From: Seonamhaeicola sp.
GTDB lineage: Bacteria > Bacteroidota > Bacteroidia > Flavobacteriales > Flavobacteriaceae
Length of the DNA: 64,000 bases
Assembly: GCF_028281565.1 (NCBI RefSeq)
Contig: NZ_JANQJQ010000021.1
Span: forward strand, 372,001 to 436,000
Reading direction: 5' to 3'
Shown here: one piece after another, positions 1 through 64,000 of the stretch
How the letters are laid out: each line of letters opens with the position of its first letter
How positions within the stretch are numbered: position 1 is the stretch's first letter
Program-made: the position numbers and the translations under genes
Notes under the pieces: model-generated
The model's database searches: none
Told to the model about the DNA's origin: nothing
What the model saw: only the letters and a program-made list of their open reading frames with translations

Positions 1-16
1 AGAAGAATAAATGTTC

Positions 17-44
17 AAAACCTCCTGAAACGGGAGGTTTTTTT
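17..44. terminator. Rho-independent terminator of an upstream gene
   Basis: A nine-base stem (AAAACCTCC pairing with GGAGGTTTT) encloses a seven-base loop and runs into a T tract. It most likely ends a gene that lies left of the window. Because its flanks are A-rich and T-rich it could work in both directions. Confidence 0.75.
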
Positions 45-112
45 ATATCTATGTTGTAAGGTTTACTTTGGTTTTTCGACACACATGTCATTAACAAATA
101 AAGACTGGCTTA

Positions 113-784
113 ATGAATTCGCTATGGTTTTTTGACGATGTAAACCTCTTTAAAGTACTGTGCCCGCATAAATATAAAGCCTATAAAGCGGCACATGATT
201 TTGATTCCTATAAAAAGAAAGACTACATCTATTTTGAAGCAGACTCATCCAATAAGGTTTACCTCATAGAGAAGGGTAAGGTAAAAATAGGGTATTATAA
301 TGAAGACGGCATTGAAGTGGTGAAATCTATTTTAACCCGTGGCGATCTGTTTGGCGAAACAGCTATTTTAGGTGAATCCAAACGAGAAGAATTTGCACAG
401 TCAGTTGATAATGCTACAAGTATATGCCCTATAGGTGTGGAAACCATGCACAGCTTAATGCGGGATAATCAAACATTCAGTTTAAAGATCTATAAGCTTA
501 TTGGGTTTAAATTACGCAAGCTGGAAAGACGTTTGCAAATATTATTATTTAAAGATGCCAAGACCAGATTGATTGAGTTTTTAGAAGAATTGTGTGCAGA
601 TTACGGATATGACTGTGAAAAAACAGGAGATAAAGTCATTCATCACCCCTATACCCAAAGAGATATTGCTTCCTTAATAGGTACTTCCAGGCCAACACTT
701 AACATATTATTAAACGAGCTAAAGGAAGAAAACATCATAGAGTTCAGCCGAAAAGAAATAAGAATCCACAAAAAAATTGCCTAG
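113..784 (+). CDS. Crp/Fnr family transcriptional regulator
   Basis: This 223-residue protein has the Crp/Fnr architecture. Residues about 25-130 form a cyclic-nucleotide-binding-like beta barrel (a 'GDLFGETAILGE' type turn near residues 93-104). A long dimerisation helix follows at about 115-150, and the C-terminal winged helix contains 'TQRDIASLIGTSRPTLN' as recognition helix near residues 180-197. No cysteine cluster of the FNR iron-sulfur type is present, so an oxygen-sensing FNR role is not supported by sequence. The ligand is unknown. It stands alone behind a terminator, with a lipoprotein gene starting 76 bases downstream on the same strand, so it may regulate that neighbour, but this is inference. 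Confidence 0.93.
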   Translation: MNSLWFFDDVNLFKVLCPHKYKAYKAAHDFDSYKKKDYIYFEADSSNKVYLIEKGKVKIGYYNEDGIEVVKSILTRGDLFGETAILGESKREEFAQSVDNATSICPIGVETMHSLMRDNQTFSLKIYKLIGFKLRKLERRLQILLFKDAKTRLIEFLEELCADYGYDCEKTGDKVIHHPYTQRDIASLIGTSRPTLNILLNELKEENIIEFSRKEIRIHKKIA

Positions 785-860
785 TGTTAGGTAGCTAACA
801 TTTTATAAGACCTTCACCATTTAATTTTGAAGTATTAAATAACTTTAAAAATTAAGAGTG

Positions 861-1730
861 ATGATAAAAAAAGTATTTCTGGCGGTTTTGACTATAGGGT
901 TTTTAACCGTTTCATGTAGTGATGATGACAACCCGATAAAAACATCAAGATTGACCTTAAATCTGGATGGTTTAGAAGCGTTAGGTCCGGATTTTGTTTA
1001 TGAAGGCTGGATTATTGTTGATGGCTCACCGGTTTCAACAGGCACATTTTCTTCGGTTAGTTTTCCGCAAACATTTAATGTTAACAGGTCTCAGTTAAGA
1101 AAGGCAACCACCTTTGTACTCTCCATTGAGCCGGCTGTTGATCCGGACCCGGCACCGGCAGCTACAAAAATTTTGGCAGGTGATTTTTCAGGAAATGAAG
1201 CCAGTGTAAGTTCCAGTGGCATTGTTGGAGATTTTAGTACTTCGTCGGGAAAATACATTTTGGCAACGCCTACAGATACCGATGATACCAATGAAGCCAG
1301 CGGTGTTTGGTTTTTAGATAACTCCGGTGGAAGTCCTGTAGCCGGGTTAAATTTACCCGCATTATCGGCCGGTTGGAAATATGAAGGTTGGGTGGTGTTT
1401 GATGGTACACCAATAACCACAGGAACGTTTACCATGGTAGATACCGCCGATGATAATGCCGCAACATCTATGTTCAAGGGCGATGCAAATAACGGACCGG
1501 CATATCCAGGAGAAGATTATTTACAAAATGCGCCTGCAGGTTTAACATTCCCAACAGATCTGAAAGGAAGAACCGTGGTTATTTCGGTGGAGCCGGATCC
1601 TGATAACAGTGCCGCACCATTTACCTTAAAGCCATTAGCCCATATGGTTCCTAATGATGCTATGAACCATACAGTAATTATGATGGGAGACGGACCGGTA
1701 AAAGGTTTAACCGGAATGGTTTCCAGATAA
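861..1730 (+). CDS. Lipoprotein with two anti-sigma-factor-like repeats
   Basis: The N-terminus is a short lipoprotein signal ending in LTVSC, so the mature protein is probably a membrane-anchored lipoprotein. The body contains two copies of a module with the pattern YEGW-(I/V)-V-x-(D)G-x-P-x-(S/T)TGTF followed by a strand ending in (V/L)SIEP or ISVEP. One copy covers about residues 45-95 and the other about 172-250. This pattern resembles the C-terminal domain of RskA-type anti-sigma factors, here detached from any sigma-binding domain. I start the gene at the ATG at 861; a GTG directly before it would only add one residue. No sigma factor gene is adjacent. The function is unknown, and a structural or binding role on the cell surface is only a guess. 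Confidence 0.88.
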   Translation: MIKKVFLAVLTIGFLTVSCSDDDNPIKTSRLTLNLDGLEALGPDFVYEGWIIVDGSPVSTGTFSSVSFPQTFNVNRSQLRKATTFVLSIEPAVDPDPAPAATKILAGDFSGNEASVSSSGIVGDFSTSSGKYILATPTDTDDTNEASGVWFLDNSGGSPVAGLNLPALSAGWKYEGWVVFDGTPITTGTFTMVDTADDNAATSMFKGDANNGPAYPGEDYLQNAPAGLTFPTDLKGRTVVISVEPDPDNSAAPFTLKPLAHMVPNDAMNHTVIMMGDGPVKGLTGMVSR

Positions 1731-1774
1731 TGTAAATTGTTATATAGAAGGATTAATTGTTTTTTTTAGATTTG

Positions 1775-1810
1775 AAGCATGGTTTCAATAAAGAGACCAT
1801 GCTTTTTATT
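1775..1810. terminator. Terminator hairpin after the lipoprotein gene
   Basis: AAGCATGGT pairs with ACCATGCTT across a twelve-base loop and is followed by TTTATTTG. It lies 45 bases after the stop of the anti-sigma-repeat lipoprotein and ends just before the thioredoxin gene. Confidence 0.65.
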
Positions 1811-1818
1811 TGTAAAAC

Positions 1819-2382
1819 ATGCGTTTTAAAAAACCCAAATTAAAAGATATACTGTTTTTAGTGATTGTTGCCGTTTTGATCATACCTCAAACCAGGAAAC
1901 CTGTTCAAATATTTATAAATAAAGGGTTGGCCCTTATTAGTCCATCTGTTTTAAGTGATGAAAAGCAAAAAGACTTAACAACGTATAACTGGGAACTGAA
2001 AGACAATCAAGGTGATCTTTTTAATTTTAACCAGACCAAAGGACACATAGTTTTAGTAAATTTTTGGGCTACCTGGTGTCCACCTTGCATTGCGGAAATG
2101 CCAAGTCTCCAGGAATTATATAATGATTATAGCGACAAAATTGATTTCATTTTTGTAACAGATGAAAAGTTTTCCGTTGTAGATGCGTTTCTGGAAAAAA
2201 ATGATTATACCTTTAAGGTTTACAGGCCGGTTTCAAATGAGGGTGCGTTGTTTAAAGTGAATAGTATCCCCAGAACCTTTTTAATTGATAAAACCGGGAA
2301 GATCATTATTGATAAAACCGGGGCCGCTAATTGGAACAGTAGTACTATTAGAGAAACCATAGACAAATTAATGCAACAGTAA
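1819..2382 (+). CDS. TlpA/ResA-like membrane-anchored thioredoxin
   Basis: Residues about 8-24 form a hydrophobic N-terminal anchor, after which residues 50-187 form a thioredoxin fold of the TlpA/ResA/AlkHP-Red group. The redox motif is WCPPC with cysteines 87 and 90, preceded by the typical 'VNFWAT' strand. The conserved cis-proline region is visible as 'NSIPRTFLID'. Proteins of this type act in the periplasm as thiol reductases, often for cytochrome c maturation or the repair of oxidised thiols. The next gene starts 11 bases downstream and may be co-transcribed. The partner thiol protein is unknown. Confidence 0.92.
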   Translation: MRFKKPKLKDILFLVIVAVLIIPQTRKPVQIFINKGLALISPSVLSDEKQKDLTTYNWELKDNQGDLFNFNQTKGHIVLVNFWATWCPPCIAEMPSLQELYNDYSDKIDFIFVTDEKFSVVDAFLEKNDYTFKVYRPVSNEGALFKVNSIPRTFLIDKTGKIIIDKTGAANWNSSTIRETIDKLMQQ

Positions 2383-2393
2383 AACAAAAGCCA

Positions 2394-3359
2394 TTGAAAA
2401 TAGTAGTTTTAGACGGATACACATTAAACCCGGGCGATTTAAGCTGGGATGCCATAGCTCAATATGGAGATTTAATGGTGCACGACAGAACGCCGTATGA
2501 TACAAAGGAAATTATTAAAACTATTGGCGACGCTGAAATCGTTTACACTAATAAAACGCCTTTGCCTAAAGAAGTCCTTGAAAAGGTGCCATCCGTTAAG
2601 TATGTAGGGGTACTTGCAACGGGCTACAATGTAGTTGATGTTGCTGTTGCCAAAGCATTAGGCATTACGGTTACCAATGTACCCAGTTACAGTACCCAAT
2701 CGGTGGCGCAGTTTACCATGGCGTTGTTACTGGAAATGTGTTATCATGTTGGAAACCATAGCAATGCGGTCCATAATGGGGATTGGGTGAATGCCATAGA
2801 CTTTTGCTTTTGGAATTCGCCGCTTATGGAACTGGACGGAAAAACTTTGGGTATCATTGGTTTTGGAAGCATTGGTCAGGCAGTAGCTAAAGTAGCCCAG
2901 GCTTTCGGGTTGCGTATTTTAGTGAATACCAGGACCAAAAGACCGGAATTTGAGACGGATGCTTGCAGGTTTGTAGTGCTGGATGACTTATTTGCCGAAT
3001 CTGATATCATTAGTTTGCATTGTCCGCTTTTTGAAAGTACTAAAGGTATTATTAATACCAATAATATTGCGAAAATGAAGGATGGTGTTAAGATCATCAA
3101 TACGGCCAGGGGCGGATTGGTTATTGAAGAAGATTTAGCCGAAGCATTAAATTCGGGAAAGGTTTCGGGAGCTGCGGTTGATGTGGTTTCGGCCGAGCCT
3201 ATGAAGGCAGATAATCCATTGTTAAATGCCAGAAATTGTATTATTACGCCGCACATTGCCTGGGCGCCAAAAGAGGCCAGAGCAAGATTATTACATACCG
3301 CCATAAAGAATCTGGAAGCTTATTTGGATGGTAACCCTATCAATGTGGTGACTGGCTAG
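2394..3359 (+). CDS. D-2-hydroxyacid dehydrogenase, glycerate/hydroxypyruvate type
   Basis: This cytoplasmic 321-residue protein has the two-domain D-isomer-specific 2-hydroxyacid dehydrogenase layout. The Rossmann fingerprint GIIGFGSIGQ lies near residues 154-163. Arginine in 'NTARGG', the glutamate in the following 'VSAEP' region and histidine in 'ITPHIAW' form the family's catalytic triad. The usual substrates are hydroxypyruvate, glyoxylate or glycerate with NAD(P)H, but the exact substrate cannot be read from sequence. The reading frame starts at TTG (2394), because 'KIVVLDGYTL' is the beginning of the fold and no suitable ATG precedes it. The last 20 bases overlap the end of the convergent lycopene cyclase gene. 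Confidence 0.93.
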   Translation: MKIVVLDGYTLNPGDLSWDAIAQYGDLMVHDRTPYDTKEIIKTIGDAEIVYTNKTPLPKEVLEKVPSVKYVGVLATGYNVVDVAVAKALGITVTNVPSYSTQSVAQFTMALLLEMCYHVGNHSNAVHNGDWVNAIDFCFWNSPLMELDGKTLGIIGFGSIGQAVAKVAQAFGLRILVNTRTKRPEFETDACRFVVLDDLFAESDIISLHCPLFESTKGIINTNNIAKMKDGVKIINTARGGLVIEEDLAEALNSGKVSGAAVDVVSAEPMKADNPLLNARNCIITPHIAWAPKEARARLLHTAIKNLEAYLDGNPINVVTG

Positions 3360-4044
3360 TTTTTTGAGATCTTTGAAAAGATACCATCAAAAATAAGTTC
3401 AACAGGATCAGGGAAAACGCATAAACAGCATCTTCAACGGGTATGGTGAACAGTCTGATATTTAAATTTTCGGCATTGTTATACCAAACAACCTCATCTT
3501 GAATATAACTTCCGGTTAGGATACCATTTACAATAAAAAACGGTATAAGCATTACCAAAAAGGTAATATAAAATTGACTTAATAACTTCAGCTGCGTTTT
3601 AAGCGTAATATAGATCAATATAATGGCCAGTGTAAAGTTTATTAACGTGTACCATTTGTTGTAATTGTAAACTATAACAATGGTAAATAAAAAGACCAAT
3701 ATATAAGCGATCATTTTGGTGTAATTATCGGGAAGTCCCAGGTTAGGGAAGTAGTATAACAGCGCATAATGCGTAAACACACAGGCATAAGGTATACAAA
3801 TAAAGAAGAGCCATTCTTCAACAGGCAAATAAAAAAGTTCAAAACCTAAAAGGTATGCACTGTTAAACCCCCAAAACCCATTGGCTGTAAAAACAATATC
3901 CCAGGGAATAAAAACAAGCATGGAAATAAACATACTTTTAAGTAAGGACCTCCATAGTTTGTAGAATTTTAATTTAGGATGGAAACTAAATAAAAAAGGG
4001 ATACTTATCGAGCCTAAGTTCAGTAACAAATACAAGTAATTCAT
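3340..4044 (-). CDS. crtY: Heterodimer-type lycopene cyclase (fused CrtYc-CrtYd domains)
   Basis: This integral membrane protein of about 234 residues contains two lycopene cyclase domains in tandem. The first has WD-x(4)-NGFWGF and LPVEEWLFF, and the second has TIPVEDAVYAF. Six or seven hydrophobic helices span the inner membrane. It should cyclise lycopene to beta-carotene. I place the start at 4044, because the 15 residues before it (from 4089) would overlap crtZ and carry no conserved sequence; the chosen ATG lies four bases after the crtZ stop. It is the last gene of the carotenoid operon. Confidence 0.9.
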   Translation of the reverse strand: MNYLYLLLNLGSISIPFLFSFHPKLKFYKLWRSLLKSMFISMLVFIPWDIVFTANGFWGFNSAYLLGFELFYLPVEEWLFFICIPYACVFTHYALLYYFPNLGLPDNYTKMIAYILVFLFTIVIVYNYNKWYTLINFTLAIILIYITLKTQLKLLSQFYITFLVMLIPFFIVNGILTGSYIQDEVVWYNNAENLNIRLFTIPVEDAVYAFSLILLNLFLMVSFQRSQKTSQSPH

Positions 4045-4048
4045 GCAA

Positions 4049-4498
4049 TTACTTTTTAAAGTATTTAAAAGGAACAAATAACATCCCAAAACATTCGCCG
4101 TCTTTCTTTCCTAAATGCTTGTGATGTATTTTGTGCGCCCTTCTAATACCCTTTGCATACCAATTATTGGCATTTCTAAATAGCTTAAAGCGCTGGTGAA
4201 TAAAAATATCGTGAACTATAAAATAAGAAACGCCATAAGCAAAAATGCCCAGGCCAATGGGTAAGCCTGCCCAAAAATCGGCAAATTCCCAAAGTAGAAT
4301 GAAACTAATACTAACTACGGCATAAAATATAAAAAAGACATCATTACGCTCAAACCAACTATCATGGTCTTTTTTGTGGTGGTCCCTATGTAAACTCCAT
4401 AAAAACCCGTGCATAATGTATTTATGGGTAAACCAGGCCATAAATTCCATGGTGCAATACGCTGCTAAAAAAACCAATATCCACAAAACAGTTTGCAT
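4049..4498 (-). CDS. crtZ: Beta-carotene 3-hydroxylase
   Basis: A 149-residue membrane di-iron hydroxylase. The histidine clusters of the fatty-acid-hydroxylase/CrtZ family are all present: HKYIMH, HRDHH, HDIFIH and HKIHH. It should hydroxylate both rings of beta-carotene to give zeaxanthin. Its length is typical of bacterial CrtZ. It sits between crtB (9 bases upstream) and the lycopene cyclase (4 bases downstream) in one tightly packed transcription unit, so zeaxanthin is the expected end product unless a ketolase lies elsewhere. Confidence 0.95.
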   Translation of the reverse strand: MQTVLWILVFLAAYCTMEFMAWFTHKYIMHGFLWSLHRDHHKKDHDSWFERNDVFFIFYAVVSISFILLWEFADFWAGLPIGLGIFAYGVSYFIVHDIFIHQRFKLFRNANNWYAKGIRRAHKIHHKHLGKKDGECFGMLFVPFKYFKK

Positions 4499-4507
4499 GA
4501 CTTTAAA

Positions 4508-5347
4508 TTACAATAAATTTAGTTGATATTTAACATAACTGCGCATTAAAAGCTCAATTTTTTTTGGATTAGACACTCTTATTCTGGTGCTTTTTATTTT
4601 GAGCGCCGGCGTTTTCTTTAATTTTTTTAGAAGTTGTCTGTAATACCGGTAAGCCATAAATACCCCGAATTTAGCTTCCATGGGCAGTTTTTTAATACCG
4701 GATAACCCCTTGGAAAAATCAGTCTCAATATCATCAATGATCTCTTTTTTAGAGGCCTCACTTAAATTATTAAGGTCCGTATTCGGGAAATAACTTCTGT
4801 TCAAATCATCGAAATCAGCTTTAAGGTCTCTTAAAAAGTTAACCTTTTGAAAGGCAGAACCTAAAGACATCGCCGTATCTTTCAAAGCTTCGTATTTGGC
4901 ATCATCTCCTTTAACAAACACTTTCAGGCACATTAAGCCTACAACATCGGCAGATCCGTAAATGTATGCTTTGTATTCTTCATCGGTCAAATAATCTGTT
5001 TTATGCAGATCCAGGCGCATACTTGTCATAAAGGCATCAACCAAACGCCTGTCAATATTATATTTATGGTAGGTGTGTTGAAAGGCATTCAGAATCGGGT
5101 TTAAACTTATTTTATCCTTTAAAGCGGATTCCAAATCTTCAGAAAACCTGTTGAATAGTATTTCTTTTTCGTAATCGTGAAACGAGTCCACAATTTCGTC
5201 CGCCAGCCTAACAAATCCGTAAATATTGTAGATATCATTTCTAATGGAACTGGCTAGCATTTTAGTTGCCAAAGAAAAAGAGGTACTATACGTTTTGGTA
5301 ACCATTTTACTGCAACCGTAGGATACGGTATCAAATAATTGTTTCAT
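4508..5347 (-). CDS. crtB: 15-cis-phytoene synthase
   Basis: A 279-residue trans-isoprenyl diphosphate synthase of the squalene/phytoene synthase family. The first Asp-rich motif is DEIVD at residues 50-54 and the second is around D174 and D178 in 'FLRDLKADFDD'. Both bind Mg-diphosphate. The enzyme condenses two geranylgeranyl diphosphates to phytoene. The start codon overlaps the crtI stop by four bases (ATGA), which indicates translational coupling. A geranylgeranyl diphosphate synthase gene is not in the window. Confidence 0.95.
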   Translation of the reverse strand: MKQLFDTVSYGCSKMVTKTYSTSFSLATKMLASSIRNDIYNIYGFVRLADEIVDSFHDYEKEILFNRFSEDLESALKDKISLNPILNAFQHTYHKYNIDRRLVDAFMTSMRLDLHKTDYLTDEEYKAYIYGSADVVGLMCLKVFVKGDDAKYEALKDTAMSLGSAFQKVNFLRDLKADFDDLNRSYFPNTDLNNLSEASKKEIIDDIETDFSKGLSGIKKLPMEAKFGVFMAYRYYRQLLKKLKKTPALKIKSTRIRVSNPKKIELLMRSYVKYQLNLL

Positions 5348-6810
5348 TGTTGATGATGTTTTGTTATTAATTCTGATACTAATTTTCCTGAAATTAAGGA
5401 GGGCGGTACACCGGGACCAGGTACAGTAAGCTGCCCTGTAAAATACAAATTTTTGACCTTTTTACTTTTAAGTTTGGGCCTTAAAAAGGCGGTTTGTGTT
5501 AAAGTATTAGCCATCCCGTAGGCATTCCCCTTATAGGAGTTATAATCTTTTTTAAAGTCTTTTACACAGAAAGATTCTTTAAAAAGAATATGATCCGATA
5601 CTTTTTGAGAGGTGAGGTCTTCAAATCTTTTGATTATTTTTTTAAAATACTGTTCTCTTAAGGCTTCCGTGTCTTTTAATCCCGGTGCTAACGGAATTAA
5701 AAAAATACCTGCTTCCTTGCCTTCAGGAGCAACATAATGATCCGTTTTACTGGGGAAGCTGGCATAAAATAGCGGATTTTCCGGCCATTTGGGATCATCA
5801 TAAATAGCATGGGCATGTATGTCAAAGTCTACATCAAAAAATAAAGTATGATGATTGACATTTTTAAGTTTTTTATCGAAACCTACATAAAATAACAGGG
5901 AAGAAGGGGCAAAGGTTTTTTTCTTCCAATAATTCTTGGAATATTGCCTGTATGGCTTTTTCAGAAGGGTTTCGGTATGCCAGTAATCGGCTCCGCTTAA
6001 AACAATATCGGCACTGTAAACAAACTTATTTGAAACGACTCCTTTTGCTTTGCCTTTTTCCACTTTAATGCCTTCAACGGGAGTACCGGTTTTAATAACT
6101 ACTCCAAGTTCTCTTGCTAAAGATTCCAAAGCGAGGATCACCTCGTACATGCCTTTTTTAGGATGAAAGGTGCCCAAACCGAAATCGGCATAGTTCATAA
6201 AATTGTAGAACGACGGTGTATTACTGGGTTTGGCTCCCAGAAACAACACCGGAAATTCAAGAATTTTTGCCAGTTTATCATTTTTAAAGGCCTTGCGAAC
6301 ATCCTTTTTTACATTACTGAAGAACTGGTTTAATCGTTTTACGGTTGAAACCGATACCAGCTCCAAAGGAGAAACACCGGGTTTGTACACCAGGTCTTTA
6401 ATAGCTATGTTATAATTTCTTTTGGCTTTTCCAATAAATTCATTGAGCCTGGCGGAACTGCCTGATTCAATGTTCTCAAAGGTGTTGCTTATTTTTTCTA
6501 AAGAATCCTCAATGGTAATAAATTCATCTTTATCAAAGTAAACGCTATAGGCTGGATTGAGTTTTTCCAGGGTGTAGTAATCCGAAGGTTTTTTATTAAA
6601 ATCAGCAAAAAAGCGTTCAAAAACATCAGGCATCCAATACCAGGTGGGGCCAATATCGAAGGTAAATCCATCCTTTTGCAATTGCCTGGCCCTGCCGCCA
6701 ATAGTGTCGTTTTTTTCCAGTATGGTTACGGCGTAGCCTGCTTTAGCCAGGTAACAAGAAGCTGCTAAAGACGAAAAGCCGGAACCGATTATTATAATAC
6801 GTTTTTTCAT
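5344..6810 (-). CDS. crtI: Phytoene desaturase (CrtI type)
   Basis: An FAD-dependent oxidoreductase of about 488 residues. The dinucleotide-binding fingerprint IIIGSGFSSLAAS opens the protein, 'GGRARQ' follows, and the C-terminal FAD motif 'NLYFTGQLTVPGPGVPPS' is near residues 450-470. It should convert phytoene to lycopene. I use the ATG at 6810, because the extra N-terminal residues from 6843 would place the fingerprint too far in and would run through the operator-like repeat. It is the first gene of the crtI-crtB-crtZ-lycopene cyclase operon, with the MerR/B12 regulator upstream on the same strand. Confidence 0.95.
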   Translation of the reverse strand: MKKRIIIIGSGFSSLAASCYLAKAGYAVTILEKNDTIGGRARQLQKDGFTFDIGPTWYWMPDVFERFFADFNKKPSDYYTLEKLNPAYSVYFDKDEFITIEDSLEKISNTFENIESGSSARLNEFIGKAKRNYNIAIKDLVYKPGVSPLELVSVSTVKRLNQFFSNVKKDVRKAFKNDKLAKILEFPVLFLGAKPSNTPSFYNFMNYADFGLGTFHPKKGMYEVILALESLARELGVVIKTGTPVEGIKVEKGKAKGVVSNKFVYSADIVLSGADYWHTETLLKKPYRQYSKNYWKKKTFAPSSLLFYVGFDKKLKNVNHHTLFFDVDFDIHAHAIYDDPKWPENPLFYASFPSKTDHYVAPEGKEAGIFLIPLAPGLKDTEALREQYFKKIIKRFEDLTSQKVSDHILFKESFCVKDFKKDYNSYKGNAYGMANTLTQTAFLRPKLKSKKVKNLYFTGQLTVPGPGVPPSLISGKLVSELITKHHQQ

Positions 6811-6844
6811 TTTGTTTAACAAATATATAAAAAAGTTAAACAAA
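6811..6844 (-). promoter_or_regulatory. Inverted repeat in the crtI promoter, candidate MerR/CarH operator
   Basis: TTTGTTTAAC (6811-6820) and GTTAAACAAA (6835-6844) are perfect 10-base arms separated by 14 bases, directly in front of the crtI start. On the minus strand the segment also contains TATATTTG, a good TAnnTTTG -7 element, so a protein bound here would cover the promoter. The right-hand half-site recurs in front of the MerR/B12 gene (7774-7784), with an imperfect left half at the same spacing. This supports a shared regulator. Confidence 0.6.
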
Positions 6845-6858
6845 ATAAAATTTAAATA

Positions 6859-7758
6859 CTATAAAATCGCTACCAGGTCTTCAATAGTTGGATAAATAGT
6901 GACTTTTTCAGGCGTTTTGATATCATCGGTTCTTAAGAGCTTCGGGCCTAATAATAAGAGGTCATGATTGTTGTCTTCTAACAATAGTTCATTGAACTCA
7001 CTAATGTAATCAGGTATTTTATCTATTTCCGGATTGACCGTAAAATATGAGATAAAGGTAATCTCATTAAAGAACTCAAGAACACTGGTTAAACTGTCTA
7101 AAGGCACACTTTCTCCTAAAAATATGGTATGGTAGCCTTTACTTCTTAATTGGTAGTTAATGAACAATAGACCAATGTCATGTATCTCATTTTCAGGTAA
7201 AAACAGGATGAATGTCTTTGATGCCGGTTTGGGCTCTAAACTTTGAAGCCGTTCTATATTTAAAAGGATCTTTTGCTTTATATGTACGGAAAGAAAATGT
7301 TCATGCGCCGGTGTTATGGTACTTGTTTGCCATAAGATGCCTATTTCGTTCAATAGAGGCAGAAAAACAGTGTAAAAGATCTCACTAAAGGTCTTGTTTT
7401 CAATGAGGTTGTTGTACGTATTGTAAAACAGTACCTGATCAAAATTGATCATAGCCATTTTTAAAGCGTTAATGGCATGATCCTCAACTTTAGATCGTGA
7501 GGCAATTTCTCTGACCTTAATAGGGATTTCTTCTTCTTTTAAATCGGCTATTTTTGAAATTTTATAACCGTTATTATTTAAAAAAGAAATATTGAGCAGT
7601 TTTTGGAGGCTACTTATACTATAGTTTCTTATGTTAGTATCCGACCTGTTAGGCTGCAGTAAATTATAGCGCTTTTCCCATATTCTAATGGTGTGTGCTT
7701 TAATTCCGGTAAGATTTTCCAAATCTTTTATACTAAAATTAACCTGTATATTGTTCAT
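6859..7758 (-). CDS. MerR family regulator with cobalamin-binding domain (CarH/LitR-like)
   Basis: A 299-residue protein from the ATG at 7758. Residues 8-75 form a MerR winged helix ('TGIKAHTIRIWEKRY'). Residues about 85-170 form the four-helix cap, and residues 178-299 a B12-binding Rossmann fold with EIHDIG (His193, expected lower axial ligand). The cap contains the W-x9-EH signature of adenosylcobalamin photoreceptors (W143, E153, H154). The residue after the tryptophan is Gln, not the His that forms the upper ligand after photolysis in Thermus CarH. In known systems such proteins repress carotenoid genes in the dark. Its place upstream of crtI and the repeated operator-like motif suggest light- or B12-dependent control of pigment synthesis. 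Confidence 0.92.
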   Translation of the reverse strand: MNNIQVNFSIKDLENLTGIKAHTIRIWEKRYNLLQPNRSDTNIRNYSISSLQKLLNISFLNNNGYKISKIADLKEEEIPIKVREIASRSKVEDHAINALKMAMINFDQVLFYNTYNNLIENKTFSEIFYTVFLPLLNEIGILWQTSTITPAHEHFLSVHIKQKILLNIERLQSLEPKPASKTFILFLPENEIHDIGLLFINYQLRSKGYHTIFLGESVPLDSLTSVLEFFNEITFISYFTVNPEIDKIPDYISEFNELLLEDNNHDLLLLGPKLLRTDDIKTPEKVTIYPTIEDLVAIL

Positions 7759-7787
7759 CAAAATTAGATATAAGTTAAACAAAAGTA
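7750..7787 (-). promoter_or_regulatory. merR(B12) promoter with candidate auto-operator
   Basis: CAAAAGTA at 7780-7787 is TACTTTTG on the minus strand, a TAnnTTTG -7 element. The half-site GTTAAACAAAA at 7774-7784 matches the crtI operator arm. At the same 14-base spacing, 7750-7759 matches the other arm at 7 of 10 positions. Because this would cover the start codon region, it suggests autoregulation. Confidence 0.45.
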
Positions 7788-7967
7788 ATGAATTTATATG
7801 ATATAATCTAATAAATAGAGAAATTAACATTTGTTAAGCGATAAAAAACAACAACGATGTTGCCGTAAAGAAGACGATCTTTTTAATACCTGTATTTCTT
7901 TGTAAACCCGGAAGTAAAGCCTATTTTTGAGGCGTTTATATACAAATTTTCGGTACCAGTTTAAACT

Positions 7968-10235
7968 ATGTTCACAGCCCTTTCTTTTTTTAAAATAAAA
8001 ACAAATAATTTATTATTTGTATTAGCCATTATCCTGTTAGTTTCCTGTAACAATAAAGAAAATAAGTACGTTGAAGCTAAAAAAGAAAGTGTTTTTGTGT
8101 CTTCGGAACTAATTCCCGATGATCATTTTTTAGGCGATAAGGCCTGTGCCGTATGCCATATAGACGAAGTTAAGGACTGGCAGGGGTCTCACCATGACAA
8201 AGCAATGCAAATTGCTACCGATGCTACCATATTGGCCGATTTCAATAATACCAGCTTTAAGAGCCAGGGGGTCACCTCTCGTTTTTTTAAAAAGGATGAT
8301 GGTTATTATGTAAATACGGAAGGACCGGATGGCGAAAACCACGATTATAAAATTGAATATACCTTTGGAATTACACCGTTACAGCAATACATTGTTAAAT
8401 TTCCTAACGGACATTACCAATGTTTAAGAACCGCCTGGGATACAGAAAAGAACAAATGGTTTGACCTATACCCGGATTTTAAAGTAGTGCATTCGGAATG
8501 GTTGCACTGGTCCAGGGGTGGTCTTAACTGGAATAACATGTGTGCCGATTGCCATTCCACCAATGTTAGAAAGAACTACAAGCAGGCAGATCACAGCTAC
8601 GATACCAAATACGCCATTATCAACGTGAATTGTGAGGCCTGTCATGGCCCGGGAAAAGCGCATGTAGAGCAGGTTAACGAACTGGGTGATAATTATGTAG
8701 CTACCGAAGGCATGTGGATGACCGCTGATACTGAGCCAAAAGAATTAGTGGACCAATGTGCCCGGTGTCATATGAGAAGGGAGCAATTCTCCGGTCATTT
8801 CAATTTTGAAGGCACTATGATGGATCATTACTTCCCTCAAATCCTCACTAATAATTTGTATCATCCGGACGGACAGATCCTGGATGAGGTGTATGTATAC
8901 GGATCGTTCGTTCAAAGTAAAATGTATCAGCACAATGTGACCTGTACCAATTGCCATGATCCGCATTCTTTAAAATTAAGGTTTGAAGGGAATGCCCTGT
9001 GTCTGCAGTGTCATGAACCTCCAAAGTATGATACACCTTCCCACCATTTTCATGAGGTAAATTCAGAAGGCGCCCAGTGTATCAACTGCCATATGGATGG
9101 CAAAATTTATATGGGGAATGATTACAGGCGTGACCATAGTTTCAGAATTCCAAGGCCGGACCAAAGTTTAAAATACGGGACGCCAAATGCCTGCGTGAGA
9201 TGTCATACGGATAAGTCCAACGAATGGGCCTGGGAGCATTTTAAAAAGAATTATGGTGAACCGGATTATACACATTTTTCCGATTTACTGGCTCCGGCAT
9301 TTACCGGGGAAGCAGAGGGATACCATGATCTGTTAACCATGGCGAGTGATACTATTTACCCGGATATTGCCAGGGCATCAGCGGTTAATTTGATGACCAA
9401 TTATTTTAACCGGGAGGTGATCAATGATATGCTTCGCTTTTTAAAAGACGAATCGCCTATTGTAAGAGGTGCTACCATTGATGCGCTTAGCGAAATAACC
9501 AATGAGGATTACGTAAACTACTTTTTACCCTTGTTGAAAGACCCAAAACGAACGGTTAGGATAAAAGCGTTTTTTGCTTTAAGCTCGTTGGATGAACTTC
9601 AGATCCCGGACGAATATAAGGACGCCTATAAAAAAGTTAAAAAGGAGTTTGAAGTACACTTAAGTGTGACCTCGGATTTTGCCGGAGGACGTGCCAAACG
9701 CGGTGGCTACTATTTAAAGAAGGGCGATTTATTGAATGCTATAAAATCGTTTGAAAGTGCTTTAGAGGTTGATAACCTTAATAACATTATAAGAAGCAAT
9801 TTAGCCAATCTATACTATAGAAACGGGCAGGTTGAAGAAGCCGAAGCAGCGTTTAAGACCATTATAAGTCAGGAACCGGAATTTGGTCAGACTTATTATT
9901 CCTATGCCTTATTGTTAGGCGAGCAAAACAGAACCGAAGAGGCTATAGAACAAATGATATTGGCTATAAAATATATGCCGGAAAATATCAGGTTCTACTA
10001 CAATTTAAGCCTATTATACGATAAAGTCAATAACTTTAAAAAAGCTGAAGAAATCGCTGTGAAAGGCTTAAAACTGGCACCACAAAATGGCGATCTGTTA
10101 TATGTACTGGCCTATATCTATCAAAAGAACGGACAAATAGGCAAGGCCAGAAACATAGCCCAACAATTGGTACAGTTATATCCTAATAATCAGCAGTATG
10201 TTGGCATGTATAACCAGTTAAGGCAGGTGCAGTAG
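7968..10235 (+). CDS. Octaheme c-type cytochrome lipoprotein with HEAT and TPR repeats
   Basis: A 755-residue exported protein with a lipobox LLVSC (Cys27). It carries eight CxxCH heme-binding motifs, with histidines at about residues 64, 196, 226, 268, 330, 349, 375 and 413. Many further histidines could be distal ligands. After the heme domain, residues about 455-540 look like HEAT-type helical pairs ('VRGATIDALSEI', 'VRIKAFFALSSL') and residues about 565-755 contain four or so TPR units. The layout is that of a cytochrome c554-like multiheme domain fused to a protein-interaction scaffold. It should sit in the periplasm and move electrons, but donor and acceptor are unknown. It stands alone, divergent from merR(B12). 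Confidence 0.9.
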   Translation: MFTALSFFKIKTNNLLFVLAIILLVSCNNKENKYVEAKKESVFVSSELIPDDHFLGDKACAVCHIDEVKDWQGSHHDKAMQIATDATILADFNNTSFKSQGVTSRFFKKDDGYYVNTEGPDGENHDYKIEYTFGITPLQQYIVKFPNGHYQCLRTAWDTEKNKWFDLYPDFKVVHSEWLHWSRGGLNWNNMCADCHSTNVRKNYKQADHSYDTKYAIINVNCEACHGPGKAHVEQVNELGDNYVATEGMWMTADTEPKELVDQCARCHMRREQFSGHFNFEGTMMDHYFPQILTNNLYHPDGQILDEVYVYGSFVQSKMYQHNVTCTNCHDPHSLKLRFEGNALCLQCHEPPKYDTPSHHFHEVNSEGAQCINCHMDGKIYMGNDYRRDHSFRIPRPDQSLKYGTPNACVRCHTDKSNEWAWEHFKKNYGEPDYTHFSDLLAPAFTGEAEGYHDLLTMASDTIYPDIARASAVNLMTNYFNREVINDMLRFLKDESPIVRGATIDALSEITNEDYVNYFLPLLKDPKRTVRIKAFFALSSLDELQIPDEYKDAYKKVKKEFEVHLSVTSDFAGGRAKRGGYYLKKGDLLNAIKSFESALEVDNLNNIIRSNLANLYYRNGQVEEAEAAFKTIISQEPEFGQTYYSYALLLGEQNRTEEAIEQMILAIKYMPENIRFYYNLSLLYDKVNNFKKAEEIAVKGLKLAPQNGDLLYVLAYIYQKNGQIGKARNIAQQLVQLYPNNQQYVGMYNQLRQVQ

Positions 10236-10250
10236 ATAATTGTAAACTGA

Positions 10251-10766
10251 TTATTTTTTCTCTTTTGCTTTATATCCAATAGGATTTCTTGGAGGGTTTT
10301 TCTTTTCAATTAGCTTTTTAATTGCATTAAAAACGATCTGGAATTGCTCATCGTATTTTTTCTCTAGTTGCTTTACCTGTTTTGCCAGTTCCTGGTTATC
10401 TTCAAGAATTCTTCTCACATGGACAAATGTTCTCATAATTGCAATGTTTACTTCAACTGCTTTCTTACTTCTTAAGACACTTGAAAGCATGGCGACGCCT
10501 TGTTCTGTAAATGCCATTGGTTTTGCCCCTCCTAAAACACCTTTGTTAGGTATCACATTTTGTGATACCATCAAATCGATTTCCGATGCATTGAGTTCGA
10601 ACATGAAATCTTCAGGAAATCTATCCAAATTTCTTCTAACCTGTTGTTTCAAGGCTCTGGTTTCAACTTCATACATTTGAGCCAGATGTATATCCAGAAT
10701 TATACGGTCATTTCTAAGAGGAATTATGTTCTTGGCTATGTCCTTGTCTCCTTTTGTTAATTTCAT
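10251..10766 (-). CDS. ORF6N domain protein
   Basis: A 171-residue cytoplasmic protein. Residues about 10-95 match the ORF6N domain ('LDIHLAQMYEVETRALKQQV', then 'AFTEQGVAMLSSVLRS'), a DNA-binding module common in phages and in chromosomal single genes. Residues about 120-155 are a predicted coiled coil, and the tail is Lys-rich. The function of chromosomal copies is not established. A palindrome occurs 19 bases before its start and a near copy lies inside the gene, where it encodes 'MVSQNVIP', which suggests self-binding. No phage genes are nearby. Confidence 0.88.
   Translation of the reverse strand: MKLTKGDKDIAKNIIPLRNDRIILDIHLAQMYEVETRALKQQVRRNLDRFPEDFMFELNASEIDLMVSQNVIPNKGVLGGAKPMAFTEQGVAMLSSVLRSKKAVEVNIAIMRTFVHVRRILEDNQELAKQVKQLEKKYDEQFQIVFNAIKKLIEKKNPPRNPIGYKAKEKK
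10549..10569. promoter_or_regulatory. Palindrome inside the ORF6N gene
   Basis: Nine-base arms GGTATCACA and TGTGATACC flank a TTT centre. It is almost identical to the palindrome upstream of the same gene, although here it is also coding sequence. It is a candidate second operator. Confidence 0.5.
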
Positions 10767-10784
10767 ATAGTAAATGTAAGAAGA

Positions 10785-10805
10785 GGTATCACAATTTGTG
10801 ATACC
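10785..10805. promoter_or_regulatory. Perfect 21-bp palindrome upstream of the ORF6N gene
   Basis: Ten-base arms GGTATCACAA and TTGTGATACC flank a single T. It lies 19 bases before the ORF6N start codon, in promoter or leader position. It is probably an operator, most simply for ORF6N itself. Confidence 0.6.
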
Positions 10806-11118
10806 CCTAATTAAATGTAAGTGTAGTTCATATAATTAACCAATGAGTGTAATGGATCATTGCTATTATTAGCTTTTGTTTGCAGTAAATTTAAGAAATA
10901 TTCCTACAAATCAGGACGTCACCAAGACAAAAATCCCGGGTATTTATATAAAGTTTGAATGACTTCGAAGTTATACTTCGACAAGCTCAGTACGGGAAAA
11001 CTTCGAAGAGCAGGGTTTCGAAAACCTGGCAGGTCTTTGCTAAACAAGACTATTGAGCTTTGAAATGCATTATGGATTATGGCAAATAATTATGAGTTAG
11101 CTATATAAAAACAAGGTA
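10806..11118. other. Intergenic region with a palindromic repeat
   Basis: Together with the operator this is a gene-free stretch of about 350 bases. It contains a 51-base repeat unit (10964-11014, see separate entry), a following inverted stretch around 'GGTTTCGAAAACC', and a lone half-site GGTATCACAT at 11115-11124 that matches the ORF6N palindrome arm. I see no convincing open reading frame or RNA gene. Confidence 0.6.
10964..11014. repeat. Dispersed palindromic repeat, copy 1
   Basis: This 51-base segment matches 13649-13699 with four mismatches. It contains two CTTCGAAG palindromes flanking the core ACTTCGACAAGCTCAG. The same core recurs in degenerate form at about 29404-29460 and 57883-57905. 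It appears to belong to a small intergenic repeat family of the genome. Confidence 0.75.
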
Positions 11119-11694
11119 TCACATTTCGCTAATGTTCCAGGTACGAACTTCTCCATACACACCCGCAGCAATAAACTGGCTGTCCGCCGAGAAACTAACA
11201 TGTTTTGGCGTTTCATTCCTTAGCCTTGTTGGATAATCTGTAAACGCCCCGGATTTAAGATCCCAAACTCTTACAGCTCCATAAATACCTGCGGCCATAT
11301 GTTCTCCGTTTGGAGAAAAACAAACACCATTTGGGGTCTCATTTTTTAGTTTAACCTCATAATCGGTAAAACTATTTGTATGTAATTCCCAAACTCTTAC
11401 AGCGCCGTAAACACCTGCCGCCATGTATTTGTCGTTTGGTGAAAAGCAAACAAAAAGAGGCGTTTCATTTTTTAAATTGGTTTTGTAATCTTTGAATTTC
11501 TCCGTACCGGTTTCCCAAATCCTTATAGCACCGTAGACTCCCGCGGCAATATATTTTCCATCAGTTGAAAACGTGGCAAAATTTGGGGTTTCATTTTTTA
11601 AAATAGTGGAATAACTACCGGTGTTTTCTTGTCCGGATAAAACATTAACAAATCCAAAGAAAGGCACCAATAAAAAGATCGATATTTTTTTCAT
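11119..11694 (-). CDS. Secreted four-repeat WD40-like protein
   Basis: A signal peptide (residues 1-21, ending VLSG-QE) is followed by four repeats of exactly 42 residues, beginning at residues about 33, 75, 117 and 159 with (K/R)NETP. Each repeat has the form FSxDxKYxAAGVYGAxRxW, which is a WD40-like blade with W in place of the WD end. Four blades cannot close a standard seven-blade propeller, so the protein may dimerise, form a small propeller, or be a decayed copy of a longer protein. The lack of a cysteine lipobox suggests a soluble periplasmic or secreted protein. The function is unknown. The small membrane protein gene upstream (11711-11911) may be co-transcribed. Confidence 0.8.
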   Translation of the reverse strand: MKKISIFLLVPFFGFVNVLSGQENTGSYSTILKNETPNFATFSTDGKYIAAGVYGAIRIWETGTEKFKDYKTNLKNETPLFVCFSPNDKYMAAGVYGAVRVWELHTNSFTDYEVKLKNETPNGVCFSPNGEHMAAGIYGAVRVWDLKSGAFTDYPTRLRNETPKHVSFSADSQFIAAGVYGEVRTWNISEM

Positions 11695-11710
11695 TTATTT
11701 ATAATTATTG

Positions 11711-11911
11711 TTAATTAATACTTTTATTTTTCTTTTTTATAAGTCCGTAAATAATGTTAATCGGAAAAATTAGTTGTCCAAAAATCATAGACAAAATAAT
11801 CAGCGTAATTGCAAAACTTAGAGTGTTGTTGAATTCGTATGCCGTAATGTCTATCCGATAAAATTTAGTCAAAATATATACAATTATTGTGCCACCAAAG
11901 GTCAGCCTCAT
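11711..11911 (-). CDS. Small two-helix membrane protein, hypothetical
   Basis: A 66-residue frame with two hydrophobic stretches (about residues 5-15 and 30-57) and a Lys-rich C-terminus (IKKKNKSIN). This is consistent with a small inner-membrane protein with its tail in the cytoplasm. It is 16 bases upstream of the WD40-like gene on the same strand. I recognise no family. It could be a remnant of a longer membrane protein, since no strong ribosome binding site is visible. Confidence 0.4.
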   Translation of the reverse strand: MRLTFGGTIIVYILTKFYRIDITAYEFNNTLSFAITLIILSMIFGQLIFPINIIYGLIKKKNKSIN

Positions 11912-12027
11912 GCGAGCACCATTTAGCCATTAAACCTTGACATTCTTATGTTAAAGAAAATGGCTTTTTTTTAATATGCTATGTTATCGGTTTTTTCTTT
12001 CATTTCATTTTTAGTCGTATATTTGAA

Positions 12028-12177
12028 ATGCGAACATATTTCAAATTTATTATCAATGGTGAAGTTATTTCAATTATGTCTGAAACAGAAAATCATGGGG
12101 AAGCATACGGGTGTAAGTCCCGAGACCTATCTAAGCACCGCTTGGAATGTGTTCGCAGTGACTTCCCTTCTTTTTAA
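12028..12177 (+). CDS. Small protein of 49 residues, hypothetical
   Basis: The frame starts ATGCGAACATATTTC and ends TAA at 12177. It encodes a polar protein with two cysteines and a basic middle ('GCKSRDLSKHR'). It is followed 26 bases later by the 119-residue gene at 12204, which opens with the same ATGCGAACA codons. This suggests a two-gene unit or an N-terminal duplication. An alternative 86-residue frame over this stretch is hydrophobic at its start and less protein-like. I recognise no family. Confidence 0.5.
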   Translation: MRTYFKFIINGEVISIMSETENHGEAYGCKSRDLSKHRLECVRSDFPSF

Positions 12178-12203
12178 ATTCATTAACCTTAAATTTCATT
12201 TTT

Positions 12204-12563
12204 ATGCGAACACAAAATGGGCAATTGGTATGTATTCATGATAACTTGGTACAGACCCCTTACGGTTTATTTATTACCGAAGTAAAACAAGGAGAACCGC
12301 TTTCTCCAAAACAGATCAGATTTTTAGAGCACATTAGCTATGTATTTGACAGGTCAAAACGGCTTTATTTCACTACCGCTCCCGAAAAGAAACTTGTAGA
12401 TAATATCAAACTTCACGGTATTGAGGAGGTCATTACCTCTTTAAAAAGGATTCATGATCTCGCTTTGTATAACACAACTGTGTGTTTTAATTCCGAAGAG
12501 AAACAGGCCCTTTTTAATTTAAAACTCTTGTGGGAAGGGTTGGAGCAGGTAGCAACATCTTAA
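12204..12563 (+). CDS. Hypothetical cytoplasmic protein, 119 residues
   Basis: A soluble protein without signal or membrane segment. Its composition is typical of a real gene, with a helical C-terminal half ('EVITSLKRIHDLALY', 'EKQALFNLKLLWEGLEQV'). It follows the 49-residue frame at 12028-12177 and is followed by a weak hairpin (12573-12599). I recognise no domain. It may form a unit with the small upstream gene. Confidence 0.7.
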   Translation: MRTQNGQLVCIHDNLVQTPYGLFITEVKQGEPLSPKQIRFLEHISYVFDRSKRLYFTTAPEKKLVDNIKLHGIEEVITSLKRIHDLALYNTTVCFNSEEKQALFNLKLLWEGLEQVATS

Positions 12564-12572
12564 ATTTTATAG

Positions 12573-12599
12573 AGGGCTACCTTGTGTTGGTAGTCCTCT
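12573..12599 (+). terminator. Possible terminator hairpin
   Basis: GAGGGCTACC can pair with GGTAGTCCTC around a short loop with one mismatch. The T content downstream is modest (GTAATTTATCTTT), so termination is only likely, not certain. Confidence 0.4.
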
Positions 12600-12666
12600 G
12601 TAATTTATCTTTACACGGTTTAAAACTTTACATATTTTTTAAAAAAATATTATCTACAACAATTAG

Positions 12667-13248
12667 TTATTTTAAGTAAGTTTCCAGAATGTGCTTTTTC
12701 ATTTGAGTCATTGGATAATTGTCTTGTAAGTGGATATATTGTACAAAAACACCATCTAATAAGGCACTTAATGAATAGGTGTCAATCAACGGATCAGGGC
12801 TACCAATTTCTTTAAAAAGCTGTGTCTTAATAGAGATCATTTTTTCCAGATATTCCTTAATTGTGTGTGACAGAAGTTCCAGTACATCTTCCTGATAAGA
12901 CAAAGCATTCACTAGTTTCCAATATTCAAAGTCTTCCTGCATCATATCAAAAATGTATTCAACCAGATATTTTAAGCGTTCTCTCGCCGATAAATCCAAA
13001 CGCTCTATTTTTTCAATTACTTTTTGACCTCTCAAAGTGGCATCAGCCAATATTTCTTTAAGTAAGTCATCTTTGCTACTAAAATAATTGTAGATTAAAC
13101 CTTTTGATACTTTGGCATGTTTTGCAATATCATCAACTTTGGTGGAGCTGAAGCCATTTTTTGAGAACAATACCAGGGCAGAATTCTTGATTAATTTCCT
13201 GCTTTGATCTCTTATATGTTGATATTGTTCAGATGTTCTTGGTGACAT
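12667..13248 (-). CDS. TetR/AcrR family transcriptional regulator
   Basis: A 193-residue regulator. Residues about 15-60 form the TetR helix-turn-helix ('FSSTKVDDIAKHAKVSKGLIYNYFSSK'), and the rest is the helical ligand-binding domain. It lies seven bases behind a 69-residue gene on the same strand. The promoter of that unit carries an overlapping palindrome with TGAC/GTCA ends, a usual TetR-type operator form, so the unit is probably autoregulated. The ligand and other targets are unknown. Confidence 0.93.
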   Translation of the reverse strand: MSPRTSEQYQHIRDQSRKLIKNSALVLFSKNGFSSTKVDDIAKHAKVSKGLIYNYFSSKDDLLKEILADATLRGQKVIEKIERLDLSARERLKYLVEYIFDMMQEDFEYWKLVNALSYQEDVLELLSHTIKEYLEKMISIKTQLFKEIGSPDPLIDTYSLSALLDGVFVQYIHLQDNYPMTQMKKHILETYLK

Positions 13249-13255
13249 ATAAAAC

Positions 13256-13465
13256 TTAGTTTAATTCTTCACAAATGAAACCGTCAATTTTAAGATGAAA
13301 GCAAACTAACTCATTTATATTGGTCTCGCTTTGCACTCTCAGAATGTGGTCACAATCTTCAAGGTCAAAGTCCCAGATACAATTTGGTGCTATCATTCTT
13401 AGGATGGAGTTGACATGTTTAATGTCTTCTTGTTTTATGGATGTTTTAAATACTGATATATTCAT
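13256..13465 (-). CDS. Small conserved-looking protein upstream of tetR
   Basis: A 69-residue acidic protein starting MNISVFKT, with three cysteines and a beta-alpha pattern ('EDIKHVNSILRMIAP', 'DCDHILRVQS'). The pattern is loosely like a small ferredoxin-like fold. It has its own promoter with a candidate operator and ends seven bases before tetR, so the two genes form an operon. Its role is unknown; a metal or ligand-related function is speculation. Confidence 0.65.
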   Translation of the reverse strand: MNISVFKTSIKQEDIKHVNSILRMIAPNCIWDFDLEDCDHILRVQSETNINELVCFHLKIDGFICEELN

Positions 13466-13472
13466 TTTTTAA

Positions 13473-13521
13473 TTGACTAAATGGTCAGTCAAAAATATAA
13501 ATGTCTTATCAAATTTCCAAA
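13473..13521 (-). promoter_or_regulatory. Promoter and candidate TetR operator
   Basis: On the minus strand TTTG (13518-13521) and TATTTTTG (13490-13497) are 20 bases apart, a good Bacteroidota promoter. Overlapping the start region, 13473-13492 reads TTGACT, eight bases, AGTCAA, with inner TGAC/GTCA symmetry. Repressor binding here would block the operon that encodes tetR. Confidence 0.6.
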
Positions 13522-13585
13522 TTATTATCAAAATTGTTTTGAGGATTCTTTTTAAATGCACTAAAACCTCGCATTACGGGCTTGC

Positions 13586-13610
13586 TATGCGAAGTTTTAA
13601 ACTTCGCATA
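13586..13610. repeat. 25-bp perfect palindrome
   Basis: Arms TATGCGAAGTTT and AAACTTCGCATA flank a single T. It lies 39 bases left of the second copy of the dispersed repeat and shares its GAAGTT/AACTTC element. Together they form a composite palindromic element of about 120 bases behind the PIN gene. Confidence 0.7.
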
Positions 13611-13648
13611 CTTCTGTAAAATCAAAGCTTTGGTTTTGTAAACTCTGG

Positions 13649-13699
13649 TTCGAAGTTATACTTCGCCAAGCTCAGCATGGCAAAACTTCGAAGAGCAGG
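13649..13699. repeat. Dispersed palindromic repeat, copy 2
   Basis: Matches 10964-11014 over 51 bases with four mismatches, in the same orientation. It sits between the 3' end of the PIN toxin gene and the tetR operon promoter. Confidence 0.75.
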
Positions 13700-13733
13700 A
13701 ACCTTGTGTAATGATGACCAATGTTGGGAGTAG

Positions 13734-14156
13734 TTATTTTATATTTAAAGATTTTAGAAATTCCTCCGCTGTCATTATAGGTAGTAAAGATTTCTTAAAG
13801 TCCTTTCCGTTTCTTGTTATTATAATTTCGCATTCCGATTCGGTTGCACTAAAATATTGTAGAGCATCTTCAAAATCCTTTATAGAAGAATTAAGACCTT
13901 TTTCAATAGTTTGTTCGTCCAAAGAGCATATTTCACAAATTATCTTAAACTTTCTTAATTTTTCCCTTGCTATTTTTTTACTCTCAAATTTTTCCAGAAA
14001 ATAGTTTACGGTTGCAAATGAAATAGGTGATACAACCATGGTCAGTTTTTCTTTTTCAGCCAAGGTTGCAATTTTGGCAATTGGTTCATAAAAAGGTTTC
14101 CTCTCTCCCAAAAAGTCTAACATTATGTTAGTGTCTATAAAAACCCTTTTACTCAT
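13734..14156 (-). CDS. PIN domain toxin
   Basis: A 140-residue PIN-fold ribonuclease of the VapC type. The acidic residues are Asp8 in 'FIDTNIMLDF', Asp97 in 'DFEDALQ' and Asp119 in 'TRNGKDF'. These coordinate Mg for RNA cleavage in the family. The start overlaps the stop of the antitoxin by four bases, the normal arrangement of a type II toxin-antitoxin pair. The target RNA is unknown. Confidence 0.92.
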   Translation of the reverse strand: MSKRVFIDTNIMLDFLGERKPFYEPIAKIATLAEKEKLTMVVSPISFATVNYFLEKFESKKIAREKLRKFKIICEICSLDEQTIEKGLNSSIKDFEDALQYFSATESECEIIITRNGKDFKKSLLPIMTAEEFLKSLNIK

Positions 14157-14401
14157 TTATACTTCTCAATTAAATAATCAGAATATTCTTTTTTATAGTC
14201 CAAATCCGATGGGATTTCAGTTCCGGTCGTGATACTTTTGATAAAAGGTGAAATCTCAAATTCAGATGTTTCATTTTCTGAAGTCAAAGACTGTAAATAA
14301 GCCTCAACTATTCGGGATAAGCTCATTTTTTTATTAGAAGCATATGCCTTTGCTTTTTCAATAACCCTTTGATTTAGCTTTAAAGTTAATTTTGTGTCCA
14401 T
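14153..14401 (-). CDS. Antitoxin of the PIN toxin (DUF6364-like, ribbon-helix-helix)
   Basis: An 82-residue protein. The N-terminus 'KLTLKLNQRVIEKAKAYASNKK' followed by 'SLSRIVEAYLQSL' is a ribbon-helix-helix DNA-binding module. The acidic C-terminus ('PSDLDYKKEYSDYL') probably binds and blocks the toxin. It is the first gene of a two-gene operon and should repress its own promoter in complex with the toxin. Confidence 0.88.
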   Translation of the reverse strand: MDTKLTLKLNQRVIEKAKAYASNKKMSLSRIVEAYLQSLTSENETSEFEISPFIKSITTGTEIPSDLDYKKEYSDYLIEKYK

Positions 14402-14607
14402 AATAAATTATCTTATACGTACAAATATATAAAAATAATCCGTACTACTGAGTTTTGGGATGACTTTTCGAGGTGAGCGTTAATTACATACAACGCAGAT
14501 ATAAAAACAATTGATTTCATATCTGTTATGCATATTTCAGTAAATTTAAGAAATATGCTTTCAAACAAAGCGTTTACTTTTATCAAAAAGAACTGTAGAT
14601 TTGATAA

Positions 14608-15522
14608 GTGAAACATTTTAAAACCATACAAGCGTATTGTAAAGCGATTAATATCTCGCAACCCGGGCATCCGTATTTTGATATCCGCAGTTTTGAAGAA
14701 AACATGCCTACGGTGGTGGCAAAAATGCCTCCTTTTAAGCATGAGTTTTATGCCATAGCTATAAAAGTGGAAGGCTCCGGGAAAGCCATTTCAGGGCATC
14801 ATACCAATTTCCCGGAAGGCGCTACCGTGTTTTTTAATTCGCCGTTTCAAATTATTTCCTGGGATATTTTACCGGATTGGGAAGGCTACTATCTAATGTT
14901 TTCAAAAGAGTTTATTACCCAATCAAAGCACCTGCAACAGCTGTTAACCGAATTTCCCTTTTTAAAAATAGATAAGTCCATTCCCTTTGAAGTCAAACCG
15001 AAAGAGGTTTCAAAACTTCTGACCATTTATGAAGCCATTTATGAGGAGTACCGGAATTTAAGTAAAGATTCCATTAATATCATTGAAGCTCAGGTATTGG
15101 TATTACTCAATTTTGTAAAACGGTTTTTTAATGCACAGACCAATAGGGAAGAAGCCGAAGCAGCTTTCAGAAAAGCCGATATCCATTTATTGTCAAGGTT
15201 TCAAACCCTGATTGAAACCAGTTTTTACGAAACTGCTTTGTCAGTTAAAAAGTCGCATTCACCAAGTTATTATGCCGCACTATTAGCGGTTCATCCGAAT
15301 CATTTAAATGCCACGGTAAAACAAATTACCGGGCATACGGCCAAAACCCATATTAACAATCATATACTGCGTTTAGCGCAGTCACGATTACTACAAACGG
15401 ACAAAAGTGTTAAGGAAATTGCCTATGCCCTGCACTTTGAGTCGCCTAATAACTTCAGTAGTTTTTTTAAGAAAATGACCGGCCAAACCCCAAATGCCTA
15501 TAGAAAAATCAACAATCTTTGA
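14608..15522 (+). CDS. AraC family transcriptional regulator
   Basis: A 304-residue regulator with an N-terminal cupin-like sensor (about residues 20-140) and a C-terminal AraC domain with two helix-turn-helix motifs. The second motif is 'SVKEIAYALHFESPNNFSSFFKKMTGQTP'. The start is GTG at 14608, the only suitable start before the conserved region. The operon of two NTF2-like lipoproteins and a hydrolase starts 79 bases downstream on the same strand. It is the likely target, by position only. Confidence 0.92.
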   Translation: MKHFKTIQAYCKAINISQPGHPYFDIRSFEENMPTVVAKMPPFKHEFYAIAIKVEGSGKAISGHHTNFPEGATVFFNSPFQIISWDILPDWEGYYLMFSKEFITQSKHLQQLLTEFPFLKIDKSIPFEVKPKEVSKLLTIYEAIYEEYRNLSKDSINIIEAQVLVLLNFVKRFFNAQTNREEAEAAFRKADIHLLSRFQTLIETSFYETALSVKKSHSPSYYAALLAVHPNHLNATVKQITGHTAKTHINNHILRLAQSRLLQTDKSVKEIAYALHFESPNNFSSFFKKMTGQTPNAYRKINNL

Positions 15523-15601
15523 TTTTTATACCTCTTGATTTGATTTCATAACGCGTCCGGAACAAGGTTGCCGCATCTTTGTGGTATCAAAAACGAACCA
15601 C

Positions 15602-16117
15602 ATGAAACACGGTATCATGATCCTCGCAATATTAACATTGTTTGGATGCAAAAATCAAGAAGCAATGAATCAAACGGAACGTATTAAGGACACTGTAACA
15701 CAATTATTTGTGAATACAGATAATAGGAATTGGAATGGCGTAGAAGCACAATTCGCTTCAAAAGTAATCCTGGATTATTCATCCCTGTCCGGAAATCCGG
15801 CAGCAGCACTAAAACCGAAAGACATTACCGGTGCCTGGAAAACCGTATTACCCGGTTTTACCCATACCCATCACCAAATAGGAAATGTGCTGGTGGATAT
15901 AACGCATAATAAAGCCCATGTTTTTTGCTACGGAACCGCTACGCATTACCTGGAAGATGATAATGGCAATGTCCGGACGGTAGTGGGCAGCTACGATTTT
16001 GACCTGGAAAAAGTAAATGAGGACTGGAAAATCACCACCATGACTTTCAACTTTAAGTATCAGGACGGAAATTCAAGCCTAGCCCAAAAAGCTATTGAAC
16101 ATGTGAAATCAAAATAA
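15602..16117 (+). CDS. NTF2/SnoaL-like lipoprotein
   Basis: The start at 15602 (MKHGIMILAILTLFGC) gives a proper lipoprotein signal; the longer GTG-started frame from 15581 adds residues that spoil it. Residues about 30-165 form a SnoaL/NTF2-like cone ('TVTQLFVNTDNRNWNGVEAQFA', 'HHQIGNVLVDITHNKAHVFCYGTATH'). Such folds are ligand-binding or isomerase-like domains and the substrate cannot be read. It is the first of three lipoprotein genes spaced by two to five bases. Confidence 0.85.
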   Translation: MKHGIMILAILTLFGCKNQEAMNQTERIKDTVTQLFVNTDNRNWNGVEAQFASKVILDYSSLSGNPAAALKPKDITGAWKTVLPGFTHTHHQIGNVLVDITHNKAHVFCYGTATHYLEDDNGNVRTVVGSYDFDLEKVNEDWKITTMTFNFKYQDGNSSLAQKAIEHVKSK

Positions 16118-16119
16118 TA

Positions 16120-16620
16120 ATGAAACCAATTGTAATACTAGTGTGTTTGGGCATGCTAATGTCCTGCACAAAACAAAATCAACAAACCATGACCACAGAA
16201 ACAGCAAATAAAAATAAGGTATCGGTAAAAGCATTTTTTAAAGCTTTGGAAGCCGAAAACGTAGACGACCTGGTACATTTATTCGCGGACGATGCAAAAC
16301 ATATCAATCCCTATCATTCCGGATTGTTTCCTGAAGGAGCCCGGGGGAAAGAAGGGATCCGTAATTACTGGGAGCCTGTTTTTCCAAACTTTGACGGGAT
16401 GGCCTTTCCAATAGAAGCGATCTATGCCATGGAAGACCCTAACATGGTCTATGTAAAGTTTACCGGGAATATCAAATTGAAGCACAATGCCGGGGTGTAC
16501 AGTAATGATTATTATGCGACATTCAAGTTCAATGAAGCCGGTAAGATTATAGAATATGTAGAAATATTTAATCCTATTACAGCCGCTCGAGGCTTTGGAT
16601 TATTAGATAAAATGAAATAA
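16120..16620 (+). CDS. Second NTF2/SnoaL-like lipoprotein
   Basis: A 166-residue lipoprotein (lipobox LMSC) with an NTF2-like domain in residues about 33-160 ('VKAFFKALEAENVDDLVHLFADDAKHINPY'). It belongs to the SnoaL-like group but is clearly divergent from its neighbour. It starts two bases after the first NTF2 gene and is followed five bases later by the hydrolase. A joint role in modifying or binding a small extracytoplasmic molecule is an inference from the operon. Confidence 0.87.
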   Translation: MKPIVILVCLGMLMSCTKQNQQTMTTETANKNKVSVKAFFKALEAENVDDLVHLFADDAKHINPYHSGLFPEGARGKEGIRNYWEPVFPNFDGMAFPIEAIYAMEDPNMVYVKFTGNIKLKHNAGVYSNDYYATFKFNEAGKIIEYVEIFNPITAARGFGLLDKMK

Positions 16621-16625
16621 GAACC

Positions 16626-17639
16626 ATGAAAAAAATACTCATAATGGCAGTAGCACTTTCGGTTTTTGCGGCTTGTAAAAACACTGTCAAAATAGCAAAC
16701 GGATCTTTAGAAACAACTGAAAATAAAGCACACATGAAAACAATACATTTTAAAAGCGAAGGATTAAACCTGGTAGGAAACCTGTTTTATCCGCCAAATT
16801 ATGAAGAAGGAAAGCGCTACCCGACGCTGGTAGTATCCGGAAGTTGGACCACGGTCAAAGAGCAAATGGCCGGTTTATACGCCGAGCGTTTTGCTAAGGA
16901 AGGTTTCATTACATTGGCATTCGACTTTAGAAACTATGGTGAAAGCGAAGGTGTCCCCAGAGCCTGGGAAAATCCGGAAATGAAAATCCAGGATATTAAA
17001 AACGCCGTGGCCTATTTAAAAACTTTACCGGAAGTAGATGCCACTAAAATAGGTGCTTTTGGTGTGTGCGCCGGTTCCATGTATACCTTAATGGCAGCCT
17101 CCGAAGATGTTAATATAAAGGCCGTGGCTACTACAGCCTCCTGGTTGCATGATGCCGAAGCCGTAAAATTATTTTATGGCGGGGATGAAGGCGTAGAGAG
17201 CAAAATAAAAATGGCTCAGGAAGCAAAGAAAAAATATGCAGAAACCGGGGAGTTTACTTATATAAAAGCCATATCAACCACAGATGAGACAGCCGCCATG
17301 TTTGGTGAGTTCGATTATTATTTGAACCCCGAGCGTGGTGCTATTCCACAGTGGAAGGCCGACCAGTTTGCCGTGGCTACCTGGGAAGATTGGTTAACGC
17401 TGGATCCGTTTCCATCGGCCTCAAAACTTAAGAAACCATTGCTTATGATACATTCCGACGGCTGTGTTTTACCGGATTACACTAAAAAGTATTTTGACGC
17501 TGTGGCGTCAACCGACAAAGAACTGGTTTGGGTGGATACTGATTTAGGGTCACCAATGCATCAATTCTCTTTTTATGACCAGAATGAAGAAGTGAATTTA
17601 GCTGTGGAGAAAACAAGTGCATTTTTTCACAATCTTTAA
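16626..17639 (+). CDS. Alpha/beta hydrolase lipoprotein with GxCxG nucleophile motif
   Basis: A 337-residue hydrolase with a lipobox (FAAC, Cys17), so it is probably anchored outside the cytoplasm. The nucleophile elbow reads GVCAG with Cys148 instead of Ser, as in dienelactone hydrolases. A candidate Asp lies in 'MIHSDGCVLPD' and a candidate His in 'GSPMHQFSFYD'. The fold is that of the DUF1100/X-Pro-peptidase-like group. The substrate is unknown. It closes the three-gene operon, and a terminator follows at 17667. Confidence 0.88.
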   Translation: MKKILIMAVALSVFAACKNTVKIANGSLETTENKAHMKTIHFKSEGLNLVGNLFYPPNYEEGKRYPTLVVSGSWTTVKEQMAGLYAERFAKEGFITLAFDFRNYGESEGVPRAWENPEMKIQDIKNAVAYLKTLPEVDATKIGAFGVCAGSMYTLMAASEDVNIKAVATTASWLHDAEAVKLFYGGDEGVESKIKMAQEAKKKYAETGEFTYIKAISTTDETAAMFGEFDYYLNPERGAIPQWKADQFAVATWEDWLTLDPFPSASKLKKPLLMIHSDGCVLPDYTKKYFDAVASTDKELVWVDTDLGSPMHQFSFYDQNEEVNLAVEKTSAFFHNL

Positions 17640-17666
17640 TTAGCAATACTGTTGCTAAATGGATAG

Positions 17667-17696
17667 GGAATTCTAAACAGAATTCCTTTTTTATTT
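17667..17696 (+). terminator. Rho-independent terminator of the NTF2-hydrolase operon
   Basis: GGAATTCT pairs with AGAATTCC around AAAC and is followed by a run of T. It lies 28 bases behind the hydrolase stop. Confidence 0.8.
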
Positions 17697-17901
17697 GATA
17701 AAAACCGAAAGGGACAACCCATTTTTTATGTGTGAATTGTTGTTTTTATGGTAACACGGCCCTGAGTTTCAATGCTAACTTTTAAATGCCTGCCAACTTT
17801 TATTATAATTTTTGTTTATATGAATCATTATAAATATAAATAAAAATATATAGTTGTTGTTTCATAATTTTATGAAAAATTAAAAAAAATATTATAACAT
17901 T

Positions 17902-18681
17902 ATGAAAACGAAAACGCTTTTATTTATTTCAACAATTCTCCTATTTACAAGTTGTGCCGTCATACGACCGGGAGAAGCAGGTGTAAAGATGACATTGGGT
18001 AAATTCTCCGGCGACGTTGCTACCCAGGGCACTATTTTTTATAATCCTATTACAAGCAAGGTCATTAAGGAATCGACTCAAACCAATAATATTAAGCTCA
18101 TTTTAAACTTACCCAGTAAAGAAGGACTTAGTGTTAAATCCGAAATATCCATCCTTTACCGTTTAGAACAAAACAAGATTCCGTCAGTACTAGAAAATTT
18201 AGGACGGGATTATGAGTCTATAATCACAAGTGTATTTAGGTCGGCGTCTTCTGATGTTTGCGCACAGTTTTTCGCCAAGGACATGCACTCGGGGATGCGA
18301 GCGACGATTGAAGAAGAGATCAAATCAAAAATGAAGGTAAATCTGGAAAAGCAAGCAGATGGTATTCAATTAATTGCGGTATTGATGAAAAGTATACAGC
18401 TTCCCAGGGGTTTAGCTAATTCCATAGAACGCAAGTTACAGGCAGAACAAGATGCTATGCGTATGGAGTTTGTGATTCAACAGGAAAAACTGGAGGCCGA
18501 TAGAAAAATTATAAATGCCAAGGGAGAAAGGGATGCACAAAAAATATTGTCTGAAGGCCTGACAAAAGAGATTATTAAAATCAGAAGTATTGAAGCCTTC
18601 AATAAGCTATCCGAATCTAACAACAGTAAAATTATAATTACCGATGGTAAAACACCATTTTTAATTGAAACGGAAGAATAA
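17902..18681 (+). CDS. Prohibitin/SPFH-domain lipoprotein
   Basis: A 259-residue Band 7 protein. The signal ends in FTSC, so this prohibitin homologue is a lipoprotein rather than a type II membrane protein. Residues about 22-200 form the SPFH domain ('RPGEAGVKMTLGKF'). A helical, Glu/Lys/Arg-rich segment follows (about 190-230, 'QQEKLEADRKIINAKGERDAQ') and is probably a coiled coil for oligomerisation. Family members build ring-like membrane scaffolds. A 76-residue gene follows 27 bases later and is probably co-transcribed. Confidence 0.9.
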   Translation: MKTKTLLFISTILLFTSCAVIRPGEAGVKMTLGKFSGDVATQGTIFYNPITSKVIKESTQTNNIKLILNLPSKEGLSVKSEISILYRLEQNKIPSVLENLGRDYESIITSVFRSASSDVCAQFFAKDMHSGMRATIEEEIKSKMKVNLEKQADGIQLIAVLMKSIQLPRGLANSIERKLQAEQDAMRMEFVIQQEKLEADRKIINAKGERDAQKILSEGLTKEIIKIRSIEAFNKLSESNNSKIIITDGKTPFLIETEE

Positions 18682-18708
18682 AAAGTAAACAGCTTAAAAA
18701 AGAATCCT

Positions 18709-18939
18709 ATGAAACTGATAGAAAAAGCATTAGAGTTTGAGAAAAGAAGTACGGCAAGAATGAGCACCAGTGATCGTATTTTGGCGTCCAGAGAAGCCAA
18801 GTCCATAGTACTGGCCATCAACACTATTTACAAGAAAACGAAAGACCCTTATTTAATGGAAATAATGAAATTAGTGACGGTGAAAAAACGTAAAATAGAT
18901 AAAAGGCTTAAGGGACGTTCTTTAAGTACCGCAATCTGA
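18709..18939 (+). CDS. Small basic protein downstream of the prohibitin-like gene
   Basis: A 76-residue, Lys/Arg-rich helical protein ('SDRILASREAKSIVLAINTIYKK') without signal peptide. I recognise no family, but its good codon structure, its position in a two-gene unit and a terminator twelve bases behind it support a real gene. The function is unknown. Confidence 0.7.
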   Translation: MKLIEKALEFEKRSTARMSTSDRILASREAKSIVLAINTIYKKTKDPYLMEIMKLVTVKKRKIDKRLKGRSLSTAI

Positions 18940-18950
18940 ATTTTGTTGGT

Positions 18951-18995
18951 AGGTCGAATGGCCTTGACCGGTAAAGGTTGTTCGACCTTTTGTTT
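18951..18995 (+). terminator. Terminator after the prohibitin unit
   Basis: AGGTCGAA (18951-18958) pairs with TTCGACCT (18981-18988), with a further internal stem, followed by TTTGTTTT. Confidence 0.7.
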
Positions 18996-19054
18996 TACTA
19001 TGGAACTATTCTGTGATCACCAAAGACTTTGTTCACAAGAACTTATAACAATTG

Positions 19055-19080
19055 AAAAGCGAGGTTCAGGCCTCGCTTTT
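19055..19080. terminator. Bidirectional terminator
   Basis: AAAAGCGAGG and CCTCGCTTTT form a ten-base stem around a six-base loop, directly behind the stop codon (minus strand) of the NAD(P)-binding protein gene. Confidence 0.8.
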
Positions 19081-19081
19081 A

Positions 19082-19708
19082 CTATTCCAAATAACGCCAC
19101 ATAAAGTTTGGATGGTGTCCGTCACGTCGCACCATTTTCACCCAAAGCAGGGTCATATGTTCCAGGTGAAGGGCCTGGTCTAAACTACCGACATCTTTGG
19201 CATAAAACCCACTATCCGAAATGGTCGCTGCGACTTTTGATTTGGCTTTTTCATCATTTCCTGCAAAAAACATTACAGGGGATTCTTTAGCCTTTAAATA
19301 GGCCGGGTTGCTAAAATTTTCAAAACCATAGATCGTAAATGCTTTGACCACCCGGGCACTGGCTGCCCACTCCTGTACTTGCTCTGCTCCGGAAATGCTA
19401 CTCTCTAATCCATGAGAAATGCCCGGCCCAACCGGATTGGTACAATCAACCAAAGGCTTGCCTTGAAAATCCAAAGAAGCCAGAATGCCCTCATTTGCTT
19501 TAAAGGGTGTGGCTAAAAAAATGACTTCTGCCATATCAACAGCCTCTTTTAAAGGCAATACGCTAAAAAGAGGATTGCTGTCCAGCGCTTTTTTTACACT
19601 GTCCGATTCCGGATTGTCATTGGCCACAAGGATCTCATATCCTTTTTGTTGCAGGTTATTGGCTATGGCAAATCCTACGTTTCCAATACCTATAAAAGCT
19701 AGTTTCAT
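19082..19708 (-). CDS. NAD(P)-binding oxidoreductase, F420-dependent NADP reductase-like
   Basis: A 208-residue protein that begins with the Rossmann motif GIGNVGFAIA (residues 7-16). It contains 'VIFLATPF' and 'DCTNPVG', the pattern of the NADPH-dependent F420 reductase/NPD family. Flavobacteria do not make F420, so in this group the real substrate is likely another quinone, flavin or aldehyde, which is inference. It follows the DJ-1 gene by three bases, and both are divergent from hxlR, which suggests an electrophile or quinone stress function. Confidence 0.88.
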   Translation of the reverse strand: MKLAFIGIGNVGFAIANNLQQKGYEILVANDNPESDSVKKALDSNPLFSVLPLKEAVDMAEVIFLATPFKANEGILASLDFQGKPLVDCTNPVGPGISHGLESSISGAEQVQEWAASARVVKAFTIYGFENFSNPAYLKAKESPVMFFAGNDEKAKSKVAATISDSGFYAKDVGSLDQALHLEHMTLLWVKMVRRDGHHPNFMWRYLE

Positions 19709-19711
19709 ATG

Positions 19712-20488
19712 TTATCGATTTAGTTGTTCTACGACCATTTTTGCTACTGCGGCACCCGAGTTTTGTTGCTGTCCCGTTATTAGATTGCCATCGGCAATAG
19801 CATAACTTGAAAAGGGCGCAGCCACCTTAAAGTTAGTATTTTTAATGGTCCTGGCCTCCGTTTCTATTCTGTATGGCTGGATTTGTATGCCAATGGCATT
19901 ATCGGCGAAATCCTCTTCAGCATCAGCAAAACCTGTCCACGTTTTTCCGGCTACCAATAAGTCGCCATTAGATAATTTGGCACCCAATAACAGGGTAGTG
20001 GCATGACATACGGCTGCACTTGGTTTTCCAAGCTCGTAAAATGATACGAACAACCGCTCCAGCCCGGTATTATTTCTAAAGGTGTACATGGGGCCTTGTC
20101 CACCAACTAAAAATATGGCATCAAAATCGCTTGGATCTATGTCCGTTAGCTTTTGTGTGTTTTCCAATATAGTATGAAACCAGTTCTGCTGCATATAACC
20201 TAATGTTATAATATCATGGGCAGCGTATCCGCTTTCATCTGTCGGGTCTGAATAGCTGTCCATTTCAATAGTACCACCCGCTGTAGAAACTAAAGTTATT
20301 TCATAACCGGCCTCTTGAAATACATGCAGGGGGTGTGTTAATTCTGCAGCCCAAAAACCAATGGGCCAGTTGGTTTGTTTGGAAATGGCCGGACTGCTTG
20401 CCACCATTAAAATGTTGCCTTTAAAGGGTGCGCCATGGAAGTGCACATATTGTTCTGTTTCTGTTACTGCTGTTTTCATCGGTATCAT
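19712..20488 (-). CDS. DJ-1/PfpI family protein (Hsp31-like)
   Basis: A 258-residue class I glutamine-amidotransferase-like protein. The expected residues are Glu49 in 'FWAAELTHP' and the nucleophile Cys161 followed by His162 in 'AAVCHATT'. This group includes glutathione-independent glyoxalases and chaperone-like Hsp31. Two ATG codons near the start (20488 and 20479) are both usable. It is the first gene of a two-gene operon with the oxidoreductase and is divergent from hxlR, whose promoter region it shares. Confidence 0.9.
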   Translation of the reverse strand: MIPMKTAVTETEQYVHFHGAPFKGNILMVASSPAISKQTNWPIGFWAAELTHPLHVFQEAGYEITLVSTAGGTIEMDSYSDPTDESGYAAHDIITLGYMQQNWFHTILENTQKLTDIDPSDFDAIFLVGGQGPMYTFRNNTGLERLFVSFYELGKPSAAVCHATTLLLGAKLSNGDLLVAGKTWTGFADAEEDFADNAIGIQIQPYRIETEARTIKNTNFKVAAPFSSYAIADGNLITGQQQNSGAAVAKMVVEQLNR

Positions 20489-20496
20489 TTTTTATA

Positions 20497-20555
20497 CAAA
20501 GTTATTTTGAAACAACATTTGTTTGACAAATGATTATATTTGTTAGTAACTAACA
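20497..20555. promoter_or_regulatory. Divergent DJ-1 / hxlR promoters with HxlR operator
   Basis: Toward DJ-1 (minus strand) there is TTTG (20527-20530), 22 bases, then TAACTTTG (20497-20504). Toward hxlR there is TATATTTG at 20535-20542. Immediately behind it, 20541-20555 is a perfect 15-base palindrome (TGTTAGT, A, ACTAACA). A dimer bound there would cover the hxlR transcription start and could control both directions. Confidence 0.65.
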
Positions 20556-20566
20556 TTTATGTAAGT

Positions 20567-20911
20567 ATGCCACAGTTTTTAAGCAATAACAAGAAATATT
20601 ATACACCCGTTGAGTACGTATTTTCAAAAATTGGAGGGACCTATAAAATGCCTATCCTTTGGCGCGTCAAAGACAGGGCCTGGAGGTATTCCGAATTGAA
20701 AAAAAGTATTTCAAATGTGTCTGACAGGATGCTTAGCAAGAACCTTAAGGAGCTCTGTGATGATGGCTTTATTTCAAAAACCATTATCCCTGAAGTACCG
20801 GTAAAAGTTGAATATACCATGACGGAAAGAGGCCAGGAAGCTATTCCCATAATATCCGTGTTGAGAGACTATGGTTTTAGTTTGATGAAGCAGGATGGTA
20901 TCAAAGATTAA
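20567..20911 (+). CDS. HxlR family transcriptional regulator
   Basis: A winged-helix regulator of 114 residues from the ATG at 20567 (a longer TTG-started frame from 20540 would run through the operator palindrome). The typical HxlR core is present: 'KIGGTYKMPILWRVKDRAWRYSEL', then 'SDRMLSKNLKELCDDGFI', with the wing near 'VKVEYTMTERG'. No cysteine is placed as in redox-sensing QorR/HypR types. It probably responds to the substrates of the divergent DJ-1/oxidoreductase pair. Confidence 0.92.
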   Translation: MPQFLSNNKKYYTPVEYVFSKIGGTYKMPILWRVKDRAWRYSELKKSISNVSDRMLSKNLKELCDDGFISKTIIPEVPVKVEYTMTERGQEAIPIISVLRDYGFSLMKQDGIKD

Positions 20912-20980
20912 ATGCAAATGCCGTATTAGATAATGCTTTTTAATTTATTTTAATGGACCTAATTTTATATTACATCCGGA

Positions 20981-22129
20981 ATGCCTGTTGAGCATATTAT
21001 GTTGAAGATATTGTTTTACATATTGAGTTTTCAATTTTTGTTTGTTTCCTTTTTTCTGTTTCAAAATAAAAAAGGAAAAGCACTAAGCAATAAATTGTTA
21101 GCTGTAGTTTTCCTAATGATGAGCATATCGGTGCTGAGCCTCTACTTATTCGTTTTTGACATAAAGATAGGTTTACCACAGTTGCTGTTCATTGATGATA
21201 CATTTATGTTGGCATATGGCCCTTTATTATTCCTTTTTACGCAATCCGTATTATTTAAGCATTATAAGTTAAAAAGGACAGATGCCATTCATTTTATACC
21301 TTTTTTTATAGCCGTTTGTTTAGTTATAACAACCATTCTATTTGTTGATACTAGATCGTTATCACAGACCATTAATGACTTTTATACGCAACAAATACCG
21401 CCAAACTTTCGTATTGTTGAGATCTTAATTCTGACTCATATTTTTTATTATTTATACCGATCCAAACAATACATCCAAAGGGTTTTACACAAGGTTAAGG
21501 GCAATTATTCAAGCTTCAATCAAGCTGGTTTTAAGCTTTTAAAGTTCATACTTAACAGTTTTATTGTATTATTCCTGTTATCATTAATGCACTCCATGTT
21601 ACCCTTTATCGGGATCAAAAAAGGGCTGATAATCACATTACCGGCACTTGTTGTTTTTATGTTTTATTTCATTAATTCTATATTGCTGAGAATGCTAAAT
21701 CATGTTTCAAATGAAAGTGGTGAAATAACACGGGCTTTCTTTAAGGAGAAAGAAAAATATGCAGGATCCAGGTTATCCCAAACAGAACTTGACGCATTTA
21801 AGAAAGAATTAGGGGACTATATGAAAGAAAAGCGCAGGTTTTTAGACAGTGAATTAAGTATTAATGATCTGTCTGTTGAATTGGGCATACCATTAAAAGT
21901 ATTGTCGCAGGTAATCAATGAAGGCTATGGGTATAATTTCTTTGATTTCGTAAACAAATACAGAATTGATGTTGCCAAATCCCTATTGATGGGGCAATCG
22001 GATGATAAACTTACCGTTCAGGAAGTTATGTATGATTCCGGTTTTAATTCTAAATCGTCTTTCAATACGGCTTTTAAAAAGTTCACTAATCTAACTCCAA
22101 CTCAATTTAAAAAGGGTTCGACTTCCTGA
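20981..22129 (+). CDS. Membrane-bound AraC family regulator
   Basis: A 382-residue protein. Residues about 7-235 contain seven hydrophobic segments, and residues about 280-380 contain an AraC DNA-binding domain ('LSINDLSVELGIPLKVLSQVINEGYGYNFFDFVNKYR', then 'TVQEVMYDSGFNSKSSFNTAFKKF'). This 7TM-AraC architecture is common in Bacteroidota and probably senses a signal in or at the membrane. ATG codons at 20981 and 20999 are both possible. The CPBP protease gene follows 50 bases later. Confidence 0.92.
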   Translation: MPVEHIMLKILFYILSFQFLFVSFFLFQNKKGKALSNKLLAVVFLMMSISVLSLYLFVFDIKIGLPQLLFIDDTFMLAYGPLLFLFTQSVLFKHYKLKRTDAIHFIPFFIAVCLVITTILFVDTRSLSQTINDFYTQQIPPNFRIVEILILTHIFYYLYRSKQYIQRVLHKVKGNYSSFNQAGFKLLKFILNSFIVLFLLSLMHSMLPFIGIKKGLIITLPALVVFMFYFINSILLRMLNHVSNESGEITRAFFKEKEKYAGSRLSQTELDAFKKELGDYMKEKRRFLDSELSINDLSVELGIPLKVLSQVINEGYGYNFFDFVNKYRIDVAKSLLMGQSDDKLTVQEVMYDSGFNSKSSFNTAFKKFTNLTPTQFKKGSTS

Positions 22130-22179
22130 AATCGGTCTGTTTTGTGTCTTTTAAGATTTAATATTGCCTTAAAAATCTC

Positions 22180-22929
22180 ATGCCATTAGAAAATCAATTC
22201 GGGATACGGGTTTTTAAAACGTTGGGAACCCTTTTAAAAACAAATATATACGCCAAAATTATAGAAATACTCCTGGTATTTTTGGTAGCACTTCTTTTTA
22301 TTCAATGGCTTATATCTGATGAAGCATCTGATCTGATCTATAATCAATTTGTTGTATGGCTGGCAAACATTATTATGCTGTTCATGGTTTACATGGGTTT
22401 AAGGCTAAGGGGAGAACCCTTAACCCATTTTGGGTTTAGCTTTAAAAAATTCAATTTAAAGTTTGCACTTAGAACCCTTTTACAATCCATGCTGGTGTTC
22501 GTTATTGCTTTACTGGGATTTGTTTTGGGGGCTATTGTCATGGCAAACATTGTGGGCATTCCTGAAAGTCCGGACATGGGCGGCTATGATTACCTAAAAA
22601 ACAACGTTTGGATGCTTTTTGTGTCACTGGCAGGTATATATGTGGCTTCTTCTTTTGGAGAAGAGGTCATTTACAGAGCCTTTCTTATAAATCGTATTTC
22701 AGAACTGGGGCTTAATAGCAGATCAGGAAAAATAACAGCTGTCATCATAAGTGCTTTGATCTTTGGTTTGGTGCACTATAGCTGGGGTATCGTGGGTATT
22801 GTTCAGACGGCATTTATGGGACTGGCTTTAGGGTTCAGCTATCTGTTTTTAAAGAAAAAGATTTGGGTATTAATTCTTGCACATGTTTATATGGATACTA
22901 TTTTAATACTGCAGTTGTACTTTAGTTAG
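22180..22929 (+). CDS. CPBP family intramembrane protease
   Basis: A 249-residue polytopic membrane protein with about six helices. The CPBP/Abi signature is EE-x3-R (Glu161, Glu162, Arg166), then 'FGLVHY' (His199), and a late His in 'LILAHVYMD'. Family members are glutamic intramembrane endopeptidases related to Rce1. The substrate is unknown. It may be co-transcribed with the membrane AraC regulator. Confidence 0.9.
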   Translation: MPLENQFGIRVFKTLGTLLKTNIYAKIIEILLVFLVALLFIQWLISDEASDLIYNQFVVWLANIIMLFMVYMGLRLRGEPLTHFGFSFKKFNLKFALRTLLQSMLVFVIALLGFVLGAIVMANIVGIPESPDMGGYDYLKNNVWMLFVSLAGIYVASSFGEEVIYRAFLINRISELGLNSRSGKITAVIISALIFGLVHYSWGIVGIVQTAFMGLALGFSYLFLKKKIWVLILAHVYMDTILILQLYFS

Positions 22930-23010
22930 CATCACAAATAGCAAAGTCCTGAAGTGATCCATTGAAATGATCACGACTTCTGGAAACCAATGCCATTAGA
23001 CTAACACATA

Positions 23011-23044
23011 AAAAGACCCTATAACAGAGAATATAGGGTCTTTT
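23011..23044. terminator. Bidirectional terminator between CPBP and tRNA-Leu
   Basis: AAAAGACCCTATA and TATAGGGTCTTTT form a 13-base stem around a short loop. It terminates the tRNA transcript (minus strand) and possibly the CPBP gene. Confidence 0.8.
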
Positions 23045-23056
23045 GCATCGTGTCTG

Positions 23057-23141
23057 TGCACACGAGAAGATTCGAACTTCCACATCCTAAACGGATACTG
23101 GCCCCTCAAGCCAGCGCGTCTACCAATTCCGCCACGTGTGC
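23057..23141 (-). tRNA. tRNA-Leu (anticodon GAG)
   Basis: On the minus strand the acceptor arms are GCACACG (23141-23135) and CGTGTGC (23064-23058), with an A discriminator. The D-arm has TTGGTAGACG, the anticodon loop reads CTTGAGG (anticodon GAG), the variable arm is long as in class II tRNAs, and the T-loop has TTCGAATC. CCA is not encoded. Confidence 0.95.
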
Positions 23142-23302
23142 TTATGAAGTACGCAAAAGTAAAAAAAGTTAAGAGATTAACCTTATTTTTTTAAATCGAT
23201 AAGGGACTTAACTTTATTAGAAGGAAATTATTATTTTGGTTGTAGATATTTTAATGCATATTAAACAGGTCATTTTAGTCCTTTTGTCATACCCGGGTTC
23301 CT

Positions 23303-26300
23303 ATGTTGAGCGCTTTAAAGGTAGTTTCTGTTGGTTTTATACGAATTGCGTATATAATACTTTTTGTATTTGTAATAGCCGCACAGGGCGTTTTTGCGCA
23401 ACAACCGGAAACAACAACAGCCGATGAGTTCTACGGACAGGCTCGAAAGTTTGGTGATGCCGGAGATTATGACCATTCCATTGTCTACTATCAAAAAGCG
23501 GCATCCGATTATAAAAAAGTATCCCAATGGTCAGGTTATGTGAAGTCGTTAAATGGTTTAGGGGCCTGTTATACTTTGTTGTCAAAGCATGAAGAAGCTC
23601 AAAAACAGCTGCAACTGGCTTTGAGTGTTGGCCTTGAAACATTAGGAAAGCAGCCGGAAGTGGCGGACACTTACCAGAACCTGGGGTTCGATTGGAGCAG
23701 GAACGGGGATTATGAAAAACAGTTTGAGAATTATAAGGCAGCTTTGGAGATCAGATTGGATAAATTGGGCGATAATCACCCTAAAGTGGCCCAGACCTAT
23801 AGCAGTTTATCTGTTAGCTACAAATACCTGGGGGATTATGAAAATGCTTTGCACTGTGCAAAAAAGGGGTTGGATATTCATCTCGGGACCTTAGATTCCA
23901 ATGACTTTGGCCTTTCGCAGGATTATACCAATATCGGAGCCATATATTTAAGCAAAGGGGAATACAAAAAAGCTCAGGACTACTTTCAACGGTCATTGGA
24001 TGTCATGAGTAATGCTGTTGGAGAGCAAAATCAATTTAAAGCCATTGGTTACTCCAACTTAGGGAAATCGTATGATGCACAAGGTTACTATGGTAAGGCC
24101 ATAGAAGCTTATCAAAATGCCCTGGATCTGTTGATCGGGTTGTTTGGCGAAAACCATGTGTATGCTGGTATTTTTTATAATAATCTTGGGAGTGCCTGGT
24201 TGCATAATGGTAACGCTACAAAGGCCATTACATATCATAAAAAGGCACTGACTATTTTTTTATCGGCATTACAGGATAACCATCCGTATGTGGCTGTAAC
24301 CTATATTAATTTGGGTAACTGTTTTGGCAAAATTAAAGACGGGACAAAGGCTATAAGCTATTTTCAAAAGGGATTGGATATCCAGAAGAAAGTACTTGGC
24401 TTAAATCATCCGGAAGTTGCCAATACCTGTAATATCATTGGATCGTATTATGTGAGTGTTAAAGATTGGAAACAGGCCTTATCGTCTTTTCAACAAGGCT
24501 TAACCGCTGTTGTTAAGGATTTTAAGAGTGAAGACATTTATTCAAACCCCAACCTGACCGAGATCGGTTCAAAAAAGAATCTTTTAGCGCTTTTAAGTGC
24601 CAAAGCAATGGCGTTACAAGCCAAATATTTACATGATACACATCCTGAGGTTTCAGACCTTGAAAGTAGTCTTGCTACATATGGCAAGGCTTTGGAGTTG
24701 ATAGACATACTTAAGTCAGAGATCACTTCTGCCATGTCAAAACAGGAACTCATTGAAAAGGCCATGCCCGTTTACGAAAGAGCTATTGAAGTTGCTTTCG
24801 AATTGTTTAAAATAAACAGAGACAAAGATCTCTTGAAACAAGCCTTTGAATATTCCGAAGCAAGTAAGGCTTTTATTTTGTTGCAGCAACTGAGGGATTC
24901 TGAAATTAAACAGTACGGGGCTATTCCGGATAGTATCATTAAGCAGGAAAGGACACTGAAAATCAGATCGGCGTTTTATGAGGAGCAACTCTATAGTGCG
25001 ATCCAAAAGAAGGATTCGGTAAAAACAAAATTGTATCGGGAAAAATTATTTCAGGCCAGGTTAGATTTTGAAGCGATCAAAAATAATGTTGAAGCGCAGT
25101 ACGCCCGGTACTATCAATTAAAATATAGTGCTGACGTATTTTCCGTGGAAGATATCCAAAGTAAACTGTTGGACCAAAACAGTGTGCTTTTAGAGTTTTT
25201 TATTGCGGAAGACAACCTATATCTCTTTAGTATTACAAAAGATGATTTTCGCACATTCATCATCGAGAAAACGGAAACATATAAAAAACTCATAGGGGAT
25301 TACAGGCAGGGATTGACAAATCAACAAGCAGTACTTGAAGCCGGAAGAGAAAGTAAACAGGCCTTTATTAATGCGGCCTTCGAATTGTACCAAATGTTAC
25401 TACAAAAGCCACTTCAGGAGCTGAACAGGCCTTTAAAAAAGATCATAGTAATACCTGACGGCGAATTGAGCTATCTGAATTTTGAGGCATTTTTAACTAA
25501 ACTTCCTGCTGACCTGAACGGATTCAGATATAAGGATTTGGACTACCTGATAAAAAAATATAGCCTTAGTTACACCTATTCATCCAGGTTTTTAATGACA
25601 TCTGTTAAAGTGGCACAATTGAAAGCTAAAGAAAGTGATGTGTTAAGGTTTGGAGGGTTTGCATCCGAATATACGGAGCCGTTTTCTTTATTTCCGGTTG
25701 GAGAAGATGGAGAAGCGGGTGCTGATACGTTAGATTGGAACATAGCGGCTTTGCCCGGTGCTAAAAAGGAGGTACAGACTATTGCAGAAAAATTTGATGG
25801 TGAAGCAGTATGGTCGCCCATGACCACCGAAAAAGCATTTAAAGAGACAGCTCATAATTATAAAATATTGCATTTGGCAGTACATGGCCTTACAGATGAC
25901 GTAAATCCTATGTTCTCAAAACTGATGTTCACACAAAAAAAGAATAGCCTTGAAGATGGTTTTTTAAACGCTTCGGAAATTTACAATTTGGAGCTCAATG
26001 CCGATTTGGTAGTATTGAGTGCCTGCGATAGCGGCTTTGGAAAAATTAATAAAGGTGAAGGCATTATGAGCCTTTCACGGGCATTCGCCTATGCCGGGTG
26101 CTCCAGTTTGGTGGCCAGTTTATGGAAAGTCTCTGATGATACCACAGTGCACTCCATGGTTGATTTTTATGATAACCTCATGGCAGGACTTCCCATAGAC
26201 GAGGCTTTGCAAAAAGGGAAATTAAATTATCTTCAAACTATTGAAAACCCATTGTACGAGCATCCGTATTTCTGGGCGGGTTTTATAGTTCACGGTAATA

Positions 26301-26428
26301 CCCAACCCCTGGATATTCAGGTATCGGGAGCATCCTGGTATGTATATGCTATCGCTGTGCTTTTAGTGGGCCTGATTGTTGTGCTTTTATTCGGAAAACG
26401 AAAAAGGACAACCCTTCCATTATTTTAG
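23303..26428 (+). CDS. Exported TPR-CHAT protein with C-terminal membrane anchor
   Basis: A 1041-residue protein. A signal peptide (about residues 1-33, ending VFAQ-Q) is followed by about nine TPR units (about 42-400) of the kinesin-light-chain type, a helical linker, and a CHAT (caspase HetF-associated) domain at about 690-1000. The catalytic dyad appears intact: His861 in 'HLAVHG' and Cys908 in 'LSACDSG'. Residues about 1012-1033 are a transmembrane helix followed by GKRKR. The TPR and protease domains should therefore face the periplasm. CHAT domains are caspase-like proteases, and the target here is unknown. The gene converges on a sigma/anti-sigma pair, with a nine-base overlap at the ends. 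Confidence 0.93.
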   Translation: MLSALKVVSVGFIRIAYIILFVFVIAAQGVFAQQPETTTADEFYGQARKFGDAGDYDHSIVYYQKAASDYKKVSQWSGYVKSLNGLGACYTLLSKHEEAQKQLQLALSVGLETLGKQPEVADTYQNLGFDWSRNGDYEKQFENYKAALEIRLDKLGDNHPKVAQTYSSLSVSYKYLGDYENALHCAKKGLDIHLGTLDSNDFGLSQDYTNIGAIYLSKGEYKKAQDYFQRSLDVMSNAVGEQNQFKAIGYSNLGKSYDAQGYYGKAIEAYQNALDLLIGLFGENHVYAGIFYNNLGSAWLHNGNATKAITYHKKALTIFLSALQDNHPYVAVTYINLGNCFGKIKDGTKAISYFQKGLDIQKKVLGLNHPEVANTCNIIGSYYVSVKDWKQALSSFQQGLTAVVKDFKSEDIYSNPNLTEIGSKKNLLALLSAKAMALQAKYLHDTHPEVSDLESSLATYGKALELIDILKSEITSAMSKQELIEKAMPVYERAIEVAFELFKINRDKDLLKQAFEYSEASKAFILLQQLRDSEIKQYGAIPDSIIKQERTLKIRSAFYEEQLYSAIQKKDSVKTKLYREKLFQARLDFEAIKNNVEAQYARYYQLKYSADVFSVEDIQSKLLDQNSVLLEFFIAEDNLYLFSITKDDFRTFIIEKTETYKKLIGDYRQGLTNQQAVLEAGRESKQAFINAAFELYQMLLQKPLQELNRPLKKIIVIPDGELSYLNFEAFLTKLPADLNGFRYKDLDYLIKKYSLSYTYSSRFLMTSVKVAQLKAKESDVLRFGGFASEYTEPFSLFPVGEDGEAGADTLDWNIAALPGAKKEVQTIAEKFDGEAVWSPMTTEKAFKETAHNYKILHLAVHGLTDDVNPMFSKLMFTQKKNSLEDGFLNASEIYNLELNADLVVLSACDSGFGKINKGEGIMSLSRAFAYAGCSSLVASLWKVSDDTTVHSMVDFYDNLMAGLPIDEALQKGKLNYLQTIENPLYEHPYFWAGFIVHGNTQPLDIQVSGASWYVYAIAVLLVGLIVVLLFGKRKRTTLPLF

Positions 26429-27208
26429 ATTACTCATCAGGTTTTGAGCTTCTTCGTATTTATATCCTTCAATGCGTTTTAAGGTTTTTTTGCCTAGGTC
26501 TTTTTCTTCAGCTTTAAAATAAGCCAGGCTCAAATACCATAAACCCTGCTCCATGAACGGACTCTCGGTGTCAATAGCTTTTTGAAGATGCAGGATGGCT
26601 TTATAGGGGGCCGGGGTTTCCAAATATAAATAGCACAGCCCGGTATAAAAATGAGCCATGGAACGTGTTTCATTTTGACGTATTAATGAATCCAGAACTT
26701 GTATGGCTTCCCGGTAGTTTTGACTTTCATATTGGAAAGCTACTTTGTTCCAAAGCGCCATATTTTGGTCAAAATCTCCCCGCATTACCGGCGGTTTGTC
26801 ATAAGGGACAGAAAGGTAGTCATCTATCAACAACGCGGAGGATTTTCCCTGATAGACAAATATAAATACCGGAATCATGAGAAGTAAAACAGCGGCGGCA
26901 ATCCGGGGGATATAATACCTTAAAGTTCGAGTTTTTTTTAAACTGGCAGGCTGATCCTCCGGGATATCCAGTTTTGAAAAGACACTGTCTTTGGTCTCCT
27001 GTAGATAATTTTCAAGCCCTTTTCTATCGGCTCCATACGTTTCATAATAAAAGCGGATACCATCAACTATGTTTTTAGAGGCATCAGACTGCTCTAAATG
27101 GTGTGCTATTTTAGCATTCATTTCGGCATCCAGAATACCATCCACATAGTCAATGAGTAATTCTAAATCAGGGTGTTCTTTGTAATCTGAAAAATCATCC
27201 ATATACAA
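26420..27208 (-). CDS. Membrane anti-sigma-like protein with C-terminal TPR
   Basis: A 262-residue protein. The N-terminal cytoplasmic part (about residues 10-60, 'DLELLIDYVDGILDAEMNAKIAHHLEQSDA') looks like an anti-sigma zinc-finger-type helical domain without the zinc ligands HxxxCxxC. Residues about 105-124 form one transmembrane helix. The periplasmic part (about 150-260) has two or three TPR-like units. It starts five bases after the ECF sigma gene, so it is probably its membrane-bound regulator. The exported TPR part could contact the neighbouring TPR-CHAT protein, which is inference. Confidence 0.85.
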   Translation of the reverse strand: MYMDDFSDYKEHPDLELLIDYVDGILDAEMNAKIAHHLEQSDASKNIVDGIRFYYETYGADRKGLENYLQETKDSVFSKLDIPEDQPASLKKTRTLRYYIPRIAAAVLLLMIPVFIFVYQGKSSALLIDDYLSVPYDKPPVMRGDFDQNMALWNKVAFQYESQNYREAIQVLDSLIRQNETRSMAHFYTGLCYLYLETPAPYKAILHLQKAIDTESPFMEQGLWYLSLAYFKAEEKDLGKKTLKRIEGYKYEEAQNLMSNLK

Positions 27209-27213
27209 ACGCT

Positions 27214-27750
27214 TTAATTATTGGCGTGATTTTTTATTTCAATGATCAATTTCTTTCTAATGATCGATTTCTTATTATCCACAGTCTTTTTAGCAATTGA
27301 AAGGCGTTTGGAAATCTCTTCACTGTTATAGCCCTCGCAATGAAGCTTCCATAGTTCGTGTTCATTTTTGGTTAAACAGACCCTGTACATTTTTGTAATA
27401 TCATCGCTCTCAAGTTTATGGAATACCTCAGGCTTTACTACTTTTCCATTCACTATAGTGGCGGCATTTCCAACTGATTTTAATCTGTTGTTTTTAGTAT
27501 TCATATCCACCCAGGCATTTGAGGCTACTTTAAATAAATAGGCTTTAAAGTTTTTTATGCCCTTTTTGTGCTTTATCATCTTGAGCCAGGTTTCCTGCAC
27601 CAGCTCCCTGGCAATGTCCCTGCTCCTGGTTTTACCAACCAAAAACATAAACAAAGGATCATTGTATCTGTCTATCAACGCTTTGAGCGCAGCGGTGTCT
27701 CCATCTAAGTATTGGTCCCATAAGTGGTCACTTTGATCAGGTTTGGTCAT
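27214..27750 (-). CDS. RNA polymerase ECF sigma factor
   Basis: A 178-residue sigma-70 family protein. Region 2 covers about residues 22-90 ('ARELVQETWLKMIKHKKGIKNFKAYLFKVASN') and region 4 about 120-172 ('LTKNEHELWKLHCEGYNSEEISKRLSIAKKTVDNKKSIIRKKL'). There is no N-terminal extension. The downstream gene encodes a single-pass membrane protein, the standard sigma/anti-sigma order. Regulon members are unknown; the divergent small exported genes at 27910-29290 are candidates by position. Confidence 0.93.
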   Translation of the reverse strand: MTKPDQSDHLWDQYLDGDTAALKALIDRYNDPLFMFLVGKTRSRDIARELVQETWLKMIKHKKGIKNFKAYLFKVASNAWVDMNTKNNRLKSVGNAATIVNGKVVKPEVFHKLESDDITKMYRVCLTKNEHELWKLHCEGYNSEEISKRLSIAKKTVDNKKSIIRKKLIIEIKNHANN

Positions 27751-27909
27751 TAGATAGAGGTATCAGTTAATAGACTACAAATTAAGCAAAAAATTCCCGA
27801 TGTATTTTTTTATTCCCGGTATCGGGAAAAAATGACCCTTTTTGGAGTCTAAGGTTTATACAAAGATCAGTTTTAGTATAACTCCGATTAAAAGGCAAAA
27901 AGGAATACC

Positions 27910-28431
27910 ATGAAATATGCAGTTTTTACAGTGATAATTTTCACCATGATATTTAAGGGAATGGCACAATCCAATACCACTGGTTCTTATCCGAAGGCAA
28001 AGGTGTATTTGCAGGATCACAGGATTCTAAACGTGAAGGATTTGGAGATCACCCAAACGGATGCCTCATTTATTGAATCAGATGGTGATACAAAACAAAC
28101 AATAGCTGTTGATAAAATAGACCTTATTAAAATACCTAAAGGAAATTATTTGTGGGAAGGGGCCCTTTTTGGGGCCGGCACTATGGCTCTGGCATCATTA
28201 ATTATTGATTTGGATACGGATTATCTGGGGCGCCCCAGAGAAAAAGATGCCGGGTTTTATCTTGGTATGACAGGCGGTGGTGCTATACTGGGAGCGCTGG
28301 TAGGGGTGTTTGTCCCAAAATGGAAACCTTTATACCTGGGAAAAGCATCTGCAGGATTGCGTCCCTCAATTCAATTCGGATTTTTAACAAAGGAAAGTTT
28401 CTCAAATATTAAAATCACTTTAAAAATATGA
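27910..28431 (+). CDS. Hypothetical exported protein with glycine-rich hydrophobic segments
   Basis: A signal peptide (residues 1-19, ending GMAQ) precedes a 150-residue mature part. A short beta domain ('KVYLQDHRILNVKDLEIT') is followed by two Gly/Ala-rich hydrophobic segments (about 85-100 and 118-136). These may insert in a membrane like glycine zippers. I recognise no family. Its stop overlaps the start of the next gene by four bases, so the two are translationally coupled. It is divergent from the ECF sigma gene. Confidence 0.75.
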   Translation: MKYAVFTVIIFTMIFKGMAQSNTTGSYPKAKVYLQDHRILNVKDLEITQTDASFIESDGDTKQTIAVDKIDLIKIPKGNYLWEGALFGAGTMALASLIIDLDTDYLGRPREKDAGFYLGMTGGGAILGALVGVFVPKWKPLYLGKASAGLRPSIQFGFLTKESFSNIKITLKI

Positions 28432-29003
28432 AGACATATGCTCGCTTTACAACCCTATTGGCACTGCTATTTTGTATAACCTGTTTTGGACAAAAATGTA
28501 AGTATTCCGAAAAAAGGGTACGGAAGGCCAACAAGCATTTTGAAAAGGAAAAAATGATAAAGGCCACCAAGCAGAAGCCGTTGTTCTCCAAATTCAGTCA
28601 GGCAGCATCAGTTAATTTTGTAAGATCTGAGGAGCATTATTACCTGTCATTGGTCCTGGTACGTGAACTGGGTAGAAGAATAAATATTTTGAAGGAGAAC
28701 CCTTTGGTTGTCAGGTTTCAGAACGACAGTATTATTACTCTATTCCCTGATAAAACATTAATGGGGAAGTTTACCTTACCGGCCACAACGGAGATCAATA
28801 AACCTTATTATGAAATAAGTCCGGAACAACTACAATTGTTCATCTCCCAACCGGTAGTTCATCTGAAAGTATATTTTGATTCGGACAAAGTTCCTGAGGA
28901 TAAAATGGGAAAAGACAAACTCGGGACTTTCTTTGATTATGAAATATTAAATAAACGCCTGCAATCGAGCCTAATGGAGCCCGCAAATTGCATCAGTCAA
29001 TAA
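28428..29003 (+). CDS. Hypothetical exported protein, 191 residues
   Basis: A signal peptide (about residues 1-21, ending CFGQ) is followed by a basic helix and a beta-rich region ('NPLVVRFQNDSIITLFPD', 'QPVVHLKVYFDSDKVPE'). No domain is recognised. It is coupled to the preceding gene (ATGA overlap) and followed by a small lipoprotein gene, making a three-gene unit of exported proteins next to the CHAT and sigma genes. Confidence 0.75.
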   Translation: MKTYARFTTLLALLFCITCFGQKCKYSEKRVRKANKHFEKEKMIKATKQKPLFSKFSQAASVNFVRSEEHYYLSLVLVRELGRRINILKENPLVVRFQNDSIITLFPDKTLMGKFTLPATTEINKPYYEISPEQLQLFISQPVVHLKVYFDSDKVPEDKMGKDKLGTFFDYEILNKRLQSSLMEPANCISQ

Positions 29004-29029
29004 TGTTTAACTCATTTAATTATACACCT

Positions 29030-29290
29030 ATGAAATCCTTTTTTCAATATTTTTCCATTTCGTTTACCATGTTATTGTTTGCCTGTTCGGCTGACAACGC
29101 AGGGGGAAATTGCAGTATTAGTTGTGGCGGATTTGGTACCAGTCAGCCTTTTGTGCAGACCAATCATCCTTTTGTTTCGGAATCCGAATGTATAAAAATA
29201 GCCAAGGAAAAAGCCGGTAGTGCCTGTAAAGCATCCTATTGCCCGCCAACAGGAGATTCCGATGATTGCTACCAGGTTTATCCTGAATGA
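29030..29290 (+). CDS. Small cysteine-rich lipoprotein
   Basis: From the ATG at 29030 the protein is 86 residues with a lipobox LFAC. The mature part holds six further cysteines ('NCSISCGGFG', then four near the C-terminus), an even number suitable for disulfides. A longer frame starting at 28988 would place 14 residues before the signal and overlap the previous gene. The function is unknown. A long palindromic element follows. Confidence 0.75.
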   Translation: MKSFFQYFSISFTMLLFACSADNAGGNCSISCGGFGTSQPFVQTNHPFVSESECIKIAKEKAGSACKASYCPPTGDSDDCYQVYPE

Positions 29291-29372
29291 GGCATGCTAC
29301 AAATTTAAAGGGATTGTTAATTGAAACGAACAAAAGGGGGGCTTTATATATTTTTTTTGAATTATTGTATTA

Positions 29373-29510
29373 AAAAGAGGTTGTCCAAAAAGTAAATCCT
29401 ATGTCACATTGAGCTTGTCGAAATGCCTTAAATCAGAGATAATCAATCAATAGGTTTCGACTGCGCTCAACCTGACAACAAAAAATGTAACTTTTTGGAC
29501 AACCTCTTTT
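29373..29510. repeat. Long inverted repeat, MITE-like, between convergent genes
   Basis: Perfect 21-base arms at 29373-29393 and 29490-29510 (outer part AAAAGAGGTTGTCC) enclose an inner imperfect palindrome with GAGCTTGTCGAAATGCCT and AGGTTTCGACTGCGCTC. The whole 138 bases can fold into one hairpin. It has no coding capacity. It may be a non-autonomous mobile element or a bidirectional terminator; the outer arms resemble insertion-sequence ends, but I cannot name a family. Confidence 0.8.
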
Positions 29511-29537
29511 GTTTATGGTTGGGTGCTAAAAATCAGA

Positions 29538-31106
29538 TTAGATTTTAGGATTTATTTTAAAGACGAAGGCGTGGTCTCCTGTTTTTTCAGGTAATTGAAT
29601 GTGCAGACCGTCGTCTTTAATTTCAAAGTTGAGGTTGCTTTCACCGCCTAACAAGTCAATAGATTTTATCTCTTTTGATAATAGATCATTGCCTTTTTTG
29701 AATGAGGTGATCACTAATTCGCTTCCTTCCGGCCAATCCAGAGCAATGGCGTAAAGCGTATCGCCTTTGGTTGTAAACCGAATATCTTTTGCCGTATTGT
29801 CGTCATTACTGCGCTCGCTTAAATGCCCTTCAACCACTTTGGCATCGCCTTCGCCGTAAATTTCAAATGTACGGGTGCCGTAAATGGCTTCACCGTTAAC
29901 TTTTAACCATTGGCCCATTTCCAATAGACGTTCTTTTACCGGCTCAGGAATCGTACCGTCCGCTCTGGGTGTAATGTTTAAAAGTACCGCGCCATTTTTA
30001 CTAACAACATCCACTAAAAAATCAATTAGTCTGTTGGTTGATTTGTAATCCGGGTCACTGATGTGGCACCAGGCTTTCCAATCGATAGAATCATCAGTTA
30101 ACCAGGGGAAATCCTTCTTCTCACTCATTCTGGCACGTTCCAGGTCGTAAACCGCACTTCCTTCAGCAAAATCATAGAATTTATAGGTAGACACTACTTC
30201 CTGTCCTTTCTTTTCAGCTTCGTTGTAATAATACTGTAAAAACGCTTTTCTGTGCGCTTCACTAACTATGTCCATTTTGTTGTCAAACCAAACTAAATCT
30301 GGGTCATATTTATCAATGATCTCTTTTAATCTGTTTAACCAGTCATCATTGAACGCTTGATCTGCCACGGGGTAATATTTTTCAATACCGTTGTCTATAT
30401 CGTGTTTGCTTCTCGGCATGACATTATCTCCTTTTTTCAATTTAGGACCGTAAAGACCGGCGTACTTTGGGTCTGAAGCATCTGTAGTTTCATCCCAGGT
30501 TGGATACCAGCCAAATAGCCATTGGCGGTGATAGGTAGCTATAAACTTCATGTCACGTTTGCGAATTTCTTTAGCTAACTCGCCCATAATATCACGTTTT
30601 GGCCCCATATCTTTGGCATCCCATTCGGTCAGTTCACTGTCCCACATGGCGAAACCATCGGCATGTTCGGAAACCGGCCCTGCAAATTTAGCACCTGCTT
30701 TTTGGAATAGATCGGCCCATTCCGCCGGATCAAATTTTTCGGCTTTAAACATCGGGATGAAATCCTTATAACCGAATTTATCCAACGGACCATAGGTTTT
30801 TACGTGATAGTCGTGAATCTCATGCGCTTTTCCATTTCTGGCTTCCGGGTTATCCGCGTTAACATACATCCAGTGGGCATACCATTCGGTTTCATAAGCA
30901 GGTACCGAATAGGGTCCCCAGTGGCAGTAGATACCAAATTTGGCATCTAAAAACCAATCCGGTGTTTTGTGTTGTTTTAACGATTCCCAGTCGGCTTCAT
31001 ACGTTATGGTGTCTTTTTTTGTTGCATTATCAGTTTCCTGTTTTTTTTCTTTTGATCCGCAAGACACTAAAATGACGGAAAGAAGCATTAATACATAGTT
31101 TTTCAT
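29538..31106 (-). CDS. GH29 alpha-L-fucosidase-type lipoprotein (copy 1)
   Basis: A 522-residue exported enzyme (lipobox LVSC). The GH29 barrel starts at about residue 38 ('ESLKQHKTPDWFLDAKFGIYCHWGPYSVPAYETEWY'). The catalytic nucleophile is Asp275 in 'LVWFDNKMD', and the substrate pocket histidines 'SEHADGF' and 'TYHRQW' are present. A C-terminal beta domain follows. GH29 enzymes remove alpha-L-fucose, and some act on alpha-L-galactose. It is the last gene of the minus-strand operon that starts at 38959, though 66 bases separate it from the next GH29. Confidence 0.93.
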   Translation of the reverse strand: MKNYVLMLLSVILVSCGSKEKKQETDNATKKDTITYEADWESLKQHKTPDWFLDAKFGIYCHWGPYSVPAYETEWYAHWMYVNADNPEARNGKAHEIHDYHVKTYGPLDKFGYKDFIPMFKAEKFDPAEWADLFQKAGAKFAGPVSEHADGFAMWDSELTEWDAKDMGPKRDIMGELAKEIRKRDMKFIATYHRQWLFGWYPTWDETTDASDPKYAGLYGPKLKKGDNVMPRSKHDIDNGIEKYYPVADQAFNDDWLNRLKEIIDKYDPDLVWFDNKMDIVSEAHRKAFLQYYYNEAEKKGQEVVSTYKFYDFAEGSAVYDLERARMSEKKDFPWLTDDSIDWKAWCHISDPDYKSTNRLIDFLVDVVSKNGAVLLNITPRADGTIPEPVKERLLEMGQWLKVNGEAIYGTRTFEIYGEGDAKVVEGHLSERSNDDNTAKDIRFTTKGDTLYAIALDWPEGSELVITSFKKGNDLLSKEIKSIDLLGGESNLNFEIKDDGLHIQLPEKTGDHAFVFKINPKI

Positions 31107-31172
31107 AATAGTTATTTTTAAAATCCAGTTGATATTTATGTTGTTAATTCCATATGGAATGTATCCAAATAC

Positions 31173-32732
31173 TTATAAATGCACTTTATACACCAAAACA
31201 TGTTCGTTTGGAACTGTATTTGGAGCTTTCAGGGTTAAGCCTTCATTTGTTTTAGACCATGTAATGGCTTCATTACTGCCAATGACTTCAACTGATGTTA
31301 TATTTTCATCAGCTCCAACACCATCTGATGCAAACGTTTTTAAAAGAAAGGTTGCACCTGGCTTGGGGATTGCTAACTGCGTTATGTAAATAACGTCTTT
31401 TGATTTGTTTTGGGTAAACCTAAAATCAGTTGTTTTATAGGTAACCCCATCACCTTGCACACCTCCAAAATGATTTTTTTTAAGTTTTGTACCGCCTTCT
31501 CCATAGGTTACATACGGGCGGGTTTCGTAAACCGCTTCTCCGTTAACATCCAGCCATTTTCCTATTTCCAAAAGCCCTTCTCTTTGTTTTTCGGGAATTT
31601 TACCATCGTGGGTAGGGGTTATATTTAGCAATAGACAACCATTCTTACTGGAAATATCTACCAGTTCCTGGATAATTATTGTTGGTGTTTTCAGGCGCAA
31701 ATCTTTTCTCCAACTCCAACCTGCCCAGGCATAAGAGTCGTCTGTTAGCCAGGGGAAATCTGTCTTTTCGTCAAACCTGCCTTTTTCAAGATCTAAAACA
31801 CCAACACCTTTTGCCAGGTCATTATTCTTATAGGTCAGTACAACCGGCTTGTTCCATGCTTCACCTTTGTTGTAATAATGAGCAACCATTTCCTGACGGT
31901 CTTTTTCAGGAAGCACGAATAATCTGCTATCAAACCAAAGTAAGTCCGGCTGATAGGTGTCCACAACTTCATAGATCTTAGTCTTCCAGGTGTCAATAAA
32001 CTTTTGCGAAGGTGCATATTTAGGATTTATTTTACCGGTAAATTGACCACTGGCTTCATGACCTCCTTTTAGGCTATGAAACGTTTCAGGGAGGGTTCTT
32101 TCTCCATAAAAGTCTTCAAAACCAACGGCGGTTGTATCAATTAAGCCACTCCAGGTATTATACCAACCCCATTCCCAGGAATGATGAAATGTAGCTACAA
32201 ACTTTAATCCTTCAGCTTTAATAGCTTTTTCCAATTCACCTACAATATCCCTTTTCGGGCCATAATTAACAGTATTGTACTTATTGACTTTACTATCCCA
32301 GTTAGAAAAATTGTCGCAATGTTCAGCCACGGGCCCAACATATTTTGCTCCGGAGGCTTTAAAAAGTTTAGCCCACTCCGTAGCATCAAAATGTTTGGCG
32401 GTAAATTTGTCAATAAAATCGTGATAGTGTACATCTTCACCATAGGTTTCCAAATGATGCGGTCTTATATCTTTACCCCAACCTTCATCTTTTACTTCAT
32501 ACATTTGCCTTGAATACCATTCACCCTTTCCCATATAGGAATATACTCCCCAGTGGAAATAAATACCAAATTTGGCATCCAAAAACCACTCCGGCGTTTT
32601 GTGTTGTTTTAGGGACTCCCAGTTTGCTTCGTAAGTTACCGAAGGCCTACTTGTAGCAGTATTTTGGTTTTTCTCATCGGATTTACAAGAAATACCTAAA
32701 ATGGCAATCAAAAGTAATATGTAGAACCTCAT
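31173..32732 (-). CDS. GH29 alpha-L-fucosidase-type lipoprotein (copy 2)
   Basis: From the ATG at 32732 the protein has 519 residues and a proper lipoprotein signal (ILGISC). A longer frame from 32825 would overlap the MaoC gene. The GH29 nucleophile is Asp268 in 'LLWFDSRLF', and 'AEHCDNF' and 'TFHHSW' line the pocket. The two neighbouring GH29 genes share the start 'YEA(D/N)WESLKQHKTP(D/E)WFLDAKFGIY' but differ widely later, so they probably have different linkage or sulfation preferences. It starts seven bases after maoC in the same operon. Confidence 0.93.
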   Translation of the reverse strand: MRFYILLLIAILGISCKSDEKNQNTATSRPSVTYEANWESLKQHKTPEWFLDAKFGIYFHWGVYSYMGKGEWYSRQMYEVKDEGWGKDIRPHHLETYGEDVHYHDFIDKFTAKHFDATEWAKLFKASGAKYVGPVAEHCDNFSNWDSKVNKYNTVNYGPKRDIVGELEKAIKAEGLKFVATFHHSWEWGWYNTWSGLIDTTAVGFEDFYGERTLPETFHSLKGGHEASGQFTGKINPKYAPSQKFIDTWKTKIYEVVDTYQPDLLWFDSRLFVLPEKDRQEMVAHYYNKGEAWNKPVVLTYKNNDLAKGVGVLDLEKGRFDEKTDFPWLTDDSYAWAGWSWRKDLRLKTPTIIIQELVDISSKNGCLLLNITPTHDGKIPEKQREGLLEIGKWLDVNGEAVYETRPYVTYGEGGTKLKKNHFGGVQGDGVTYKTTDFRFTQNKSKDVIYITQLAIPKPGATFLLKTFASDGVGADENITSVEVIGSNEAITWSKTNEGLTLKAPNTVPNEHVLVYKVHL

Positions 32733-32739
32733 CTGGTTT

Positions 32740-33192
32740 TTATTTTTCAAATGCCTTCTTTTTTGCCAACAGGATATGGTCGCAAACCAATACCAATTCA
32801 TCACGTTGGTTAAAGATCTCCACATGCTCGTTCACATGTCCTAAATGCGGGTGTTTAGAGTCTTTCTTTTCGCTTATGGTTACAACCACTCTGATGGTGT
32901 CACCAATATGTACGGGTTTAATGAAACGCAACCGGTCATAGCCTTTTGAAAATGCTTCGGGATTGATTTCCGTAGCGGTCATGCCGATGCCAACGGCAAA
33001 GGTCAAAGTCCCATGGGCAATACGTTGCTTGAATGGTTGGGTGGCACACCACTCTGCATCCATATGATGCGGGAAGAAATCACCGGTATGCCCTGCATGT
33101 ACCACAAAATCGGTTTCTGTAATGGTACGCCCTAAAGTTTCTCTTTTATGGCCCAGTTCATAGTCTTCGTAAAATTGTGATTTTATATGCAT
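32740..33192 (-). CDS. MaoC family (R)-hydratase/dehydratase
   Basis: A 150-residue cytoplasmic hotdog-fold protein. The hydratase 2 signature is '[33 protein letters not shown]', containing the expected D-x4-H catalytic pair. Family members hydrate or dehydrate 2-enoyl-CoA thioesters. It lies between a Gfo/Idh/MocA oxidoreductase (11 bases upstream) and a GH29 gene. With the CoA-transferases in the same operon this supports a CoA-thioester pathway for a sugar-derived acid; the acid is not known. Confidence 0.92.
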
Positions 33193-33203
33193 AATTTTTT
33201 CTT

Positions 33204-34274
33204 TTAAATATTATAAATGGGTGTAACTCCGCCGTCATTATTCGAATCGTAAGCGGCTTCAACAATGGCCATGGAATGCACTACATCCTCAACGCTGGTA
33301 TGAAGTACATCAGATGTCCCTTCGACATAGCGCATCAGAGAGGCCATAGTACCAACAAAGGCATCGGGGAACCAGGAACCTTCCAAATCAACTTCCTCCC
33401 ATTTTGGAGCTTCGCCTTCCTTTATAATACAATACTGAAAGAGGTCAGGTTTTCCGTTAGGATAATCCAATAGCAGGCCAATTCTGGCCTTAATAGCCCC
33501 TTTGGTACCTTCCCATTTTACAAAGCTTTCCTGGTTCTTTTCTCCAAAATTATGGTCGTGATTCGTATTGATAATGGCCCGCATGGAATCGCTGTAATCC
33601 ATAATGGTCGTGGTCCTGGTAGACGACATGGTTTTTGCAGGATTCTTTAGGGTTTTGGAATATACCTTTTTAGGGTTTCCTAAGAACGACCTTATTAAAT
33701 CTATGTAGTGAATACTGTGCTGTTGAATTTCCAAACGCGGATGATTCACCACATTAGGGAAGTATTCCCATGGCGTATAAATAGATAACCGGACTTCAAA
33801 GTCGTATAACTCGCCAATAAATCCATTTTCAATTAAATATTTTGCAGCCATGATATAAGGTGCGAAACGCATCTGGCAGTTGATAGCGGCTTTTAATTTT
33901 TTTCTACGACAGACTTCCAGGATCTCCAGGGTTTGTTCATAATAATCGCCCATAGGTTTTTGGATCAACACCGCAGCTTCATCCGGTAATAATTCAAGTG
34001 TTGCTACAAACTGATTGGGCATTAATGTTAAGTCGAACACAGCATTTTCCGGGGCATCTGCAATCATATCCTGAACAGAATCATACACATTGGGAATGTT
34101 AAACGTTTCTGCTACATCTATAGCACGTTGCTTAGTCCTATTGGTGATCCCGGCAACGTTAAAGCCTGCTTTTTTATAGGCAGGCAAATGGGCATCACGA
34201 ACAATACCACCGGCGCCAATAATGTAAATGGGCCTGTTTTCTTTAGGTAATTCCGGTTTATAAATTAATTCCAT
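33204..34274 (-). CDS. Gfo/Idh/MocA family oxidoreductase
   Basis: A 356-residue NAD(P)-dependent dehydrogenase. The Rossmann motif is '[20 protein letters not shown]' (residues about 18-37). The EKP motif of the family is replaced by QKP ('[11 protein letters not shown]', near residue 105), which may alter cofactor or substrate handling. '[16 protein letters not shown]' supplies the catalytic His. It probably oxidises a sugar or sugar acid that enters through the adjacent transporter. It starts two bases behind the first SBP-like gene, so the operon is very compact. Confidence 0.92.
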
Positions 34275-34276
34275 AA

Positions 34277-35509
34277 CTACATATTTTCTATTTGATCGAT
34301 TTCTTTTTGAGCCCTGTCCAAAATGGTTTTAATAGCTTCCGAAGTATTGATGACGTCTAAAACTAACTGATCAATCACATTGGCAATATCTGACCAATTG
34401 CTCTTTCTAGGTAATGATCTGGTATTTTGATGTAAAGCTTCTAATTTGTAATAATATGGTACTTCTTTGTTCACATCGGCGTCGTACCAGGTGGATTTTC
34501 TACAGCCGATAGCCCCTTCTAAAGTCAACAGTTTATCATTTTGGGCATTAACCGCAAACCTGATAAATTCATAGGCCAGATCCTTGTGTTTACTGCCACT
34601 GCCAATAACGTACATCCAGTAGGCATTTAAGGAAGCACCTTCGCCATTTGGTCCTGCCGGAACATTGGCTATATCTACTTTCCCTTTTACCTTAGAATCT
34701 TCTAAAAACTCGCACATAGAAGCAAACCCAAACCAATTGACCATCATAGCTAAATTGCCATTGGCAAACGCCATACCTGATTTTACCGAGTCAAAATCAC
34801 GTGAATCCGGGTGGATAGCATTGGTGTTTTTCAGGGCCTTTCGATAGAATGCCATGCCTTCAATGGCAGCATTTGAATTTAGTTTTATCTTTTTATTGTC
34901 ATCAAATAACTCACCACCCCGTGTCCAGAGTTGTAAACAAAAGTCAAAAACCGTGTTATGACCGTCAGGGTAAGCAGCAAAGGTGGTGCCGTATAAATTT
35001 TGTTCCGGCCTGTTGAAAAATTCAGCAATTTGCATGAGGTCCTCCCAGGTTTTGGGAATTTCCAGCGGTTTGCCATATTTACCGTAATAGTCAACACCCT
35101 CTTCTATCGATTCGAACAGGTCCTTTCTGTATATCAGGCATTCAGGGCCATTGTGAAAAGGAAGGGCAACGGTTTTATCATCAAACTCCTGCTTATAAAG
35201 TAAGGATCTTGACCATCCGTCCGGGAAATCTTCCGGAGGATCGTTTTCTATATATGGTGTTAAATTTTCTATTGCTTCCGAAGCATAGGCTTCAGTAATC
35301 CAATCGGTATTTATTAAAGATACGTCCCAAGTGCCCTTTTTTAAACCTTCGTCTTTTAGGATAGTATCGTATAAAGGATGCAAATCAAGAGGAACAGCTT
35401 CCAATGTTAAATCACAACCGGTTTCCGAACAAAACGCATCCCAGATTTTAGCTATGGTTGATTCAAAAGCATCAAATTTTCGTACCGCAATTCTGAATGT
35501 TTCTGCCAT
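34277..35509 (-). CDS. ABC-type sugar-binding-protein homologue without signal peptide (1)
   Basis: A 410-residue protein with the fold of extracellular solute-binding protein family 1 (maltose-binding-like). The first strand 'FRIAVRKFDAFESTIAKIWDAF' begins at residue 5 and 'IPKTWEDLMQIAEFF' and 'GYxxWTRGGE'-like segments follow. No signal peptide, lipobox or membrane segment precedes it, and the start codon overlaps the stop of the CoA-transferase gene by one base, so a longer exported form is unlikely. No ABC permease or ATPase gene is present in the window. It should therefore be cytoplasmic, perhaps as a subunit that binds the substrate for the adjacent CaiB protein. Confidence 0.88.
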   Translation of the reverse strand: MAETFRIAVRKFDAFESTIAKIWDAFCSETGCDLTLEAVPLDLHPLYDTILKDEGLKKGTWDVSLINTDWITEAYASEAIENLTPYIENDPPEDFPDGWSRSLLYKQEFDDKTVALPFHNGPECLIYRKDLFESIEEGVDYYGKYGKPLEIPKTWEDLMQIAEFFNRPEQNLYGTTFAAYPDGHNTVFDFCLQLWTRGGELFDDNKKIKLNSNAAIEGMAFYRKALKNTNAIHPDSRDFDSVKSGMAFANGNLAMMVNWFGFASMCEFLEDSKVKGKVDIANVPAGPNGEGASLNAYWMYVIGSGSKHKDLAYEFIRFAVNAQNDKLLTLEGAIGCRKSTWYDADVNKEVPYYYKLEALHQNTRSLPRKSNWSDIANVIDQLVLDVINTSEAIKTILDRAQKEIDQIENM

Positions 35510-36654
35510 TATTCCGGAATTAATTCGTTTATGATACTTTGCGTATGCTCACCCAGTGCAGGGGAACCTAAAGGTGATTTCAAAATATCACCGTCAATTC
35601 TAATGGGGCAACGTGTGGTTTCGTATTCAAAGCCATCTCCCATTCTGACATTCTGGATCATATCCAGGACTTTAAAGCCTTCCAATTCAAAAAGCTCCTC
35701 CCAATTCATAACACTGGCACACCAAATATCGGCAGGTTCTAAAATAGATAACCAATGTTCGGTATTTTCCTGTAAAAGAGTAGTTGCCAGTAAATCTTTA
35801 ATTTCATCCCTTCGGTCATACCAACTTGCAACCTCCTGAAACTCAACCAGCTTGCCGTTGCCCAGTAATTCCCCTAAAAAAGGAATGGAGCCCATAGCCA
35901 GTGCCAGGTATCCATCAGCTGTTTGGTAAACCCCATAAGGAGCTCCTAAATAAGCATGAGCACTATTGCTTTTAGGACGGATAGTTGGCTGACCGCCATC
36001 GTGATAAAATGTGGTGATAGATTCAAATTGGAAGTCTAAAATAGATTCCAGCATACTCACGGATACTTTACTGCCTTCCCCGGTTTTAGAACGTTTTAAC
36101 AAGGCCGCTAAAATACCTTGCACTAAATGGGCTCCTGATAAAATATCGGCGATGGCCAAACCAATAGGCGTGGGGCCATTGCCCTCATTGCCGCTCAACC
36201 AGGTCAAACCGGATAAAGATTGCAATAATAGATCCTGACCAGGTTTTGATGCCCATGGGCCTTCAGAACCGTATCCTGAAATTTCGCCGTAAACTATTCC
36301 TGGGTTTATTTTTTTAATAATGTCATAATCCAGGCCAAGTCTATCAATAACACCCGGACGGAAATTATGAACCAACACGTCGGCTTGCTCTATGAGTTTT
36401 AAAACACGTTGTTTGTCAATGTCGTTTTTTAAATCGGCCTGAAAGCTTTCCTTGTTTCTGTTGATCGCTCTAAAAACAGAGGATTCTCCATTTAAAATAG
36501 TATTTGAAACATATAATTGACGGCAAATATCACCAGTTTCAGGACGTTCAACTTTAATCACGCGAGCTCCCAGATCGGCTAATCGCAATGTTGCCGAAGG
36601 CGCTGATAAAAACTGGCTTAAGTCTATAATTAATATATCTTCTAATGGTTTCAT
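35509..36654 (-). CDS. CaiB/BaiF family CoA-transferase (1)
   Basis: A 381-residue class III CoA-transferase. '[20 protein letters not shown]' near the N-terminus and '[17 protein letters not shown]' are typical. Asp170 in 'AIADILSG' aligns with the catalytic aspartate of formyl-CoA transferase and CaiB. The enzyme should transfer CoA between carboxylic acids. It is one of two adjacent paralogues (about half identical by eye); class III enzymes act as interlocked dimers, so a heterodimer of the two is possible. It overlaps the SBP-like gene by one base. Confidence 0.93.
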
Positions 36655-36660
36655 ATGTTA

Positions 36661-37803
36661 CTATAGATTAAATTCTTTGATAATGTCTTCAGTATGCTGA
36701 CCTACTCTTGGGGCGGGCTTACTTGCAAAAACACGCTCATCATTCACCCGAATAGGACAACGTGTAGTATGCACTTCCTCACCCGAAAGTAATTGTAGTT
36801 TTTGGTCCCATTGTAATACTTTATAGGCATCATGATTCAATAAGGTTTTATAATCAAAAACATCTGAGCACCAAATACCTTCTTGTTCCAAAATATCAAG
36901 CCAATGGGCCGTAGTTTCTTTTATTAGGAAGGAACGCAGGATATCCATGATGTCATCACGTTTTGTGAACCAGGAATCTGAATCTGTATATTCGGCTAAT
37001 TTATCGCATTGCAATACCTCGCCAAGTTTTAGCAGGGATCCCATGGCTAAGGCCAAATAACCATCTTTGGTTTTGTAAATACCGTAAGGCGCCCCCAGAT
37101 AAGCATGTGCAGACCCTTGCTTAGCCCGTACCGGTTGTTGGTTTCCGTCGTTTAAATAGGTTGTGATCACTTCAAACTGAAAATCTAAAGTAGATTCCAA
37201 TAAACTGACTTCAACCAAAGCTCCTTGCCCGGTTTTTTCTTTTCTAATAAGGCTTGCCAAAATACCATGTGCCAGATGCGTTCCGGTTATTAAATCAGAT
37301 AAAGCAGCACCTACCGGAACAGGATTATCGTCTTTATTACCGGTTAAGTTGGCGAAACCCGACATACACTGGATTAAAAGATCCTGCCCCGGTTTTTTAG
37401 CCCAGGGCCCAACAGTGCCGTATCCGGTAACGGTGGCATAGACCAATTTTGGATTTAGTTGTTGAACTGTGTTGTAATCCAAACCTATTTTTTCCATAAC
37501 ACCCGGACGAAAATTATGGGTCATCACATCCGCCTGTGCAATGAGTTTTTTTACACGTTCTAAATCGTCTGGGTCTTTCAGATTGGCAGCATAAGAATCT
37601 TTATTTCGGTTTACAGTATGAAACACTAAACTGCTTCCGTCTAAAAATAAATTTTTTAATGCAATTTGTCTTCCGGCTTCTCCTTCAACGGGTCTTTCAA
37701 TTTTAATAACGCGTGCTCCAAGGTCGGCCAATTTTAAACCGGCCGAAGGCCCTGCCATAAATTGTGCAAACTCTAATACTAAAAGTCCTTCTAATGGTCG
37801 CAT
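36661..37803 (-). CDS. CaiB/BaiF family CoA-transferase (2)
   Basis: A 380-residue paralogue of the preceding CaiB protein. It has the same start pattern ('[20 protein letters not shown]', '[17 protein letters not shown]') and the catalytic Asp170 in 'ALSDLITG'. It is placed six bases before CaiB(1) and four bases after the second SBP-like gene, so the order is SBP-CaiB-CaiB-SBP. Donor and acceptor acids are unknown. Both copies keep the catalytic aspartate, so neither is an obvious inactive partner. Confidence 0.93.
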
Positions 37804-37807
37804 TTCT

Positions 37808-38959
37808 TTAGATTTCTAACGATTTTTTATACAATTCATTTAATTGAGAAAGTAAGGCTTTTTCATCGCCGCCGTTGATCAGGTACTCCCTTATTGGAGC
37901 ACCGGCTCTATCCTGAAAATACATATGTCCGTTATAACGTGGTCTTAAAAATGCCCGGTCTAATGCCGGTAATGTATTTTTAAAGAAATCGGCTGATGCT
38001 TCGTTGGTATGTGCATCGGTCCAGGCTTTTCTGTGTCCCGGTTGTCCGCCATTATCAAAGAATACCGTTTTTTGACAGGCTTCAGAACCCGTATACTCTA
38101 CATATTTCATTACGGTTTCTATGGCTTTCGATTGAGCCGAAACGGCCAAACCGGTACCTCCTAAAGTTGAGATAGCACCAACACCATTAATTTCTACCAT
38201 ATCATGGAAGTGTAGCAATTTACGGGCATAGCCTTCTCTGCTGTAATTTGTATAGCCATAGGCCCAGGGACAATAAGCGTATGTATCAGTTTGAGTCATA
38301 GCTTCATAGATTTGAATGGGGTTCCAGTCAAATATTTGAGTATCCATTTCAACTGCCAATGTTCTTAACATTTTTAATGCTCTCACACCAATTTCTTCAC
38401 TAACAACGTAGTCAGAAGATGTACAAACCTCTTCGCCTAAATTACAGCACATCATGTAGAAATTCATTAAAGTGTCTTGAGGTATCCCTGGCATAATGAC
38501 CAGCCCTTGTTTGGCAAGTGCTAATAAATCATCATAGGTTTCAGGTAATTTTAACCCCTTTTCTTTAAATATGTCCGGACGACTGGAAGCCACTGGTGTA
38601 GCGGCATCAACTGCCAGAGCCCATTGATGTCCGTTAGACGAATAACTTTCGTGTGAACGCCCCACCGTATTATCTTCGAGGTCTTTCAAAAAATCTTTAG
38701 GAAGGTATTCATCTAAAGGTAAGATTACATTATTTTTTCCTGCAAACCCTGCCCAGGGATGATCAATGATCAGTAAATCGTATCGTTTTGCCAATTGATC
38801 AATGGGTTCATCTGCGAACGCCTGTAACGAACGCTTCTCCCAAACAATATCTACATTTGGGTTTAATTCACAAAAACGTTGCGCTGTGGCTACCACAGAA
38901 GTAAATCCTCTACTGTGGTTCCATGTAATTCCTTTTAATTGTACACGCTCTGTACTCAT
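37808..38959 (-). CDS. ABC-type sugar-binding-protein homologue without signal peptide (2)
   Basis: A 383-residue family 1 solute-binding-protein homologue. The fold starts almost at once ('[26 protein letters not shown]'), with '[15 protein letters not shown]' in the middle and '[24 protein letters not shown]' late. There is no signal sequence. It contains six cysteines, including '[11 protein letters not shown]', unusual for a periplasmic binding protein in this group and consistent with a cytoplasmic location. It is clearly divergent from the first copy. It is the first gene of the operon, with a 235-base gap to rhaT upstream. Confidence 0.87.
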
Positions 38960-39194
38960 TTTATAATTTTTATTATCTATTGGTTGAAAACTTGTAATTT
39001 ATTGCACCTGCTTTAGTTTCGATAAATTTCATTTTTGGACCGATGACGATGACCAATGACCGAAGTATTGAAATACTGGCAGAAAGTTCAGTCCTCCGTC
39101 TTCTGTCTTCTGTCTTTCTTCTATTCTCCATTTCTCATCGAATTTCACTCTAAACTTAACCTTAATATATTTTTAAGGCATATTGATTTCATTT
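38960..39194. other. Leader of the SBP-CaiB operon with short tandem repeats
   Basis: This 235-base gap contains GACC/GATGAC repeats at about 39038-39063 and a pyrimidine-rich tract with three tandem copies of GTCTTCT (39098-39118), with no open reading frame. The promoter of the operon should lie here, but I find no clear TAnnTTTG element on the minus strand close to the start. Confidence 0.4.
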
Positions 39195-40265
39195 TTAATG
39201 ACCGTTTGTAACATCTGTTCCCAATTTACTGCCATAAGCAATGATGATGAATGAGACCACCAAAACCACTAATGCGATTACCAATGTAAAATAGGTGCGT
39301 TTGGTAACTTGTTTCCATTCTTTTAGTACAATGCCCACTACATAGCTGAAAAAGATAAGCATAGACATATGTAATACCCAACTGGCAAATTTGTAAGCCC
39401 CCATTTGTACATGTCCAATACCGTAGAAAAAGAACTGCCCATACCATAAGGCCCCGCTTAAAACGGACATTCCCAAGTTTAGATAGTAGTTCTGTTTGCC
39501 AACACCTTTAATGTCAACAAGCTCTTTTAAAGTTTTGTTCTTTATACCGACAACAGTAAACCATATAAAGTTGGTTATGAATGCGCCTCCGGTTGAGAGG
39601 ATCAGGTTGGCATTTCCTTCAAAGTTTCCGGCACCATAGTCACCTGCAATCTGCGCCACAGGGTCTCCAACTTCTAAAGAAATACCAAAAACAGCCGATA
39701 ATACTCCCGCAATAATGGTCAGTGTTAGCCCTTTTTTCATGTTGAAGGTGAGAGGTTCACCACCATTGGCGTTATTATTTTTTAGATCTTTTTCCTTTCT
39801 GTATCCCGCAACCCCACAAATAATGATACCAATTAAAGCCATAAACATACCGAAGAAAATGGTGTAACCTCCCGGCCCATTAAGTTTTTCCATAAAAGTA
39901 CCGTGCATAATTAAGGGTACAATGGTTCCTAAAATGGCTGATATTCCAATAGAAATGGTATAGGTTAGGGAATAACCTATGTGACGTATGGCAAAACCAA
40001 AACACATGCCGCCAAAACCGTAAATGGCACCTAAAAGTGTGGCGTTAAATAATACTTCGGAAGAGGCATCATTAAAAACATCCATTAAGTTAGGCACTGT
40101 TAAAAAACCAATTAGGAATGGAAAAATAAACCATGCAAAAGAGGCCTGAACGATCCAGTAGGAGTCCCAGGACCATTTTTTTACTTTCTGAAATGGGACA
40201 TAGCAGGTAGATGCGGCAACACCTCCTACAGCATGAATTAAGGTTCCTAAAATTGGATTTGCCAT
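39195..40265 (-). CDS. RhaT-like sugar:proton symporter
   Basis: From the ATG at 40265 the protein has 356 residues and ten hydrophobic helices. It is homologous to L-rhamnose-proton symporter RhaT ('GTLIHAVGGVAASTCYVPFQKVKKWSWDSYW', 'GAIYGFGGMCFGFAIRHIGYSLTYTI'). RhaT homologues import 6-deoxy sugars, so L-rhamnose, L-fucose or a related sugar freed by the exported enzymes is a sensible cargo. A longer frame from 40322 would add residues that overlap the iclR promoter. It is divergent from iclR and its promoter region contains a candidate IclR operator. Confidence 0.92.
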   Translation of the reverse strand: MANPILGTLIHAVGGVAASTCYVPFQKVKKWSWDSYWIVQASFAWFIFPFLIGFLTVPNLMDVFNDASSEVLFNATLLGAIYGFGGMCFGFAIRHIGYSLTYTISIGISAILGTIVPLIMHGTFMEKLNGPGGYTIFFGMFMALIGIIICGVAGYRKEKDLKNNNANGGEPLTFNMKKGLTLTIIAGVLSAVFGISLEVGDPVAQIAGDYGAGNFEGNANLILSTGGAFITNFIWFTVVGIKNKTLKELVDIKGVGKQNYYLNLGMSVLSGALWYGQFFFYGIGHVQMGAYKFASWVLHMSMLIFFSYVVGIVLKEWKQVTKRTYFTLVIALVVLVVSFIIIAYGSKLGTDVTNGH

Positions 40266-40283
40266 AATATTTGGTTTAGTTGA

Positions 40284-40314
40284 TTTATATGCAAAAATAT
40301 ATTTTATATATGAA
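40284..40314. promoter_or_regulatory. Candidate IclR operator 1 (rhaT/iclR intergenic)
   Basis: TTTATATGCAAA, seven bases, TTTATATATGAA. The arms are inverted imperfectly, and both match the arms of the perfect repeat at 41220-41250 (11 of 12 and 10 of 12) at the same spacing. It sits 19 bases before the rhaT start and 54 bases before the iclR start. Confidence 0.6.
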
Positions 40315-40367
40315 GTAAACAAAAAATTGGAATAGTTTTATTAATATTGTGTAATTCAATAAACAAA

Positions 40368-41135
40368 ATGGCAGATAGTAACACAGTAAAATATAATGCC
40401 CCGGCATTAGATAAAGGATTAGATATTTTAGAATACCTATCAAAAGAGGGTATTCCTTTAACCCAGGCAGAGATCGCCCAGGGTATTAACAGAACACCTA
40501 GTGAAATTTACAGGATGCTGGTTTGTTTAGAAGAAAGAGGCTATGTTGTAAGAGGCGTTAATGCCGGGAAATACCGGCTTTCATTAAAAATGTATAGCCT
40601 ATCTCATACCCATACGCCTTTTGATGAATTAAAACGTGTAGCGCGTTATCCCATGCAATTGCTTTCCGAAAAAACAAGACAATCCTGCCATTTGAGCATT
40701 ATGAATAATGACCAGTTGTTGGTAATCTCCCAGGTTAGAAGTCCGAGTGCTGTTTCTTTATCTATAGAAGAAGGTACGCACTTTCCATTGTCTATGACTT
40801 CTTCCGGAGTGACTATTTTATCCATGTTTTCAAAGAAAAGACGCAAAGAAATTCTATCCAGAGATACCCATTTCAAGGCATGGGATAAAGACAAACGAGA
40901 AGCCTTGAATACTGAAATAGATAAGGTGGCAGAAATGGGATACCGTTATTCCGATAGTAAGCTGACCAGTGGTGTTACGGATATTGCTGTCCCCATTGGG
41001 AACAAATCCGAGTTAAGAGCCGTATTAGCTATTTCAGTGTTTAGCTCAACCTTACACGAAGAGTTGAATGTAGACACCATCATTTCTAACCTCAAACAGA
41101 CCCAGGAAGATATCAATAAATTAATTGGAGGTTAG
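40368..41135 (+). CDS. IclR family transcriptional regulator
   Basis: From the ATG at 40368 the protein has 255 residues. An N-terminal winged helix ('PALDKGLDILEYLSKEGIPLTQAEIAQGINRTPSEIYRML') is followed by the GAF-like effector domain ('FPLSMTSSGVTILSMF', 'YRYSDSKLTSGVTDIAVPI'). IclR-type regulators commonly control sugar-acid catabolism and respond to a pathway intermediate. It lies between rhaT (divergent) and the GH2-ECH-ALDH genes (same strand), both with a matching inverted repeat in front. Confidence 0.94.
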   Translation: MADSNTVKYNAPALDKGLDILEYLSKEGIPLTQAEIAQGINRTPSEIYRMLVCLEERGYVVRGVNAGKYRLSLKMYSLSHTHTPFDELKRVARYPMQLLSEKTRQSCHLSIMNNDQLLVISQVRSPSAVSLSIEEGTHFPLSMTSSGVTILSMFSKKRRKEILSRDTHFKAWDKDKREALNTEIDKVAEMGYRYSDSKLTSGVTDIAVPIGNKSELRAVLAISVFSSTLHEELNVDTIISNLKQTQEDINKLIGG

Positions 41136-41219
41136 TCCGGGCTTATTTATCTGGGTAAGGCTTTAATTCTTGTAATTATTTAATTGTATAGTTTTTGTCA
41201 AGTTACTTTATTAATTATT

Positions 41220-41250
41220 TTTATATGTAAATGGTATTTTTACATATAAA
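41220..41250. promoter_or_regulatory. Candidate IclR operator 2 (upstream of cytoplasmic GH2)
   Basis: TTTATATGTAAA and TTTACATATAAA are perfect 12-base inverted arms with a seven-base spacer. The centre lies 57 bases before the GH2 start. The arms match the repeat in front of rhaT, so one regulator probably binds both. Confidence 0.65.
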
Positions 41251-41291
41251 TTAATAAAAACTAAAACTCGATTAAAATAGATTAGCATTAA

Positions 41292-43769
41292 ATGAAAAAC
41301 ATTAGTCAGGAAGAGAAAGATTATCTACAGGGAGATGGTAATACTTCAAATGAAAAAATCATATTGGACCTTACGGGTAATAATTGGCAAATGGAGGGGA
41401 TTCGTCCCGGAGAAGGTGTTAAAATTGGCTTCCATGAATTAAATTTTGATATTACGGGAGACTCTTTTAACTGGATTTATGCCAAGGTTCCGGGTGATGT
41501 GTATACCGATTTATGGCGAGCGGGCAGATTAGATGATCCGCACTTTGGCAGAAACAGTTTAAAAGCTAAATGGGTTCCGGAACATGAGTGGTGGTACAAG
41601 CGTCAGTTTGATGTTCCCAAAGAAATGGAAGGAAAGCATATTCAATTGGTTTTTGATGGGGTTGATTTTGCCTGTGATGTGTGGCTTAACGGGGCGTTTT
41701 TAGGAACGCATGAAGGCATGTTCTCTAAATTCAAATTTGATGTGTCAAATACGATTCGTTTTGAGCGTTTACGTTTCGGAACCAATGTGCTAATGGTGCG
41801 TTTACATCCGGCGCCAAGACGATACAGTCAGGTGGCGGGTAGAAAACCAGCCTGGCATGGTGACTATTGGGTGAGTTTGCCGCCAACAGGTATCTGGAAG
41901 CCCGTTTATTTGGAAGCCATGGGAACGGTGACGGTTGAAGATACTTATGTGAAGCCAACTATAGGTTCTGAAAATTCAGCTAAACTGGATGTAGAAATCG
42001 AATTAGAGAATCATGAGGATACAGATAAAACAGTTGAGCTAAAAGTTGAAATTGAAGGAGAAAACTTTGATTCCAAAGTATATGAAACTACTAAAGAAGT
42101 TTCGGTACCAAAAGGAACAGGTAAATTCGAATTAAATTTGGATATTGATGAGGCGAAACTATGGTGGCCCTGGGATTTAGGGGACCAAAATTTATATACG
42201 GCTAAAGTGACGGTTACTGAAGATGAGGTGCTTCATGATGAGACTACTACCTCATTTGGGATTAGAGAAGTAAAAATGGAACATAATCCCGGGTTTACCA
42301 AAGATCAGGTAGAAAATCCATGGACCGTGATGATCAATGGGAAACGCCACTTCATGCGTTCCGGAACCTGGGGTGGCCCACCGGATATTTTTATGGGACG
42401 AGCTCATAAAAGCAAATACAAAGAACTGATCCGGTTAGCTAAGGAAGCCAATTTTAACAACCTGAGGATTTTTGGCTGGCATCCAGAAGAGATTCCCTAT
42501 TTCTACCAATTGTGTAACGAAGCCGGTATTACGGTTTGGCAGGATGTGTTACCGTTGGCAAGCTTATCATTGCCAAAAGACGAAGCATTTAAGCAAGCTG
42601 TATTTGCGGAAGCCATAGTGTCTGTAAAAGAGCAACGCAATCACCCTTGTATTGTATTATTGGAAGGTTCCGAGGAGTTGTTTATGACGGCTTCAGATCC
42701 TCAACACAACTTGAATTTTGTAAACGAATTGGGTGAAGCTATCAAACCATATACACCATTACATTATATTCCGTCGTCTCCTTTAAGTGATGAGGTTGGA
42801 TTGAACTTAGGTTTCAAACCAAATGAAAGTTATCACGCCAACGACTTGTTTTATGGAGAAGGTGAGTTTGTGATGGAAGATTATTTTCCAAGCCTGGATT
42901 ATGCAGTTATTCCGGAATTAGCGATTTCGTCTTGTCCGAATGTAGATAGTATTAAAAAATTCATTCCGGAAGAGGAGATTTGGCCTCCGGGGCCAAGTTG
43001 GGGACATCATTGGACGGATTTCGATGCTTTAAGAACCTTGAACTTTGAAGTGTTAGGCGATCAATCTAGGGATGGTTTTGAAAAATTTGTGGAAGCCACT
43101 CAAATAGCACAAGGCGTTATTTTTCAATATGCCCTGGAACACTTCAGAACCAGAAAGCCCAAAACCAGTGCTATTTGTATTTGTCACTACATCACGTTTG
43201 CACCCGATATGAAATGGGGTATTGTGGATTATTATCAGGAAAAGAAACTGTCATTTGATCATGTTAGAAAAGCCTATCAACCGGTATTACTTACCATGAA
43301 ACATTATAACCGACGTTGGTTACCCGGAGATGCCTTTAAAGGTGAGCTTTGGGTGGTTAATGATTATTATCAATCCTTCAGCAATTGTAAAGCAACCATC
43401 AAATTCCTGGATAATAACAAAACGGTTATCAAAGAGGAAAGTTTTAACTTTGATGACATAGTAGGTGATAGTTCAGCTAAATTTGCGGATGTATCCTGTA
43501 CGGTTCCCGGTGATTTGGGAGATAAATTCTATGTAGAAATGACCTTAGCTGATGCTTCCGGAAATATCCTTTCAGAAAATGACTATATGCTATTGGTAGC
43601 TGATAAAGTGAAAGACAAAGCCGAATTAAGAGCCATTGGGCTGGATGCGTTTGACATCAAACAAAAGTATGGATGGGCCAATTATTTTAGGTATTATCCA
43701 GGTTTGGGCGCCGAAGAAGGCACCAAAGAAGCCGATGAAGCTATGCCAACCGCCAGAGGTTTTAAATAA
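41292..43769 (+). CDS. Cytoplasmic GH2 glycoside hydrolase, beta-mannosidase-like
   Basis: An 825-residue GH2 protein without signal peptide, so it should act on imported oligosaccharides. It has a sugar-binding jelly roll ('GVDFACDVWLNGAFLGTHEGMF', about 122-145), an immunoglobulin-like domain, then the barrel ('LRIFGWHPEEIPYFYQLCNEAGITVWQD'). The usual acid/base Asn-Glu is Ser-Glu here (Ser460-Glu461 in 'LLEGSEEL'), and the nucleophile glutamate is probably Glu542 in 'IPELAISS' rather than the usual SE(F/Y)G. These changes suggest an unusual substrate or a shifted mechanism. It heads a GH2-ECH-ALDH operon. Confidence 0.9.
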   Translation: MKNISQEEKDYLQGDGNTSNEKIILDLTGNNWQMEGIRPGEGVKIGFHELNFDITGDSFNWIYAKVPGDVYTDLWRAGRLDDPHFGRNSLKAKWVPEHEWWYKRQFDVPKEMEGKHIQLVFDGVDFACDVWLNGAFLGTHEGMFSKFKFDVSNTIRFERLRFGTNVLMVRLHPAPRRYSQVAGRKPAWHGDYWVSLPPTGIWKPVYLEAMGTVTVEDTYVKPTIGSENSAKLDVEIELENHEDTDKTVELKVEIEGENFDSKVYETTKEVSVPKGTGKFELNLDIDEAKLWWPWDLGDQNLYTAKVTVTEDEVLHDETTTSFGIREVKMEHNPGFTKDQVENPWTVMINGKRHFMRSGTWGGPPDIFMGRAHKSKYKELIRLAKEANFNNLRIFGWHPEEIPYFYQLCNEAGITVWQDVLPLASLSLPKDEAFKQAVFAEAIVSVKEQRNHPCIVLLEGSEELFMTASDPQHNLNFVNELGEAIKPYTPLHYIPSSPLSDEVGLNLGFKPNESYHANDLFYGEGEFVMEDYFPSLDYAVIPELAISSCPNVDSIKKFIPEEEIWPPGPSWGHHWTDFDALRTLNFEVLGDQSRDGFEKFVEATQIAQGVIFQYALEHFRTRKPKTSAICICHYITFAPDMKWGIVDYYQEKKLSFDHVRKAYQPVLLTMKHYNRRWLPGDAFKGELWVVNDYYQSFSNCKATIKFLDNNKTVIKEESFNFDDIVGDSSAKFADVSCTVPGDLGDKFYVEMTLADASGNILSENDYMLLVADKVKDKAELRAIGLDAFDIKQKYGWANYFRYYPGLGAEEGTKEADEAMPTARGFK

Positions 43770-43775
43770 AAACGT

Positions 43776-44540
43776 ATGTTTAGATTTAATAAAAATGATA
43801 GATTAGGAATCATAACCCTTAGCAAGCCGCCCGCTAACAGTTATGACATTCATTTCTTTAAGGAGTTCGAACAGCTCTTAAGCACTATTGAAACCGATTC
43901 CGATATAGCCGTGGTATTACTTAAAAGTGATATTCCGAAGTTCTTTTCGGCCGGAGCCGACATCAAAGTGTTTCAAAGTAATACCGTGGAGCAGAATAAG
44001 GAGATGGTAGTGATGGTCAACAAAATAGCTGCCGGTATCAGTACGAGTTCAAAAATATTTGTCGCTTTTTTAAACGGGCATACCTTGGGAGGCGGATTGG
44101 AATTAGCCTTAGCCTGTGATATTAGATTGGCATCCCATAAAAAGTTCTTATTGGGCTTACCCGAAGTTAAATTAGGCTTAATGCCCGGGAATGGAGGTAT
44201 TCCCCGTTTAGTAAACGCAGTTGGTGTTTCAAAAGCATTTGAGCTGGTAGTTTCAGGTAATACTATTGATTCGGAAGAAGCTTATAGAATTGGATTGGTC
44301 AATCAGCTTTATGAGGAAGCGAACGCCGAAGCACAAGCTTTGGACTATGCTATTAACCTATCGAAAGGGCCTAAAATAGCTATGGCTACCATAAAACAGA
44401 CATTTTCAGAAGGTATAGGGAAAGGTCTGGAGGATTTTTTGGAACTTGAAAAGAAACAAGTGGGTACCCTTTATGATACCTATGATGCCAAAGAAGGCTT
44501 TTTGGCTTTCGTAGAAAAGCGAACACCTGAATTTGAATAA
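43776..44540 (+). CDS. Enoyl-CoA hydratase/isomerase family protein
   Basis: A 254-residue crotonase-fold protein. The CoA-binding and oxyanion segments are '[10 protein letters not shown]' and '[20 protein letters not shown]', and '[18 protein letters not shown]' supplies the second oxyanion region and the acidic residue. It should hydrate, isomerise or split a CoA thioester. It starts six bases after GH2 and ends 16 bases before the aldehyde dehydrogenase. It complements the MaoC and CoA-transferases of the opposite-strand operon. Confidence 0.93.
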
Positions 44541-44556
44541 TAAACAACTAAACACT

Positions 44557-46014
44557 ATGAGTCAAACTAATATTAAACATTATCCCTGTTACATTAACGG
44601 GGAATGGTTAGATAGTTCTGTAAGAGAAGTTATTGAAGTTGAAAACCCGGTTGATAACAACGTGTTCGCAACCGTAACATCTTGTACTAAGGAAGATGTG
44701 CAACATGCTTTGGAAACTTCGGAAAAGGCGCAGAAGGCCTGGGAACTTACTCCCGCAAATACAAGGGCCCAACATATTTATGAAATTGCCAATAAGTTAA
44801 AGGCAGAACGAGAAAACTTCGCTAAGCTTTTGGTGATGGAACAAGGAAAAACTTATGCAGAAGCCTTAGGGGAGGTTGATGATACGGTCACCTATATGAC
44901 CTATTCAGCGGAAGCCGCTCGTAGAATTCAAGGGGCTATTTTCCCGGCTGAAGCAAAAAATATCAGGCTTTCAATTCACAAAGTGCCTTATGGTGTAACA
45001 GTTGGACTGTGTGCCTTTAACTATCCGTTGGCATTAATTGGAAGAAAAGTGGGGCCGGCTTTGGCAACAGGAAATACCATGATCATAAAGCCGCATGAAT
45101 TAACACCTATAACGGCATCGGAGTTTTGTAGATTGGTGGATGAATCCAGTCTTCCAAAAGGGGTTATCAATATGGTGTCCACTAAAACAGCCGATGCTGC
45201 TTCGTTATTAGTGGAAAGTCCTATTACGAAGCTGATTTCTTTAACAGGAAGTACAAGAGCCGGAAGGGCCATGTATAGAGCTGCTGCTGAAAATATTACC
45301 GGATTGATTTTGGAATTGGGAGGGAAAGCACCGTTTATAGTCTGTGAAGACGCTGATATAGACAAAGCTGTTGAAGCTGCCGTTATTTCCCGTTATGCAA
45401 ATTGCGGACAGGTTTGTATCTGTAATGAAATGGTTTTTGTAGATGAAAAGGTAGCGGATGAGTTTACTGAAAAAGTAGTGAAAAGAACCCAACAGATTAA
45501 AGTAGGGGATCCCTTTGATGCTGCGGTCGCCATGGGGCCCAATGTAAGTACCTTAGGATTGAATAGAGTGGACGATTTGGTTAAACAAAATATTGAACAA
45601 GGCGCAGAATTATTACTGGGAGGTGGCAGACCCGAAGGGGCCTATTTTGAAAAAGGAAACTGGTATACACCTACCATTTTAGGCAATGTAAAAGGCGACG
45701 GTGCGACGGTAAGTCAGGAGTTATTTGCCCCTGTTATGCCTATTGTGAAGGTTGGCGGTTTTGAAGAGGCCGTAGCTTTGGCTAATGACAGGGAAGAAGG
45801 GCTGTCTGCTTATTTGTATTCCAATGACTATAGGGTACATCAAAAGGCTATTGATACTATGGAAGTGGGGACTATTTTTATCAATCAGCAAATCATAGGA
45901 AATATTCAAGGCTATCATTCGGGGCATAAGACGTCCGGAATTGCCGGAGAAGATGGTATTTATGGTGTGGATCATTACCTTCAAAAGCGTACCATTTATT
46001 TAAATTACGAATAG
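44557..46014 (+). CDS. NAD(P)-dependent aldehyde dehydrogenase
   Basis: A 485-residue ALDH-superfamily enzyme from the ATG at 44557. The general base is Glu253 in 'LELGGKAP' and the nucleophile is Cys287 in 'NCGQVCIC'. It resembles lactaldehyde/succinate-semialdehyde dehydrogenases (AldA type). In fucose and rhamnose catabolism AldA oxidises lactaldehyde, a possible role here, but other sugar aldehydes cannot be excluded. The nearby CoA genes suggest that the acid product may be activated to a CoA thioester. Confidence 0.93.
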
Positions 46015-46055
46015 AAGCATTAAACAATTAATTTATAGTGATACACCTCCCTTAA

Positions 46056-46131
46056 TCCCTCCTTGTTAGGAGGGAAACTGTTACCTTGAAAATTTATTGA
46101 GTACGAGTTGTTTCCCCTCTAAAAAGAGGGG
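46056..46131. repeat. Twin G/C-rich hairpins behind the ALDH gene
   Basis: TCCCTCCT/AGGAGGGA (46056-46075) and CCCCTCT/AGAGGGG (46114-46131) form two short hairpins 38 bases apart, in an otherwise gene-free stretch of 259 bases. The pattern looks like an intergenic repeat element; the second hairpin does not run into a T tract. The rest of the gap holds nothing else clear. Confidence 0.55.
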
Positions 46132-46273
46132 AGTAAGGTCTATTTCTTTCAGGTTAAACTATGCCTTAAGCTGGAGACAAAATTCCTAACAGACCATTAG
46201 TACAAAGGTTTTGGACATTCGTTTTATCGGAGGTGTTTTATAGTACCTAATTTTACAAAATAGATTATTTATT

Positions 46274-47137
46274 ATGAGATACCTTTTTACTTTTTTATTA
46301 GTAGCTTTTGTTCAAATGTCAAAAGCTCAGGATTTAACCATTCCACCTAAAAATTATGTGGATTCTGTTAAAATTGAAAATGCTGTAAAACGAAAGAATG
46401 ATAACTATCCACTTTCCGATCAAAGCAATTCAAAGAAATGGAAATTGCTTAAGAAGTTTTCAGATGAATTTGATGCTGAAACATTGAATACCGACAGGTG
46501 GTATCCTAATAACCCGAAATGGAAAGGCAGACAACCAACTTACTTTCATGGTTCCAATGTGAGTTTAGAAAATAGCGAGTTGGTGTTTAGAGTGAATCAG
46601 CATGGTAATGAAACTTTGCCCGAAGGATATACCCATTCTACAGGCTTTATAAAGAGTAAAAACAAATTTTTATATGGTTATTTTGAAGCAGAAGGCAAAC
46701 TCATGGATGCTCCCTGGGTTTCCGGGTTTTGGATGACCAATGTCTCTAAAGATTGGTGGACAGAAATAGACATTTGTGAAAATGCACCGGGTCTGCATTA
46801 TAACAGACATGATTTAAATTCCAATATCCATGTATTTAGGGCTCCTAAAGATAAAGGAGATGTTAAAAAACACTTCTCAAGAACTAAAAAGTATTACTTC
46901 CCATTGGAATTACAGGCAGATTATCATGTTTGGGGATTAGAGTGGACCCCTGAATTTATCCGCTTCTATATTGACGGTATACTCTTTAGAGAAGCTGAAA
47001 ACACGCATTGGCATCAGCCTTTAGAGGTTAATTTTAATTGCGAATCTAATAAATGGTTTGGCGCTTTGCCTGATGATAACCGTTTGGACGGTGAATATCA
47101 CGTAAAATATTTCAGAGTTTGGGAATTAAAAAAGTAA
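46274..47137 (+). CDS. GH16 family endo-glycosidase, exported
   Basis: A 287-residue enzyme with a signal peptide (about 1-18, ending KAQ). The GH16 catalytic motif E-x-D-x-x-E appears as Glu164, Asp166, Glu169 in 'WWTEIDICENAP'. 'GYFEAEGKLMDAPWVSGFWM' and 'YHVWGLEWTPEFIRFYIDG' are the usual flanking strands. GH16 members cleave agarose, porphyran, carrageenan or beta-glucans, and the subfamily cannot be fixed by eye. The pattern looks closer to the marine galactanase branch than to laminarinases, which is an impression only. It converges on a GH105 gene. Confidence 0.9.
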   Translation: MRYLFTFLLVAFVQMSKAQDLTIPPKNYVDSVKIENAVKRKNDNYPLSDQSNSKKWKLLKKFSDEFDAETLNTDRWYPNNPKWKGRQPTYFHGSNVSLENSELVFRVNQHGNETLPEGYTHSTGFIKSKNKFLYGYFEAEGKLMDAPWVSGFWMTNVSKDWWTEIDICENAPGLHYNRHDLNSNIHVFRAPKDKGDVKKHFSRTKKYYFPLELQADYHVWGLEWTPEFIRFYIDGILFREAENTHWHQPLEVNFNCESNKWFGALPDDNRLDGEYHVKYFRVWELKK

Positions 47138-47140
47138 AAT

Positions 47141-47253
47141 ACTTGTCAACCTGAACTTACCTTTGCTGAACTTGCTTCAGTATTTCAGGTTTTCAAAACA
47201 ATTAATTGAAAATCAAATGAGAAAGATTCTGAAACAAGTTCAGAATGACAAGT
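47141..47253. repeat. Palindromic element between GH16 and GH105 genes
   Basis: Arms at 47141-47158 (ACTTGTCAACCTGAACTT) and 47236-47253 pair with two mismatches and enclose further inverted fragments (TGAACTTGCTTCAG and CTGAAACAAGTTCAG). It fills the gap between two convergent genes and is related by the TCAGAATGAC end to the element at 56921-56989. Confidence 0.65.
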
Positions 47254-48362
47254 TACTTCTTTACCATCTTATAAACTTCAGCTCCGGCTGCTAAAAAAGC
47301 CCCGGTACCATAAACTTCGGTTTTATCGGCCCAGGCTTTTCCCGGAGCAGCTCCAATGGGTTGAACATAGCCTAACATACCATCTTCTGTAATGTGGCTG
47401 CACAGGCTGTTCCAGGCTTTTTCTATATGAGGCTGATAGGTCTCTTTATCTAATAGTCCGTTATTGATTCCCCAGGCTAAACCAAAGGTAAAGAATGAGG
47501 TGCCGCTGGTTTCCGGAGTAGGGTACACATCCTGACTTAATAAACTCATGGCCCAATGCCCTTCCGGGGTTTGAATTTCAATAAGTTTTTTAGCCATTTT
47601 CAAATAGATGTCTTTAAAGTAGTCGTATTCTTTTGATCCTGTTTCGTATTCATCCATTAATAAGGCTAAGCCTCCAAAAACCCAACCGTTTCCCCTGGAC
47701 CAAAATATTTTTCTGCCGTGAGCCAATTCACCAATATAACTGTTGTCCCTGTAAAAGAGGTCTTCATCAAAGTCATATAAATGTTGTCTAGTGGCTTCAA
47801 ATTCACCCAGCATCCAATCTGAGTATTTTTTATCACCTGTAACATTGGAGAGTTTTGCACAAACCGGGGGCGCCATAAATAAGGCATCACACCAGGTCCA
47901 TCGCTCCAAATGCTTGTAATTGTCTAGTGTTATGGGTTGTTTGCTAGGGTTAGCAATAATAAAATCGAAACTTTTTTGCGTTTCTTCAATCATGTTGGCG
48001 TCACCATATTTTCTATAAAGTTCAATGAACATTTGTCCGATGGCATGGTCATCTGCGTGATAGGGTCTTCTATGAAGCTTCCAATTCTGTTCATCACCAA
48101 TACTTTTTAGCCATTTCCAATATTTATTCTTTTTTGTGGTTTCGGCGTGTTTTACCATACCAACATATAAAGCACCATTGGTCCAATCTGCAATATGATG
48201 CGGCTCTTTTTTAGTATAAGGCTCTCTGAAATGTTCAATCTGCCAATCAGCAACACGTTTCATTTGTTTTTTCACCGAAGATGGTTTTATGGTCTGTGCA
48301 TTCAAAAGAAAAGAAGTAGTCGTAAAAATACTTAACAACAAAAAAAGTTTTAAAAGTTTCAT
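47253..48362 (-). CDS. GH105 unsaturated glucuronyl/galacturonyl hydrolase, exported
   Basis: A 369-residue protein with a signal peptide (about residues 1-22, ending LNAQ). The alpha6/alpha6 barrel of family GH105 is shown by 'YHADDHAIGQMFIELY' and 'RWTWCDALFMAPPVCAK' (Asp159 is the probable catalytic acid), then 'FWSRGNGWVFGGLALLMD'. These enzymes remove 4,5-unsaturated uronic acids left by polysaccharide lyases. The enzyme therefore implies a uronic-acid-containing glycan and a lyase outside the window. It is divergent from the sulfatase at 48754. Confidence 0.93.
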   Translation of the reverse strand: MKLLKLFLLLSIFTTTSFLLNAQTIKPSSVKKQMKRVADWQIEHFREPYTKKEPHHIADWTNGALYVGMVKHAETTKKNKYWKWLKSIGDEQNWKLHRRPYHADDHAIGQMFIELYRKYGDANMIEETQKSFDFIIANPSKQPITLDNYKHLERWTWCDALFMAPPVCAKLSNVTGDKKYSDWMLGEFEATRQHLYDFDEDLFYRDNSYIGELAHGRKIFWSRGNGWVFGGLALLMDEYETGSKEYDYFKDIYLKMAKKLIEIQTPEGHWAMSLLSQDVYPTPETSGTSFFTFGLAWGINNGLLDKETYQPHIEKAWNSLCSHITEDGMLGYVQPIGAAPGKAWADKTEVYGTGAFLAAGAEVYKMVKK

Positions 48363-48406
48363 AGGAAAAAGGATAAATTAATGTCTAATATTTCGCTAAT
48401 ATATAA

Positions 48407-48451
48407 AAAAATACAATCGATTGTATTTTTGCTAAATTCAAACGGTTTGAA
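48407..48451. promoter_or_regulatory. Two adjacent palindromes in the GH105/sulfatase intergenic region
   Basis: 48407-48430 is a perfect 24-base palindrome (half AAAAATACAATC). Six bases further, 48437-48451 is a perfect 15-base palindrome (TTCAAAC, G, GTTTGAA). Both have a central CG. They lie 45-90 bases upstream of the GH105 start and about 300 bases upstream of the sulfatase. They are good candidates for a glycan-responsive repressor such as a LacI-type protein. Confidence 0.6.
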
Positions 48452-48753
48452 ATCAATGGAAAGCGCAAAACCTGTTTTTGTCTTTAAAGACGTGTTCTGT
48501 CTTCAGTGGAACTGGTAAAATTTACGTCTGATGTTCTTTTGCAATTTAGAGAGATTATATAAACGGCTGTTTTTTAGTTTTTTAACCTGCTATTGAATGG
48601 AGTTCATGCTAATCTGAATATGGACTTACTACCTCCTGGTCAAGAGACTATTTGGTTATATTTAAAAGATTAATTGCATTAATAAAAACATTTGTGATAC
48701 TATAAAACGTAAAAGAAAACGATTTTTATACTTCAAATTACTAACCAAATATC
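48452..48753. other. Intergenic region with a possible gene remnant
   Basis: Together with the two palindromes this is a gene-free stretch of about 390 bases between divergent genes. I see no ordinary gene. The segment 48584-48673 reads as 29 in-frame codons ending in TAA, preceded by a stop codon two codons upstream (see separate entry). Confidence 0.5.
48584..48673 (+). pseudogene. Possible 3' end of a degraded enzyme gene
   Basis: This 29-codon frame ending in TAA encodes 'LLPPGQETIWLYLKD' at its end, which is protein-like, but has no start codon or upstream coding frame. It may be the remnant of a hydrolase gene. I cannot name the parent family. Confidence 0.25.
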
Positions 48754-50415
48754 ATGTTAAAAAAAATATTCAATTTATTTCTAGTATTGCTAATTGTTTC
48801 TTGTGGCGAGAAGGATGAAAAACAAGAGGACGCATCAAAAAAACCTAACATCATTTTTGTAATGTCCGATGACCACACATCTCAAGCTTTTGGAATTTAT
48901 GGAAGCCGATTGGCAAGTTTAAATCCAACACCAACTTTAGATAAAATTGCTAACGAAGGGATGATCTTCGACAATTGTTTTGTAACCAACTCTATTTGTA
49001 CACCCAGTAGGGCAACGATTATCACAGGACAGTATAGTCAGACCAATGGTGTTTTGGATCTAGAGGGGCATATTGAACCTGAAAGGCAGTATTTGCCGCA
49101 AGAGATGAAAAAACTGGGGTACGAAACAGCTATCATAGGTAAGTGGCACTTAGAAAGGGAACCGGCTTCGTTTGATTACTATACTGTTTTGCCCGGGCAA
49201 GGAAAATATCACGATCCAACATTTATTGTACAAGGTGATCAACCATGGCCTAAAAATACTATTGAAACAGATGGACATTCCAGTGATATGATTACAGACC
49301 TTTCATTGGATTGGTTGAAAAACAAGCGAGATAAGAATAAACCATTTTTCTTAATGCACCATTTTAAAGCGCCGCATGATGATTTTGAATTTGCACCAAG
49401 ATATAAGGATTATCTGGAAGAGACCCATATTCCGGAACCGGCCAGTTTATATGATAATGGGAATAATGGTTCTATAGCCACCAGAGGAGAGCATGATGAA
49501 CTAATTCATGATATTGGGTCTTCGGTTTCTAAAAGAAACACGATCAGGGGCATGTGGATGCGTCTGTGGAGTGGACAATACACTAAAATCTCCAACCCGG
49601 ATTTTGACCCTTCAAAGCGCATTAAGGAAGGGATGAGTGACCGTGAGTTCACGCATGAAACCTATCAGGAGTACTTAAAAAGATATTTACGCTGCGTGAA
49701 AGGTGTAGATGATAATATGGCAAGATTGGTTCAGTTTTTAAAGAACGAAGGACTTTACGATAATACTATTATTGTGTATACCGGCGATCAAGGATTTATG
49801 TTAGGTGAACACGATTATATAGATAAGCGTTGGATGTATGAAGAGTCCCTGAGAATGCCATTCTTTGTTAGATATCCAAAATCTATCAAAGCGGGTTCCA
49901 GAACAAATGCAATCATCAATAATAGTGATTTTGGACCCACCTTAATTGAGATGGCAGGCGGTAAAACCCCAAAGTATATGCAGGGCAACAGCTTTAAATC
50001 TATTCTAGAAACCGCTGAAGAACCGAAAAACTGGCAACAGTCGTCATACTACAGGTATTGGATGCATATGGCACATGCACATGCCAACCCTGCACATTTT
50101 GGTATCAGAACTAAAAAGTACAAGTTAATATTCTTCTACGGTAAGTATTGGGTGGATACCGATAAACCGGGAGCCGAATGGAATAAAAAAAGCTGGGGCA
50201 ACAGATTTACGTTCCATACACCGGTGGCCTGGGAATTTTATGACCTGGAGAATGATCCTGAAGAAATGAATAACCTTTACGGCGATCCTGCCTATAAGGA
50301 TATTATCGCAGACTTAAAAACCCAGTTAGCAGACAAACGTAAAGCGTTAAATGAGGAGGATGGCGACAAGTTTCCTCATATTCAAAAGGTTATTGATGAC
50401 CATTGGGATGATTAA
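48754..50415 (+). CDS. S1 family sulfatase lipoprotein (1)
   Basis: A 553-residue formylglycine-dependent sulfatase with a lipobox (LIVSC). The modification motif C-T-P-S-R has Cys82. Metal-binding 'MSDDHTSQAFG' lies before it and 'TGDQGFMLGEHD' is the second metal site. 'IGKWHL' is the conserved Lys/His pair. It should remove a sulfate ester from the glycan outside the cytoplasm; an anaerobic or FGE-type maturase must exist elsewhere. A GH3 gene follows 24 bases later. Confidence 0.93.
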   Translation: MLKKIFNLFLVLLIVSCGEKDEKQEDASKKPNIIFVMSDDHTSQAFGIYGSRLASLNPTPTLDKIANEGMIFDNCFVTNSICTPSRATIITGQYSQTNGVLDLEGHIEPERQYLPQEMKKLGYETAIIGKWHLEREPASFDYYTVLPGQGKYHDPTFIVQGDQPWPKNTIETDGHSSDMITDLSLDWLKNKRDKNKPFFLMHHFKAPHDDFEFAPRYKDYLEETHIPEPASLYDNGNNGSIATRGEHDELIHDIGSSVSKRNTIRGMWMRLWSGQYTKISNPDFDPSKRIKEGMSDREFTHETYQEYLKRYLRCVKGVDDNMARLVQFLKNEGLYDNTIIVYTGDQGFMLGEHDYIDKRWMYEESLRMPFFVRYPKSIKAGSRTNAIINNSDFGPTLIEMAGGKTPKYMQGNSFKSILETAEEPKNWQQSSYYRYWMHMAHAHANPAHFGIRTKKYKLIFFYGKYWVDTDKPGAEWNKKSWGNRFTFHTPVAWEFYDLENDPEEMNNLYGDPAYKDIIADLKTQLADKRKALNEEDGDKFPHIQKVIDDHWDD

Positions 50416-50439
50416 TTAACAACATAAAGATAGTATGCC

Positions 50440-52659
50440 ATGAAAAAGGCAGTCAATACGTACACACTAGTTTTTATATCCTTTTTTTTAATCTCTTTTT
50501 TAGGTTGTAAAGAGAAGGAAAATAACCATACAGAAATTGTTGAGTTACCGGCACCCAGGTTTCCTTGGGAAGACACATCACTTTCAATTGATGAAAGAGT
50601 AGATGCGCTTGTAAAAGAAATGACTTTAGAGGAAAAGTGCTCTCAAATGTTGGATGTTTGCCCTTCAATAGAACGCTTAGGGATTCCCGAATATAACTGG
50701 TGGAATGAAGCTTTACACGGTGTAGCCAGAAATGGTAGGGCCACTGTTTTTCCACAGGCTATAGGCCTTGGAGCTACTTTTGATGAAGATCTAATACTTC
50801 GGGTTGGAAATGCTATTTCTGACGAAGCCCGGGCAAAATACAATGAAGCTATTAAAATAGGTAATCGCAGTAGGTATGCAGGACTAACATTTTGGTCGCC
50901 TAACGTGAATATTTTCAGGGATGCCCGTTGGGGGCGTGGTCAGGAAACTTATGGAGAAGACCCGCATTTAACCAGTAGAATTGGGGTGTCGTTTGTAAAG
51001 GGGCTTCAAGGCGATGATCCAAATTATATTAAGGCGGCAGCATGTGCTAAACATTACGCGGTACATAGTGGACCTGAAGAGTTGAGACATGAGTTTAACG
51101 CCGTAGTTTCAAAAAAAGATCTATATGAAACCTATTTGCCTGCATTTAAAGCACTGGTTCAAGAAGCTAATGTGGAAGGGGTTATGGGGGCTTACAACCG
51201 AACTTTAGGAGAACCTTGTTGCGGCAGTCCGTATTTGTTACAGGATATTTTAAGAGATGATTGGGGGTTTGATGGTTACATTGTGTCCGATTGTTGGGCT
51301 ATTAATGACTTTCATTTGTATCATAAAGTCACTAAAACAGCAGAGGAATCGTCAGCTTTAGCTTTAAAATCAGGAATAAATATTAACTGCGGAAATGCTT
51401 TTAATGTGTTAAAAAGTGCTTTAGATCAAGGACTAATTACAGAAGCATTAATTGATAAAAGATTAGAAGAAAACTTAGTAACACGTTTTAAATTAGGATT
51501 GTTTGATCCGGTTGGCTCCGGCCCTTATGATAGTTTAGATGCTTCAGTTGTAGATTCTGAAGCGCATAGAAAAATAGCCAGAGAAGCTGCTCAAAAATCA
51601 ATTGTATTGTTGAAGAACAAAAACAATATTCTTCCGCTGGATAAAAATATTAAAACCCTATATGTAGTTGGTCCACATGCCTCAAGCGAAGAAGTGTTGT
51701 TAGGTAATTATTACGGGTTAACAAGCAGCACACAGACTATTTTAGACGGGATTGTTGGTAAGGTAAGTCCGGGAACAAGTATTAATTATAAATACGGGAT
51801 GCTGCCTTTTAGAGATAATGTAAATCCCATTGATTGGTCTACAGGTGAAGCGGGAAAAGCAGAAGCCTGTATTGCGGTTATGGGTATTTCGGCATTATTA
51901 GAAGGTGAAGAAGGCGAAGCTATTGCATCCAGTGAAAAAGGAGATAGAACAAAGATTAAATTACCTCAAAATCAGATAGATTATATTAAAAAGATTAAAA
52001 GTAAAACGGATAAACCATTAATTCTTGTTTTAACAGGAGGTAGTCCAATCGCCATTCCGGAATTACATGATATAGTTGATGCGGTTTTATTTGTTTGGTA
52101 CCCTGGTGAAGAAGGAGGCAATGCTGTAGCCGATATTATTTTTGGCGATGTGCCACCTTCGGGAAAACTACCAATCACCTTCCCAAAATCAGTGGATCAA
52201 TTACCGCCTTATGAAGATTATAATATGAAAGGCAGAACCTATAAATACATGGCAGAAGCCCCTTTATATCCTTTTGGTTTCGGATTGTCCTATACCTCAT
52301 TTGAATACAAAAATTTAAGTATTGATGATGCTTTTAATGTAACTGTAGAGATTTCAAATACAGGGAAATTAGCTTCAGAAGAGGTAGTGCAACTATATAT
52401 AAGCTCACCTAAATCCGGGGCAGAAGACCCCATTTTTGATTTGAAATCTTTTAAAAGAGTGTCTTTAGAACCTGGAAAAAGTGAAAAGCTGACGTTCAAA
52501 TTGAACAAGGCTACTTTCAACCAGTTTGATGACAATGGAAAAGAAGTTCTTAGGGACGGGGAATATACTATTTATGTCGGCGGTTCATTGCCATCACAAA
52601 GAAGTGTGGATTTAGGAGCTTCAATACCGGCAAGGATTAAAATGGATGTAAACAGGTGA
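50440..52659 (+). CDS. GH3 beta-glycosidase (xylosidase/glucosidase-like) lipoprotein
   Basis: A 739-residue exported enzyme (lipobox FLGC). GH3 N-terminal barrel: 'WWNEALHGVARNGRATVFPQAIGLGATF' and 'NIFRDARWGRGQETYGEDP', with the nucleophile Asp284 in 'GYIVSDCW'. The alpha/beta sandwich follows, and a fibronectin-type III-like domain ends the protein. The xylosidase-like form 'EYNWWNEALHG' suggests beta-xylosidase rather than beta-glucosidase. It lies between two sulfatase genes in a same-strand series (sulfatase, GH3, sulfatase, GH43, sulfatase). Confidence 0.93.
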   Translation: MKKAVNTYTLVFISFFLISFLGCKEKENNHTEIVELPAPRFPWEDTSLSIDERVDALVKEMTLEEKCSQMLDVCPSIERLGIPEYNWWNEALHGVARNGRATVFPQAIGLGATFDEDLILRVGNAISDEARAKYNEAIKIGNRSRYAGLTFWSPNVNIFRDARWGRGQETYGEDPHLTSRIGVSFVKGLQGDDPNYIKAAACAKHYAVHSGPEELRHEFNAVVSKKDLYETYLPAFKALVQEANVEGVMGAYNRTLGEPCCGSPYLLQDILRDDWGFDGYIVSDCWAINDFHLYHKVTKTAEESSALALKSGININCGNAFNVLKSALDQGLITEALIDKRLEENLVTRFKLGLFDPVGSGPYDSLDASVVDSEAHRKIAREAAQKSIVLLKNKNNILPLDKNIKTLYVVGPHASSEEVLLGNYYGLTSSTQTILDGIVGKVSPGTSINYKYGMLPFRDNVNPIDWSTGEAGKAEACIAVMGISALLEGEEGEAIASSEKGDRTKIKLPQNQIDYIKKIKSKTDKPLILVLTGGSPIAIPELHDIVDAVLFVWYPGEEGGNAVADIIFGDVPPSGKLPITFPKSVDQLPPYEDYNMKGRTYKYMAEAPLYPFGFGLSYTSFEYKNLSIDDAFNVTVEISNTGKLASEEVVQLYISSPKSGAEDPIFDLKSFKRVSLEPGKSEKLTFKLNKATFNQFDDNGKEVLRDGEYTIYVGGSLPSQRSVDLGASIPARIKMDVNR

Positions 52660-52740
52660 TATGTACATTTGTAATATAAACTAAAACATATGTAGGGTTT
52701 ATTTGTTTTTACAAAACCTAGCTTTGTAAAAACACCACTC

Positions 52741-54045
52741 ATGAAGCAGCTATTAGTTTTAGTATTCCTTTTTAGTTTATCAACTTTTGCCCAACCTAAT
52801 ATTATTTTAATTGAGTCTGATGATCAGAGTAATCTGGCGGTTGGTGCTTACGGATTTGGAAAAATCAATACACCTAATATTGATTCTTTAGCAGAATCCG
52901 GCGTGTATTTTACCAATGCATACAATATGGGCTGTTGGTCACCAGCCGTTTGTATACCCAGCAGAACCATGTTATTTAACGGTGTACACTTGTGGGAAGC
53001 TTCTAAAATTAACAAAACCAGAGTTCCGGGACCGTCACTTACCGAAAGATTAAAAGGCAGGGGCTACGAAACTTACTTTACAGGGAAATGGCATGCCTGG
53101 GGAAAATCGGCTAAAGAAACATTTGACCACTTCGGAACTATTACACCAGGGCAGTTAAAAACATACAATGCACCCGAGGGGCACTATACGGATATAGTGG
53201 GGAACGAAGCGGTATCTTTTATAAATGATGCTGCAAAAAAGGATGATCCGTTCTTTTTATATGTTGCCTTTAACGCGCCTCATGTACCCCGTCAAACGGA
53301 GCAAAAGTATTACGATATGTACCCAAAAGATGAGGTTGTATTACCGCCTAGTGTGAAGAAAGGCCCGTTACATCCTCAGATAAAATATAATTATACCTCA
53401 GCACCCTTAAACCCTAATACCATGCGAGGACGTTACCAGCAAAATAATGCCATGGTAACGCATATGGACGATAGAATAGGCGATATTTTAAAAGCATTGA
53501 AAGAAAAAGGCCTTTATGAAAATTCTATCATCATTTTTATGTCCGATCACGGTATCAGCTTTGGAGAAAACGGCGTAGCCGGTAAAGTGTGTTTATATGA
53601 TGTGAGCGCCAAAGCACCTTTAATAATTAAAGGCCCTGGCATACCAAAGAATATAAGGCTACGACAGCGTTTGTATTTGCAGGATATTTACCCAACTATT
53701 TTAGATTTTGTAGGTGCGGATATTCCCGATTATATGGACTTTAAATCCTTAAAGACTGTCATAGAGAAACCATCTGAAGATGACGTCTATAATTCCATTT
53801 ATCTGGCCATGTTTGATGATCAAAGAAGTATCATTCAGGATGATTATAAACTGATCATGTATCCGAAGGCAAAAGTAGCAGAACTGTATAATCTTAAAAA
53901 AGACCAATGGGAAACCAATAATTTAATGGTAAAATCGAATTCAAAACCCATTGTAAAAAAGCTTTTAAAAGCGTTTGTACAATGGCAACAAGAAACCGGT
54001 GATGCCTTAGATATCAGGTTAGCGTTTCCGGAATACTTTAACTAA
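52741..54045 (+). CDS. S1 family sulfatase (2)
   Basis: A 434-residue sulfatase with an ordinary signal peptide (about 1-17, ending FAQ). The formylglycine motif is C-I-P-S-R with Cys71, and 'IESDDQSNLAVGAYG' and 'MSDHGISFGE' give the metal ligands. It is smaller than the first sulfatase and belongs to another branch (choline-sulfatase/iduronate-sulfatase-like impression). GH43 follows after seven bases, so the two are probably co-transcribed. Confidence 0.93.
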   Translation: MKQLLVLVFLFSLSTFAQPNIILIESDDQSNLAVGAYGFGKINTPNIDSLAESGVYFTNAYNMGCWSPAVCIPSRTMLFNGVHLWEASKINKTRVPGPSLTERLKGRGYETYFTGKWHAWGKSAKETFDHFGTITPGQLKTYNAPEGHYTDIVGNEAVSFINDAAKKDDPFFLYVAFNAPHVPRQTEQKYYDMYPKDEVVLPPSVKKGPLHPQIKYNYTSAPLNPNTMRGRYQQNNAMVTHMDDRIGDILKALKEKGLYENSIIIFMSDHGISFGENGVAGKVCLYDVSAKAPLIIKGPGIPKNIRLRQRLYLQDIYPTILDFVGADIPDYMDFKSLKTVIEKPSEDDVYNSIYLAMFDDQRSIIQDDYKLIMYPKAKVAELYNLKKDQWETNNLMVKSNSKPIVKKLLKAFVQWQQETGDALDIRLAFPEYFN

Positions 54046-54052
54046 AGCAAAA

Positions 54053-55390
54053 ATGAAAAAAAGTCTGATCTTATTAGCAGTCAGTATAATGTTACAGAGT
54101 GTAACATCACAAAATCCTTTAGTAACACATATTTTTACTGCAGACCCTACAGCTCGTGTATATGATGGAAAATTATACGTATATCCATCCCACGATATTG
54201 TACCTCCGAAAGGTACGGAAGCACCGCGGTTTTGTATGCCTGATTATCATTTGTTCTCTTTAGAAGGAGGTAATACATGGAAAGATTATGGTATTATTTT
54301 AGATCAAAACGATGTGCCTTGGGGAGCGAAAAATTCTTATGGCATGTGGGCACCGGATTGTATTAAAAAAGGTGATACTTATTACTACTATTACCCGGCA
54401 AAACCAACTGATGGTTCGGCGTTCAGGCGTATCGGTATTGGAACGTCTAAAAGTCCGACAGGGCCTTTTAAATGGGAAGCATCTTATATAAAAGGTGTTA
54501 GTGGCATTGATCCCGGTTTATTATTGGATGACCATGGTAAGGCATACTTATATTTTGGCGGCGGAAAAGAATTGTTTGTAGCACCGCTAAAAGACAATAT
54601 GAAAGAAATAGCTGCCGATCCCATAAAAGTGGAAGGGTTACCTGCCGGGTACAAAGAAGGGTCCTTCTGTTTTAAAAAGGACGGTAAATACTATTTTACG
54701 TTTGCGCATGTGTTTGCCGATGAAGGCTATTCGATAGGATATGCCATCAGCGATAACCCCTTAGGGCCGTTTGTTTACCAGGGAAAAATAATGGATAATA
54801 TTAGTAACGGTACCAATCACCATTCTGTAGTGAATTACAAAGGTAGATGGATATTGTTTTATCACTATTGGCAAATAAGCGGTTATAATAAATTACGCTC
54901 CATGTGTGCCGATTATATGGAGTTCAAAAAAGATGGTACCATTAAAAAAGTAAAGCCCACCATGCGCGGTATTAATTCACCTACTATTGGCGAGGAAATT
55001 CAGGTTGACAGACATAACGGTATACATAATGCTAAAACAGCTTTTGTTGGAGGTGATGAGCCTTTGGGTTGGATGGTTTGTGATACTAAAATGATGAGCC
55101 ATGTACAATTTAACAGCGTAGATTTTGCCGATGGTTCTGCCACTAAAATGCAGGCCAGAGTGGCTTGCGGACAACGTATAGGCCATTTTGAAGTACGAAT
55201 AGGGAACTCTAAGGGGAAATTAATTGCCAAGTTCCCAATTGAATATACCGGTGGTTGGAGTTCCTGGGAAACTATAGAGACACCATTGCTTGAGAAGGTT
55301 ACCGGGAAGCAAAACATTGTGGTTGTTTTTCACTCTGACTGGGGGTCTGATAAGGCCGTAAATTTAAATTGGTTAAAATTGATTAAATAA
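54053..55390 (+). CDS. GH43 glycosidase with C-terminal CBM6-like domain
   Basis: A 445-residue exported protein (signal about 1-19, ending VTSQ). The five-blade propeller has the GH43 residues Asp31 ('TADPTARVYDG'), Asp153 ('GIDPGLLLDD') and Glu202 ('YKEGSFCFKKD'). Residues about 320-445 form a CBM6-like beta sandwich ('GGWSSWETIETPLLEKVTGKQ'), which probably binds xylan-like or galactan-like chains. GH43 enzymes act on alpha-L-arabinofuranosides or beta-xylosides. Its stop overlaps the next sulfatase start by one base. Confidence 0.93.
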   Translation: MKKSLILLAVSIMLQSVTSQNPLVTHIFTADPTARVYDGKLYVYPSHDIVPPKGTEAPRFCMPDYHLFSLEGGNTWKDYGIILDQNDVPWGAKNSYGMWAPDCIKKGDTYYYYYPAKPTDGSAFRRIGIGTSKSPTGPFKWEASYIKGVSGIDPGLLLDDHGKAYLYFGGGKELFVAPLKDNMKEIAADPIKVEGLPAGYKEGSFCFKKDGKYYFTFAHVFADEGYSIGYAISDNPLGPFVYQGKIMDNISNGTNHHSVVNYKGRWILFYHYWQISGYNKLRSMCADYMEFKKDGTIKKVKPTMRGINSPTIGEEIQVDRHNGIHNAKTAFVGGDEPLGWMVCDTKMMSHVQFNSVDFADGSATKMQARVACGQRIGHFEVRIGNSKGKLIAKFPIEYTGGWSSWETIETPLLEKVTGKQNIVVVFHSDWGSDKAVNLNWLKLIK

Positions 55391-56916
55391 TGATGAAAGT
55401 AAAAAGATTAGCGATTGTATGGTTCGCCATTTGTTGTTCGTTTGGTTATGCACAACAACCTAATGTCATAGTAGTATTAGCAGACGATATTGGTACCGGT
55501 GATATTTCGTATTATAGAAAAATGCACTCCAATAACATTATTGTAGAAACGCCAACACTTGATAAATTATCTAAAGAAGGGATTGTTTTTACCGATGCCC
55601 ATTCTCCGGCAGCATTGTGTGCACCAACGCGTTATGCCATTATGACCGGAAATCACTGTTACCGTAGCTATGCGCCCTGGGGTGTTTGGGGGTGTTATCA
55701 GCCATCACCTATTGAAAGGGATCAGCTTACTTTGGGGAAACTAATGAAGCAAGCCGGTTACAGAACCTCATTCTTCGGGAAATGGGGATTCGGGATGGAT
55801 TTTGGTAGAAAAGATAATCCTGATGTTGTGTATAGTAGCCCCAGAAAGGAACATGAAACCGACGTGGATATTTCAAAAGTGATTGACAGAGGCCCCGTCC
55901 AGAATGGGTTTGATTACAGCTATATGTATCCTGCCGGGATCCAGGCAGAACCTTATGCAGTGTATGAAAATGGTGTTATGGAACCTTTAAAAGAAGATTC
56001 CGAAATCATTCTTATTACCAAAGCATATGGTAAAAACCTTGGTTTTAAGTTAGATAAGAAAGAAGGACTGGGTGATAGTAACTGGAATCCGTTTAATGCC
56101 AGTGAATTGTTGGTTGATAAGGCTGTTAAATTCATTGAAAGAAATGCCAAAACAAAAGAGCCATTCTTTATGTATTACTGTTCTCAGGCGGTACATAAGC
56201 CCCATACACCTTCAAAATCTTTAAACGGAACCAAAATAGCGGGAACCACACCTTCAAATCATTTGGATATGGTTAAGGAGTTGGATGTTCAAATGGAAAT
56301 GTTGATACAAACCTTGAAAGCACAGGGTGTTTATGATAATACCTTGATCATTTTCACTTCGGATAACGGAGGATTACAAGTTAAGCCAACCATTCAATTC
56401 GGACATAAATCGAGTAACATTTACAGAGGCGGAAAAAATCAGGCCTATGAAGGCGGGACCCGAGTGCCGTTTATTGCCTGGTGGCCAGGCAAAATTAAGG
56501 GAAAACAAATATCAGATACACCGGTTTTAGGAATTGACGTTATGGCTACTTTAGCAGCAGTCACCAGTCAAAAGCTCGGGGAAAATCAAGCTATGGATTC
56601 TTCCAACTTATTGCCAATTATGCTTGGTAAAAAGAATGTTGAACCGCATGACTTTTTAATCACTCAAAGCGGCACCAGCAAGCGTGTTATGATTACTGAT
56701 GATGGGTGGAAATTAATTATTCAGGTTGATAAAAAGGATAAAACCGATGCTACAAGAACGCCTTTTGCACTGTTCAATTTGAACAATAATGTTTCGGAAA
56801 ATGAAAATCAAAACCTTATCAACAAACCAAAATATCAAGCTAAGGTTAAAGCACTTTTTGAGAAATACAATAAGACGCGAGATAGTAAAGTAAAAACTAG
56901 GTCTGAAATATACTAG
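55390..56916 (+). CDS. S1 family sulfatase (3)
   Basis: A 508-residue sulfatase with a signal peptide (about 1-22, ending GYAQ). The modification motif is C-A-P-T-R with Cys77, and 'LADDIGTGDISYY' and 'TSDNGGLQ' carry the metal ligands. The 'ADD-x-G-x-GD' start is that of arylsulfatase A-like branches. It overlaps the GH43 gene by one base (TAATG) and ends the sulfatase-GH3-sulfatase-GH43-sulfatase series. Each of the three sulfatases looks different, so they probably remove sulfate from different positions. Confidence 0.93.
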   Translation: MMKVKRLAIVWFAICCSFGYAQQPNVIVVLADDIGTGDISYYRKMHSNNIIVETPTLDKLSKEGIVFTDAHSPAALCAPTRYAIMTGNHCYRSYAPWGVWGCYQPSPIERDQLTLGKLMKQAGYRTSFFGKWGFGMDFGRKDNPDVVYSSPRKEHETDVDISKVIDRGPVQNGFDYSYMYPAGIQAEPYAVYENGVMEPLKEDSEIILITKAYGKNLGFKLDKKEGLGDSNWNPFNASELLVDKAVKFIERNAKTKEPFFMYYCSQAVHKPHTPSKSLNGTKIAGTTPSNHLDMVKELDVQMEMLIQTLKAQGVYDNTLIIFTSDNGGLQVKPTIQFGHKSSNIYRGGKNQAYEGGTRVPFIAWWPGKIKGKQISDTPVLGIDVMATLAAVTSQKLGENQAMDSSNLLPIMLGKKNVEPHDFLITQSGTSKRVMITDDGWKLIIQVDKKDKTDATRTPFALFNLNNNVSENENQNLINKPKYQAKVKALFEKYNKTRDSKVKTRSEIY

Positions 56917-56920
56917 AATT

Positions 56921-56989
56921 GTCATTCTGAGGTACGAAGAATCTCATCCATTAATAAAAATAGAGATTCTTAACTATGTTCAGAATGAC
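56921..56989. repeat. Palindromic element between sulfatase and esterase genes
   Basis: GTCATTCTGA and TCAGAATGAC form the outer arms (56921-56930 and 56980-56989), and GAAGAATCTC with GAGATTCTT form the inner arms. It fills the gap between convergent genes and is related to the element at 47141-47253. It can act as a bidirectional terminator. Confidence 0.7.
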
Positions 56990-57011
56990 ATGCTTTGGAT
57001 AGTCTCGTTTT

Positions 57012-57851
57012 TTATTTCAAGATTTTTTCCAGCCAGTTTTCTGCCAACCTGGGCCACATTTTAGCAGCTTCATTTCCCGGGCGTAGACCATAACCATGTC
57101 CGCCGTTTTGTATAAAATGGAGATCCACAGGAATTTTATGATCTCTTAAAGCCGTGGTCATGACTAATGCGCTATTGCCGTATTTGTCATCTGCCGTAGC
57201 GAAAATGAAAAAAGGTGGTGCATTTTCAGGAATTTTAATTTCCGGGGTCAGGCTTCTGTTTTCGCCTTTATCTAAATAGGCTGGATATATTAAAACAGCA
57301 AAATCAGGCCGGCATGATATAGCATCTATGGCATCACTTTTTTTATAAGAATCCGATGTGAACAGGGTAGCGGCCCTGGCACTCAAACTACCACCGGCTG
57401 AAAACCCAAGCACACCAATTTTATCAGGGTCTATGTCATAGGTTTCAGCATTATGTCTGATCATTCTAACAGCTCTTTGGATATCATTTAAGGCTCCCAG
57501 TTGTTTTTGTGGTACCCGGTAGTGTAAAACGAAAGCCGTATAGCCCAAACTATTTAACCACTGTGCTACCTCGGTACCTTCCAGGTTTGTAGAAAGTACG
57601 CCATAACCACCGCCGGGGCAAACTATAACAGCACCTTTAGATTTATGGGCTTTTACAGGTTTAAAAACTAAAAAGTCCGGATTGGTTACTTTTGAATATC
57701 TGATAACCTTGTTCTTTTTGTTATCGGATATTTCATGAGCCTGTTTCGGCTCTGTTTCGTTAGGGACATCGTTAGGCCATAAGTAAACATTGGATTGTGC
57801 TATAACTACTTGCGTGAAAATTAACGTGATTAAAACGAATACTTTTTTCAT
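57012..57851 (-). CDS. Alpha/beta hydrolase, acetyl-esterase-like, exported
   Basis: A 279-residue esterase/lipase-like protein with a signal peptide (about 1-19, ending VIAQ). The oxyanion segment is 'CPGGGYG', the nucleophile is Ser151 in 'GFSAGGS', Asp is in 'ATADDKYG' and His is in 'GGHGYG'. It resembles acetylxylan esterases of Bacteroidota polysaccharide loci. It probably removes acetyl groups from the glycan. The signal peptide places it in the periplasm. Confidence 0.9.
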   Translation of the reverse strand: MKKVFVLITLIFTQVVIAQSNVYLWPNDVPNETEPKQAHEISDNKKNKVIRYSKVTNPDFLVFKPVKAHKSKGAVIVCPGGGYGVLSTNLEGTEVAQWLNSLGYTAFVLHYRVPQKQLGALNDIQRAVRMIRHNAETYDIDPDKIGVLGFSAGGSLSARAATLFTSDSYKKSDAIDAISCRPDFAVLIYPAYLDKGENRSLTPEIKIPENAPPFFIFATADDKYGNSALVMTTALRDHKIPVDLHFIQNGGHGYGLRPGNEAAKMWPRLAENWLEKILK

Positions 57852-57882
57852 CTGTTTATTTTTATTGTTTCTTAATTTGTCA

Positions 57883-57905
57883 TACTTCGACTAAGCTGAG
57901 CACAG
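57883..57905. repeat. Degenerate copy of the dispersed repeat core
   Basis: ACTTCGACTAAGCTGAGCAC resembles the core ACTTCGACAAGCTCAG of the repeats at 10964 and 13649. It lies between two minus-strand genes. Confidence 0.4.
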
Positions 57906-57920
57906 GAATGTAATTCGCCA

Positions 57921-58013
57921 TTAAACATTTAACTCCACAGTTTTTATTATTTTATTTGGAGTCGTTGAACCTTTGGTTTCAGTGGGTATTACCGTTTGAT
58001 TATTATGGCTCAT
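57921..58013 (-). CDS. Possible 30-residue protein or 3' extension of GH2
   Basis: ATG at 58013 opens a 30-codon frame ending at 57921 that is polar and protein-like ('TVIPTETKGSTTPNK'). It is in the same frame as the GH2 gene upstream, whose TAA stop lies seven codons before this ATG, with no other stop between. It could be a small gene or the old C-terminal tail of GH2 behind a premature stop. I cannot decide. Confidence 0.25.
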   Translation of the reverse strand: MSHNNQTVIPTETKGSTTPNKIIKTVELNV

Positions 58014-58031
58014 TTCATAGGAATACACTAC

Positions 58032-60518
58032 TTATTTAGTTTCTATTGAAATAGTTTTATCTGCTAAGCCATCTGATGATGTAGTAATATTGATGGTCCC
58101 CCCAGTTTCTTCAGATTTAACAATCAACAAGCATTTACCGCTAAAGGCTTTTCTCTGAGGCGCTCTAAAAGACGCTAACGAGGTTTGGTCACCATTACCA
58201 ACAGCGGCTAAAGTACCGGCACCTTCAACTTTAAAATTAATTAAGTTATCAGCTTTCGGGCATAAATTCCCGTTTTCATCCAATACACTAACACTAATAA
58301 AAGACAGGTCTTTACCATCAGCAGTAATGGAACTCCTGTCAGCTTCTAATTTAATTTTAGCCGGCTTTCCGGCTGTTTTAATTTCTTTAGTAGCAGCTTC
58401 CTTACCGGCTTTATACGCCACCACTTTTATTGAACCGGGTTGGTAGGGAAGATGCCAGGATAGCCTGTATTTTGTTTTATACATACCTTTTTCAAACTCA
58501 TGATATTCCGAAGGAATTTCAGTGAAATCTTTTCCTTTGACTTTTTTACCGAATGATTTTCCGTTTACAAACAATTCCACTTCGTCACAGTTGGTATAGG
58601 AAAACACAGGGATCATGTCACCTTCCTGTCCTTCCCAGTTCCAATGTGGCAGTACGTGTACCATAGGCTCAGAGGTCCACTGACTTTGATACAGATAGTA
58701 GCGGTCTTTTGGGAATCCACATAGGTCCACCGGTGCAAAATAGGATGAACGTGATGGCCAATCGTCATTCCAATACCCGTTGGTGGAGTTATCCCTTCCG
58801 CCGTATGGTGTTGGTTCGCCTAAATAATCAAAACCGGTCCATACAAACTCTCCAAGGGAGTTAGGTTGTTGTTCCAGAGCATCGAACTCAATATCGGGAG
58901 CATAAGCCCAGGGTGGGCCAACCGTAACATCGTAACTGGACACGTGGTTGGTTTCATGTTTTTCTTTAAACTCAATCGGCAAATGATAGATGCCACGACT
59001 ACTGGTTTGTGATGAGGTTTCGGAACCGTAAACGATCATTTCAGGGTTTTCTTCAACAATTTTTGAGTAGGTGGTAGGCCAGTAGTTCATACCCACAATA
59101 TCCACATAGTTTGCCAGTTTATTTTTAAAGGGAGCCGGATAGTAGTTAAAACCAACCGTAGTTGGCCTTGTATGGTCTTCATCATGGCAAATATCGGTTA
59201 AATGCTTAGTGAGTTTCCAGCCATCAGGTTTTCCCTGCTCAAGAATTTCGTTTCCAATACTCCACATAATAACGGAAGGATGGTTCCTGTCACGTTTTAT
59301 CATATCACGTAGATCTTTTTCATGCCACTCATCAAAGTATTTATGGTAACCGTTAGGGACTTTACCAATTTTCCACTCGTCAAAAGCCTCATCAATAACT
59401 ACAATACCCAATTTGTCACATACTTCTAACATTTCGGGGGATGGGGGATTATGACTGGTACGAAGCGCGTTAACGCCCATACTTTGCATAATTTGCATTT
59501 GGCGTTCCGTAGCTCTGTAATTAACGCCTGCCCCTAAAGGCCCTAAATCATGGTGCATACACACCCCATTAAAGATTACTTTTTTTCCGTTTAAAAGAAA
59601 ACCATCCTGTGTGTTAAATTCGATGGTTCTGACGCCAAAAGGTGTTTCGTATGCATCAACAATGTCATTTCTAATTCGTATCGAACTATGAGCCGTATAT
59701 AGATAAGATTTATTAATATCCCATAGAGTTACATTTGAAATTTGAGCCGTTTCCGAAACCACTTTTTCAGAATTGGCATCAAGGATAACTGTGGATTCAC
59801 TTTCAGTTACTACATGTCCACCGGCATCTTTTATAACCGTTATCAGGATAGCTTCCGTACTGCTACCGGATGTGTTTTTAATGGTAGTTTCAATGTTAAC
59901 ATCTGCATTACCTTCAGCAACCTTTGGAGTCGTAATGTAAGTGCCCCATTGGGGGATATGAATCGGGTTATTGATTTTCAATCTGACATTCCTGTAAATA
60001 CCGGCACCGGCATACCAGCGCATGGATAGATCTTCAGGGGCTAATCTGACGGCGATTACATTGTCACCGCCAAAATTGATATATTCCGTTAGATCAAACT
60101 CAAAACCAATATAACCATAGGGCCTTTCACCAATATAGTGTCCGTTTAAGTACACTTTAGAATTACTCATGGCACCATCAAATTCCACGGATATTTGTTT
60201 GCCTTCTAAAGATTTGTCAATAGTAAAATGTTTTCTGTACCACCCAATGCCGTGAACCGGCAATCCTCCTGTTCGGGCATTGTATTTGCTATCAAAAGGG
60301 CCTTCTATAGACCAATCATGGGGTAAGGTGACTTTTTGCCAGTCAGAGTCATCAAAGTTTATCGTTTCTGCTCCCGGATTACTGTCTTTCTGAAATAACC
60401 ATGCTTTGTTAAAATCCTGATCAGGAATTGCGCTTGAAATGGGGTCTTTAGATTTACATGAAGTGATCAATAATGTTGAGGTAAAAAATAAAATGAAATT
60501 CAGCTTAAAAGAATGCAC
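58032..60518 (-). CDS. GH2 beta-galactosidase-type lipoprotein
   Basis: An 828-residue exported GH2 enzyme (lipobox ITSC, Cys21). It has a jelly-roll domain ('VEFDGAMSNSKVYLNGHYIGERPYGYIGFEFDL'), an Ig domain and the barrel. The acid/base is Glu424 in 'SIGNEI' and the nucleophile Glu500 in 'YGSETSS'. DUF4982-like and bacterial Ig-like domains occupy about residues 620-828. It resembles exo-beta-galactosidases of marine polysaccharide loci. It is divergent from the third GH29. Confidence 0.93.
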   Translation of the reverse strand: MHSFKLNFILFFTSTLLITSCKSKDPISSAIPDQDFNKAWLFQKDSNPGAETINFDDSDWQKVTLPHDWSIEGPFDSKYNARTGGLPVHGIGWYRKHFTIDKSLEGKQISVEFDGAMSNSKVYLNGHYIGERPYGYIGFEFDLTEYINFGGDNVIAVRLAPEDLSMRWYAGAGIYRNVRLKINNPIHIPQWGTYITTPKVAEGNADVNIETTIKNTSGSSTEAILITVIKDAGGHVVTESESTVILDANSEKVVSETAQISNVTLWDINKSYLYTAHSSIRIRNDIVDAYETPFGVRTIEFNTQDGFLLNGKKVIFNGVCMHHDLGPLGAGVNYRATERQMQIMQSMGVNALRTSHNPPSPEMLEVCDKLGIVVIDEAFDEWKIGKVPNGYHKYFDEWHEKDLRDMIKRDRNHPSVIMWSIGNEILEQGKPDGWKLTKHLTDICHDEDHTRPTTVGFNYYPAPFKNKLANYVDIVGMNYWPTTYSKIVEENPEMIVYGSETSSQTSSRGIYHLPIEFKEKHETNHVSSYDVTVGPPWAYAPDIEFDALEQQPNSLGEFVWTGFDYLGEPTPYGGRDNSTNGYWNDDWPSRSSYFAPVDLCGFPKDRYYLYQSQWTSEPMVHVLPHWNWEGQEGDMIPVFSYTNCDEVELFVNGKSFGKKVKGKDFTEIPSEYHEFEKGMYKTKYRLSWHLPYQPGSIKVVAYKAGKEAATKEIKTAGKPAKIKLEADRSSITADGKDLSFISVSVLDENGNLCPKADNLINFKVEGAGTLAAVGNGDQTSLASFRAPQRKAFSGKCLLIVKSEETGGTINITTSSDGLADKTISIETK

Positions 60519-60816
60519 TGTAAATAGGTTTTTGATTATCGTAATTTTATTCTAGTAAATATACTTTATTACTTTATTAAAACTTAAGATTTACATATAT
60601 GACTTAAAGATAAACACATTTGTTATGTTAAAACCTATGCAAAGGAAATCAAAGAAGTTCTAACAATCATTTTATGAAAAAGGGCAGAAGTTTGGACATA
60701 TGTTGTGTGAATTAATACAAAAGGCGTATTGAATATTGATAAAAAATATGAATTTAGCGTTTGTTAATTACCTCAGAGAGGTAGAGAAGTTATCTAACCA
60801 AAAAACGAAATGATTT
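60519..60816. other. Divergent promoter region GH2 / GH29
   Basis: This 298-base region separates two divergent genes. It holds a single half-site TTTACATATATG (60590-60601) that resembles the arm of the candidate IclR operators. No partner arm or other strong palindrome is present. I see no gene. Confidence 0.4.
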
Positions 60817-62364
60817 ATGTCTTTTAAAAAACACTATGTCTTAATGCTACTTTCGGTTCTTGTTTTATCGTCTTGTGGTAAAACGAATAAAACAGATGTG
60901 GCTAATGTAACCGAAAAGGATACAAAAAATATTTATGAACCTAATTGGGAATCCCTGGCCAAGCATAACGCAGACCCTGAATGGTTTCACGACTCTAAGT
61001 TGGGGATTTATTTTCACTGGGGAGTTTATAGTGTGCCGGCATATGGCTCAGAATGGTATCCTTATAGATTGTATCGTGTAAACGAATACCCTGACTATAA
61101 GGAGTATCATGAGAAAAATTACGGTAAGCTGGAAACGTTTGGTTATCATGATTTTATCCCAATGTTTAAGGCTGAAAAATATGATGCTGAAGATTGGGCT
61201 GATTTGTTCAAGGCTGCCGGAGCTAAATTTGCCGGGCCTGTGGCACAGCACCATGATGGATTCGCCATGTGGGATAGTGAATTAAATCCCTGGAATTCCG
61301 CTGATATGGGACCTAAAAAAGATATTACCGGTGAAATATTGACGGCTCTTAAAAAACGTGGATTAAAAACCATGACGTCTTTTCACCATGCCAGACTGAG
61401 ACAACGTCATGATGGCGATTCAACTAAATGGGACACTTATAATAGTCATTTTGCCTATCACCCGGATTATCCTACGTCTTCTGAAGATGCCGATTTAAAA
61501 AAGTTCTATGGTAATATGCCACAAGAAGACTTTGACCAATATTGGTTAGATCAGGTAAACGAGGTAGTTGATAAATATTCTCCGGACATCTTATGGTATG
61601 ACGTATGGTTAAATCACGTTGCAGAAGATAAAATTCAGGAAATGTCCGCGCACTTCCTGAACAATGGACTGAAAACCGGACAAGAGCCTGTTTTGATTGC
61701 AAAACATGATGACTTACCAAAGAGCATGAGTGTTTTAGATATTGAGCAAGGCGGAAAGAAAGATGTATCTGAAAAAGTATGGATGACCGATATAACCGTA
61801 AGTGACAAAGGAAGCTGGTGTTATACTCACGGACAAGTATATAAAACACCTAAACTTCTGCTTAGAAATATGATTGATGTTTGGAGTAAAAATGGGGTGG
61901 TATTGTTAAACATTTCTCCAATGGCTGATGGAACCATCAATAAAGAACAACGTGACCTGTTGACTGAGGTAGGGGATTGGCTAAAAACCTATGGTGAGGC
62001 TGTTTATGGTACCAGACCATTTCATATTTACGGTTTTGGACATGCTAAAGCCGAAGATGGCGCACATGGCGGACAATCGGCTAAAGTGGAATACACAGCC
62101 GGCGACATACGCTTCACTACTTCTAAAGATAAAAAATCGCTTTACGTATTCCTGCTTGGAAAACCGGAACCAGGTACAGAAATTAGTTTGGGTAAATTAA
62201 ACGACATTGGTTACGGCCCGGCTACTCCTGTTAAGCGTGTTATTGAGTTAAAGTCCGGAAAGGAAGTTAAATGGGAAAGAACAGAACGCTCACATTCGTT
62301 TGTAATCCCGGAGGATGTTGAGTTAAGTGAATTAGCCAATGTTTTTAAAATGGAATTGTTATAA
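60817..62364 (+). CDS. GH29 alpha-L-fucosidase-type lipoprotein (copy 3)
   Basis: A 515-residue exported GH29 enzyme (lipobox LSSC). The barrel starts 'WESLAKHNADPEWFHDSKLGIYFHWGVYS'. The nucleophile is Asp262 in 'ILWYDVWLN', and 'AQHHDGFAMWDSELNPWNS' and 'SFHHARL' line the pocket. It is closer to copy 1 than to copy 2 in the 'VPAY...EWY' part. Three GH29 genes suggest several alpha-L-fucosyl or alpha-L-galactosyl linkages in the target glycan. Confidence 0.93.
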   Translation: MSFKKHYVLMLLSVLVLSSCGKTNKTDVANVTEKDTKNIYEPNWESLAKHNADPEWFHDSKLGIYFHWGVYSVPAYGSEWYPYRLYRVNEYPDYKEYHEKNYGKLETFGYHDFIPMFKAEKYDAEDWADLFKAAGAKFAGPVAQHHDGFAMWDSELNPWNSADMGPKKDITGEILTALKKRGLKTMTSFHHARLRQRHDGDSTKWDTYNSHFAYHPDYPTSSEDADLKKFYGNMPQEDFDQYWLDQVNEVVDKYSPDILWYDVWLNHVAEDKIQEMSAHFLNNGLKTGQEPVLIAKHDDLPKSMSVLDIEQGGKKDVSEKVWMTDITVSDKGSWCYTHGQVYKTPKLLLRNMIDVWSKNGVVLLNISPMADGTINKEQRDLLTEVGDWLKTYGEAVYGTRPFHIYGFGHAKAEDGAHGGQSAKVEYTAGDIRFTTSKDKKSLYVFLLGKPEPGTEISLGKLNDIGYGPATPVKRVIELKSGKEVKWERTERSHSFVIPEDVELSELANVFKMELL

Positions 62365-62393
62365 TTGTTTTTTAGTTAGTCATATTGTTTAGT

Positions 62394-62427
62394 AAAAAAC
62401 CTCGCTAATTAGTAGCGAGGTTTTTTT
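62394..62427. terminator. Bidirectional terminator between GH29 and sulfatase
   Basis: CCTCGCTA (62400-62407) and TAGCGAGG (62413-62420) pair around ATTAG, with an A tract before and a T tract after. It serves the convergent genes at both sides. Confidence 0.85.
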
Positions 62428-62509
62428 GTGAAAAATAACTGATTTAATACTACTCAATTTACTTCTTATCAGAAAAACATCGTTCGTACTAAACCTGATT
62501 TGGGGTTTA

Positions 62510-64000
62510 TTATAAGGCTATTATAGACGTTAAATCTAAAGGATCGTTCATGTCCTTTTGAAGTTGAACCAAATCTTTAAATAACGCCTCAACTTTATCT
62601 TTATAGGCTTCGTTATCCGCTAAGTTATTCATTTCTTCCGGATCATTGGCCATATCGAATAAGAGTACTTTTTTAATTTTAGGATAGATGATCAATTTAA
62701 AACCATCTTTTCTGATCATACGTTGCAGGTCTATATACCCGTTATAGATAGCATCATAACTGCTTTCAGATTGCTTTCCGGAAGCCAAATCCAAAACACT
62801 GTTAAAGAACACATACCCGGGTTTTTCAATATTTGCTATGTCTAAGCCGGTAGCCATGGCATCCTGTAAATAAATAGCTTCGGTGACTTTTTTATTCTCA
62901 GGAATGTTTGGCCCCGTGATCATGAACGGTGCTCTAATACTATGGTCAAATTGTGATTGCTTTCCAATGAGTCCGTGTCTTCCGGCAGCTAAACCATGAT
63001 CAGCCGTAAAAATAATATAGGTGTTATCCATTTTTCCGGTGGCTTCCAATCGGTCTAAAATTTCACCGATCTGAACATCTAAATGGCTAATAATGGCGTA
63101 ATATTCCTGAATGTGTACTTTGGTAGCGTATGCCGTTCTGGGAAAAGGTGCTAAGGCTTCATCCCTAAGGTTAGGGCCACAACCCATATCATCTTTAAAA
63201 GGATACTCCGGTAACCAGCTTTCAGGCAGGCTTATATTTTCTAATGGATATTTATCTATAAACTCCTGCGGCGCTTGCCTGGGGTCATGTGGAGCGTTAA
63301 ATGCCAAATACATGAAGAACGGGTTATCACTTTTTTCGGCTTTATCAATAAAGCCTAAAGCGTCATCTTTTAAAACCTCACTCCAGTGTTTACCGCCTTC
63401 CCAGAAACCTCCAAATTTGGGGTCAGTAGGAGACCAGGTGGTATCTTGTTCACTTAATGGCCTGTTATAGCCAACAGGCATTAAAGTAGCCGGATCTGTA
63501 TCCGTGCCCTTAATGTCTTTGAATTTTTGGACCATTTCCGAATGTTCCCAGGCATCATCAGGCATACCGGGTCTTATATGCACAACGTTCTGAAATACAC
63601 TGTCTGCCTTAGCATCTATATGCCATTTACCGGTCATATAGGTATCATAGCCGGCACCTTCCATAAGTTTACTCCAGGTTTTATCCAGTTCTTTATTGTT
63701 TATCCAATTTTTTCTAAAATTATTTACGTCCCAAACCGTTCTGCCCGAAAGAAGCATGGCTCTGGAAGCTGCGCAAATAGCACCATTCCAGGCACCCATA
63801 TTGTATGCATTTGTGAAAGTGGTACCATGAGTCACCAGTCTGTCCAGATTAGGGGTTTCAATTTCATTGTTCCCTAAGGCGTTAATGGCAGAATAGGTCA
63901 TGTCATCAGCAAAGATGAAAACTACATTTGGCGGACTGGGAGTTTCTTCTTTTGAAGTTTTACATGCAAAAATTGACAGTAGTAGAAATACTAATAGAAG
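62510..64000 (-). CDS. S1 family sulfatase lipoprotein (4), 5' end outside the window
   Basis: The frame is open to the window edge: before the internal Met at 63901 the codons read a lipoprotein signal ending SIFAC and then 'PPNVVFIFADDM', so the true start lies just right of base 64000. The formylglycine motif is C-A-A-S-R, with Ala in place of the usual Pro, in 'GAICAASRAMLLSG'. 'FTADHGLAAGRHG' forms the second metal site. It should be an exported sulfate esterase. It converges on the third GH29. Confidence 0.92.
   Translation of the reverse strand, partial: LLLVFLLLSIFACKTSKEETPSPPNVVFIFADDMTYSAINALGNNEIETPNLDRLVTHGTTFTNAYNMGAWNGAICAASRAMLLSGRTVWDVNNFRKNWINNKELDKTWSKLMEGAGYDTYMTGKWHIDAKADSVFQNVVHIRPGMPDDAWEHSEMVQKFKDIKGTDTDPATLMPVGYNRPLSEQDTTWSPTDPKFGGFWEGGKHWSEVLKDDALGFIDKAEKSDNPFFMYLAFNAPHDPRQAPQEFIDKYPLENISLPESWLPEYPFKDDMGCGPNLRDEALAPFPRTAYATKVHIQEYYAIISHLDVQIGEILDRLEATGKMDNTYIIFTADHGLAAGRHGLIGKQSQFDHSIRAPFMITGPNIPENKKVTEAIYLQDAMATGLDIANIEKPGYVFFNSVLDLASGKQSESSYDAIYNGYIDLQRMIRKDGFKLIIYPKIKKVLLFDMANDPEEMNNLADNEAYKDKVEALFKDLVQLQKDMNDPLDLTSIIAL

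What the first reader, a model, noticed from the sequence alone, without database searches (positions are those of the whole stretch)
34277..38959. Cytoplasmic sugar-binding-protein homologues in an operon with twin CaiB-type CoA-transferases
Seen: the gene order is SBP-CaiB-CaiB-SBP, with gaps of 4, 6 and -1 bases, followed by Gfo/Idh/MocA, MaoC and two GH29. Both SBP-fold proteins begin with the first strand of the fold and have no signal peptide, and no ABC permease or ATPase is in the window. Known: family 1 SBPs deliver sugars to ABC transporters, and CaiB/BaiF enzymes transfer CoA between acids. Inference: the SBP homologues have been re-used inside the cell, perhaps as substrate-presenting subunits or as enzymes of a sugar-acid CoA pathway. 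I know of no described system with this composition.
Basis: partly seen in the sequence, partly recalled or inferred. Interest (0 to 1): 0.85.

Follow-up and report, generated by a model that had tools for sequence, protein, structure and literature searches.

The report
Cytoplasmic sugar-binding proteins paired with CoA-transferases
Bacteria from several phyla carry a sugar-binding protein of the type normally found outside the inner membrane, but kept inside the cell and encoded side by side with enzymes that attach coenzyme A to acids, which points to an undescribed way of breaking down sugars such as fucose.

Summary
In detail: gene order and gaps are as described. Neither SBP has an upstream start or a signal peptide, no ABC permease lies near, and both model as complete family-1 SBPs (pLDDT 93). 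The arrangement is conserved. A capped genome scan confirmed 563 stretches encoding SBP1 relatives and kept the best 80 loci; in 78 of the 79 with an SBP1 ORF, CaiB is the next gene. The pair recurs in Gammaproteobacteria, Alphaproteobacteria (there mostly in reversed order) and a Streptomyces plasmid. Five alphaproteobacterial clusters with a complete ABC transporter give it a separate, exported SBP, while SBP1 sits with CaiB. Two versions exist: SBP2+Gfo+MaoC with a fucose/rhamnose-type symporter, or enoyl-CoA hydratase+aldehyde dehydrogenase; the window has both. Co-occurrence ties it to oxidative L-fucose-type catabolism (fuconolactonase family in 23 of 24 SBP1+ versus 3 of 20 SBP1- genomes). 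Best reading: a CoA-thioester branch of sugar-acid catabolism in which cytoplasmic SBP-fold proteins serve CaiB (SBP1) and Gfo (SBP2). Location and pairing are well supported; how the SBPs act (carrier, subunit or enzyme) is inferred.

The parts
37808..38959 (-). SBP1, cytoplasmic family-1 SBP-fold protein (383 aa)
   Evidence: PF01547 42.4 bits; no hydrophobic N-terminus; AF2 pLDDT 93.2, best PDB match 5iai TM 0.83; CaiB is the next gene in 78 of 79 named loci
36661..37803 (-). CaiB1, class III CoA-transferase
   Evidence: PF02515 325.1 bits; nearest solved relative succinate--hydroxymethylglutarate CoA-transferase 9br6; aligned catalytic Asp in 71 of 71 homologues
35509..36654 (-). CaiB2, class III CoA-transferase
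   Evidence: PF02515 319.5 bits; aligned catalytic Asp in 79 of 79 homologues
34277..35509 (-). SBP2, second cytoplasmic SBP-fold protein (410 aa)
   Evidence: PF01547 101.2 bits; no hydrophobic N-terminus; AF2 pLDDT 92.8, best PDB match 6dtq TM 0.87; in 48 of 79 named loci, 47 of these with Gfo
33204..34274 (-). Gfo/Idh/MocA-type oxidoreductase
   Evidence: PF01408 45 bits; travels with SBP2
32740..33192 (-). MaoC-type hydratase/dehydratase
   Evidence: PF01575 78.6 bits; Asp38 and His43 in 41 of 41 homologues
39195..40322 (-). RhaT-type sugar:proton symporter, probable importer for the operon
   Evidence: PF06379 197.3 bits; a FucP-type (31) or RhaT-type (17) symporter is in all 48 named loci with SBP2
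40347..41135 (+). IclR-type regulator, divergent
   Evidence: PF01614 and PF09339; IclR homologue in 40 of 79 named loci
41292..43769 (+). GH2 enzyme, start of the divergent second module
   Evidence: PF22666, PF00703, PF17786; homologue at 40% identity or more in 20 of 79 named loci
43776..44540 (+). Enoyl-CoA hydratase
   Evidence: PF00378 174.2 bits; both aligned catalytic Glu in 29 of 29 homologues
44533..46014 (+). Aldehyde dehydrogenase
   Evidence: Best NCBIfam hit PRK10090 aldehyde dehydrogenase, 451.9 bits, cut-off 500; Cys295 in 27 of 27 homologues
31173..32825 (-). GH29 alpha-L-fucosidase, sugar supply
   Evidence: PF01120 312.6 bits
29538..31106 (-). GH29 alpha-L-fucosidase, sugar supply
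   Evidence: PF01120 335.4 bits

Best explanation
The operon encodes a CoA-thioester branch of oxidative (6-deoxy)sugar catabolism, most likely for L-fucose or a close relative. An imported sugar is oxidised to a lactone and opened to a sugar acid by enzymes encoded elsewhere in the genome. CaiB1/CaiB2 move CoA from an acyl-CoA donor onto the sugar acid; MaoC (or enoyl-CoA hydratase in the other version) adds or removes water on the thioester; Gfo (or aldehyde dehydrogenase) oxidises an intermediate; the transferase then passes CoA to the next molecule. SBP1 and SBP2 are former ABC-transporter binding proteins that lost their export signal and now hold the sugar acid, or its lactone, in the cytoplasm: SBP1 serving CaiB, SBP2 serving Gfo. 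Shown here: genes, fold, absence of signal peptide, conserved pairing across phyla, conserved catalytic residues, co-occurrence with fuconate-pathway genes. Inferred: substrate, order of steps, and physical hand-over by the SBPs.
For: CaiB is the next gene after SBP1 in 78 of 79 named loci, most often with a 4-base overlap. The pair survives in other phyla: 16 of 17 fetched plasmid loci, in 13 of them with the order reversed. Five alphaproteobacterial clusters with an annotated complete ABC transporter and its own SBP also keep a CaiB-SBP1 pair. No hydrophobic N-terminus in 0 of 79, 0 of 11 and 0 of 48 proteins. SBP2 and Gfo occur together in 47 of 79 loci, and 46 of the 48 SBP2 loci lack ECH. 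Catalytic residues invariant in the five enzyme sets examined; Gfo not examined. Fuconolactonase family in 23 of 24 SBP1+ versus 3 of 20 SBP1- genomes; FAH hydrolase in 25 of 25 SBP1+ versus 13 of 135 SBP1- Flavobacterium genomes. In G264 the operon is flanked by L-fucose dehydrogenase and FucP (both over cut-off), lactonase and FAH (both under). The window has three GH29 fucosidases. Each SBP family is its own clade apart from the exported SBPs sampled.
Against: No enzyme activity, ligand or complex was tested. CaiB is missing near SBP1 in four loci: L036, L037, L080, L240, so SBP1 relatives can work without one in cis; L080 sits with an L-rhamnose isomerase and aldolase pathway. In the Sinorhizobium meliloti 1021 record the CaiB match is split over two reading frames, so the pair may be broken there. 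The lactonase and FAH proteins score below their NCBIfam cut-offs. The five alphaproteobacterial clusters also hold a mandelate-racemase-type gene, so the CoA branch may be an addition, not the main route. Co-occurrence counts do not correct for relatedness, and the 44 genomes were hand-picked.
Confidence: 0.5

Rival explanations
1. SBP1 (and SBP2) are themselves enzymes: the periplasmic-binding-protein fold has become a lyase, dehydratase or isomerase acting on the sugar acid or its CoA ester. Precedents recalled from memory are MqnA/MqnD of menaquinone synthesis and prephenate dehydratase.
For: SBP1 relatives occur without CaiB nearby in L036, L037, L080 and L240, in three of them (not L080) among sugar dehydrogenase, lactonase, FAH or dehydratase-type genes. 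The canonical ligand Asp of sugar SBPs is replaced by an invariant small residue in both families (Ala120 in SBP1, Gly121 in SBP2), and SBP1 has an invariant Asp118 two residues earlier.
Against: Hydratase and dehydrogenase genes already stand beside the SBPs. No PBP-fold enzyme is among the 50 best Foldseek matches listed for each model, all of them binding proteins.
Confidence: 0.25
2. The operon replaces the missing sugar-acid dehydratase: CaiB activates L-fuconate, MaoC/ECH dehydrates the thioester to 2-keto-3-deoxyfuconyl-CoA, and CaiB recovers CoA, feeding the dehydrogenase and FAH hydrolase.
For: In the fetched Flavobacterium loci the cluster next to SBP1 has fucose dehydrogenase, lactonase and FAH, mostly with fucose permease, but no recognised dehydratase. 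5 of 25 SBP1+ genomes (G555, G559, G572, G592, G616) have neither a strong mandelate-racemase-type match nor the FAH-linked UxaA-type protein; 11 of 13 FAH+ SBP1- genomes have one of them.
Against: 20 of 25 SBP1+ genomes also hold such a protein; the five alphaproteobacterial clusters carry a mandelate-racemase-type gene as well. IlvD-type proteins were examined in 11 genomes only, none of the five named here. None of these dehydratases is shown to act on fuconate.
Confidence: 0.2
3. The SBPs are cytoplasmic ligand sensors or buffers that regulate the pathway (for example with the IclR protein), not part of catalysis.
For: An IclR homologue is in 40 of 79 named loci; SBP-fold proteins bind ligands reversibly (established knowledge).
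Against: 39 of 79 loci have no IclR match; gene overlaps are with CaiB and Gfo, not with the regulator.
Confidence: 0.12
4. Orphan exported SBPs with mis-assigned starts, serving an ABC transporter elsewhere.
For: Pfam and fold are those of ABC-transporter SBPs.
Against: No upstream start, no hydrophobic N-terminus in the 138 family proteins counted, no nearby permease, and five clusters with an ABC transporter use a different SBP.
Confidence: 0.03

Closest known systems
Family-1 (PF01547) ABC-transporter sugar-binding proteins, e.g. 5iai, T. maritima MalE3 6dtq, SmoF 7nbz
   Same: Same fold over full length (TM 0.83 for SBP1 with 5iai, 0.87 for SBP2 with 6dtq); same Pfam family
   Different: No signal peptide, no transporter partner, canonical ligand Asp replaced by Ala/Gly; genes sit with CaiB and Gfo
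Class III (CaiB/BaiF) CoA-transferases, e.g. succinate--hydroxymethylglutarate CoA-transferase 9br6, YfdE 4hl6, formyl-CoA transferase 1p5h
   Same: Pfam match over full length, aligned catalytic Asp kept
   Different: Far below every NCBIfam cut-off of the seven models matched; paired with SBPs
Oxidative (non-phosphorylated) L-fucose/L-rhamnose pathway: fucose dehydrogenase, fuconolactonase, dehydratase, dehydrogenase, FAH hydrolase
   Same: These genes flank the operon in Flavobacterium and co-occur with it across families
   Different: The known pathway has no CoA step and no cytoplasmic SBP (recalled)
Cytoplasmic PBP-fold enzymes MqnA/MqnD, prephenate dehydratase (recalled)
   Same: Binding-protein fold working inside the cell
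   Different: Not among the 50 listed Foldseek rows of either model; not compared directly

Membership tests
ABC-transporter family-1 SBP | PF01547 above cut-off and SBP fold | tested here: met
ABC-transporter family-1 SBP | Signal peptide or lipoprotein export signal | tested here: not met
   0 of 79, 0 of 11 (SBP1) and 0 of 48 (SBP2); controls 17 of 17 when upstream starts are allowed, 16 of 17 at the listed start (hydrophobicity scan, not SignalP)
ABC-transporter family-1 SBP | Permease and ATPase genes as partners | tested here: not met
   0 of 79 named loci with a permease match to the two reference permeases used; 2 of 79 with an ATPase-like match over 5 kb away; own genome. Five alphaproteobacterial clusters do have an ABC transporter, with its own SBP
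ABC-transporter family-1 SBP | Ligand-site residues Asp118, Trp287, Arg356 of the 6j9w family (residues mutated in the PDB titles; their ligand role is inferred from those titles) | tested here: not met
   By HMMER alignment SBP1 has Ala120, Thr269 and Arg339 there: Arg kept, Asp and Trp lost. SBP2 has Gly at the Asp position but keeps a Trp at the Trp position. Arg49 could not be placed
Class III CoA-transferase | PF02515 over full length | tested here: met
   319.5 and 325.1 bits, cut-off 23.3
Class III CoA-transferase | Catalytic Asp (role recalled) | tested here: met
   71 of 71 CaiB1, 79 of 79 CaiB2
Class III CoA-transferase | CoA transfer activity and substrate | not testable with these tools
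   No NCBIfam cut-off reached
MaoC / crotonase hydratases | Catalytic Asp/His (MaoC) and two Glu (ECH); roles recalled | tested here: met
   41 of 41 and 29 of 29
Oxidative L-fucose pathway | L-fucose dehydrogenase and fucose permease above cut-off beside the operon | tested here: met
   FucosDh 357.3 (cut-off 300), fucP 364.1 (280.4) in Flavobacterium genome G264, locus L073; not in the window itself, whose RhaT-type symporter is below its models' cut-offs
Oxidative L-fucose pathway | Fuconolactonase above curated cut-off | tested here: not met
   267.6 of 400 bits; 26 of 44 genomes match at E 1e-30, 0 of 44 over cut-off
PBP-fold enzymes (MqnA/MqnD type) | Catalytic activity in the cleft | not testable with these tools
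   No assay; no such enzyme among the 50 listed matches

The most novel reading that the evidence does not exclude
A categorically new two-part device: sugar-binding proteins of transporters, moved into the cytoplasm, act as obligate substrate-presenting subunits of CoA-transferases (SBP1-CaiB) and of a sugar-acid dehydrogenase (SBP2-Gfo), giving a CoA-thioester route for deoxysugar catabolism spread over Bacteroidota, Pseudomonadota and Actinomycetota.
Probability: 0.35. Interest if true: 0.88.

Novelty: new variant of a known kind. Interest (0 to 1): 0.75.

Why it matters
Public annotation calls these proteins 'extracellular solute-binding protein' or 'ABC transporter substrate-binding protein' where it names them, so a family of cytoplasmic proteins is filed under transport. 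If the reading is right, CoA chemistry is used on sugar acids, a step absent from the known fucose and rhamnose routes (recalled), in marine and soil bacteria whose loci hold enzymes for fucose-rich polysaccharides. It would also be a case of a transport receptor turned into a metabolic protein. Culturable strains such as Zobellia uliginosa DSM 2061 (L129) and Sinorhizobium meliloti ABS7, whose CaiB and SBP1 genes are annotated as overlapping neighbours, make it testable.

Tried and rejected
Rejected: missed signal peptide or start; hidden ABC transporter; single-genome accident; a simple claim that the operon stands in for a missing fuconate dehydratase. My first check suggested a missing dehydratase, but a UxaA-type protein linked to a second FAH copy and the wider count (20 of 25 SBP1+ genomes hold a candidate) weakened it, so it is kept only as a rival. 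I first took loci L073-L079 for Pedobacter, and the notebook entry still says so; they are of one genus with G248, whose contig length equals that of Flavobacterium sp. 7A. I meant to name Sinorhizobium meliloti 1021 as the test strain; a recheck showed its CaiB match split over two frames, so I name another strain. One versus two origins of the cytoplasmic SBPs could not be decided (AU p 0.508). Literature: in 10 searches (four of them gave no paper at all) no listed title or abstract start concerned this gene pair. I saw listings only, and of PMC9007349 two passages. Most subscription papers are not in that library, so absence from print is not shown. Rfam, promoter and terminator searches, co-folding and ligand docking were not done.


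Full report
WHAT IS THERE. The window comes from a 5.27 Mb genome in 48 contigs. It shares a genus with G006, whose contig length equals that of a Seonamhaeicola algicola Gy8 contig, so the genus is probably Seonamhaeicola (inference). On the minus strand, SBP1, CaiB1, CaiB2, SBP2, Gfo, MaoC and two GH29 genes follow one another, with a RhaT-type symporter upstream. Divergent from it run an IclR gene, then a GH2 enzyme, an enoyl-CoA hydratase and an aldehyde dehydrogenase. Around them are sulfatases, GH88, GH16, GH3, GH43 and a third GH29 at 60817-62364: probably a locus for a sulfated, fucose-containing polysaccharide (inference).

THE SBPS STAY INSIDE THE CELL. Both ORFs start at the first possible start codon after a stop. 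A hydrophobicity scan found no signal-like segment in 79 SBP1 proteins, 11 further plasmid SBP1 proteins or 48 SBP2 proteins, also when upstream starts in the open frame were allowed; the 17 control SBPs all show one, one of them only from an upstream start. This is not SignalP, but the separation is complete. Models built on 73 and 42 rows are confident (pLDDT 93.2 and 92.8) and match full-length sugar SBPs. The genome's one other sugar SBP lies on contig C47 beside permeases and an ATPase.

THE PAIRING IS CONSERVED. Of 98 genomes of the relatives sample, 12 have an SBP1 match, the window's own included. Of 395 Bacteroidota genomes, 19 have it at E below 1e-140; the next matches start at 4e-16, and the 11 of them that I examined are SBPs with a hydrophobic N-terminus. 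In 79 of these an SBP1 ORF was called (L132 dropped out because a longer ORF masked it, though its two CaiB genes are seen); CaiB is the next gene on the same strand in 78, and the exception, L158, is a 5.7 kb contig that ends about 0.9 kb after SBP1. Gaps are 10 bases or less in 52 of 70 SBP1-CaiB1 pairs, most often an overlap of 4. Among other relatives, CaiB is near SBP1 in 11 of 13 fetched loci (L036 and L037 lack it), in 16 of 17 loci of the phylum sample that I inspected besides the window and G007 (L080 lacks it), and in 16 of 17 plasmid loci fetched and scanned (L240 lacks it; in L225, S. meliloti 1021, the CaiB match is split over two frames). The plasmid search had 145 records with a match, most of them Sinorhizobium. 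Two later fetches: in S. meliloti ABS7 a CoA transferase gene overlaps SBP1 by 4 bases; an Ensifer record has no annotation and was not scanned. In 12 alphaproteobacterial plasmid loci and a Streptomyces one the order is CaiB-SBP1; in Bacteroidota, in Hirschia (L141) and in L239 it is SBP1-CaiB: adjacency outlives rearrangement. In Nitratireductor, Pararhizobium, Roseibium, Shinella and Qingshengfaniella the same cluster has a complete ABC transporter with its own SBP, which speaks against SBP1 being the transporter's receptor; Microvirga has such a transporter too but no CaiB. In Methylobacterium nodulans the order is MaoC-CaiB-SBP1-AMP-binding protein, further CoA chemistry.

TWO VERSIONS. 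Of 79 named loci, 48 have SBP2, 47 Gfo and 41 MaoC; FucP is in 31, all with SBP2, and a RhaT-type symporter in 20, 17 of them with SBP2; 29 have enoyl-CoA hydratase and 27 aldehyde dehydrogenase; two loci have both sets, and four have neither. The window has both, on either side of the IclR gene. MaoC and enoyl-CoA hydratase are different folds for the same kind of reaction (recalled), which suggests one thioester step solved twice (inference). The catalytic residues examined are invariant in CaiB1, CaiB2, MaoC, ECH and ALDH homologues of the named loci (residue roles recalled; Gfo not examined).

WHICH SUGAR. In the Flavobacterium genome G264 the operon is flanked by L-fucose dehydrogenase and L-fucose permease (both over NCBIfam cut-offs), a fuconolactonase-family protein and an FAH-type hydrolase (both under cut-off), and a GH141-type protein with a mutarotase domain. 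In 160 Flavobacterium genomes, all 25 with SBP1 have the FAH hydrolase, against 13 of 135 without (Fisher p 5e-20). In a hand-picked set of 44 genomes (24 SBP1+, 20 SBP1-; genomes with only the 35%-identity SBP1 type left out), the fuconolactonase family occurs in 23 and 3 (p 3e-8; relatedness not corrected). G202 is the SBP1+ genome without it. The window's genome has its lactonase on another contig. L-fucose or a near relative is the best guess, but FucP- and RhaT-type symporters also accept other sugars (recalled), and one SBP1 gene without CaiB (L080) lies beside L-rhamnose isomerase.

MECHANISM. Shown: composition, cytoplasmic SBPs, pairing, intact catalytic residues, link to sugar lactonases. 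Inferred: CaiB loads CoA onto the sugar acid, a hydratase acts on the thioester, a dehydrogenase acts next. Inferred with less certainty: SBP1 holds substrate for CaiB and SBP2 for Gfo. Pocket evidence is mixed. By alignment SBP1 keeps Asp66, the Gly-Gly pair (267-268) and Arg339 found in sugar SBPs, but has Ala120 where the ligand Asp stands and Thr269 where a Trp stands (Thr269 is invariant in the 73-row alignment, not in the wider 21-row one), with an invariant Asp118; SBP2 has Gly121 at the Asp position. A changed but conserved cleft fits a new ligand or a new reaction equally well. The four loci without a nearby CaiB show that the SBP1 fold can serve without one in cis.

PHYLOGENY. SBP1 (36 rows) and SBP2 (13 rows) each form one clade against 17 other SBPs (99/97 and 96/99); in a smaller tree a joint origin was neither shown nor rejected. 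Long branches limit this.

VERDICT. The function remains to be assayed. I file it as a new variant of class III CoA-transferase catabolic operons; if the SBPs prove to be obligate subunits it would be a new kind.

Noticed in passing
L224:11534-13189 and L221:12500-14227: A UxaA/galactarate-dehydratase-like protein (TIGR03248 291 bits, cut-off 731) sits near the FAH hydrolase and a fucose-dehydrogenase-like SDR in Flavobacterium: a candidate L-fuconate or L-rhamnonate dehydratase of an unexpected family.
   Followed up: partly
L037:9324-12538 and L240:4922-8979: Distant SBP1 relatives (28-34% identity) without CaiB nearby, set among lactonase, SDR, FAH, RraA, mandelate-racemase or mannonate-dehydratase-type genes; in L037 a NIPSNAP gene is adjacent.
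   Followed up: partly
L080:2976-11044: An SBP1 gene near an L-rhamnose isomerase, a bifunctional rhamnulose-1-phosphate aldolase/dehydrogenase, an IclR gene and a GH29, with no CaiB nearby.
   Followed up: partly
31173-32825: The listed start of the first GH29 overlaps MaoC; an internal Met followed by a lipoprotein-like segment looks like the real start.
   Followed up: no
41292-43769: The GH2 enzyme has no evident signal sequence at its listed start and is linked to enoyl-CoA hydratase and aldehyde dehydrogenase, suggesting an intracellular glycoside substrate.
   Followed up: no
23303-26428: A CHAT-domain protein with many TPR repeats, near a sigma-70-region-2 gene at 27214-27750.
   Followed up: no
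7968-10235: A protein combining weak multihaem cytochrome matches, HEAT repeats and TPR repeats.
   Followed up: no
L225:6839-9131: Sinorhizobium meliloti 1021 pSymB carries a bare CaiB-SBP1 pair with no MaoC or ECH match in 17 kb, and the CaiB match runs over two frames; in strain ABS7 both genes are annotated as whole.
   Followed up: partly
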